Below are positions 1 to 35,330 of a stretch of DNA of 35,330 bases, piece after piece. Below the pieces are notes generated by a model. The model did not search any database. It was not told where the DNA came from and saw nothing but the letters and a program-made list of their open reading frames with translations. The stretch spans positions 1 to 35,330 of the forward strand of contig QIGN01000053.1 in assembly GCA_003228955.1 (NCBI GenBank), written 5' to 3'. This stretch comes from Hyphomicrobiales bacterium (lineage in GTDB: Bacteria; Pseudomonadota; Alphaproteobacteria; Rhizobiales; Methyloligellaceae). Position 1 is the first letter of the stretch. Each line of letters starts with the position of its first letter. The translations under genes and the position numbers were made by a program.

Positions 1-90
1 ATCACCCATGTCATGCCGCTGGACAAGATCAATGATGCCTTCGATCTCATGCATGAGGGGAAATCCATCCGCTCGGTCATCACTTTTTGA
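1..90 (+). CDS. C-terminal end of class III alcohol dehydrogenase / S-(hydroxymethyl)glutathione dehydrogenase (partial)
   Basis: The window opens inside a reading frame that runs to a TGA at 88-90. The 29 visible residues include VMPLDKINDAFDLMHEGKS and end in SVITF. This is the typical C-terminus of class III zinc alcohol dehydrogenases (FrmA/AdhC type), which oxidise the glutathione adduct of formaldehyde. The catalytic and zinc-binding parts lie outside the window, so only the family is called. The following 257 bases carry no convincing gene, so the enzyme is probably not co-transcribed with hflK. Another medium-chain alcohol dehydrogenase remains possible. Confidence 0.72.
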   Translation: MTHVMPLDKINDAFDLMHEGKSIRSVITF

Positions 91-347
91 TCTCACATTA
101 CCGAATGTAGAGTTGACCTTGCCCGCCCGTGGCGCAAACTGTGTTTAACGAAGTGGTTGATACTGGCACGTCTTGCATTGTCTCCCGGCAGGGAGTGTCC
201 TATAAACCACTCGGTTTTACCGGTTCGTGCTAAGTATGCGGTTTCGTATTGGCCCGTTTGCCTGATACGAAGTGCCGGTACCGCGCCGGAAGAGGCGGCG
301 CGGGCGATTCATCGAAAACAAGATAGTTGAAACGAGGACATTTCAAT

Positions 348-1469
348 ATGCCCTGGAGCAATCAAAGCGGTGGCGGTGGCAGTGGCGGTGGCGGTGGCGG
401 CTGGAAAGGCGGTCAGGGACCCTGGGGTCAGGGGCCCAGCGGCGGCGGTGGCGGCCCTTCTCCTGATCTGGAGGACATGATCCGCAAGGGTCAGGACCGT
501 CTGAAACAGGCCCTGCCGGGCGGCGGCGGCAAATATATGTGGGTATTTGTCCTGCTCGGGATTCTCGGTGTCTGGCTGATGAACAGCTTTTTCACTGTCG
601 GACCTTCGGAAGAAGGCGTGGTGCTGCGTTTCGGAAAGTTTGTGCGTTCAACCCCGCCTGGCCTGCACTTTATCATCTGGCCCATAGAAACGGTTGAGAT
701 GCCGAAGGTGCAGGAGGAAAATCAGCTCAATTTTGGTTTGGCCGCGCGCGGCGGTTCACCCGAAGGACTGATGCTGGCCGGCGATCAGAATATCGTCGAT
801 ATCAAGTTTACCGTGCTCTGGAAGATCGCCAACGCACAGAAATTCCTGTTCAATGTGCGCGGTCCCGAACGGCTTGTGAGTGTTGTAGCTGAAAGCGCCA
901 TGCGCGAGATCGTCGGCCGTACCGCCGGCGATCAGATCCGTACGCAAGGGCGTCTGGTCGCACAGAACGAGGTGCTGGCCCTCATTCAGGGGACGCTGGA
1001 TTCTTACAATTCCGGTATCCGCATCACCGCCGTGAAGCTTGAAAAAGCCGACCCGCCTCCCGCGGTGATCGATGCTTTCGAGGAAGTGCAGCGCGCGGAG
1101 CAGAACCAGAACAAATTCATTCGTGAAGCTGAAGCCTACCGCAACAAGCTGCTTGGTGAAGCCCGCGGCGAATCTGCGAAAATCGTCGAGGACGCCAAGG
1201 CCTACAAGGCGCGGGTGGTCAATGAGGCGGACGGTGAGGCGCAGCGCTTCATCTCCGTTTACGATGAATACGCCAAGGCCAAGGACGTGACCCGTCAACG
1301 GCTCTTCCTGGAAACGCTTGAAGAAGTTTATTCGAAGACCAACAAGGTGATTATCGAGCCCAATCAGGGTGGTGGCGGCACGGGGGTCATTCCCTACCTG
1401 CCCTTGCCCGAAATCAGGAAGCAAAGCCAAAGCCGTTCCAACCCCACTTCGACCCCGGGAGGTCAATAA
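348..1469 (+). CDS. hflK: HflK, membrane SPFH protein of the HflKC complex
   Basis: This is a 373-residue band-7/SPFH protein that forms the HflK-HflC complex around the inner-membrane protease FtsH and modulates its activity. The N-terminus is a flexible Gly-rich stretch (about residues 7-36). It is followed by one membrane segment (about 63-82, MWVFVLLGILGVWL) and then the SPFH domain starting at GPSEEGVVLRFGKF. A charged helical region (about 240-330) carries the usual Glu/Ala/Arg-rich coiled coil. I chose the ATG at 348 because GAGGA lies about 10 bases upstream and the protein then begins MPWSNQSGG, as HflK proteins do; an in-frame TTG at 327 is less likely. The stop overlaps the hflC start by one base (TAATG), indicating translational coupling. 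Confidence 0.95.
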   Translation: MPWSNQSGGGGSGGGGGGWKGGQGPWGQGPSGGGGGPSPDLEDMIRKGQDRLKQALPGGGGKYMWVFVLLGILGVWLMNSFFTVGPSEEGVVLRFGKFVRSTPPGLHFIIWPIETVEMPKVQEENQLNFGLAARGGSPEGLMLAGDQNIVDIKFTVLWKIANAQKFLFNVRGPERLVSVVAESAMREIVGRTAGDQIRTQGRLVAQNEVLALIQGTLDSYNSGIRITAVKLEKADPPPAVIDAFEEVQRAEQNQNKFIREAEAYRNKLLGEARGESAKIVEDAKAYKARVVNEADGEAQRFISVYDEYAKAKDVTRQRLFLETLEEVYSKTNKVIIEPNQGGGGTGVIPYLPLPEIRKQSQSRSNPTSTPGGQ

Positions 1470-2365
1470 TGCGCAGCGGACTTAAAGCCATTCTCCTGGT
1501 CGTTCTGGCGATCAGTGTCTTTATCGTTTACTCGTCCGTTTTCATCGTCAATGAGCGCGAGAAGGCACTGGTGATCCGGCTGGGAGAAATCCAGCGGACA
1601 GTTACCGTGCCCGGACTTTATTTCAAAACGCCGATTGTCGAGGAACTCGTCTATGTCGAGGACCGCCTGTTGTTCTTCGAAAGCCTGGACAAGAGCATTC
1701 AGGTCATTGATGGGCGACGCTACAATGTCGATGCCATCATCATGCTCAAGATTGTCGATGCGCAAAAGTTCAGGGAAACGGCAAATGCCAACCTGAACCA
1801 GGTGCGTGACCGTCTGGAAACCCGCCTGGACTCCGCGCTGCGGCAGACATACGGCAAACGCACCTTTGAATCTGCATTGTCTAAGGACCGGGCAGCCATG
1901 ATGACGGAAATTCGCGATCAGGTCCGCGGCGAGGCTTTGTCGCTTGGCGTGGATATCGTCGATGTCCGTATCCGGCGCACCGATTTGATGACCGACGTGC
2001 TCAAGGACACCTATGATCGCATGAATGCGGAACGTTTCGCCGAGGCCGCCCAGTTGCGCGCCGTTGGCGACACGGCGCGCCGGCGCATTCGCGCCGAAGC
2101 CGAACGCGAGGCCGTTGAAATGGTGTCCAGGGCCAAGCGGGAATCGGAAATCATCCGCGGTAAGGGCGAAGCGGAGCGCAACAAGATTTTTGCCGATGCG
2201 TTCACGCGAGATCCGGAGTTCTTTGCCTTCTACCGTTCGATGCAGGCCTATCCCAAAAGCCTTGAAGGGGAGGGAACGACGCTGATCCTGACGCCCGATA
2301 GTGAATTCTTCCGCTATCTCAAAGATCCATTTGGCCGCATGAAAGACAAAAAAACCGGCCAGTAA
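1469..2365 (+). CDS. hflC: HflC, membrane SPFH protein of the HflKC complex
   Basis: This 298-residue protein is the partner of HflK and is anchored by an N-terminal membrane segment (about residues 5-25). The SPFH domain starts at VNEREKALVIRLGEIQ. It is followed by the alanine/glutamate-rich helical region (about 185-245) and a C-terminal segment with FFAFYRSMQAYPKSL, a typical HflC ending. GGGAGG lies directly before the ATG, inside the end of hflK. Its own stop overlaps the ATG of the next gene by one base, so hflK, hflC and the DUF2065 gene form one tightly coupled operon. HflC is known to need HflK for stability, which fits the coupling. Confidence 0.95.
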   Translation: MRSGLKAILLVVLAISVFIVYSSVFIVNEREKALVIRLGEIQRTVTVPGLYFKTPIVEELVYVEDRLLFFESLDKSIQVIDGRRYNVDAIIMLKIVDAQKFRETANANLNQVRDRLETRLDSALRQTYGKRTFESALSKDRAAMMTEIRDQVRGEALSLGVDIVDVRIRRTDLMTDVLKDTYDRMNAERFAEAAQLRAVGDTARRRIRAEAEREAVEMVSRAKRESEIIRGKGEAERNKIFADAFTRDPEFFAFYRSMQAYPKSLEGEGTTLILTPDSEFFRYLKDPFGRMKDKKTGQ

Positions 2366-2547
2366 TGAGTGACCTGGCTGTAGCCATCGGCCTGGTTTTG
2401 GTTATAGAGGGCCTGTTGTGGGCTTTGGCGCCCGGCTTTGGCAGGCGCATGCTTGACGCCGCTTCACAAATGCCGGAATCCAGTTTGCGGGCGGCCGGCG
2501 CGTTCGCCGTTGCCGCCGGTGTGCTGATCGTCTGGCTGGTGCGGGGT
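2365..2547 (+). CDS. DUF2065 family small membrane protein
   Basis: This is a protein of about 60 residues beginning MSDLAVAIGLVLVIEGLLWA, with two hydrophobic segments (about residues 3-20 and 42-58) separated by a short polar loop containing PGFGRRML. It matches the DUF2065/YjeT-like family, which is regularly found directly after hflC in proteobacteria. The start codon overlaps the hflC stop (TAATG). Its function is unknown; position suggests an accessory role with HflKC at the inner membrane, but that is inference. The stop codon lies at about 2548-2550. Confidence 0.82.
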
Positions 2548-2659
2548 TAGGAAATCACCTCCGGCCCGATCATTTGTACCGCGCGGGACGGGTATTCTCC
2601 AACAATGCGGTGCAGTATATTATGGGGCGAAATTTCGGGTAAATGACAACAAATGTCGC

Positions 2660-2680
2660 GGCCGGTCAGGGAAACCGGCC
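2660..2680 (+). other. Perfect inverted repeat in the htrA leader
   Basis: GGCCGGT (2660-2666) and ACCGGCC (2674-2680) form a 7-bp GC-rich stem with a 7-base loop, ending about 12 bases before the GGGGAG ribosome-binding site of the htrA gene. No T-run follows, so it is not a classical terminator. It could stabilise the leader RNA or affect translation; no function is shown. Confidence 0.45.
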
Positions 2681-2705
2681 AGGGAAAAAGGCGGGGAGCC
2701 GGGAC

Positions 2706-4229
2706 ATGAAGAAAACCATTACAAGACCTGTTGCTGCCGGGTTCAGGTTTTCGCGGGGCTGGCGCAAGCATGGCCTCTTGAGGAGTTCAGTTCTTGCGGC
2801 GGCGGGTTTGCTGATTCTGGTGTCCGCTCTGACGGGCTCAGCTCTTTCACAGGACCGCGGTCCGAGATCCGTTGCCGACCTTGCGGAAAAGCTGCAAGGC
2901 GCTGTCGTCAACATCTCAACCACGCAAACACTGAAGGGAACAAGGGGCGTTCCATTACCCAGCATTCCCAAGGGGTCGCCATTCGAGGAATTCTTCGAGG
3001 ACTTCTTCAACCGCCAGCAACGCCCTAACAGGCCACGCAAGGTGAATTCGCTAGGGTCCGGATTTGTGATCGATTCCAGCGGGCTCATTGTCACCAACAA
3101 TCATGTTATCGACGGCGCGGACGAAATTTTCGTCAAATTCAGCGACGATACCAAGCTCAAGGTCATTGAGGTCGTGGGCACCGACTCCAAGGCCGATCTC
3201 GCCCTGCTTCGGGTCAAACCTGAAAAGCCGCTGGTCGCGCTTGAATTCGGTGATTCAGCGAAAATGCGGGTTGGCGACTGGGTCATGGCCATCGGTAACC
3301 CGTTCGGTCTTGGCGGCACCGTGACGCTCGGAATCATCTCCGCCAAGAAGCGCGATATCAATTCAGGTCCCTATGACGAATTCATTCAGACCGATGCGGC
3401 GATAAACCGTGGGAATTCCGGTGGTCCGTTGTTCGACATGGAAGGCAAGGTGATCGGCGTGAATACCGCCATCATTTCACCCTCCGGCGGATCCATTGGC
3501 ATCGGGTTTGCCGTACCCTCCAAGACAGTGGTCGATGTGGTCGATCAGTTGCGCCGTTTTGGGGAAGCCCGTCGCGGGTGGCTCGGTGTGCATATTCAAA
3601 GAGTGACCGACGGGATTGCCGAAAGCCTCGGCATGGAAAAGGCGAGTGGCGCGCTTGTGGCCAATGTCGCGCCGGGCAGCCCGGCCGAAAAGGCCGGCGT
3701 CAAGGTGGGTGACGTGATCCTGTCATTCGATGGTTCCATGATTGACAACATGCGCAAACTGCCGCGCCTTGTCGCGCGTGCCGCGATCGGAAAAACCGTT
3801 GAAGTGGAAATTCTGCGCAGCGAAAAGAAGAAAACTCTCAAGGTGACCATCGCGAAACTTGCCAAGAAGAAGGAGCCCGCCAAGGCGGAAATCAAGGAAC
3901 CCACGGAGACGGAGAAGACATCTCTGCTCGGCCTGTCCATATCGTCGATGTCCGCCGAACTCAGATCGAAGTACAAGATCGCAAAGGATATCAACGGAGT
4001 CGTCGTCACCGGTGTCGACCCCGACAGCGACGCGGCCAAAAAGAGTATCATGCCCGGGAACGTCATCGTTGAGGTCAAGGGCAGGGAATTAAAAGGCAGG
4101 AAGGTGAATTCGGCAAAGGATATCGAGAAGGCGGTCGGGGAAGCCAGGAAATCAGGCCGTGGTTCGGTGCTGCTTCTGATCGCCAGCGGGTCGGGCGGCG
4201 TGCGCTTTGTCGCGCTTTCGCTTGAGTAA
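2706..4229 (+). CDS. DegP/HtrA-type periplasmic serine endoprotease (Do family)
   Basis: This 507-residue protein degrades or refolds misfolded envelope proteins. An N-terminal signal/anchor lies at about residues 25-48. The trypsin-like domain shows the catalytic triad His133 (TNNHVIDGADE), Asp164 (SKADLALLRV) and Ser238 (GNSGGP). Two PDZ domains follow: the first from about residue 300 (GWLGVHIQ..., then SPAEKAGVKVGDVI) and the second from about 415, separated by a Lys/Glu-rich linker. I chose the ATG at 2706 because GGGGAG lies 8 bases upstream; an in-frame ATG at 2643 would add 21 polar residues before the signal sequence. It follows hflKC and the DUF2065 gene after 155 bases and may share their transcript. 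It converges on serB with only 9 bases between the stops. Confidence 0.93.
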   Translation: MKKTITRPVAAGFRFSRGWRKHGLLRSSVLAAAGLLILVSALTGSALSQDRGPRSVADLAEKLQGAVVNISTTQTLKGTRGVPLPSIPKGSPFEEFFEDFFNRQQRPNRPRKVNSLGSGFVIDSSGLIVTNNHVIDGADEIFVKFSDDTKLKVIEVVGTDSKADLALLRVKPEKPLVALEFGDSAKMRVGDWVMAIGNPFGLGGTVTLGIISAKKRDINSGPYDEFIQTDAAINRGNSGGPLFDMEGKVIGVNTAIISPSGGSIGIGFAVPSKTVVDVVDQLRRFGEARRGWLGVHIQRVTDGIAESLGMEKASGALVANVAPGSPAEKAGVKVGDVILSFDGSMIDNMRKLPRLVARAAIGKTVEVEILRSEKKKTLKVTIAKLAKKKEPAKAEIKEPTETEKTSLLGLSISSMSAELRSKYKIAKDINGVVVTGVDPDSDAAKKSIMPGNVIVEVKGRELKGRKVNSAKDIEKAVGEARKSGRGSVLLLIASGSGGVRFVALSLE

Positions 4230-4238
4230 CCGGCTGGG

Positions 4239-5135
4239 CTATCCGGCGAATTCACTGCGTCTGTAACCCTGGGCAAAAAGCAGAACCGTTAGGTCGCCAT
4301 GGTCGATGCGGGCGTCCGCCTTCGCCGCCACGATGGGCTTGGCGTGATAGGCCACGCCCAGCCCCGCCTCGCCAAGCATGGCGAGATCGTTTGCGCCGTC
4401 ACCAACACCAAGCGTTTCCTCGCGGCCAATATCCAGAACTTCTCGATAGTGGCGCAGCGTATCGAGCTTCGCCTGTTGTCCCAGAATGGGCTCAAGAACC
4501 CGTCCGGTAAGTTTTCCTTCGAAAATCTCCAGCTCATTGGCGTGATGGGCGTCGAACCCGGCGGCCTGCGCGATGCGGCCTGTGAAAAATGTAAAGCCGC
4601 CCGACACAATGACCGTATGCGCGCCGTTTGCGCGCATGGTGCGGGCGAGCTGGGCTGCGCCCGGGGTCAGCGTGATGCGCTGATCGAAAATGGACTGGAG
4701 GGATTTCTCTTCCAGCCCGGCAAGCAGGGCGACACGCTCGCGCAGGGCCGGTTCGAATTCAATCTCGCCGCGCATCGCCCGCTCGGTAATTTGTGCGATC
4801 TTCGGTTTAAAGCCCAGGAAGCCGGCGATTTCATCGATGCACTCCTGGCCGATCAGCGTTGAATCCATATCGGCGACGAGCAGGTGCTTGCGCCGGATGG
4901 GCAGGGGCTGGCAGACAATATCGATTGGCGCATCCCCAAGCGCGGCGCGAACTCCGTTCGCGAGTTCACCATCCGATTGAGCGCCTTCCGGCGAGAAGGG
5001 AATATCGCAGGCTTCGCCCGGCGACAGCCAGTCGGGCGCGCCGGCGTGCGGCAGGGCAGTGCCGGCCCGCGCTACTGCGTCCTCCTCTAGGGTGCAGGTC
5101 CCCCGTGGGGCGATCAACGTCAGGACGTGCGTCAC
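4239..5135 (-). CDS. serB: Phosphoserine phosphatase
   Basis: This 298-residue HAD-superfamily enzyme carries out the last step of serine synthesis, dephosphorylating phosphoserine. HAD motif I is at residues 89-93 (DMDST; nucleophile Asp89, acid/base Asp91). Motif II is Ser178 in VSGGF, motif III is about Lys223 (QQAKLD), and motif IV is GDGAND at 245-250. The N-terminal 80 residues form the ACT-like regulatory part common in SerB. The start is GTG at 5135, chosen because it overlaps the glyA stop as GTGA (4 bases) and no better start is near; the two genes are therefore translationally coupled. Coupling serB to a hydroxymethyltransferase places serine formation next to serine use. Confidence 0.93.
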   Translation of the reverse strand: MTHVLTLIAPRGTCTLEEDAVARAGTALPHAGAPDWLSPGEACDIPFSPEGAQSDGELANGVRAALGDAPIDIVCQPLPIRRKHLLVADMDSTLIGQECIDEIAGFLGFKPKIAQITERAMRGEIEFEPALRERVALLAGLEEKSLQSIFDQRITLTPGAAQLARTMRANGAHTVIVSGGFTFFTGRIAQAAGFDAHHANELEIFEGKLTGRVLEPILGQQAKLDTLRHYREVLDIGREETLGVGDGANDLAMLGEAGLGVAYHAKPIVAAKADARIDHGDLTVLLFAQGYRRSEFAG

Positions 5136-6412
5136 GCCAAAGACTGATAGATCGGGAATCGTGCCGTCAAATCCGCCACCTTTGCTTTGATGTCCGGCAC
5201 GGCGTCCTCGATCCTGTTTTCCGATGCCGCGTTAATGAGACCGGCAATGCAGTTCCCGACATCCGTCATTTCCGCCAGATCTAAGCCCCGGGTGGTTGCG
5301 GCGCTGGTGCCGAGGCGAAGGCCGGCCCAATCCGAGGGGCGGGCGGCGTCAAACGGAACCGGGTTCTTGTTGGAGGTGATATTGGCCCGCGCCAGAGCGT
5401 CCTCGGCGTCCTGGCCGCGAATGCCTTTGCCGGACAGGTCCAGCAGCACAACGTGCGTATCGGTGCCGCCGCTGACGATTTTGATTCCCCCGCCGGCCAG
5501 GACTTCCGCCAGACGGCGGGCGTTCGCGCGCACCCGCTGACCATAGACCTGAAATTCGGGCTCCAGCGCTTCCCCCAGACAGACAGCCTTGGCGGCCAGG
5601 ACATTGGAATGGAGGGAGCCCTGAACGCCGGGGAATATCGCCGACTGGAGTTTCTGGCCGAGTTCTTCCGAGCGCGAGAGAATGAGCCCGCCGCGCGGGC
5701 CGCGCAGGGTCTTTGTGGTTGTGCAGGTCACGAAATCGGCGTGGGGTATTGGCGACGGGTGGACCCTGGCCGCGACCAGACCTGCAATATGCGCCATATC
5801 GACAAGGAAATGCGCGCCGACACTTTCGGCGATCGCCGCCATCTTGGGGAAATCTATCTCGCGCGGATAGGCCGATCCGCCGGCAATCAGGAGTTTCGGC
5901 TTTGTCTCCCCGGCCTGTCTGGCGATGTCATCATAATTCATCAGGCCGGTTTCCCGGTCGACGGTATAATGATGGGCGTCGAACCAGCGGCCCGACAGGT
6001 TCGGCCGGGCACCGTGAGAGAGGTGACCTCCCGCGGCGAGATCGAGGCTCAGGATGCAATCGCCCGGTTTAAGCAGGCGGAAAAACACGGCCTGGTTCGC
6101 CTGGGTGCCCGAGTGGGGTTGGACATTGACATAGGCGGCCCCGAACAACGCTTTCGCACGGTCGATGGCGGCCTGCTCGACGACGTCGACAAACTGGCCG
6201 CCGCCGTGGAAGCGCTTCCCCGGGTAGCCTTCAAGCGTTTTGTTGGTCATCGCATGTCCGAGCGCCGCCAATACAGCGGGGCTGACAATATTTTCCGACG
6301 CTATGAGCTCGATTTGTGATTGCTGGCGGGCCGCTTCGCCGGCGAGGGCGTCGCGGGTGAGGGGATCATCCGCCAATGACCGCTGGAAAAAGGGGGGAAG
6401 CTGCTCTTCCAC
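5132..6412 (-). CDS. glyA: Serine hydroxymethyltransferase family enzyme (variant active site)
   Basis: This PLP enzyme of about 426 residues resembles GlyA, which interconverts serine and glycine with tetrahydrofolate. The ELIASEN motif, the EGYPGKR segment, QPHSGTQAN and FLVDMAHIAGLVAA are all present, and the PLP lysine is Lys234 in TTTKTLRGPRGG. I chose the GTG at 6412 because GGAG lies just upstream (GGAGTAACGACGTG); an ATG at 6457 would add 15 unusual residues. Several positions differ from canonical GlyA. The usual KRYYGG is KRFHGG (Phe68, His69), the CEYVD segment is GQFVD, the His before the PLP lysine is Thr233, and GGQGGP is GVQGSL. An alpha-methylserine hydroxymethyltransferase or another SHMT paralogue is therefore possible. 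It is coupled to serB downstream and divergent from miaA. Confidence 0.85.
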   Translation of the reverse strand: MEEQLPPFFQRSLADDPLTRDALAGEAARQQSQIELIASENIVSPAVLAALGHAMTNKTLEGYPGKRFHGGGQFVDVVEQAAIDRAKALFGAAYVNVQPHSGTQANQAVFFRLLKPGDCILSLDLAAGGHLSHGARPNLSGRWFDAHHYTVDRETGLMNYDDIARQAGETKPKLLIAGGSAYPREIDFPKMAAIAESVGAHFLVDMAHIAGLVAARVHPSPIPHADFVTCTTTKTLRGPRGGLILSRSEELGQKLQSAIFPGVQGSLHSNVLAAKAVCLGEALEPEFQVYGQRVRANARRLAEVLAGGGIKIVSGGTDTHVVLLDLSGKGIRGQDAEDALARANITSNKNPVPFDAARPSDWAGLRLGTSAATTRGLDLAEMTDVGNCIAGLINAASENRIEDAVPDIKAKVADLTARFPIYQSLA

Positions 6413-6482
6413 GTCGTTACTCCATCGGTAAAACGTAATATAGCATGACATTTGCAAGGTTGGATTCTATGGACTTAAGCCC

Positions 6483-7409
6483 ATGTCCAACCATCGCGCC
6501 ATTCTTATTGCAGGGCCGACTGCGAGCGGCAAGTCCGCCGTCGCGCTGGCATTGGCCGAAAAACTTGGCGGCGTCATTATCAACGCCGACTCCATGCAGG
6601 TTTATTCCGATTTGCGGATTTTAAGCGCCCGCCCGAGCGACGAGGACGAAGCTCGTGCCCCCCATGCGCTTTACGGGTGCGTCCCGGCAGTGGATGCATA
6701 TTCCGTAGGGCGCTGGCTGGAAGATGTGACGCGCGCAATTGACGATGCGGAGCGCCTGGGGCAGATGCCCATTATCACTGGCGGGACCGGCCTTTATTTC
6801 AAGGCGCTGCTGGAGGGCCTTTCTCCTATCCCGGACACCCCCAAAGAAATTCGCGATCATTGGCGCGGAGAGGCGGGCGCACTCGATGCGGAAGAACTCC
6901 ACTCATTGCTAAGCGAACGCGATCCGCAAATGGCGCGCCGACTGCGCCCCTCGGACCCGCAGCGTGTCATCCGCGCGCTCGAGGTGCTCGATGCGACCGG
7001 CTGTTCGCTGGCGGAATGGCAAAATGAGCCCGGCGAGCCGGTTTTGTCCGAGGCGCAAACCCGGCGCTTTTTCGTGTCGCCGCCGCGCGAGGCTCTTTAT
7101 GCGCGCATCGATCAACGCTTCGATACCATGATGGAGAGCGGCGCGCTCGAAGAGGTGAGGGCGCTGGCTGAACTCAATCTCGATCCTGGCCTGCCGGCCA
7201 TGCGCGCCCTTGGCGTGAAACCCCTGATACAGATGCTGGTCGGCAACATGGCGCGGGACGACGCAATAACCCGGATAAAAACGGATACGCGGCGCTACGC
7301 CAAGCGCCAGCTGACATGGGCCAAACGTAATATGATTGCGTGGAAATCAATCAATTTGAAAGAATCAAAAAGTATAATAGATGAAATATTTGCAATTGTT
7401 GATGTTTGA
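6483..7409 (+). CDS. miaA: tRNA dimethylallyltransferase
   Basis: This is a 308-residue enzyme that transfers a dimethylallyl group to N6 of A37 in tRNAs reading codons that begin with U. The P-loop is GPTASGKS at residues 11-18. It is followed by INADSMQVYSDL (substrate contact), the ITGGTGLYFKALLEGL segment and RVIRALEV, all typical of MiaA. Length is normal. It starts at ATG 6483, 70 bases from the divergent glyA start. The last 30 bases overlap a possible leader ORF of the ilv operon in another frame. MiaA next to ilv genes is a common alphaproteobacterial arrangement. Confidence 0.95.
   Translation: MSNHRAILIAGPTASGKSAVALALAEKLGGVIINADSMQVYSDLRILSARPSDEDEARAPHALYGCVPAVDAYSVGRWLEDVTRAIDDAERLGQMPIITGGTGLYFKALLEGLSPIPDTPKEIRDHWRGEAGALDAEELHSLLSERDPQMARRLRPSDPQRVIRALEVLDATGCSLAEWQNEPGEPVLSEAQTRRFFVSPPREALYARIDQRFDTMMESGALEEVRALAELNLDPGLPAMRALGVKPLIQMLVGNMARDDAITRIKTDTRRYAKRQLTWAKRNMIAWKSINLKESKSIIDEIFAIVDV
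7373..7378 (+). promoter_or_regulatory. Perfect TATAAT -10-like hexamer at the end of miaA
   Basis: TATAAT occurs in an AT-rich stretch inside the last codons of miaA. No good -35 hexamer is seen 16-18 bases upstream. Transcription from here would start at about 7385 and would cover the hairpin leader of ilvB but not the ATG of the candidate leader peptide at 7381. It is recorded as a weak candidate for an ilv promoter. Confidence 0.25.
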
Positions 7410-7416
7410 CGGTTGA
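7381..7416 (+). CDS. Candidate Leu-containing leader peptide of the ilv operon
   Basis: A short ORF overlapping the end of miaA in another frame encodes MKYLQLLMFDG, with three TTG Leu codons in eleven. It ends 28 bases before a set of alternative hairpins that precede ilvB. This placement is what a ribosome-mediated attenuator of a branched-chain amino-acid operon would need. However, I see no clear ribosome-binding site, and it could be chance, so confidence is low. Confidence 0.25.
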   Translation: MKYLQLLMFDG

Positions 7417-7427
7417 CCCTGGCCACG

Positions 7428-7500
7428 GGCGGGGATACGGTGGCGCCGCCAGTCCGGTGTGATGCCGCGCTGGCGGCAGGCGCTTGCGCGCCTGTCTTTG
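7428..7500 (+). promoter_or_regulatory. Attenuator-like alternative hairpins in the ilvB leader
   Basis: Three mutually exclusive pairings can be drawn. GGCGG (7428-7432) can pair with CCGCC (7446-7450). GCCGCCAG (7445-7452) can pair perfectly with CTGGCGGC (7470-7477). GGCAGGCGC (7475-7483) can pair with GCGCCTGTC (7488-7496) through a 9-bp stem with one G-U pair and a TTGC loop, followed by TTTGTATT, which is terminator-like. The second stem shares bases 7475-7477 with the third, as in antiterminator/terminator switches. The region lies between miaA and ilvB. Confidence 0.45.
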
Positions 7501-7572
7501 TATTGGAAACATGGGTAAAATCCTGCCCGGTGGGGTCCCCCCCTGCGGCGATGCGAATGGAGTGAGGGGCAA

Positions 7573-9339
7573 ATGGCACGCAAAATGACCGGCGCGCGGA
7601 TGGTCCTGAAGGCGCTTGAAGACCAGGGCGTCGCGCATATGTTCGGCTATCCCGGCGGCGCTGTCCTGCCGATTTACGATGAGATTTATCAGCAGGACAA
7701 GGTCCAGCATATCCTGGTTCGCCATGAGCAGGGCGCGGTGCACGCGGCGGAAGGCTATGCGCGCTCGACCGGCAAGCCCGGCGTCGTGCTGGTGACCTCA
7801 GGTCCCGGCGCGACCAATGCGGTGACCGGTCTTACCGATGCGCTCATGGATTCCATTCCCCTTGTCTGCATCACCGGCCAGGTGCCGACGCATCTGATTG
7901 GCAATGACGCGTTTCAGGAGTGCGATACGGTCGGCATCACGCGGCCCTGCACCAAGCATAATTACCTTGTGAAGGACGTGAATGATCTCTCGCGCGTTCT
8001 GCATGAGGCATTTTACGTCGCCCTGGCGGGCCGGCCCGGACCCGTTGTCGTCGACATTCCCAAGGACATCCAGTTCGCGACCGGCGAATATACCGGCCCG
8101 TCGAAAGTGCGCCACAAGACCTATAACCCGCCGGTGAGCGGAAGTCAGGACGCCATCCGCGCAGCGGTCGAGCTTATGGGAGGCGCGAAAAAGCCGATCC
8201 TTTATACCGGCGGCGGCGTCATCAATTCGGGACCGGCCGCCAGTCAGTTGCTGCGCGAGCTGGCGCATATCACCGGGTTTCCGGTGACCTCGACCCTGAT
8301 GGGTCTGGGCGCCTATCCCGCGTCGGGCAAACAGTGGCTCGGGATGCTCGGGATGCACGGCACCTATGAAGCCAACTGGGCCATGCATGACTGCGATGTG
8401 ATGGTTTGCATCGGCGCGCGCTTCGATGACCGCATCACCGGCCGGATCGACGCCTTTTCGCCAGGATCGAAAAAAATCCATATCGATATCGATCCCTCGT
8501 CGATCAACAAGAATGTGCATGTGGACATTCCGATCATCGGCGATGTGGGCCACGTGCTGGAAGAAATCATCCGCGTGTGGAAAGCCCGCTCGGCCGAAGC
8601 CGACAAGGCGGCGCAAAAGGCATGGTGGAAGCAGATTGACAAATGGCGGGCGAAGAAGAGCCTGAACTACAAGAAACGCGATGACGTCATCATGCCGCAA
8701 TACGCCATTGAACGGCTGTATGAGCTGACAAAGGACAAGAACACTTACATCACCACCGAAGTGGGCCAGCACCAGATGTGGGCGGCGCAGCATTATCACT
8801 TTGAGGACCCGAACCGCTGGATGACATCCGGCGGGCTCGGCACCATGGGGTATGGGCTGCCCGCGGCGGTCGGCGTGCAGATGGCGCACCGCGATGCGCT
8901 GGTTATCGATATTGCCGGTGAGGCGTCGGTTCAGATGACCATGCAGGAGATGTCGACGGCCGTTCAGTATGACCTGCCGATCAAGATTTTTATTCTGAAC
9001 AACGAGTATATGGGCATGGTGCGCCAGTGGCAGGAATTGCTCCATGAAGGGCGTTATGCGCACACTTATTCCGAGGCGCTGCCAGATTTCGTGAAGCTGG
9101 CCGAAGCCATGCAATGCGTCGGCATTCGCGCCGAGAAGCCCTCCGAGCTCGACGCCGCAATCAAGGAAATGATCAAGGTCGACAAGCCGGTGCTGTTCGA
9201 CTGCCGCGTCGAACAGATGGCAAATTGCTTCCCGATGATCCCGTCAGGCGAAGCCCACAACGAGATGCTGCTGGGCGACGCCGAGGAGGAGGGCGACATC
9301 AAGGAAGCGATTTCGGAAAAGGGCAAGGTGCTGGTTTAA
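7573..9339 (+). CDS. ilvB: Acetolactate synthase, large catalytic subunit
   Basis: This is a 588-residue thiamine-diphosphate enzyme that condenses two pyruvates to acetolactate, or pyruvate with 2-oxobutyrate, the first common step of valine, leucine and isoleucine synthesis. The N-terminal ThDP domain shows the activating glutamate Glu52 in RHEQGAVHAAEGYAR. The central FAD/DHAP-like domain contains CIGARFDDRITG. The C-terminal cofactor motif reads AGEASVQM...NNEYMGMVRQWQ, in the place of the common GDGS form. GAGGGG precedes the ATG. The small subunit ilvH follows after 58 bases and then ilvC, so the three genes form one pathway operon. Confidence 0.96.
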   Translation: MARKMTGARMVLKALEDQGVAHMFGYPGGAVLPIYDEIYQQDKVQHILVRHEQGAVHAAEGYARSTGKPGVVLVTSGPGATNAVTGLTDALMDSIPLVCITGQVPTHLIGNDAFQECDTVGITRPCTKHNYLVKDVNDLSRVLHEAFYVALAGRPGPVVVDIPKDIQFATGEYTGPSKVRHKTYNPPVSGSQDAIRAAVELMGGAKKPILYTGGGVINSGPAASQLLRELAHITGFPVTSTLMGLGAYPASGKQWLGMLGMHGTYEANWAMHDCDVMVCIGARFDDRITGRIDAFSPGSKKIHIDIDPSSINKNVHVDIPIIGDVGHVLEEIIRVWKARSAEADKAAQKAWWKQIDKWRAKKSLNYKKRDDVIMPQYAIERLYELTKDKNTYITTEVGQHQMWAAQHYHFEDPNRWMTSGGLGTMGYGLPAAVGVQMAHRDALVIDIAGEASVQMTMQEMSTAVQYDLPIKIFILNNEYMGMVRQWQELLHEGRYAHTYSEALPDFVKLAEAMQCVGIRAEKPSELDAAIKEMIKVDKPVLFDCRVEQMANCFPMIPSGEAHNEMLLGDAEEEGDIKEAISEKGKVLV

Positions 9340-9397
9340 ATCAGACCTGCCTCAAAATTTCAAAGAAATCAGTTAGTCACGGGAAACGGCGAAAGTC

Positions 9398-9946
9398 ATG
9401 AACACGTCACCGGCGCAAAGCCACTATCAGAGCCAGACCGTTTCGGAACAAGTTGAAACCCACACATTGTCGGTGCTGGTGGACAATGAACCCGGTGTCC
9501 TGGCACGGGTCATCGGACTGTTTTCCGGCCGCGGTTACAATATAGATTCCCTGACGGTTTCGGAAACCGAACACACCGCCCATCTCTCGCGCATTACTGT
9601 GGTGACCGCGGGGACACCGATGATCATCGATCAGATCAAGCATCAGCTTGAGCGGCTCGTTCCGGTTCACTCGGTGGTTGATCTGACGGTTGTCGGCACG
9701 CCGATGGAGCGCGAACTGGCGCTCATCAAGGTGGCCAGCAAGGGCGAGGCCCGCGTCGAGGCTCTGCGGCTCGCGGAAGCCTTCCGCGCGCAGGTGATCG
9801 ACGCCTCGACGGAACATTTCGTGTTCGAGTTGACGGGGCGTCTCAACAAGATCGAGCAGTTCATCATGCTCATGCAGCCGCTCGGGCTGGTCGAGACGGC
9901 CCGCACGGGAATCGCAGCCATTGGCCGCGGCAAGGAACCGATGTAA
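9398..9946 (+). CDS. ilvH: Acetolactate synthase, small regulatory subunit
   Basis: This 182-residue subunit activates IlvB and confers feedback inhibition by valine. The N-terminal ACT domain starts at about residue 23 with LSVLVDNEPGVLARVIGLFSGRGYNI, whose Asn and Gly residues form the typical valine site. The C-terminal ALS_SS domain begins at about residue 100 (ERELALIKV) and includes FELTG. The first 20 residues are a variable polar extension. The gene lies between ilvB and ilvC on the same strand, with 58 and 68 bases on either side, and is probably co-transcribed with both. Confidence 0.95.
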   Translation: MNTSPAQSHYQSQTVSEQVETHTLSVLVDNEPGVLARVIGLFSGRGYNIDSLTVSETEHTAHLSRITVVTAGTPMIIDQIKHQLERLVPVHSVVDLTVVGTPMERELALIKVASKGEARVEALRLAEAFRAQVIDASTEHFVFELTGRLNKIEQFIMLMQPLGLVETARTGIAAIGRGKEPM

Positions 9947-9987
9947 AACTACGCCCCAAGGGCTATCTCCTGAACTCAAACGGCTAA

Positions 9988-11034
<1,047 letters not shown>

Positions 11035-11055
11035 AATTCAAGCGCGTTGCGGATA

Positions 11056-11090
11056 AGAAAAAAGGCGCGGGAATAATATCCCCGCGCCTT
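11056..11090. terminator. Bidirectional intrinsic terminator between ilvC and the beta-barrel gene
   Basis: GGCGCGGG (11064-11071) pairs with CCCGCGCC (11081-11088) in an 8-bp GC stem with a 9-base AT-rich loop. On the minus strand the stem is followed by TTTTTTCTT, a strong U-run, so it should end the transcript of the 11142-11678 gene. In the plus direction the A-run lies before the stem and only TT follows, so it is weaker for ilvC. Confidence 0.8.
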
Positions 11091-11141
11091 GCCCGTACTC
11101 GGATGCCCCACCCGTAAAGCAGGTGCCAATTCGAAAAAAAC

Positions 11142-11678
11142 CTAGTAACGTCCGCCGCCGAAATGCCAGTTCAACCGGCCGCGAATGACGGTAAAGCTGT
11201 CATCCAGGTCGTAATACAGCGCCTCGACGCCGATACTGGTGTTGTCGGCCACTTTAAATTCAAGTCCGCCACCGGCAACGACACCCTCGTCATTGTCGTC
11301 GATGGCGAGGCCGACCGTTCCGAATAACAGCCATGAAGGGCTGGCCAGGCCCAGCCGGCCGCGAATTGTGCCGACCGTGTCGTCGCCGAAACTGATATCG
11401 CCTTCCACTCCATAGACAAGGTTGCCTTCCTGCCAGTTGTAGCCGAGCTGGGCGCCACCAAGGAAATCCTCGTCGCCATCAACCGCCCCGCCGAGATGGC
11501 CGCCGAAATACGTCCCGGCCCAGCTGGCAGGCGCACTTGCGATGGGTTCGGGTATCGGTACAGGATCTTTGACCGATTTGCCGCCCAGACCGGCTGCATT
11601 CGATATTGTAGACGCCCCAAGCGCGAGTGTTGCCGTAATTCCCAGAATGGCCAGCTTTCGCATTGCTATCCCCGTCAT
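11142..11678 (-). CDS. Small outer-membrane beta-barrel protein (Omp25/RopB-like)
   Basis: This 178-residue exported protein has a signal peptide (about residues 1-28, with KLAILGITATLALGAS and a probable cut after SNA). A Pro-rich linker of about 25 residues follows, then a beta-rich domain of alternating hydrophobic strands (GTYFGGHLGG, LGYNWQEGNLVYGVEGDI, IRGRLGLA, WLLFGTVGLAI). It ends in an aromatic-containing strand, VIRGRLNWHFGGGRY. This matches the porin-like 8-stranded barrels common in Hyphomicrobiales outer membranes. Start at 11678 is supported by GGAG about 9 bases upstream; an in-frame ATG at 11663 is an alternative. It stands alone on its strand and ends at a strong terminator. 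The exact function is unknown. Confidence 0.75.
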   Translation of the reverse strand: MTGIAMRKLAILGITATLALGASTISNAAGLGGKSVKDPVPIPEPIASAPASWAGTYFGGHLGGAVDGDEDFLGGAQLGYNWQEGNLVYGVEGDISFGDDTVGTIRGRLGLASPSWLLFGTVGLAIDDNDEGVVAGGGLEFKVADNTSIGVEALYYDLDDSFTVIRGRLNWHFGGGRY

Positions 11679-11998
11679 TTTGAAACTCCACTGAACACGA
11701 GTTTTCTGAGCGGAATGGCAAGTCTCTCATTGCCGAAGCCGCCCGGTAAACAGACGCTAGAGCGCAAACTTGGTCGGCGAATGCCGAAATCAGGGTGATT
11801 AGGCGGCGCGAATGTGGCGCCCCGCCTTTGTTAACCATAATTCACGGGCGTCGCCGTCACCAAATTGACATCAACATCAGGCTTCTATAGCCATACCGCA
11901 ACGGTAACTGCCTCGACCGAAAGCTTTAGAAAATATCAAGTGAAGGCAGAGCGTTGTCCCGATTTTCCGGGGTGTGGGGGGTGTGCGAGGAGGTTGTT
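11679..11998. other. Divergent intergenic region
   Basis: This 320-base region lies between the minus-strand barrel gene and the plus-strand exported protein and should hold both promoters. I see a sigma-70-like candidate for the plus-strand gene (separate entry) and a TTAACCAT sequence at 11831-11838 that looks like half a CtrA site. No protein-coding signal is convincing. Confidence 0.5.
11865..11891 (+). promoter_or_regulatory. Candidate sigma-70-type promoter
   Basis: A perfect TTGACA (11865-11870) is followed after 15 bases by TATAGC (11886-11891). The -35 match is full, but the spacer is shorter than the usual 16-18. It lies about 107 bases before the ATG at 11999. Confidence 0.35.
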
Positions 11999-13009
11999 AT
12001 GCGTTCCTTGACCGCCGCTGTATTTGCGATTCTGATATTGGCCTTCTCAGTGCCCGCGCAGGCGCTCGAAACCCGGTTCTCGTCACCGGACCGTCTGCTG
12101 CAATGGATCAACGATTACCGGAACAAGCCGCAACCAGCCGCCGTGCCTAAGGCCGTGCACGCCATGCGTGAGCTTGGTCTTCTCAAGTCGCCGGACAAGG
12201 CCGGGCTTCTGATCGGGTTCATAGCCGGTGTGCTGGGCTCGAACCAGCCCAAAGCGGAAAAGCTCATCGCGAAGATGTTCCCCATGCCCGCCAAGGAGCA
12301 GGCTGTCATCATTACCGCGATCGCCTATTCCGGATTGCCGGAATGGCCCATGCTGCTGTCAAAGTTTGAAAAGCGCATGCCGCTGCGCAAGCCGCTCATC
12401 GACGACTATATATCCGGCAAGGCGAAAACCCTTGACGAACTCGACATCGCCGGTGGCGCGAATGTGCTGGATGCGCTTTGGGGATATTATGCGGCGACCG
12501 GGTATCATGGGCCGGTATTGAGGATTATCGCCGCCCTGCCGTGGTCGAACGATATCCGCGGCTCGGACAAATTCTCATGGGCCAAGCTGCGCGCTGCCTT
12601 CAATGATGAGGAGGGACAGGACGCGGTAAGAAAAATAACCGCCGGCCACATGGCGAAATGGACCCTGTCCGCCAATGCCGAGCGGGACCGTGGGCTGATT
12701 GCCCTTTATAAAATGGAACTCGCCTATCAGCCGCCCGAGGTGGTCGGACCACTGAAGGAAGTCATTGCCGCGGCGGAAAAGTTTGAGGCCGAACGTGTGC
12801 GCACCGATGCGAAGGCGGCGATCGAAAAGATCAAGGCAAAGAATCCCGGCGACGCCGAATGGACGCGCAGCACATATGCGGGATCGGTGGCGATCGCGAC
12901 CGGTTGTGTCGTCGCCAGCGCTTCCGGATTCCCCGGTATCGCCGTGCCATGCGTCGTGGGTGGGGCGCTCTATTCCGGTGCGGTCAAGCTCTGGAATACG
13001 GCGCGCTAG
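11999..13009 (+). CDS. Exported protein of unknown function
   Basis: This is a protein of about 336 residues with a clear signal peptide (residues 1-21, LTAAVFAILILAFSVPAQA, cleavage before LETRF). The mature part is mainly helical, with segments such as DRLLQWINDYRNKP, AVPKAVHAMRELGLL and KEVIAAAEKFEAERVRTDAKA. The C-terminus has a glycine/alanine-rich hydrophobic hairpin (about 300-330, with two Cys: ATGCVV and AVPCVV) and ends in LWNTAR. The ATG at 11999 is preceded by GAGGAGG at 6-12 bases; an upstream in-frame ATG at 11954 lacks this. I do not recognise the family. It lies 112 bases before the phzF-like gene, with no sign of a functional link. Confidence 0.8.
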   Translation: MRSLTAAVFAILILAFSVPAQALETRFSSPDRLLQWINDYRNKPQPAAVPKAVHAMRELGLLKSPDKAGLLIGFIAGVLGSNQPKAEKLIAKMFPMPAKEQAVIITAIAYSGLPEWPMLLSKFEKRMPLRKPLIDDYISGKAKTLDELDIAGGANVLDALWGYYAATGYHGPVLRIIAALPWSNDIRGSDKFSWAKLRAAFNDEEGQDAVRKITAGHMAKWTLSANAERDRGLIALYKMELAYQPPEVVGPLKEVIAAAEKFEAERVRTDAKAAIEKIKAKNPGDAEWTRSTYAGSVAIATGCVVASASGFPGIAVPCVVGGALYSGAVKLWNTAR

Positions 13010-13121
13010 AACGTTCCATAAATGCCAAAATTATTTTTTGGGCTGTGGCAGGTTCATTTGCCGGTTTGCGGTTGTATGGCCGCGCGGATTGAGTAAGCTC
13101 GCGCATCGCCGGGAGGGCCTC

Positions 13122-14030
13122 ATGACGAACGTGTTCCATACATTGGACGTTTTCACCGATACACGCTTTGCCGGAAATCCGCTTGCCGTGTTTGCGGACG
13201 CGGAAGGGCTTGATGAAAGCGACATGCAGCGCATCGCGCGCGAATTCAATCTGTCGGAAACTGTGTTTGTTCTCCCGCCGGAAAATGAGGCTCATACCGC
13301 AAAGGTGCGCATTTTTACTCCGGGGCGTGAATTGCCCTTTGCCGGCCATCCCACGGTGGGCACCGCGATCCTGCTGGCATTGGCGAAGATGGGCGATAGC
13401 CCGGAGCGCGGGGACGATTCCATTATCGTTCTTGAAGAAGGCGTCGGGCCGGTGCGTGTGGGCGTGCGGATAAAGCCTGAGGAGGCGCCGTTTGCCCAGT
13501 TCGATGTGCCCGTTCTGCCGGAGGAGGTTGGCGAAGCCGCGCCTGGTGACAGGCTGGCGGCGGCGCTCGGACTGGCGCCAGGCGAAATTGGCTTTGAAGA
13601 CCACAGGGCGACCCAATTCTCGTCCGGTGTCCCGTTTACGTTCGTGCCTGTCACGGATCTGGACGTGATTGGCCGCGCCGCGCCCCAGCTTCAGCATTGG
13701 CGCGAAGCCTTCGGCAACAACGATCACCCCAATGTATTTGTTTACTGCCGCCAGAGCGTGCACTCGGAATCGAAGTTTCACGCGCGGATGTTCGCCCCCA
13801 CAATGGGCATTCCTGAAGACCCGGCAACCGGAGCCGCGGCGGCTGCATTTGCCGGAGCCGTCCATAAATTCGACGCGCTGCCGGAGGGCCTGTACAAGGG
13901 GATTATCGAGCAGGGATTTGAGATGGGCCGCCCGAGCAAGATATTTCAGGAGCTCGAAATCGACGGCGGTAAGCTCGTCAAAGTGCGCATTGGCGGGCAC
14001 GCTGTGCCGATGATGAAGGGCACGCTTTAG
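13122..14030 (+). CDS. PhzF family isomerase-like protein
   Basis: This is a 302-residue protein of the PhzF/DapF-fold family, whose characterised member PhzF isomerises trans-2,3-dihydro-3-hydroxyanthranilate in phenazine synthesis. Most members have unknown substrates. Typical elements are DVFTDTRFAGNPLAVF at the N-terminus, the catalytic glutamate Glu46 in NLSETVFV, GRELPFAGHPTVGTA (69-83) and DPATGAAAAAFAG in the second half-barrel. Length is normal. GGGAGG precedes the ATG at 13122 by about 6 bases. No phenazine genes are nearby, so a phenazine role is not suggested. Confidence 0.88.
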   Translation: MTNVFHTLDVFTDTRFAGNPLAVFADAEGLDESDMQRIAREFNLSETVFVLPPENEAHTAKVRIFTPGRELPFAGHPTVGTAILLALAKMGDSPERGDDSIIVLEEGVGPVRVGVRIKPEEAPFAQFDVPVLPEEVGEAAPGDRLAAALGLAPGEIGFEDHRATQFSSGVPFTFVPVTDLDVIGRAAPQLQHWREAFGNNDHPNVFVYCRQSVHSESKFHARMFAPTMGIPEDPATGAAAAAFAGAVHKFDALPEGLYKGIIEQGFEMGRPSKIFQELEIDGGKLVKVRIGGHAVPMMKGTL

Positions 14031-14098
14031 GGCGCACGCCACCATGGCGCTTGCGCTCGCGGTCCCTGCGCACTAGATTTTGGGAACCGTGTCTTTGG

Positions 14099-14113
14099 TT
14101 AATCGGGCGTTAA
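14099..14113. promoter_or_regulatory. CtrA-type binding site (TTAA-N7-TTAA)
   Basis: TTAA (14099-14102), seven bases TCGGGCG, then TTAA (14110-14113) is an exact match to the CtrA core consensus of alphaproteobacteria. It lies 70 bases before the ATG of the 51-residue ORF at 14183 and about 350 bases before leuA. Such a motif is expected less than once by chance in a GC-rich window of this size. Confidence 0.5.
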
Positions 14114-14182
14114 GGGCCGGATGTTCTAATTTTTGCATCGGTTCAGAACCCTGTATCCCGTAATTTTCGGGTTGTGAGAGTG

Positions 14183-14338
14183 ATGAGACAGCAACAGCAA
14201 AAGGTAAATCGGTCATATCGGCCTGTGGCGAGAGCCGCCAAAGCAGACCGCTCGCGCGAAACGGCGATTGCGGTTGCATGCCTGCTTCTCATTACCGGCC
14301 TCCTTGTCGGCCAGCTTCTCCTCCTTATCAGCCCCTGA
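14183..14338 (+). CDS. 51-residue Leu-rich small membrane protein or leader peptide before leuA
   Basis: This small ORF begins MRQQQQKVNRSYRPVARA and ends in a very leucine-rich segment (ACLLLITGLLVGQLLLLISP) with ten Leu in the last 18 residues. A basic N-terminus followed by one hydrophobic segment is the pattern of a small single-span inner-membrane protein. Its position before leuA, followed by possible alternative hairpins, also fits a leucine attenuation leader, although 51 codons is long for that. GTGAGAG is a weak ribosome-binding site. A CtrA-type box lies 70 bases upstream. Both readings are inference; whether it is translated is unproven. Confidence 0.45.
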   Translation: MRQQQQKVNRSYRPVARAAKADRSRETAIAVACLLLITGLLVGQLLLLISP

Positions 14339-14420
14339 TTTCCGGCAGTCCCGCAAGATGCGCGGGGCAGGATTTCAGGGGATGTCATCTTCGAAAAGCT
14401 GAACCGATAACAGCCCCGCG
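14332..14420 (+). other. Alternative inverted repeats in the leuA leader
   Basis: CCCCTGA (14332-14338) pairs with TCAGGGG (14375-14381), enclosing an inner CCCGC (14350-14354)/GCGGG (14362-14366) stem. CGCGGGGC (14361-14368) can instead pair perfectly with GCCCCGCG (14413-14420). The two folds exclude each other. No T-run follows either, so this is not a plain terminator. It could be a translational or Rho-linked control element for leuA, or be without function. Confidence 0.3.
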
Positions 14421-14464
14421 AATTCGCCTGCAAAACGGGCGAGCGGCAATTCAGGACCGGAACT

Positions 14465-16051
14465 ATGACTTCAAAAAAGAAATCGGATAAATCGCCGGCC
14501 CGGCGCAATGACGCCGACCATGTTGTGATCTTCGATACCACCTTGCGCGATGGGGAACAGTCTCCCGGCGCTTCGATGACCCTGGGGGAAAAACTCCAGA
14601 TCGCCGAATTGCTCGACGAGATGGGCGTGGACATTATCGAGGCCGGATTTCCAATCGCCTCCAACGGCGATTTCGAAGCCGTCTCGGAGATCGCCAAGAT
14701 TGCGAAGAACGCGGTGATCGCGGGCCTCGCACGGGCCGGGAACAAGGACATCGACCGCGCCGGAGAGGCTGTGAAGCACGCCGCGCGGCCGCGCATCCAT
14801 ACCTTCATTTCGACCAGCCCGGTGCATATGAAATACAAGCTCCAGATGGAGCCCGCCGATGTGCTCGACGCGGTAACCGCAAGCGTCCAGCGCGCGCGCA
14901 ACTATACCGGCGATGTGGAATGGTCGGCCGAGGACGCGACGCGCACGGAGCATGATTTTCTGTGCCGCTGCGTCGAGGCGGCGATCAGGGCGGGCGCCAC
15001 CACCATCAATATTCCCGATACGGTCGGCTACACCGTGCCGGACGAATATTATGATCTCCTGGCCATGCTGATTGAGAAAGTGCCGGGCGCGGGGGATGTG
15101 GTTTTCTCGACCCACTGCCATAACGATCTGGGATTGGCGGTCGCCAATTCACTGGCCGGCGTGCGCGCCGGCGCGCGGCAGATCGAATGCACCATCAATG
15201 GCCTGGGCGAACGCGCCGGCAATGCCGCGCTTGAGGAAGTCGTCATGGCCATGAATGTGCGCAGCGATGTAATTTCCAGCTGGACCGGAGTCAATACCGA
15301 AATGATCACCCGGGCCTCCAAGCTGGTGGCCGGCGTGACGGCGTTTCCCGTCCAGTACAACAAGGCCATCGTGGGCAAGAACGCATTTGCCCATGAGGCG
15401 GGCATCCACCAGGACGGGATGCTGAAGAATACCGAAACATATGAAATCATGACGCCCGAAAGCATCGGCCTGAAAGAGTCGTCGCTGATCATGGGCAAAC
15501 ATTCGGGCCGTCACGCCTTCCGCGAGAAGCTCAGTGAAATGGGCTATGAGCTGGGCAAGAACGCGCTTGAGGATGCCTTTGTCCGCTTCAAGGACCTGGC
15601 GGATAAAAAGAAGCATGTCTATGACGAAGACATCGAAGCGCTCGTCGACGACGAGATGGCGAGTGCCGGCGATCACATCAAGGTGGTCGCATTGACGGTT
15701 GTCGCCGGGACCAGCGGGCCGCAGAAGGCGGCCATTACGCTGGATGTGGAAGGCACGCACCATACCCGCGAAGCGTCCGGCGATGGTCCGGTCGACGCCA
15801 TCTTCAACGCCATTAAATCGATTGTGCCGCATGAGGCGCGCCTGCCGCTTTATCAGGTGCACGCCGTAACCGAAGGGACCGACGCCCAGGCCGAGGTGAG
15901 TGTAAGGCTGGAGGAGGCGGGAAAGACGGTCACGGGACGCGGCGCCGATACCGATACGATGGTCGCGTCGGCGCGCGCCTATGTCAGCGCGCTCAATAAA
16001 TTGCGTGTGAAACGCGAAAAAACCGCGCCCGGCAGCATGATGGCGTCATAA
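14465..16051 (+). CDS. leuA: 2-isopropylmalate synthase
   Basis: This 528-residue enzyme condenses acetyl-CoA with 2-oxoisovalerate, committing carbon to leucine. The TIM-barrel domain begins with FDTTLRDGEQSPG (Asp24 and Arg28 catalytic/metal). It includes the metal-binding histidines His217 and His219 in HCHNDLGLAVANS, then NGLGERAGNAALEEV. The C-terminal allosteric domain (about residues 400-520, KVVALTVVAGTS...) binds leucine for feedback inhibition. Length matches the bacterial LeuA type 1 family. AGGA lies about 10 bases before the ATG. It ends at a strong terminator and is separate from the mre operon that follows. Confidence 0.96.
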   Translation: MTSKKKSDKSPARRNDADHVVIFDTTLRDGEQSPGASMTLGEKLQIAELLDEMGVDIIEAGFPIASNGDFEAVSEIAKIAKNAVIAGLARAGNKDIDRAGEAVKHAARPRIHTFISTSPVHMKYKLQMEPADVLDAVTASVQRARNYTGDVEWSAEDATRTEHDFLCRCVEAAIRAGATTINIPDTVGYTVPDEYYDLLAMLIEKVPGAGDVVFSTHCHNDLGLAVANSLAGVRAGARQIECTINGLGERAGNAALEEVVMAMNVRSDVISSWTGVNTEMITRASKLVAGVTAFPVQYNKAIVGKNAFAHEAGIHQDGMLKNTETYEIMTPESIGLKESSLIMGKHSGRHAFREKLSEMGYELGKNALEDAFVRFKDLADKKKHVYDEDIEALVDDEMASAGDHIKVVALTVVAGTSGPQKAAITLDVEGTHHTREASGDGPVDAIFNAIKSIVPHEARLPLYQVHAVTEGTDAQAEVSVRLEEAGKTVTGRGADTDTMVASARAYVSALNKLRVKREKTAPGSMMAS

Positions 16052-16094
16052 AGTTCAGGATTTTTTTTGATGGCTCCGCCGAGACGGAGTCCGG

Positions 16095-16130
16095 AACGGC
16101 CGGGATGTATTTTCCGGCCGTTTTCTTTTT
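16095..16130 (+). terminator. Intrinsic terminator of leuA
   Basis: AACGGCCGG (16095-16103) pairs perfectly with CCGGCCGTT (16114-16122) in a 9-bp stem with a 10-base loop, followed by TTCTTTTT. It lies 44 bases after the leuA stop. A smaller CTCCG/CGGAG hairpin just upstream, after an eight-T run, may add to termination on the other strand. Confidence 0.88.
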
Positions 16131-16402
16131 GGGGGTCGGCGGTATAGCGGTGGCGGTTGATACACAGGCGTAACGCGCAATTGCGGTGCCGGCGGGCGGG
16201 CGTAAACCATTTTCGGCAACCATAATCGGTACTTTAAAGACGAAACCGGTTCTGCTCCATTGCCCGGGCCTGGAAAATGCATCAAGATACCGATTGTTCT
16301 CGAGGAGCTTTCGAGCCTGGGACTGGCCGCGCCGGCGCGCGTGCAGAGCAGGTTCCATGGTGGTTCGTTTGTAGCGTTGCGTAACGGTAAAGGCGGTTCC
16401 CG
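16131..16402. other. Leader/promoter region of the mre operon
   Basis: These 272 bases between the leuA terminator and mreB hold no convincing gene. They must contain the mreB promoter. TTGATA at about 16167 is a possible -35 hexamer, but I see no good matching -10, so no promoter is called. Confidence 0.35.
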
Positions 16403-17440
16403 ATGTTATCAGGTCTCGTCGGTGTCATATCCAATGATATGGCGATCGATCTTGGTACGGCTAATACCCTGGTTTATGTGCCAGGCCGGGGCATTGTTCT
16501 GGAAGAGCCTTCCGTGGTCGCTTTCGGCGTTGAGCAGGGCGCGCAGAAAGTCATCGCCGTCGGCCGGGAAGCCAAGGCCATGCTTGGCCGCACGCCTGAT
16601 TCAGTCGAATGCGTGCAGCCCATGCGGGATGGCGTAATTGCCGACTTCGTGGCTGCGGAAGAGATGATTAAATATTTCATCCGCCGCGTGCATAACCGCA
16701 AGACCCTCATCAGCCCGAGAATCATGATTTGCGTGCCTGCCGACGCGACACCGGTGGAACGCCGCGCGGTGCAGGAGGCGGCGCTGTCCGCAGGCGCGCG
16801 CAAGATTTATCTTATCCAGGAGCCTGTCGCCGCGGCGATCGGTGTGGGTTTGCCGGTTTCAGAGCCGCGCGGGGCGATGGTCGTCGATATCGGCGGCGGG
16901 ACCACCGACATTGCCGTCATGTCTCTTGGCGGCATCATTTATTCCCGCTCGATACGGACAGCGGGGAACGCGTTCGACGAGGCGATCATAAATTATATCC
17001 GCAAGACGCATGATCTTCTGATCGGGCAGTCGAGCGCTGAAAGGATCAAGATCGAAGCGGGAACCGCGATTGCCCGGGCCAATGGCAAGGCCGTCGAGAT
17101 ACACATCAAGGGGCGTGATCTGAAAAAGGGCAGGCCAAACCAGATTTCCCTCGGGCCGCCGGATATTGCCGAGGCTCTGGCACTGCCGCTGGCGCGTGTC
17201 GCCGACGGCGTCAAGATCGCGCTGGAACAAATTGAACCGGAGATTGCCGCCGACATCTATGAAGACGGTATCTACCTCACGGGCGGCGGCGCCTTGCTTG
17301 ACAAGATAAGCACCAAGCTCTCCAGAGATACCGGTGTCAAATATATTACGCCGGAGGACCCGTTGCGGTGTGTCGCAATCGGAACCGGCCGGGCACTGGA
17401 GCAACTGGAGGACATAAAGGATCTGCTGGCGCATGTGTAG
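16403..17440 (+). CDS. mreB: Rod shape-determining actin homologue MreB
   Basis: This 345-residue cytoplasmic ATPase forms membrane-bound filaments that orient the elongation machinery for the peptidoglycan side wall. The actin-fold motifs are present: phosphate 1 DLGTANTLVYVPGRG (from residue 15), connect 1, phosphate 2 DIGGGTTDIAVMSLGG, and the adenosine motif LTGGGALL. The N-terminal MLSGLVGVIS is the usual amphipathic/hydrophobic membrane contact. Start ATG 16403 follows AAAGGCGG. It is the first gene of mreB-mreC-mreD-mrdA-rodA, all on one strand with short gaps. Confidence 0.97.
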   Translation: MLSGLVGVISNDMAIDLGTANTLVYVPGRGIVLEEPSVVAFGVEQGAQKVIAVGREAKAMLGRTPDSVECVQPMRDGVIADFVAAEEMIKYFIRRVHNRKTLISPRIMICVPADATPVERRAVQEAALSAGARKIYLIQEPVAAAIGVGLPVSEPRGAMVVDIGGGTTDIAVMSLGGIIYSRSIRTAGNAFDEAIINYIRKTHDLLIGQSSAERIKIEAGTAIARANGKAVEIHIKGRDLKKGRPNQISLGPPDIAEALALPLARVADGVKIALEQIEPEIAADIYEDGIYLTGGGALLDKISTKLSRDTGVKYITPEDPLRCVAIGTGRALEQLEDIKDLLAHV

Positions 17441-17530
17441 TGAGGCGGGCGTTCGCGCGGGAGATTAAAGAGGCCAGCGGGCAAGGTTTTCATCTGACGC
17501 GCCATCGGGCTATGCTGGCGTGAGTTGCCA

Positions 17531-18514
17531 ATGCGCGGTTACGCGCTTGTTGAGTGTGTGTTTATGCGTCGCAAGAGATCAGCAAGGAAGCCGAATGGCC
17601 GGAAGAAAGGCCTGGCAGGAGGGTGGATGCTTTTCACCCTTTATTTCATTGGCGTGACTCTCCTTGTCCTCAGCCGTCTTGAAAATAGTCAGATACGTGA
17701 GATACGCGGTCTGTTGACAGATCTCGTGTCTCCGGTTCTGCAAGTGGCGTCGCAACCGGCCATCTATGCGCGGCGCAGCAAGGAACAGCTTGTCGATTAT
17801 CTCGATCTGTTCGACGAACTGGACCGCCTCAAGGAAGAAAACCAGAATTTGCGGCACTGGCAATGGCAGGCAAAGCGCCTGGAGCGGCGCCTGGTGCAAT
17901 ATCGCAAACTATTGAGTGCCGTTGAAGAGCCGGCGTTGAAATTCGCAACGGGGCCGGTCATTGCCGATGCGCGCGGGCCGTTCGCGCGCAGTGTTCTCAT
18001 CAATCTTGGCAAGGCGAATGGGGTCAGGAACGGCTATGCGGTTATCAATCGAGACGGATTTGTCGGGCGTATCGTTCACTCGGGCGACAATGCGTCGCGC
18101 GCCATTCTCCTGAACGACCTCAACTCTCGCATCCCCGTCCTCGTTGGCCCCGCTGCCGTGCGTGCGGTTCTGGTTGGGGATAACAGCGCCCGGCCCCGCC
18201 TGGAGTTTCTGCCCAATAGCGCCAAGGTTTATGAAGGCGATGAAGTGTCGACATCGGGTCATGGCGGTTTGCTGCCACGCGGTTTGCGGATCGGTGCGGT
18301 TGTTCCTGGTTCCGGCAACGCGTACCGGGTGCGTCCCCACGCGACACTGGGCGAGCTGGAATATGTCAGTGTGTTGTTTTTCGACACACCTGTCGTCATT
18401 GCACGGGATGCTCCGGCTGGCGGCAAGGAGCGGACTCTTTCTCAACGTGAAGAAAAGCTGCAAACACAGGCGCGCGGGAAGCTTCATGCCAAGGCCGGGA
18501 CACAGGCGCGCTGA
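17531..18514 (+). CDS. mreC: Rod shape-determining protein MreC
   Basis: This protein of about 327 residues connects cytoplasmic MreB to the periplasmic elongasome. A basic N-terminus (RRKRSARKPNGRKK) precedes one membrane segment (about residues 32-50, GWMLFTLYFIGVTLLVLSRL). A periplasmic coiled coil (about 85-125, DELDRLKEENQNLRHW) and the double beta-barrel domain follow, with GPVIADARGPFARSVLINLGKANGV and GFVGRIVHSGD. The C-terminal 40 residues are polar and variable. The start is uncertain: ATG 17531 has a weak GTGAG, while ATG 17564 (MRRKRSA) and TTG 17525 are alternatives. mreD follows after 32 bases. Confidence 0.9.
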   Translation: MRGYALVECVFMRRKRSARKPNGRKKGLAGGWMLFTLYFIGVTLLVLSRLENSQIREIRGLLTDLVSPVLQVASQPAIYARRSKEQLVDYLDLFDELDRLKEENQNLRHWQWQAKRLERRLVQYRKLLSAVEEPALKFATGPVIADARGPFARSVLINLGKANGVRNGYAVINRDGFVGRIVHSGDNASRAILLNDLNSRIPVLVGPAAVRAVLVGDNSARPRLEFLPNSAKVYEGDEVSTSGHGGLLPRGLRIGAVVPGSGNAYRVRPHATLGELEYVSVLFFDTPVVIARDAPAGGKERTLSQREEKLQTQARGKLHAKAGTQAR

Positions 18515-18546
18515 CAGGCGCTATTGAAAAAGGGGAGGGCGGAAGG

Positions 18547-19047
18547 TTGATCAAAGGAATTGTGCCCAGCCTTGTTCTGTTCCTCGCGGTGGCGTTGGCG
18601 GCAGTCCCCTGGGCCCTGCCCGCGGCAGCCGCCTTCATATTGCCGTTGCTCCTGATAATTTTCGTTTTTGTGCTGGCGATGCTGCAAAAGAGCGAACTGC
18701 CGGCCGTGCCGGTATTCGCCGCCGGGTTGCTGATGGATGTATTGACCGCGGGCCCGCTCGGATACTGGGCCGTCATTTTCCTTCTGACCCACACGCTTGC
18801 GGGTGTTTATTCGAGGCGCACCCGGCAAAAACGCTTCACCAATCTGTGGCTTGCCTTCGCCGCAACCGCGGCGGTGGCGGCCATTTTCGGCTGGGCGCTC
18901 GCCTCGATTTACTTTGTGCGGATAATTGACTGGCAACCGATGTTTATCGGCGGCGCCGTGGCGATTGCGCTGTTTCCTCTCATCGCATGGCCGGTGCGCC
19001 ACTTGCTCGGCCTTGTGCCGGCGGCCCGGTTTTCCAGGCAGGGCTGA
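18547..19047 (+). CDS. mreD: Rod shape-determining protein MreD
   Basis: This 166-residue integral membrane protein of the elongasome has about five hydrophobic segments, including VPSLVLFLAVALAAVPWAL, AAFILPLLLIIFVFVLAML and YWAVIFLLTHTLAGVY. PVFAAGLLMDVLTAGPLG is the MreD signature region. The start is a TTG at 18547, chosen because a strong purine-rich ribosome-binding site (GGGGAGGGCGGAAGG) runs up to it and the protein then begins LIKGIVPSLV, as MreD proteins do. The gene sits between mreC and mrdA, 3 bases before the latter, so co-translation is likely. Confidence 0.9.
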   Translation: MIKGIVPSLVLFLAVALAAVPWALPAAAAFILPLLLIIFVFVLAMLQKSELPAVPVFAAGLLMDVLTAGPLGYWAVIFLLTHTLAGVYSRRTRQKRFTNLWLAFAATAAVAAIFGWALASIYFVRIIDWQPMFIGGAVAIALFPLIAWPVRHLLGLVPAARFSRQG

Positions 19048-19050
19048 ACC

Positions 19051-20925
19051 ATGGCGGCGCCAGATCATCGCATCATCAGAAACCGGAGATTTACGCGCCG
19101 TGTGCTGATGCTCGGGGCCGGTCAGCTGGGGTTGTTTGGCGTGCTCGGGTGGAGGTTGCGTCAGCTTCAGGTGCTCGAAGCGCCGAAATACGCGCTTCTT
19201 GCGGAAGAGAACCGGATCAACATCCAGCTTATGGCGCCGAGCCGGGGGCTTATTTTCGACCGGTTCGGCAAGCCGGTGGCCAGCAACGCGGATGCCATGC
19301 GGGTCTTCATTGTTCCGGACCTTTCGAACGACATTGAATACTCCTTGCGTCAGCTCAACGGCGTCATCCCCATTCCGGACCGCGTAGCTGAGCGTGTATT
19401 ACGCCTGGCGCGGCGGCAAAGTTCCTATATTCCCATCGTTGTCGCTGACGATCTGAGCTGGCAGCAATTCGCCCAGGTGAATGTGCTCGCACCGAGTTTG
19501 CCAGGGGTGCAGACCGACATTTTGTCCGTGCGCCAGTATCACGACGGCAAGGACATGGCGCATATCGTCGGCTATGTGGGCGCGGCGGACACGGCCGAAG
19601 TGAACGAAGACCCCGTGACCCGGCTGCCGGGATTTCGCGTTGGCAAGAGCGGTGTGGAACTGGGATTCGAACGCAAACTGCGCGGCAAGGCCGGCATCAT
19701 CAAACTTGAGGTCGATGCCAGAGGCCGGGCGATCCGCAAACTGGATACGCTGCAAAGCCAGCAGGGCAGGGAACTGGTTCTGACCATCGATCAGGAAATC
19801 CAGAACAAGGCAATGGTCCGGCTGGAAGGCCTGCGCCGCGCCGCCGTCGTCGCGCTGGATGCGCGCAACGGCGAAGTGCTTGTCATGGCGTCTACCCCCA
19901 GTTTTGATCCCAACGCGATCATCAGCGGACTGAAAGGGGGCCAGTGGGCATCGATGGCCGAACTGGAAGATGATCCGCTCACCAACAAGGCCATTCGCGG
20001 CCAGTACCCTCCAGGCTCGACATTCAAGATGGTAACGGCCCTCGCCGGGCTGGAATCGGGCCTGATCACCCCCAAGACGAAGTTTCAGTGCTATGGCGGG
20101 TTTTCCTACTCCAATGCCTATTTCGGCTGCTGGAAGAAGCGCGGCCACCGGTCGGTGCAGATGCGCAAGGCCCTCAAGGAGTCCTGCGACGTGTATTTCT
20201 ACAATGTCGCGCTGCGCATCGGCATTACGAAGCTCTCCGCCATGGGCCGCAAGCTCGGGCTCGGCCAGACCTATGAATTCGGTATGCCGCAGCAAAAACC
20301 CGGCGTCATGCCGACACCGGGGTGGAAGCGGGCGACGCTGGGTGAGAAATGGTATGGGGGCGAGACCGTCATTGCCGGTATCGGTCAGGGCTATGTGCTG
20401 ACGACGCCGCTGCAGCTGGCGGTGATGACGGCGCGTATCGCGTCGGGCCGCGAAATAATTCCGCGCATCGTGCGCCCGGAACCTGGAGAACAAATTGAAT
20501 CCCCCAGGAAGCTCGATATCCGTCCGGAATATCTGGAGCTTGTACGCGAGGGCATGTGGGCGGTCGTCAATGAAGGCGGCGGTACGGCCGGGCGCGCGCG
20601 CATTCCCATTGCCGGAGTGGAAATGGCCGGAAAAACCGGAACCTCCCAGGTCAATACAGCTTCGAGTGGACCCCATGGCCCGCTGCTCATATGGGAACAG
20701 CGCGATCATGCGCTTTTTGTCGGCTATGCCCCGGCGGATAATCCGCGCTACGCGGTCGCGGCGATTGTTGAGCATGGCGGCAGCGGGTCGCGCGCGGCCG
20801 CGCCGGTCGTGCGCGACATCATGACGGCTCTGATGGAGCGAGACCCCGTTTCACGCCCCGCATATGTCGCACGCAATGACGCGCCCAGGACGGCGCGGCA
20901 TGAGCGCCGCCGGGGTGAGGGCTGA
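19051..20925 (+). CDS. mrdA: Penicillin-binding protein 2, elongation transpeptidase
   Basis: This 624-residue class B PBP cross-links peptidoglycan during side-wall growth, working with RodA. A membrane anchor lies at about residues 17-35. The PBP dimer domain (about 60-235) starts with MAPSRGLIFDRFGKPVASN. The transpeptidase domain has SxxK at Ser323-Lys326 (PPGSTFKMV), SxD/N as SCD at 378-380, and KTG at 528-530 (AGKTGTSQ). Length is typical. It follows mreD by 3 bases and is followed by rodA after one base, so PBP2 and its partner glycosyltransferase are made together. Confidence 0.96.
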   Translation: MAAPDHRIIRNRRFTRRVLMLGAGQLGLFGVLGWRLRQLQVLEAPKYALLAEENRINIQLMAPSRGLIFDRFGKPVASNADAMRVFIVPDLSNDIEYSLRQLNGVIPIPDRVAERVLRLARRQSSYIPIVVADDLSWQQFAQVNVLAPSLPGVQTDILSVRQYHDGKDMAHIVGYVGAADTAEVNEDPVTRLPGFRVGKSGVELGFERKLRGKAGIIKLEVDARGRAIRKLDTLQSQQGRELVLTIDQEIQNKAMVRLEGLRRAAVVALDARNGEVLVMASTPSFDPNAIISGLKGGQWASMAELEDDPLTNKAIRGQYPPGSTFKMVTALAGLESGLITPKTKFQCYGGFSYSNAYFGCWKKRGHRSVQMRKALKESCDVYFYNVALRIGITKLSAMGRKLGLGQTYEFGMPQQKPGVMPTPGWKRATLGEKWYGGETVIAGIGQGYVLTTPLQLAVMTARIASGREIIPRIVRPEPGEQIESPRKLDIRPEYLELVREGMWAVVNEGGGTAGRARIPIAGVEMAGKTGTSQVNTASSGPHGPLLIWEQRDHALFVGYAPADNPRYAVAAIVEHGGSGSRAAAPVVRDIMTALMERDPVSRPAYVARNDAPRTARHERRRGEG

Positions 20926-20926
20926 C

Positions 20927-22072
20927 ATGTTTGCCGGTTCCCTCGATACACCGCAGTTGAATTTTAGCGAGAAGCTCCTTGCCCTGAACTGGATATTCAT
21001 CGCTTTGATAACCGCACTCGCCGGCGTTGGCGCGGCGGCGCTTTATTCGGTGGCCGGCGGCTCCCTTACGCCCTGGGCGGAAGCCCATGTGATCCGTTAT
21101 TGCCTGGGCCTTGGATTGCTGTTCGCCGTGGCTCTGACGGACATCAAGGTGTGGGTGCGGCTGGCCTATCCGGTCTATCTGCTGGCGCTTCTGCTTCTTG
21201 TAATGGTTCCATTCCTGGGGATTGAAAGCAGCGGAGCGCAGCGCTGGCTGAGTTTGGGCGGTGTCAATCTGCAACCCGCCGAACTCATGAAGGTGGCCCT
21301 GGTCCTGGCCCTGGCGCGCTATTACGAATGGCTGCCCCCCAGACATATTTCAAACCCGCTGGCGCTGATGGTGCCGGCGGTCATGATCGGCGTTCCGGTC
21401 GCGCTGGTTGTGTTACAGCCCGATCTGGGTACCGCGGTGCTGTTTGCCGCGGTTGGCGGCGGAATGCTGTTTCTTGCCGGAGCAAGCTGGATCTACTTTG
21501 TGTTCGGCATCACCGGCGTGCTGGGGGCGCTGCCATTCCTCTGGAATTCCTTATACGACTATCAAAAAGTGCGGGTCATGACCTTCCTCGATCCGGATAA
21601 GGATCCTCTTGGCGCGGGCTATCATATCCTTCAGTCAAAAATTGCCCTGGGTTCGGGGGGCGTCATGGGCAAGGGCTATCTGAAGGGAACGCAGAGTCAG
21701 CTGGACTTCCTGCCGGAAAAACATACGGATTTCATTTTCACGATGTTCGCGGAGGAAATGGGTTTTGTCGGGTCGCTGGGCCTGCTGGCCCTCTATCTTC
21801 TTGTTCTGATGTCCATTGTCTATATGGCGCTGCGCTGCCGGACCCAGTTCGCCCGGCTTGTCGCCGCCGGCGTCGGAATCACAATGTTCGTCTATGTCTT
21901 CATCAATGTCGCCATGGTCATGGGGCTCGTGCCCGTCGTTGGCGTGCCGCTGCCTCTTGTCTCTTATGGCGGCACCTCGATGATTACCCTGATGTTCGGT
22001 TTCGGCCTTGTACTCAATGCCCATTTGCACCGCAGGACCAGGTTCAGGCCCCACGAGGTCGGGGTCATCTGA
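20927..22072 (+). CDS. rodA: RodA, SEDS peptidoglycan glycosyltransferase
   Basis: This polytopic protein of about 381 residues of the SEDS family polymerises glycan strands for cell elongation in complex with PBP2. It has about ten membrane segments. Conserved elements include SSGAQRWLSLGGVNLQPAELMK and LQPDLGTAVLF. Further on are the large periplasmic loop with FLPEKHTDFIFTMFAEEMGF (which holds the catalytic Asp region) and GVPLPLVSYGGTSM near the C-terminus. The start ATG 20927 lies one base after the mrdA stop, with GGGGTGAGGG in front; earlier in-frame ATGs (20864, 20900) would lie within mrdA and add residues not usual for RodA. Confidence 0.95.
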   Translation: MFAGSLDTPQLNFSEKLLALNWIFIALITALAGVGAAALYSVAGGSLTPWAEAHVIRYCLGLGLLFAVALTDIKVWVRLAYPVYLLALLLLVMVPFLGIESSGAQRWLSLGGVNLQPAELMKVALVLALARYYEWLPPRHISNPLALMVPAVMIGVPVALVVLQPDLGTAVLFAAVGGGMLFLAGASWIYFVFGITGVLGALPFLWNSLYDYQKVRVMTFLDPDKDPLGAGYHILQSKIALGSGGVMGKGYLKGTQSQLDFLPEKHTDFIFTMFAEEMGFVGSLGLLALYLLVLMSIVYMALRCRTQFARLVAAGVGITMFVYVFINVAMVMGLVPVVGVPLPLVSYGGTSMITLMFGFGLVLNAHLHRRTRFRPHEVGVI

Positions 22073-22161
22073 TTGCGCCCTTTCCCGCCGTCTGGACAGG
22101 CTTGCACCGACGGTGATATGGGAAGGGCCATGGGGCCTCTTTCGGGCCCTTTCAACACTAA

Positions 22162-22237
<76 letters not shown>

Positions 22238-22489
22238 TTGTTTTCAACTATTCGGATCGCTATTTTTTCCCTCCAGGTTACATCTGAGGTAACAATCACT
22301 TCCCTGGTATTGTTTCTCGCCGTTTGGTTTTCGCTCGGTGCACTGAATGCGGCGATCGCGCTTGAAGATTTTTTTCGAATACCAAATGACCAACCTTCGC
22401 TCCGCAAGCGATGATCGTATACAAAATGTTGGCAAATTCTCGCTGTGGCCCGGCTCAGCCTTCTTCCTGCAAAGTTTTGGGATGCCGCG

Positions 22490-22708
22490 ATGGAGTATGA
22501 GGCTAAAGGAGACAGAGGATCTAAGGGTCCGTTGGCGGCGTTTATAGTCGCCATGGTTTTTTGTTGCATTGCGATTGTTCTCGCGGCAATGGGATTGTTG
22601 GGCGGTATCGGCGGATGGCTGTTTGGCGGGAGTTGGTTGTGGCTCGTTCTGGTCGCGGCTATTATGATCGCATACCTGCTGTTCTGGCCGCCTGAAGCGA
22701 AAACTTAA
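22490..22708 (+). CDS. Small inner-membrane protein of unknown function
   Basis: This is a 72-residue protein beginning MEYEAKGDRGSKGPL, with two hydrophobic segments (about residues 16-40, AAFIVAMVFCCIAIVLAAMGLLGG, and 46-66, WLWLVLVAAIMIAYLLFW) and a short polar tail. The ATG at 22490 has GGGA about 8 bases upstream; a GTG at 22445 would add 15 residues. It stands alone between tRNA-Lys and the convergent cytochrome gene, in a stretch with lower GC than the mre operon. I do not recognise a family. Confidence 0.55.
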   Translation: MEYEAKGDRGSKGPLAAFIVAMVFCCIAIVLAAMGLLGGIGGWLFGGSWLWLVLVAAIMIAYLLFWPPEAKT

Positions 22709-22821
22709 AGCTACAATGCCGGCACCGTTTGACACACCTTATTGTCCGTCATCAGGTAATTCGGGACGATTTGCGGGTTGAGCAAATTGAGTGTCTGGCT
22801 TTTTGCCTCAGCCACGCAATA

Positions 22822-23172
22822 TCAGGGCAATAGACCGCGCTTCCTGAGCCGTTCTTTCTGCGTGTCGGGTCCGACAAATTTGGCCAAGTAGCCGAGGATC
22901 AGTTTTTCATCCTCCGACTCCAGGGCCTCCATCTCCTGCTCATCATACATCCATGAGAGCGTTTCGGACCAGCCTGGCCGGGTCAGGCCCTGCTGCACGA
23001 CAAGCCCGAGGGAGTGGCAGGCGCTGCAATAAGCGACAACCTCATCGCGCCCCGGAGCATCGGGCAAGCCGTAAAATTCGTCCTCGGCCGCTACGGCCGG
23101 GCCGGCCATTACGATACCTGCCAGTATCGCAATGGCCAGACAGGCCGAAGCCAACACATAAGGATGCCGCAT
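22822..23172 (-). CDS. Periplasmic monoheme c-type cytochrome (SorB-like)
   Basis: This 116-residue protein has a cleavable signal peptide (about residues 1-29, ending AVAA) and one heme-binding site CSACH (Cys49, Cys52, His53). A helical region after it holds methionines (TLSWMYDEQEMEAL) that may supply the sixth iron ligand. Small cytochromes of this kind take electrons from periplasmic sulfite dehydrogenases of the SorAB type. The gene begins 6 bases after the molybdoenzyme gene on the same strand, so the pair is almost certainly co-transcribed and functionally linked. The family is supported by motif and context; sulfite as the electron source is inferred. Confidence 0.82.
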   Translation of the reverse strand: MRHPYVLASACLAIAILAGIVMAGPAVAAEDEFYGLPDAPGRDEVVAYCSACHSLGLVVQQGLTRPGWSETLSWMYDEQEMEALESEDEKLILGYLAKFVGPDTQKERLRKRGLLP

Positions 23173-23178
23173 GAGGCT

Positions 23179-24474
23179 TTAGCCAACCGTCACGGCAACG
23201 CGGTGCATCGAATTGTTCATGTAACCCTTCGGGTTCCATGCGATGGCATGAGGCTGGCTGACGCCTTTCGAGTCCGTCGCCTTTGCCCATATCTCGTAAT
23301 ATCCCTCCTGTGGGAACGCGACCTCGGTACGCCAGTTCTGCCAGGCATAAGGATTGATGGGCGCATCCAGTGATGCCTTCTGCCACGTCGCGCCGAAATC
23401 AATCGAGATCTGGATGTCTTTCACTGTGCGGTCACCGGCCCAGGCATGTCCGCGAACCTCTATCTTCTTGTCCGAGGTTTTGATGCCGGTTGGCGGGTTC
23501 GTGATAATCGACTTGATGATCATTGATTCGATGAGCACCATTTTCTTCTTGTCGACCTTATCCCCGGGCGCCACGGGACTTGGCGGCAGGCGGTATGCGG
23601 CGCCGGTCATTTTAGGGCCGTCATGGATGACGTCGCGCAGATAAACCCGCGTCAGCCACTTCTGCGAGAATGATCCTGGCCAGCCCGGTATAATCAGCCG
23701 GACCGGCGCTCCGTTCATGGGGTGGATCAGCCCGTCATTCTGGGCGAATGCAATCATGTTTTGCGGTTGCATTGCCTTTTCGATTGGCACGCCGCGCGAT
23801 ATGGGCAGTTTGCCCGGTTTGCCTGACAGATGCGTGTCGGCGCCGACATGAGCGGTGTAAATGGCGTTCTTTTTCACGCCTGCTGCCTTGAGCACGTCAA
23901 CCAGTCTTACGCCCGTCCATTTGGAGCAGGCCACCGCGCCGTAGGTCCACTGGTTGCCCTTTGCTGGCGGGTTAAAAAAGCCACGACCATTGCCGCCGCA
24001 TTCGATCTGAAGCGCCGCTGTCACGACCTCGAACTTCTTTTTCAAATCGTCGATGGAGAGAGTCATGGGCTTGTCGACCAGACCGTCGATTCTGAGTTCC
24101 CAGCCCTTGGCGTCAAAGCTCTCCGGCGCAATGCCATTATTGCGGATGAAATGATTTTTGGTCGGCGTGATCGCGTCATCCAGGAATTGTGGAAGCGTTT
24201 CTGCGTTAACAGGGCGGTCGTTGAAGACGGTCAGGCCGTCCTTGCCTTTAATCATGTCTTGCCCGGCAAACGCGACAGGAATGAAATTGGCCGGCATGTT
24301 GCGGTGGAAGGGAATAGTTGCCCCGACCATGGCGCCCATGGTCGCGAGGCCCGCGCGTTTCAGAAACCCACGCCTGTCGGAATGGGTTTCACGTCCGAAA
24401 AGAAGCTTGTCAGCCTCCTCCGGGTTTTTCCGGTAAAGTTCGAATAAACCTTTGTCAGTGATTTTCTTAAGCAT
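23179..24474 (-). CDS. Tat-exported sulfite-oxidase-family molybdoenzyme (SorA/SoxC-like)
   Basis: This 431-residue periplasmic oxidoreductase is expected to oxidise sulfite to sulfate and pass electrons to cytochrome c. The N-terminus has a twin-arginine signal (SDRRGFLKRAGLAT, Arg34-Arg35) after an unusually long charged n-region of about 32 residues. The molybdopterin domain contains the probable Mo ligand Cys159 in ALQIECGGNGRGFF, followed by WTYGAVACSKWTGVRL and PVRLIIPGWPGSFSQKWL. A C-terminal dimerisation domain includes EVRGHAWAGDRTVKDIQISID. It has no own heme domain, consistent with the separate cytochrome downstream. An ECF-type promoter lies about 63 bases upstream. A SoxC-like role in thiosulfate oxidation is less likely because no other sox genes are present. 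Confidence 0.88.
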   Translation of the reverse strand: MLKKITDKGLFELYRKNPEEADKLLFGRETHSDRRGFLKRAGLATMGAMVGATIPFHRNMPANFIPVAFAGQDMIKGKDGLTVFNDRPVNAETLPQFLDDAITPTKNHFIRNNGIAPESFDAKGWELRIDGLVDKPMTLSIDDLKKKFEVVTAALQIECGGNGRGFFNPPAKGNQWTYGAVACSKWTGVRLVDVLKAAGVKKNAIYTAHVGADTHLSGKPGKLPISRGVPIEKAMQPQNMIAFAQNDGLIHPMNGAPVRLIIPGWPGSFSQKWLTRVYLRDVIHDGPKMTGAAYRLPPSPVAPGDKVDKKKMVLIESMIIKSIITNPPTGIKTSDKKIEVRGHAWAGDRTVKDIQISIDFGATWQKASLDAPINPYAWQNWRTEVAFPQEGYYEIWAKATDSKGVSQPHAIAWNPKGYMNNSMHRVAVTVG

Positions 24475-24536
24475 TCTGTCCCTCCCTTGATCGAGCCGGC
24501 ACAGGATTCGTTCCTGAAAGAGCTCATTAAGGAAGA

Positions 24537-24562
24537 AACGTTTCGCAGTGCGTATTTATTCC
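24537..24562 (-). promoter_or_regulatory. ECF sigma-type promoter of the sulfite dehydrogenase genes
   Basis: Reading the minus strand, GGAAT (24562-24558), a 17-base spacer and CGTT (24540-24537) form the GGAA-N16/17-CGTT pattern typical of alphaproteobacterial ECF sigma factors. It lies in the 119-base gap between the anti-sigma gene and the molybdoenzyme gene, about 63 bases before the start codon. This is a proper distance for a 5' leader. Confidence 0.65.
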
Positions 24563-24593
24563 CTCGAAAAGAACAGTTTTTCAATAATACTTT

Positions 24594-25367
24594 TCAGGCG
24601 CGGCAGGGTGGACTCGTCAGGCGTGCCTGAGCGAGTTGCAGGCGGGTGCCGCTATCCAGCTCCTGGCCCGATCTCAGGGCCTTCTCTACGGCGCTGGCAA
24701 GGCTATTAAAGCGTGTCTTCGCCATGCCGTCGGCCATAAGCGCGAATGCGTCCTGTTTGATTTCCCATGTCTGAAACAGAAGAGAGGGCGAGAAACCTTT
24801 CCCGTCGAGGGCGATACCAGCCGGGAAGACATAGAGGCTCACACGGCAACCGCGCGTCCCTTCGTATCCGATTCGCAATATCCGCCGCCCCGAAAATTCC
24901 ATCTCATCAAATCCAGTGAATGTCAGGCGGGCGGACTTCAGATCAAGCGGCAGCAGTTTTGCAACATCACGGGCGGAAACCAGACTCACACCCGCTTCGC
25001 GCTTCTGGAAAGACCAGCTTGTGTGATGTTTTTGCAGGAAGGCGGCCCACCGAACCTCCGCCGGTTCCACCCAGGCATTGAGATAAAGCATCGTGGTAAC
25101 CGTCATAATGGCAATACTCGCCGCCGCGGCCATGGCAATCCGTCCAAGCGGAAACCCGTCCTGTTCGGGGAGCTTGAGCTTTCGATCAGGTATGATCTCC
25201 GCCACAGCGGCCTTCATTTCACGTAATGTCGCAATCTGCGAGGCTATCACCGGGCTGTCGACCGCCGCCCTCGAGACGCTGGCCTCATCGCCACGCGACA
25301 GCTCGCCGTCGACATAGGCGTTCAGTGTTTCGGCTCTGATATTTGTCTGGCTCATCATTCTTGTCAT
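24594..25367 (-). CDS. Membrane-bound anti-sigma factor
   Basis: This is a 257-residue protein with a cytoplasmic N-terminal anti-sigma domain (about residues 10-65, TLNAYVDGELSRGDEA, a typical start of the fold), one membrane segment (about 76-96, IAMAAAASIAIMTVTTMLYL) and a periplasmic domain of about 155 residues. There is no HxxxCxxC zinc motif. The periplasmic domain (DVAKLLPLDLKSARLTF... RGCRVSLYVFP) resembles that of other transmembrane anti-sigma factors of the RsiW/ChrR-neighbour type, but I cannot assign it further. The start codon overlaps the sigma stop (ATGA). It is expected to hold the ECF sigma inactive until a periplasmic signal arrives; sulfite is the obvious candidate from context. 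Confidence 0.8.
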   Translation of the reverse strand: MTRMMSQTNIRAETLNAYVDGELSRGDEASVSRAAVDSPVIASQIATLREMKAAVAEIIPDRKLKLPEQDGFPLGRIAMAAAASIAIMTVTTMLYLNAWVEPAEVRWAAFLQKHHTSWSFQKREAGVSLVSARDVAKLLPLDLKSARLTFTGFDEMEFSGRRILRIGYEGTRGCRVSLYVFPAGIALDGKGFSPSLLFQTWEIKQDAFALMADGMAKTRFNSLASAVEKALRSGQELDSGTRLQLAQARLTSPPCRA

Positions 25368-25903
25368 GCGCTTGTTTTACGAGCTGGGAGAAATTCAATT
25401 TTCCCGTCGGCTGTCGTTTCCTGAACTAGTTGGTATAACGCGGCGCGGGAACGTGAAATGCGACTCATTACCGTACCCACGGGAACATCGAACAGCTCCG
25501 AAGCTTCCGAATATGTCAAACCTGCAATATCGATCGCGGCCAGAATTTCCCGCTTTTCGAGGGACAGCCGGTCGAAGGCGAACCGTACCGTCAGCGCATT
25601 TACTTCACGGGTTTCCGACCAGTTGCACCAGCCCGTTTCAGTTACAAGCTCCGATCCGACAAACTCATTTTCCTGTTTTACGGATTTGCGGGTATGGTCA
25701 ATCATAATATTGCGCATAATTCTGAACAGCCATGCCCTGTAGGCTGATTCATCATACGGAACGCGCCGGGCGGCCAGCGCTTTCACCACCGTGTCATGAA
25801 CCAGGTCTTCGGCCTTGTCCGCATCATGCGTGAGGCTGTAAGCGAAGCCAAAGAGCCGCTTCAAATAGGACTCAAGACGATTCCGCCGGTGCGCGCGAAG
25901 CAT
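25364..25903 (-). CDS. ECF-type RNA polymerase sigma factor
   Basis: This 179-residue sigma factor has only regions 2 and 4. Region 2 contains AYSLTHDADKAEDLVHDTVVKAL and YRAWLFRIMRNIMIDHTRK. Region 4 has LSLEKREILAAIDIAGLTYSEASELFDVPVGTVMSRISRSRAAL, with the helix-turn-helix that reads the -35 element. The start ATG 25903 is preceded by a purine-rich stretch on the minus strand. The gene overlaps the anti-sigma gene by 4 bases. The most likely target is the GGAAT-N17-CGTT promoter before the molybdoenzyme gene; autoregulation is not evident because I find no such motif in front of the sigma gene itself. Confidence 0.92.
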   Translation of the reverse strand: MLRAHRRNRLESYLKRLFGFAYSLTHDADKAEDLVHDTVVKALAARRVPYDESAYRAWLFRIMRNIMIDHTRKSVKQENEFVGSELVTETGWCNWSETREVNALTVRFAFDRLSLEKREILAAIDIAGLTYSEASELFDVPVGTVMSRISRSRAALYQLVQETTADGKIEFLPARKTSA

Positions 25904-26228
25904 ATAGAAAACCCATTCTCAAACGTCGCAGGGGTTTGCCAGGCGGGATGTCGTTCATTGCCCGACCCGCGCATAATAGTCTCGCCGCCACGTCAAATTC
26001 AAGCGATGACGCCGCCTCGCTGGATCGTTCCATTGTTTCTTGGGCAATAGTTCAGCCGGGCGGTTAAACACCGGGCAGCGGTTCAAACCCAAGAGGCCCG
26101 TAGAGTCTCGCGAACAGATATATCTACTTTAGGCGCTTCATACTTGCGTCGCGCGTCGATTGCCCGCCCAAATAAATTGTTGGCAGATGGGCCATCGAAT
26201 GTCTCCGTCATGGACGAAACGGTAATTG
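25904..26228. other. Intergenic region upstream of the ECF sigma gene
   Basis: These 325 bases lie between the ECF sigma start and the end of the next minus-strand gene. No convincing coding region, hairpin terminator or ECF-type promoter is seen. The sigma promoter should be here but is not recognisable to me. Confidence 0.4.
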
Positions 26229-27005
26229 CTATTCGCGCTCAAGCTCGCCGATGCGGCGGGTGAACATGATCAAATAAAACAGCAGGAAGAGATAAAGATA
26301 GATCTCCGTCGCTTCTGAAGGGCGCATGACGAGCGAGGGAATCTGAAAAGCGTCCTGCAGCGAGCCTGTCGCCTTGAACAGCGCCGCGCCAAGGGCGATC
26401 GGGACGATCGCATCGGGCGGAAAGAACAGTGACCAGCGATTTGCGCGTATCGCCGGATAAAACATCGCAAGCAGTGGCAGAATAAGCCCGCCGATCAGGA
26501 TACCAAGTTCCAGTACCACCCGAGGTTTTTTTCCGAAAACAGAACTGGCATTGTGCAGGTTGGTTTCCTGCTGCCGGTTGATCTCCGCCCAGCTTTCAGG
26601 CGTCTGCCAGCCGAAGAAATGCTGGCCCCAGCTATATTCCTCGCCCGCGATATAAAAACAGCTCAGGGCCGCAAGGCTAAGGAATATGAACACCAGCCGG
26701 CGCGAACGAACAAAGGGCCGGAACAGCAGCCGCAACGCAACCACCATGGCGGCAACGGCGATGAAGAATTGCCCCTGCTCAAGGAACCCCCGGCCTTCAG
26801 GGAGAATCCAGGTTGCATAAAATTCTCTTGAAACCGCTTGAGCGCCAATCAGGAAAATTGTCAGCAATACGGGAATGCCGAGCCACCACCAGGCCTCGTT
26901 CCAGCCTGGACCGCTGGCAAACGGCGTAAAGGGGCCCGTGCGCCGCTCCGGATCGGGCAGGTTTGCGTCCGCGCCGGTTCCGCTCTTGATATTGTTTTGG
27001 GGCAT
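26229..27005 (-). CDS. Polytopic membrane protein of unknown function with a conserved-looking polar motif
   Basis: This is a protein of about 258 residues with a polar N-terminus (about 1-35) and roughly six membrane segments, for example WWWLGIPVLLTIFLIGAQA, FIAVAAMVVALRLLF, LVFIFLSLAALSCFYIAG and ELGILIGGLILPLLAMFY. Between segments lies a polar stretch, GEEYSWGQHFFGW followed by NRQQETNLHNAS, of a type I associate with uncharacterised membrane proteins. The ATG at 27005 follows GGAAGG closely; an in-frame ATG at 27086 is possible. It stands alone on the minus strand, divergent from the secretion genes, so no role can be read from context. Confidence 0.68.
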   Translation of the reverse strand: MPQNNIKSGTGADANLPDPERRTGPFTPFASGPGWNEAWWWLGIPVLLTIFLIGAQAVSREFYATWILPEGRGFLEQGQFFIAVAAMVVALRLLFRPFVRSRRLVFIFLSLAALSCFYIAGEEYSWGQHFFGWQTPESWAEINRQQETNLHNASSVFGKKPRVVLELGILIGGLILPLLAMFYPAIRANRWSLFFPPDAIVPIALGAALFKATGSLQDAFQIPSLVMRPSEATEIYLYLFLLFYLIMFTRRIGELERE

Positions 27006-27399
27006 TTGACCTTCCGCCACTCCGGCATGGTGGTATCGGCGATGCTTTAGCACCCTTTTCGGGGGTGCTGAGTATAGAACACTCACCCGGTTTTTCCCAG
27101 ATGGCTTGCGCGAACAGGGAGGAATGATTGCCGGTCTGAGTCACTCAGGATGACGGAAATCAAGCCGGGACGAGACCCGATTTTCATACACAGCCGATGT
27201 CCATGCCAGTCACGATTTTTTGAACCGCGCCATGGCCCCCATGGCGGAAATCCGGCCGCCATTGTCCGCGCGCGTGGCCCTTTGCGAAAATCAGGCCCTC
27301 AGGCAGATCCTATGGTTAACGAAAGGCAAAGGAATAGGAGGTAGGAGGAATTGGAAACAAGAACACTCGTGAAATGACGGCAGCACCGAAAATAGGCCG
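27006..27399. other. Divergent intergenic region before the secretion operon
   Basis: These 394 bases separate the membrane-protein gene from the first ABC transporter gene. An inverted repeat AGCACCC (27049-27055)/GGGTGCT (27063-27069) lies in the leader of the minus-strand gene. A 13-base palindrome CTGAGTCACTCAG is at 27136-27148. A purine-rich run at 27330-27350 resembles a ribosome-binding site but has no good start after it. No promoter motif is clear and no gene is supported. Confidence 0.4.
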
Positions 27400-29607
27400 A
27401 TGATGGACGATCAATTGGTCCAAGAGGCGAAGGACGGCGGGGATCGCCCGACTGTCCGGAGTTTGCGCAATCGTCTGAGGACTGAATATGAAACCGCCAA
27501 GGGCGCCGGCGTGCCCGCCAAAAGGTCGTGGCTGAAGCGCAAGGCAAAGCCGAAAAAGTCCGATCCGGCGGCCGCGGCTTCACCCGCGCCCGTATCCGCA
27601 CCTGCCCCGGCCGTTGGCGTATCCCGGAATCCATCCCGATCCGCGCCGGCTTCCGCGCCCCCGCCGCGGCATGAGGAGGGTGATGCGCACCCGCGCCAAC
27701 CAGAGACGACTGCCAGGTCAATGCCCGGCGCCAGGCCGAAAAAAAACAGGAATGGCCCATTGTCACGGACCATCGCCCGGTTTGCGGCAAAATCGAAGGC
27801 GAGGTCAAGAGCAAAGGAGAGGTCAAAAGCAAAGGCGAAGCAAAAAGCAAAGGCGAAGCAAAAAGCAAAGGAGGTGCCAGTAACCACGGAAGGGCAAGAA
27901 TCCCGCGATCTTGGCGGCTTCCTTGAAATCTTCAAGGCGGGCCTGCTGCTGCCGGCTCCCATTATTGTGGCGTCCGTTATTTCCACCCTCCTCGGGCTGG
28001 CATTGCCGCTGGCGGTGCTGCAAATCTATGACCGCATTCTCCCCAACCAGTCTGTCGATACGCTCACGCTGCTCACGCTGGGTCTGTTTGCCGCCTTTGC
28101 ACTGGATGCCGTGCTGAAAGTCATGCGCTCCTATCTGCTGGGGTGGAATGCAGTCCATTCCGGCTTCGACGCGCAGCTTACGGCGGTAAAGCGCCTTCTC
28201 AGGGCGCCGCACGCCAAGGTGGAGAAAGAGCCCCCCGCGATTTGGGTCGATGGCCTGGAAGCCGTACGTGAACTGAGCGCGTTTGAGGGGGGGCAATCGC
28301 GCCTGCTCACCCTGGATATCCCTCTTGCCAGCATTTTTCTCATTATGCTGGGCCTTGTCGGGGGAGTTCTCATCATCGTGCCGATCTTGCTGATTTTCGG
28401 GTTTGGCGCACTGGCTGCGATGCACGGTTCGCGTTTGCAAAAGGTATTGGCCGTCCGCTCGGAGCAGGACAACCGCAAGCATGATTTTCTGGTTGAGTGC
28501 CTGAGCGGCATTCACACTCTGAAGGGCCTGGCCATGGAGCCGATGATTCTGCGCCGTTTCGAACGGTTGCAGAAGGGCTCGGCGGTTGCCAGCTACGACA
28601 CCATCCTGCTCGGCAACAACCTTCAGTCCATGGGTGTCCTGTTCGCCAACCTGATGATGATTTCCGTGGTTTCGGTGGGGGCTCTGCTGGTCATGTCCGG
28701 CAGCCTCAGCATTGGCGGGCTTGCCTGTAGCTCGCTGCTTTCGGGACGGCTGACACAGCCGGTGCTGCGCGGCATCCACATGTGGACGGAATTTCAGAAC
28801 ATAAAACTGGCTCAGGAACGCGCCGGAAAATTTGGCAAGCTCGAGACGGACGCCATTGCCGCAACGCCCGCGGACGGTGAAATCAATGGCGCCATCGAGT
28901 TGAATAATGTGGGATTCCAGTATTCCGGCGTGGAAGATAGCGCCTGCCTGACCGGCATCTCGTTGCAGGTGCGCCCGGGGGAGTTCGTCGGCATCAAGGG
29001 CGAGGGCGGCAGCGGCCGTTCAACCCTGGTGAAGCTCATCACCGGGGACCTTGAACCCACCAGCGGAAGCGTGGTCATAGGCGGGCTGACTTCACAGCCG
29101 GATCGCGAGCATTTGCAAGTGAAGGACATGGCGTATGTTTCGGCTGCTACGGCGACGTTCAGGGGCACCGTTCTGGAAAACATCACAATGTTTCGCCCCG
29201 GCGCGGCGGTCGAGGCGGCGCAACAGGCGGCCAAACTCATAGGGCTGGAAGAGGAAATCCACCGTTTGCCGGAGGGCTATGACACACCGCTTGCCCAGGG
29301 TGTGGCCCAGGAACTCTCCTCGGGAATGCTGCAGCGTATCTCCATTGCGCGGGCGCTCGCGCGCAACCCGAAAATCCTGATCTTCGATGAGGCGAATTCC
29401 CTACTCGATTTCCAGAGCGACGCGGCACTTCGTCAAGGGTTGATGAGCCTCAAGGGCACGATGACGGCGATCATTGTCTCCAACCGGCCGTCCTTTCTTG
29501 CTATTTCCGACAAAATCTATGCGCTCAAGGACGGCAGGCTGGAGTCGCAGAATGAGAGCGGAGAAAGCAGCGCTACCCATGCGTCCCGGCAAGGATCGGC
29601 GGCATGA
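27400..29607 (+). CDS. Type I secretion ABC permease/ATPase, first subunit, with degenerate ATPase motifs and a basic N-terminal extension
   Basis: This is a 735-residue half-transporter. Residues 1-160 are a Pro/Ala/Lys-rich, probably disordered extension ending in a repeated KAKAKQ-type basic stretch. A six-helix ABC exporter membrane domain (about 175-450) starts at FKAGLLLPAPIIVASVIST and carries LPLAVLQIYDRILPNQS, typical of PrtD/LapB-type exporters. The ATPase domain (from about 500) has altered motifs. Walker A is GEGGSGRST (534-542, Arg540 in place of Lys), the signature is LSSGM (639-643), and the H-loop position is Asn695 (VSNRP). Walker B Asp663 and catalytic Glu664 are intact. The stop overlaps the next gene start by 4 bases, suggesting a heterodimer with it. 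The start is ATG 27400 or 27403. Confidence 0.9.
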   Translation: MMDDQLVQEAKDGGDRPTVRSLRNRLRTEYETAKGAGVPAKRSWLKRKAKPKKSDPAAAASPAPVSAPAPAVGVSRNPSRSAPASAPPPRHEEGDAHPRQPETTARSMPGARPKKNRNGPLSRTIARFAAKSKARSRAKERSKAKAKQKAKAKQKAKEVPVTTEGQESRDLGGFLEIFKAGLLLPAPIIVASVISTLLGLALPLAVLQIYDRILPNQSVDTLTLLTLGLFAAFALDAVLKVMRSYLLGWNAVHSGFDAQLTAVKRLLRAPHAKVEKEPPAIWVDGLEAVRELSAFEGGQSRLLTLDIPLASIFLIMLGLVGGVLIIVPILLIFGFGALAAMHGSRLQKVLAVRSEQDNRKHDFLVECLSGIHTLKGLAMEPMILRRFERLQKGSAVASYDTILLGNNLQSMGVLFANLMMISVVSVGALLVMSGSLSIGGLACSSLLSGRLTQPVLRGIHMWTEFQNIKLAQERAGKFGKLETDAIAATPADGEINGAIELNNVGFQYSGVEDSACLTGISLQVRPGEFVGIKGEGGSGRSTLVKLITGDLEPTSGSVVIGGLTSQPDREHLQVKDMAYVSAATATFRGTVLENITMFRPGAAVEAAQQAAKLIGLEEEIHRLPEGYDTPLAQGVAQELSSGMLQRISIARALARNPKILIFDEANSLLDFQSDAALRQGLMSLKGTMTAIIVSNRPSFLAISDKIYALKDGRLESQNESGESSATHASRQGSAA
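27811..27874 (+). repeat. 18-bp in-frame tandem repeats encoding a Lys-rich stretch
   Basis: Two identical 18-base units, GCAAAGGCGAAGCAAAAA, at 27829-27846 and 27847-27864 are flanked by a diverged copy at 27811-27828 and a partial copy at 27865-27874. They encode the repeated K-A-K-Q type segment in the N-terminal extension of the first ABC protein. Because the unit is a multiple of three, gain or loss of copies would keep the frame. Confidence 0.85.
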
Positions 29608-31853
29608 CGGCGCCGGGCACACCGGAAACGGCGGGAGGCGCCGCCGGTTCAACCGCGGGTTCTGTTCCCGATCCCGGCGAAAGCGGCAATCGCGTGCATG
29701 AATTGCAGGGCCGGCTCGGGTCTGCCCTGGGCGCGGACAAACTGGCCAGGCTCGATGACTCAACACCGGCGGCGGCTTGCCTGAAGCCGCTCCTCCTGGC
29801 GCTTGAGTGGTCCGGGCAGGAAAGGCATCTGATGGAGGCGCTGCCTCATCTCGAGCCGCTCCACGACATTGACGATCTGCGCGCCCTGCTGGCGCGGATC
29901 AGATACCGCACCACGCATCGCTCATTCAGGCGCTCCGATATCAGGCCGGGAATGCTGCCCTGCCTGTTCAGCCAGGAGGACGGAGAAAGGGTTTCGGTTA
30001 TCCTTGCCATTGAGCCGGACGGAAGTTTGCTCACCTTCGACGGCATGAAGAAATCCGTGGTCCAGATGCCGGCGGATGGGACCTCGGGCGATGTCTATCT
30101 GGTATCGCCCATCAAGGGCGATGATATTTTTGAAACCATACACAAGCATGGCTGGGTGCAATATGCGTTCGGCCGGTTCCGGAGGTCCATTGCCACCGTT
30201 TTTGCTCTGGCATTCGCCATAAACATACTGGCGCTGACAGTTCCGATTTACGTCATGAACGTCTATGACAAGGCGATCGGGGCGAAATCGCCGATGACGC
30301 TGGTTTACTTCCTCACCGGGATACTCCTGCTCGTGGCATTCGAGATGGGACTGCGCGCGGTTCGCGCACGCGTTATCGCCTTTCTCGGCGCCCGCTTCGA
30401 GAGTCTGGTCACCATCGCCGCGATGCAGCAGTTGCTTAATCTGCCGCTGGCGATGACAGAAACGGCTCCTATTTCGGCGCAGATTTCCCGGCTGAAGCAA
30501 TTCTCCAGTATCCGCGATTTGTTCGTTGGGCAGCTTGGCAGTGCGCTCACGGATCTCCCATTCGTATTCGTATTTCTCGGCACCATTTTTTTGATCAGCG
30601 GCCCGCTTGGCTTCATCCCCCTGGCCCTGTTCGTCCTTTTCCTGATCGCGGCGATTGCGACAGTTCCCCTTACCCGGCGCCGCACCCGTCTCGCCGGAGA
30701 TGCCAATACCCGGGTGCGTGATTTCGCCATGGAGCTTGCCGACAAGCGCCGGTCCGTGCGTGAGAATGGCGCAGAGGAAATCTGGATTGAGCGCTGCAAG
30801 GAGCTGTTCAGTAACTATCTGCTGCGCCAGTTCAAGGCACAGCAATTCAACACCATGCTGCAGACCGCATCGCAGATGCTGGTGATGGTGACCGGTATCT
30901 CAACGGTCTCCTACGGTGCGGTGATGGCGCTTGACGGCAATCTGAGCGTTGGCGCACTGATTGCCGTTATTGCACTTGTCTGGCGGCTGCTTTCGCCCAT
31001 CCAGTCCATTTTTCTGGGGCTCAACCAGATCGGGCAGGGCATAGACACGATGAAACAGATCAACAATCTGATGCGGATGCAGCCCGAGCGCCGTGCCAAC
31101 CAGATGGCGACGGTAGGCCGCAAATATTATGGCAACATATCCATCGTCGAGGCGGGTTTCCGCTATTCCGCTCAGTCCGAAGCCGTGCTGCGCGGCGTAA
31201 CTCTCGATATTCCCGCCGGACAGGTGGTTGCAATCACCGGCAATTCAGGCGCCGGTAAATCCACGTTGCTTAAGCTGGCGGCAGGCCTGTACCGCCCGCA
31301 AATGGGCGCCGTGCGCGCCGATGGGCTCGATCTGCGGCAGGTCGATCCAGCCGAATACCGGCAAGCGGTGGCCTATGTGCCCGAGGCGCTGGATGTCTTC
31401 TACGGCACGGTGGCGCAAAATCTGAAATTGGCCGATCCGGAAGCCACGCGCGAAGCGATGATGAAGGCGCTCGAGGAAGCTGGCGCGGACAATTTCGTCA
31501 AATCACTTCCAGAAGGCCTGGATACGCGGATAAGAACCGTCGATCAGCGGGCCTGGACCGATGGAACGCTGCAACAGCTGATACTCGCCCGTGCCTATGT
31601 AAAGGAATGTCCCATTTACCTGCTGGATGATCCGGGCGGGCGGCTTGACAGGGCTGGAGACGAGGCCTTCATAAGAAAAATCAAGAGTTTGTCCGGCCGC
31701 GCCACGGTTCTTCTGGTCACGCACCGCCCAAGCCACATGCGCTGCGCCGACCGGGTTGTCGTTCTTGATCGCGGCCAAATTGCCGCCGACGGGCCTCCAG
31801 ACGAGGTTGTTCCCGCGCTCCTCGAACAGATGCAGGAGAGGAAAGTTAGCTAA
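29604..31853 (+). CDS. Type I secretion ABC permease/ATPase, second subunit, with C39-like N-terminal domain
   Basis: This is a 749-residue protein. After a Gly/Pro-rich start, residues about 30-165 resemble the C39 peptidase-like domain of LapB/HlyB-type exporters (ACLKPLLLALEWSGQ, SLLTFDGMKK). No Cys-His catalytic pair is apparent, so it is probably a non-cleaving substrate-docking domain. The membrane domain (about 195-470) begins IATVFALAFAINILALTVPIYVMNVYDKAIG. In the ATPase domain Walker A is intact (GNSGAGKST 546-554, Lys552), as is the H-loop His707. The signature is WTDGT (651-655) in place of LSGGQ, and Walker B reads LLDDP, with Asp676 where the catalytic Glu is usual. The start overlaps the previous stop (ATGA). 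Confidence 0.92.
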   Translation: MTAPGTPETAGGAAGSTAGSVPDPGESGNRVHELQGRLGSALGADKLARLDDSTPAAACLKPLLLALEWSGQERHLMEALPHLEPLHDIDDLRALLARIRYRTTHRSFRRSDIRPGMLPCLFSQEDGERVSVILAIEPDGSLLTFDGMKKSVVQMPADGTSGDVYLVSPIKGDDIFETIHKHGWVQYAFGRFRRSIATVFALAFAINILALTVPIYVMNVYDKAIGAKSPMTLVYFLTGILLLVAFEMGLRAVRARVIAFLGARFESLVTIAAMQQLLNLPLAMTETAPISAQISRLKQFSSIRDLFVGQLGSALTDLPFVFVFLGTIFLISGPLGFIPLALFVLFLIAAIATVPLTRRRTRLAGDANTRVRDFAMELADKRRSVRENGAEEIWIERCKELFSNYLLRQFKAQQFNTMLQTASQMLVMVTGISTVSYGAVMALDGNLSVGALIAVIALVWRLLSPIQSIFLGLNQIGQGIDTMKQINNLMRMQPERRANQMATVGRKYYGNISIVEAGFRYSAQSEAVLRGVTLDIPAGQVVAITGNSGAGKSTLLKLAAGLYRPQMGAVRADGLDLRQVDPAEYRQAVAYVPEALDVFYGTVAQNLKLADPEATREAMMKALEEAGADNFVKSLPEGLDTRIRTVDQRAWTDGTLQQLILARAYVKECPIYLLDDPGGRLDRAGDEAFIRKIKSLSGRATVLLVTHRPSHMRCADRVVVLDRGQIAADGPPDEVVPALLEQMQERKVS

Positions 31854-31905
31854 TTCTTAAGCGCTGCCCCCAATTCTGCTTCAAAGAGTATTTGGAGAGT
31901 GCGGT

Positions 31906-33240
31906 ATGTGGCAGCCCAGCTGGAGCAGCGAGCCAGATATCCGGGGCCAGCGCTTCACTTTGCCTGCGGAACTGGAAGATGGACGCATCCCGCATATGTT
32001 CGGGAAGCTCACCAACCTGTTCTGCATGCTGTTTGTGGCCGCGCTCGTTTGGGCGTCTTTCGCCGAAATGCGCGAGTTGGCCATCGGCCAGGGCGAAATC
32101 ATGCCTTCGGGCTATGTCCAGACCATCCAGCACCTGGAAGGCGGGCAGGTCGCAAGCATTGAAGTGCGTGAAGGGCAGCAGGTCGAAGCCGGTACGGTGC
32201 TGATGCATCTGAGCCTGGTATCAGCCGCCAGCGATCTCAATCAGCTCCAAATCCGGGCGGCGAATTTGCGCCTGCAGAAGGAGGCGTTGAGCGCGCTCAT
32301 CGACGAGCGAGAGCCCGCCCTCCTGGAGACCGGGAAAGATTATCCCGGTCTGGCCGCCGAACAACTTCAGGTCTACACCTCCAAACGCAATCAGATATCT
32401 TCGGAATTGCGCGCCGCAAAGGCCAGGGTCTTGCAGCGCCAAGCAGAATTCGAGGCGGCTAAACTGGAGGCGGAAAGTCTGTCCCGCCAGATAGAGATCA
32501 ACAAGGAGCAGCTTGCGATCCGGGCCAATCTGCTGAAATCCGGATACACATCGCGCCGCGCGTACCTGGAGGCCAAGGGATCCCTGGAAGACGCCAGGGC
32601 GCGGCATTTCTCCATTTCCGGACGGCGCGAATCCGCCAGGGAACAACTCAACGAGGCAAAAAGCGTACTCGAGGGAAGCAAGGCGGAAAGCCTTAAACAG
32701 CTCAACGAGGAACGCTCCAAATATTCCATGGAACTTGCCGAACTCGAGCAGCAAATCAGCAAATATGAGGACCGCGTGGACCGGTTGGCCGTGAAGTCAC
32801 CCATCCGCGGCATCGTACAGGAATTGGCGCAGAAAACGCCGGGCGAGGTGGTGCGGCCTGGCGATCTGGTTGCAAAGGTCGTCCCTCTCGATTCAAGCGT
32901 TGTCGCCGAGGTGCGCATCGATCCCAAGGACATTGGCCATGTGAAGGTTGGCGACAAGGTTGAGGTCAAACTCTCGACATTCGACCCGAATGTGTTCGGT
33001 ACCATCACCGGCAAGATTGACGTCGTTTCCGCTTCCACCTTCAAAAACGAGGATGGCAAACCCTATTACAAGGTTGTCGTCGCGCTCGACCAGCGCTTTG
33101 TCGGTAAGGGAAACCGGCGGCGCCTTATCCAGCCAGGTATGGTCGCGGAAGCCAATATCATCACGGGCTCCAAATCGCTCGTCAGATACCTCCTGAAGCC
33201 GGTCTACCGTTCTCTCGACATTGGCTTTTCAGAGCGATAG
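31906..33240 (+). CDS. HlyD-family periplasmic adaptor (membrane fusion protein) of the type I secretion system
   Basis: This 444-residue adaptor links the inner-membrane ABC exporter to the outer-membrane channel. A short cytoplasmic N-terminus precedes a membrane segment (about residues 33-53, KLTNLFCMLFVAALVWASF). The first lipoyl half-motif is at about 70-103 (VQTIQHLEGGQVASIEVREGQ). A long alpha-hairpin coiled coil follows (about 105-290, with QLNEERSKYSMELAELEQQI). The second lipoyl half and beta-barrel start at DRLAVKSPIRGIVQEL and continue to RRLIQPGMVAEANIITG, the common HlyD C-terminal signature. GGAG lies about 12 bases before the ATG. It follows the second ABC gene by 52 bases in the same operon. 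Confidence 0.95.
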   Translation: MWQPSWSSEPDIRGQRFTLPAELEDGRIPHMFGKLTNLFCMLFVAALVWASFAEMRELAIGQGEIMPSGYVQTIQHLEGGQVASIEVREGQQVEAGTVLMHLSLVSAASDLNQLQIRAANLRLQKEALSALIDEREPALLETGKDYPGLAAEQLQVYTSKRNQISSELRAAKARVLQRQAEFEAAKLEAESLSRQIEINKEQLAIRANLLKSGYTSRRAYLEAKGSLEDARARHFSISGRRESAREQLNEAKSVLEGSKAESLKQLNEERSKYSMELAELEQQISKYEDRVDRLAVKSPIRGIVQELAQKTPGEVVRPGDLVAKVVPLDSSVVAEVRIDPKDIGHVKVGDKVEVKLSTFDPNVFGTITGKIDVVSASTFKNEDGKPYYKVVVALDQRFVGKGNRRRLIQPGMVAEANIITGSKSLVRYLLKPVYRSLDIGFSER

Positions 33241-33306
33241 ATGTTGTGTATTCGAAGTAATCCCGTCTGCCTTCATTCCGGCGAATGTCCCGCATTAGCA
33301 CGCCGG

Positions 33307-33321
33307 TTAACGTTACATTAA
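33307..33321. promoter_or_regulatory. CtrA-type binding site before the tolC-like gene
   Basis: TTAA (33307-33310), CGTTACA, TTAA (33318-33321) matches the CtrA core TTAA-N7-TTAA exactly. It lies in the 166-base gap between the adaptor and the outer-membrane protein gene, about 86 bases before the chosen ATG. It suggests that the last gene can be transcribed separately under cell-cycle or motility-linked control. Confidence 0.5.
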
Positions 33322-33406
33322 GAGACGTACAACATGCTGTTCCCAATAGAGAATCGGCGCGTTCCGTTGAGCCGGCGTGCAACAGGGTCACAGACGGAAA
33401 CAGCAA

Positions 33407-35035
33407 ATGCAGTTGAACCGGAAGCTCTTGCGTGCCGTGCGGGGGTGCTGTTCACGGGGACGGGCGGTTTCGTTCCGTAATGTGGCTTGTGTATCGGCTC
33501 GCCTCACATGCTGTTCGCTCGTGTTGGCGCTGCTGGTTTCCGGTACGGTTCCGGTGCTTTCGCAGACTCTGAATGAGGCTCTTACCCGTGCTTTTGCCGG
33601 CAATCCGGGGCTCGATGCGGAACGCGCCCGCCAGCGCGCGGATGAGGAAAACATCAAGCTGGAGCGAGCCAAGAGGCTGCCGGATATTTCCCTGGATGCT
33701 TACAGAGGCGGTGAACAAAGCCGGCTCAATTCCGCCTCGCCTACGAGCAAGACCGATAGCGACGGTTACGCCCTGACGCTGACCCAGCCCCTGTTCCGGG
33801 GCTTTCAGACACGAAACGGCACGCGCCGTGCAAAAGCTGAAGTGCGGGCGGGCGGGGCGCAACTGCACAACCGCGAGCAAAGTGTCCTGCTGGACGCCGC
33901 CACCGCCTACATGGATGTGGTCCAGGACCGCAAGATCGTGAAACTCAGGCGGGGTAATGTTCGCTCCCTCAATGCCGAACTGAAAGCCTCAAAGGCGCGT
34001 TACAAGGCCGGCGATCTGTCCAGGACCGATGTCGCCCAGGCGCGCACACGGCTGTTCGAGGGCAAGGCGGATCTCGCCCAGGCGCAGGCGGACGTGGACG
34101 CCAGCGAGGCGAGCTTTGAGGCGATTGTCGGGCAACCTCCAGGTGCACTCACCACGCCGCGCGCGCCGCGCGGGATGCTGCCGCCCACCCTTGAGGCGGC
34201 ACTGGGCGTAGCGGAAAGCACCAGCCCGGCCATTATAGGCGCGTTGCATCAGCAGGAAGCCGCGCGCAGGGCCAAACGGGAAGCCTATGGCGCGCTGCTG
34301 CCGTCGCTCTCGCTCGAACTCAGCCATGGTATCGACAACAACCCGTCTGAGGTGATTGACAAGGAACAGGTATCCTCGCTCTTCGTGCGCCTGAAGATGC
34401 CGCTATACCGGGGCGGCGAGCTGCGTTCGCGGGTCCGTCAGACGCGGGCGAGGGAAACCGGAGCGAGCTATGAGGTCACCGATTCGCGGCGCCGCACGCG
34501 GGCGGATGTCATTGATGCCTGGAAGCAGCTTCATGCCGCGCGGGCGCGTATCAAAGCCGCGCGTCAGCAGGTCAGGGCGGCCCGCGAGGCCCTCAAGGGT
34601 GTCAGGATAGAGGTCAATGTCGGGGAGCGTGCCTTGTTCGAGGTTCTTGATGCCCAGCGCGAGCTGATCAATGGCGAGGTGGCGCTGGCGCGCGCGCAAC
34701 GCGACCATGTGGTGTCCGGCTATGTGCTGCTTGCCGCGACCGGGCGCCTGACCGCGCTGTATCTGAACCTGCCGGTTGACTATCCCGATCTCGACGACGC
34801 GGTGCGCAAAAAGCGCTGGTTCGCGAATGACGCGGCCACGGACGGCGCTCCCGCCTCCCCGCTACTGTTAGCCCCGGCGGACACGGCGGCTGAAGACAAG
34901 ATAGATGTGCTGGTGCTGGAGCCGCCCGCACCGCGCCAGCCGGCCCAGGCTCAGTGGACCACTTCCGTCACCGAAGTGCCGGTGCCGGACCGCGCCCGGT
35001 TTACGACTGCGTCGAAGCCTGCCAGGGCTCCTTGA
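33407..35035 (+). CDS. TolC-family outer-membrane channel of the type I secretion system
   Basis: This is a protein of about 542 residues. It has a long basic n-region and a hydrophobic signal core (about residues 32-50, LTCCSLVLALLVSGTVPVLS), with the mature part starting near QTLNEALTRAF. Two repeated OEP domains follow, with the usual motifs: LTQPLFRGFQTRNGTRRA, then AATAYMDVVQDRKIV, and in the second half VRLKMPLYRGGELRSRVRQ and LFEVLDAQRELINGEV. The end NLPVDYPD is followed by about 80 Pro/Ala-rich residues beyond the normal TolC core. ATG 33407 was chosen because it gives a more usual signal peptide; GTG 33377 in the same frame is possible. Its stop overlaps the next start (TTGA). Confidence 0.93.
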   Translation: MQLNRKLLRAVRGCCSRGRAVSFRNVACVSARLTCCSLVLALLVSGTVPVLSQTLNEALTRAFAGNPGLDAERARQRADEENIKLERAKRLPDISLDAYRGGEQSRLNSASPTSKTDSDGYALTLTQPLFRGFQTRNGTRRAKAEVRAGGAQLHNREQSVLLDAATAYMDVVQDRKIVKLRRGNVRSLNAELKASKARYKAGDLSRTDVAQARTRLFEGKADLAQAQADVDASEASFEAIVGQPPGALTTPRAPRGMLPPTLEAALGVAESTSPAIIGALHQQEAARRAKREAYGALLPSLSLELSHGIDNNPSEVIDKEQVSSLFVRLKMPLYRGGELRSRVRQTRARETGASYEVTDSRRRTRADVIDAWKQLHAARARIKAARQQVRAAREALKGVRIEVNVGERALFEVLDAQRELINGEVALARAQRDHVVSGYVLLAATGRLTALYLNLPVDYPDLDDAVRKKRWFANDAATDGAPASPLLLAPADTAAEDKIDVLVLEPPAPRQPAQAQWTTSVTEVPVPDRARFTTASKPARAP

Positions 35036-35330
35036 AACCTGTATCCATCAGACTGGCCGGCGAAGGCGATCTGGCGGTGATCGTGGCGCTGCTGGCCGAT
35101 GATCCGCTGGGCGCAACCCGGGAACCGGCCGGAGCAGGCATTCAAGCCTACAAAGACGCCTTCGGGGAAATCGAGGCGGACCCCAATAATATGGTGCTTG
35201 TGGCGGAGGATGCGGGGGAAGTTGTTGGCTGCGTGCAGGTCACGTTTATCGCCAATCTGAGTTTTGAAGGGGGACGCCGCGCCCTGATCGAGGCCGTGCG
35301 AGTGGCGGACAGTCATCAGGGCAGGGGGCT
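35032..35330 (+). CDS. GNAT-family N-acetyltransferase (partial)
   Basis: An open frame from a TTG at 35032 runs to the window end (99 full codons). It begins LKPVSIRLAGEGDLAVIVALLADD, contains MVLVAEDAGEVVGCVQVTFI (strand/loop of the GNAT fold) and ends with EAVRVADSHQGRG, the start of the acetyl-CoA-binding motif. The TTG overlaps the tolC-like stop as TTGA, suggesting translational coupling. The substrate is unknown; the rest of the gene lies outside. In view of the coupling it may belong to the same transcript as the tolC-like gene. Confidence 0.82.
   Translation, partial: MKPVSIRLAGEGDLAVIVALLADDPLGATREPAGAGIQAYKDAFGEIEADPNNMVLVAEDAGEVVGCVQVTFIANLSFEGGRRALIEAVRVADSHQGRG

Follow-up and report, generated by a model that had tools for sequence, protein, structure and literature searches.

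Repeated erosion of ATP sites in a family of paired, probably heterodimeric type I exporters

Two overlapping genes in the window (the whole stretch of DNA analysed here, 35,330 nucleotides) belong to a large family of type I exporters that appear to be heterodimers and whose ATP sites, as read from sequence, erode repeatedly in one order although selection maintains the genes. We consider it probable that the two encoded subunits, A and B, assemble as a heterodimer into a single type I adhesin exporter that works with the HlyD-type and TolC-type proteins of their operon, and in which B would be the ATP-binding subunit and hydrolysis would be slow. The unusual feature of the family is the loss of the catalytic Glu even in the better of the two predicted ATP sites, mostly within the window's order.

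Operon, fold and extent of the family

Subunit A (27400..29607, 735 aa) and subunit B (29604..31853, 749 aa) are type I secretion permease/ATPase half-transporters, without and with a C39-like domain, respectively, and their reading frames share 4 bp (these and all window features given below with coordinates lie on the + strand). They are followed by genes for a HlyD-type membrane fusion protein (31906..33240, 444 aa; TIGR01843, 334.7 bits against a cut-off of 208.65) and a TolC-type outer membrane channel (33377..35035, 552 aa, with a later start possible; TIGR01844, 310.3 bits against a cut-off of 225.15), the latter stopping 295 bases short of the contig end, and the upstream neighbour of A is an uncharacterised 285-aa protein. 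The four genes form a complete type I secretion operon, with an inner-membrane ABC exporter, a HlyD-type adaptor and a TolC-type channel all encoded in the window. The best-scoring models for both A and B are the LssB, HlyB and PrtD type I models, with scores well below the NCBIfam cut-offs of 693.1, 725.55 and 510.15 bits, respectively (A, 331.7, 292.1 and 254.5 bits; B, 435.3, 301.3 and 305.4 bits).

The AlphaFold2 models of both subunits match HlyB as well as PrtD structures. For A (mean pLDDT 78.2), residues 182-724 match HlyB chain 8dck_B with a Z score of 28.5 and an rmsd of 3.1 over 541 aligned residues, and for B (mean pLDDT 81.5) the top Foldseek match is HlyB chain 8dck_A over 686 columns. 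Hallmarks of type I exporters are a bulky plus a hydrophilic residue in TM6 and an FxT motif in TM3 (PMC8277102, excerpt). In TM6 we find Trp462-Thr463 in A and Trp460-Arg461 in B; in TM3, Phe295 of A aligns with HlyB Phe264 and the Thr position is Gly297, and B has Phe307-x-Gly309, a motif placed by eye.

Residues 1-168 of A (27400..27903) form a mostly unstructured, Lys-rich N-terminal extension with low pLDDT over most of its length. Residues 55-182 of B (29766..30149) make up a C39-like region that is a folded alpha/beta domain in the model and lies inside the Foldseek alignment with full-length HlyB, with no Pfam peptidase match in this region. We observe the C39-like region on B in all 163 distinct pairs (at least 90 of 128 positions aligned), and fewer than 110 residues (median 46) precede TM1 of A in 154 of the 163, so that A would usually have no room for such a region. 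The window's A, in which TM1 begins near residue 186, is among the nine exceptions with at least 110 residues. In both HlyB/HlyD structure entries, 691-700 residues are modelled for chain A and 570 for chain B, whose alignment starts at residue 151-152, a difference suggesting that the HlyB homodimer contains just one ordered C39-like domain. The A/B family may have fixed the C39 asymmetry of HlyB in its genes.

With respect to the extent of the family, a profile of A recovered at least 526 contig stretches encoding some relative, that is, ABC relatives generally and not A alone; the best 80 of these come from Alphaproteobacteria, Gammaproteobacteria and a few unclassified MAGs, and A is present in all 80. 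At E ≤ 1e-140, matches occur within the window's order in 69 of 397 genomes and within its class in 40 of 385, the window's own genome being counted in both. We examined 186 loci, some genomes being represented twice, and found A in 185; L223, which has no A and a frame with a stop, was left out. In 173 of the 185 loci, B adjoins A in the same orientation, and of the remaining 12, 11 have less than 1.2 kb of contig left and one (L064) has B split into two frames. Furthermore, A and B are fused in a single reading frame at four loci, on two Azospirillum plasmids and in two other genomes. Among plasmids, four Azospirillum records match at 1e-60, and no relative of B was found among 14 pattern matches on viral contigs. 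A HlyD gene stands behind B in all 68 loci with at least 1.6 kb of sequence there, with TolC no more than 6 kb away in 8 of 54 loci. Removal of identical pairs reduced the 173 to 163; every motif residue can be read in 158 of these, which group into 85 clusters at 60% identity.

In a FastTree phylogeny that samples 25 sequences each of A and B alongside 55 control ABC proteins, and that includes three long control branches, the A sequences make up a single clade and so do the B sequences, both with a support of 100. The grouping of A and B as sisters apart from the controls received a support of just 63 in the same tree, and we do not claim it. Judging from these sequences, the A/B pair is a widespread family that is co-inherited as a unit, and we found no description of it in searches of an open-access library.

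ATP sites in the window and across the family

An ABC ATP site consists of Walker A, Walker B, the Q-loop and the H-loop of one subunit together with the signature of its partner (PMC7756269, excerpt). With motif positions assigned by alignment to HlyB and P-glycoprotein, site 1 combines the Walker motifs of A with the signature of B: Walker A reads GEGGSGRST with Arg540 in place of Lys (28999..29025), Ala582 replaces the Q-loop Gln (29143..29145), Asn695 replaces the H-loop His (29482..29484), and the signature of B is WTDGT, from residue 651 (31554..31568), with Glu664 (29389..29391) retained at the catalytic position. Site 2, formed by the Walker motifs of B and the signature of A (LSSGM, from residue 639; 29314..29328), retains Tyr521, Walker A Lys552 (31257..31259), Asp675 and H-loop His707 (31722..31724), and carries Asp676 for the catalytic Glu (31629..31631) and Glu594 for the Q-loop Gln (31383..31385). 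Neither of the window's predicted ATP sites is complete by these elements. Site 1 is altered at several motifs, the partner's signature included, as in a degenerate composite site, and site 2, with Asp676 and Glu594, is not the canonical counterpart with its catalytic Glu.

The eight residues and motifs named in the original prediction are correct by position, both alignments placing them at the motifs to which they had been assigned. Its expectation that site 2 would differ mainly by Glu-to-Asp holds for Asp676 and falls short at the Q-loop, where Gln is also missing (Glu594); the Q-loop changes of both subunits (Ala582 in A, Glu594 in B) do not appear in it. The suggested check whether the same substitutions recur in adjacent gene pairs of other genomes came out positive, since the six single residues are identical in three other readable pairs of the same genus (L036, L037 and L038), whose signatures are LSSGM or LSSGL in A and WTDGV or WTDGR in B. 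L036 and L038, whose A and B are about 70% and 80% identical, respectively, to those of the window, carry these single residues too, and the Asp at position 676 is common to L036, L037, L038 and L039.

The control set comprises 55 type I-like ABC proteins (30 loci of best PrtD-model matches, 20 hand-picked lower-scoring proteins and 5 found earlier); it is not a random sample, and a few of the 20 hand-picked proteins are perhaps not type I exporters. Among these controls, Lys is kept in 55, the catalytic Glu in 53, His in 46 and both Lys and Glu in 53, with LSGGQ as the signature in 33 and LSAGQ in 14. Such near-invariance, together with the identical residues in L036-L038, makes sequencing error or chance a very unlikely source of the altered residues.

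Across the 158 readable pairs, conservation differs between the subunits. On the Walker side, the A-loop Tyr is kept in 69 A and 147 B, the Walker A Lys in 109 A and 155 B, the Q-loop Gln in 73 A and 113 B, the Walker B Asp in 129 A and 157 B, the catalytic Glu in 114 A and 119 B, and the H-loop His in 60 A and 95 B; the D-loop Asp is kept in all 158 A and in 144 B. The signature Gly (fourth residue) is kept in 116 A and 75 B, and by cluster it is better preserved in A in 29, better in B in 4 and equal in 52 of the 85. Walker-side damage in A and signature-Gly damage in B is the pattern predicted by one degenerate composite site in a heterodimer, whereas the signature Ser, kept in 42 B and 15 A, opposes this trans pattern, as does the catalytic Glu, which B retains scarcely more often than A. 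When seven elements are counted per cluster, site 2 comes out closer to canonical in 68 of the 85 and site 1 in 6, with 11 equal. None of the 316 signatures in either subunit is LSGGQ, and most have Pro as their second residue (126 of 158 A and 82 of 158 B). Read in this way, site 1, A's own, is the predicted degenerate site, and B is the subunit that keeps the A-loop Tyr, the Walker A Lys and the Walker B Asp.

Catalytic defects split between both subunits, as originally proposed, are thus present insofar as altered residues occur in A and in B; because the signature acts in trans, they look largely like a single degenerate composite site, and the odd change is the Glu-to-Asp replacement in the better site. 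Sequence evidence gives good support to the proposed heterodimer and its unusual asymmetry of ATP sites, given the adjacency of the genes, the four fusions, the C39-like region on B with, in 154 of 163 pairs, too few residues for one on A, and the concentration of most of the damage in one composite site across the family. For both subunits a complete membrane domain and nucleotide-binding domain (NBD) are predicted, as would be needed if A and B were two separate homodimeric exporters that are neighbours by chance. A homodimer of A would nevertheless be without a Walker A Lys, and one of B would pair Asp676 with the WTDGT signature; since adjacency is also near-invariant, fusions occur and a single HlyD gene follows the pair in the window, we regard separate exporters as highly improbable.

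Loss of the catalytic Glu and selection on the pair

In 39 of 158 pairs, spread over 17 of 85 clusters, site 2 has lost its catalytic Glu, which is replaced by Asp in 19, Asn in 12, Ser in 4, Thr in 2 and Lys in 2. By origin label, the loss is found in 27 of 50 pairs from the window's order, 8 of 22 labelled Hyphomicrobiales, 2 of 6 without a label (the window included), 1 of 13 from Rhodospirillales and 1 of 13 from alphaproteobacteria without an order, and in none of 37 genomes elsewhere in the class, 4 from other named alphaproteobacterial orders and 13 from Gammaproteobacteria. The named genomes closest to the window are also labelled Hyphomicrobiales.

In 21 of the 158 pairs (11 clusters), among them that of the window, neither site combines the Walker A Lys with the catalytic Glu; this number errs on the low side, because residues are read unsurely where Walker A is wholly eroded and a lone aligned Lys was scored there as kept. 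Reaching this state requires at least six changes on the tree. When His is also considered, 70 of the 158 pairs have no site with all three residues, and 27 have Lys, Glu and His in both sites. A coupled loss of the A Lys and the B Glu was striking in the first 80 loci; phylogenetically independent pairs were not significant (median P = 1), and we therefore do not claim it.

In 12 hand-picked species pairs, NG86 dN/dS over whole subunits ranges from 0.042 to 0.218 for A and from 0.024 to 0.127 for B, with dS above 1, and hence uncertain, in several. These low values indicate that the A/B genes are maintained, and on this basis we reject a pseudogene reading. Between the window and L037, dN/dS is 0.218 for A, 0.323 for the NBD of A, 0.127 for B and 0.091 for the NBD of B. 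The ATPase domain of A is the least constrained part in the window's lineage, and since its value is the highest of the set, some relaxation of A is possible. According to the original prediction, homologous pairs with canonical residues would point to sequence error or local decay. Such pairs exist, as the 27 above show, yet decay is not indicated, given the low dN/dS, the genus-wide altered state and the at least six changes on the tree.

It could nonetheless be that degeneration is in progress, with the pair losing function in the window's lineage and another exporter compensating. In line with this, L003, L004 and L005, type I-like ABC proteins from the window's genome that are among the controls, keep Lys, Glu and His, the pair has no linked cargo gene in the window, A is found in just four of eight members of the genus (the window included, and some of the genomes incomplete), and the highest dN/dS is that of the A NBD between the window and L037. 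However, both frames are open and coupled and are followed by intact HlyD and TolC genes, dN/dS over whole genes is only 0.22 (A) and 0.13 (B) in that same comparison, and L036 and L038 have the same single residues, so we consider ongoing degeneration quite unlikely.

A further possibility, to which we give some though minor weight, is an ordinary heterodimer with one degenerate and one consensus site, in which Asp676 is a sufficient carboxylate, site 2 is active and turnover resembles that of TM287/288 or TmrAB. Site 2 retains Tyr521, Lys552, Asp675 and His707 next to a near-normal LSSGM, the majority of the family (119 of 158) keeps Glu in B, and Asp-bearing sites still hydrolyse, if slowly (PMC7756269, excerpt). 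In the cases described there, however, Asp marks the degenerate site and not the working one, and 20 of the 39 losses put Asn, Ser, Thr or Lys, all without a carboxylate, at the same position, indicating that tolerance there is not specific to Asp.

Cargo, mechanism and relation to known exporters

Many relatives link the A/B pair to adhesin genes. Of the 59 loci that have 1.5 kb or more of sequence ahead of A, 35 have a divergent reading frame of at least 300 aa with a net acidic excess of at least 6% that starts within 900 bp of A, and in the other 24 no such frame lies beside A. Six large divergent frames were scanned, of which five (L036, L055, L076, L086 and L027) contain cadherin-type domains, five (all except L086) contain RTX repeats, and some contain Ig-like, Long Rib or pentraxin/laminin-G domains. 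The adhesin-type frames of L036 and L027 belong to the window's genus, as does one of the same kind, truncated at a contig edge, at L025 in the genome of L027. No adhesin gene was found beside the pair in the window or beside that of its nearest relative (L037/L024), where the neighbour at L024 is a metallophosphoesterase. The L036 adhesin has no match at 1e-10 in the window's genome, a test of little weight, and two RTX-bearing regions lie on other contigs of that genome. As the window and L037/L024 have other neighbours at this position, the assignment of the cargo rests on relatives, from which it is likely to be a very large cadherin/RTX adhesin.

For the heterodimeric exporter that we favour, ATP at site 2 would close the dimer, and site 1 would be structural or a poor holder of ATP. 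Slow hydrolysis at site 2, as expected from Asp in place of Glu and Glu in place of the Q-loop Gln, would mainly reset the exporter, and Ca2+-driven folding of the adhesin outside may help to draw the chain through. In known transporters, replacement of Glu by Asp makes hydrolysis slow, and TmrAB can translocate its substrate on nucleotide binding without further steps (PMC7756269, excerpts); the idea of a Ca2+ ratchet comes up in PMC13274458 (excerpt and cited title). A more radical form of this mechanism would make the family, in the window's order, an ATP-gated protein conduit, in which ATP binding at the B site gates the channel and hydrolysis no longer supplies the power stroke; the main driving force for export of a giant adhesin would be its Ca2+-dependent folding outside, perhaps with the proton gradient. 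Secretion by the PrtD exporter needs ATP hydrolysis (PMC8277102, excerpt), which is a problem for a weak ATPase, and we hence consider a hydrolysis-free conduit unlikely. If it were true, the near-constant ATP-binding residues of B and the repeated loss of Glu, the H-loop His and one Walker A Lys would reflect selection for slow or absent hydrolysis.

Compared with known systems, A and B resemble the homodimers HlyB, LssB/LapB and PrtD in fold, in their operon with HlyD and TolC genes and in the TM6 Trp (Trp462 in A, Trp460 in B), and B also in its C39-like region. They differ in being two different, paired subunits with the C39-like region on one, in having no LSGGQ among 316 signatures and in the repeated loss of catalytic residues. 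With TM287/288, TmrAB, BmrCD and TAP, and with the extremes Pdr5 and ABCG5/G8, they share the concentration of most changes in one composite site, as far as excerpts describe those transporters; the Lys-to-Arg change in A is seen in ABCG5/G8, and Lys-to-Cys in the relative L039 is seen in Pdr5 (PMC7756269, excerpt). Degenerate-site transporters keep Glu in the working site (PMC7756269, excerpt), whereas A/B pairs lose it in 39 of 158, and their likely cargo, unlike that of these transporters, is a giant protein exported with HlyD and TolC partners.

Two other systems also have two ABC genes. In Vibrio MARTX, two type I ABC proteins, RtxB and RtxE, are both apparently needed for a very large RTX protein, though the gene order rtxBDE, with a HlyD-type gene between the ABC genes, is unlike that of A/B (PMC3034196, excerpt; compared by description alone). 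The BapP cluster of Pseudoalteromonas tunicata (EAR30320/EAR30321) has tandem ABC genes beside a Ca2+-dependent cadherin-like adhesin and is modelled by its authors as a heterodimer, and, unlike A/B, it has a separate LolD-like ATPase subunit (PMC12153261, excerpts).

The mechanism of type I exporters requires further elucidation (PMC8277102, excerpt). The A/B family offers a natural series of catalytic variants of one exporter, from near-canonical pairs to pairs with both sites damaged, with low dN/dS in all measured pairs, and it would extend the degenerate-site heterodimers by a large group that exports proteins. Such a series could show whether hydrolysis, ATP binding or folding outside the cell drives export.

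Loss of ATP-site residues in related pairs

In the type I secretion half-transporter pairs compared with that of the window, the Walker A Gly-Lys is wholly lost from A in L076, L078 and L091 (Cohaesibacter), L089 and L110 (Maritalea), and likewise in L160, L161, L163, L164, L167-L171, L174, L175, L178, L183, L184 and L187, with GNHTSDDKH as an example of the remaining motif. In the five A proteins from Cohaesibacter and Maritalea, the Asp of Walker B is also replaced by Glu (LEEAN, MEEAN). Throughout all these pairs, the partner B keeps the catalytic Glu and has Gln for the H-loop His.

Pairs from one genus (g38; L166, L173, L176, L177, L180, L181, L186 and L191) have Asn or Ser at the catalytic Glu position of B, which also lacks the H-loop His wherever this position is readable. 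In A, a lone Lys is left in an otherwise eroded Walker A, where residue calls are unsure and an aligned Lys was counted as kept. For L173/L177, dN/dS is only 0.03-0.06.

H-loop His in control transporters

Among 55 other type I-like ABC proteins, which are not a random sample, nine lack the H-loop His. The PrtD-like transporters L247, L257, L260, L264, L275 and L294 have Gln at this position and are canonical elsewhere.

Window neighborhood and RTX proteins

The place that an adhesin gene occupies in many relatives is taken in the window by a divergent gene for a 285-aa protein (26229-27086, minus strand) with no Pfam match. The minus-strand stretch 23179-25903, comprising an ECF-type sigma factor (25364-25903), a 257-aa ORF behind it with no Pfam match and a molybdopterin-binding oxidoreductase, is possibly a sigma/anti-sigma-controlled unit. 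A plus-strand cell-shape cluster (16403-22072) encodes MreB, MreC, a penicillin-binding protein and an FtsW/RodA-type protein.

Elsewhere in the same genome, we observe a serralysin-like M10 protease as the RTX protein of L243 (contig C86) and a FecR/RTX protein at L246 (contig C117); both are possible type I substrates.
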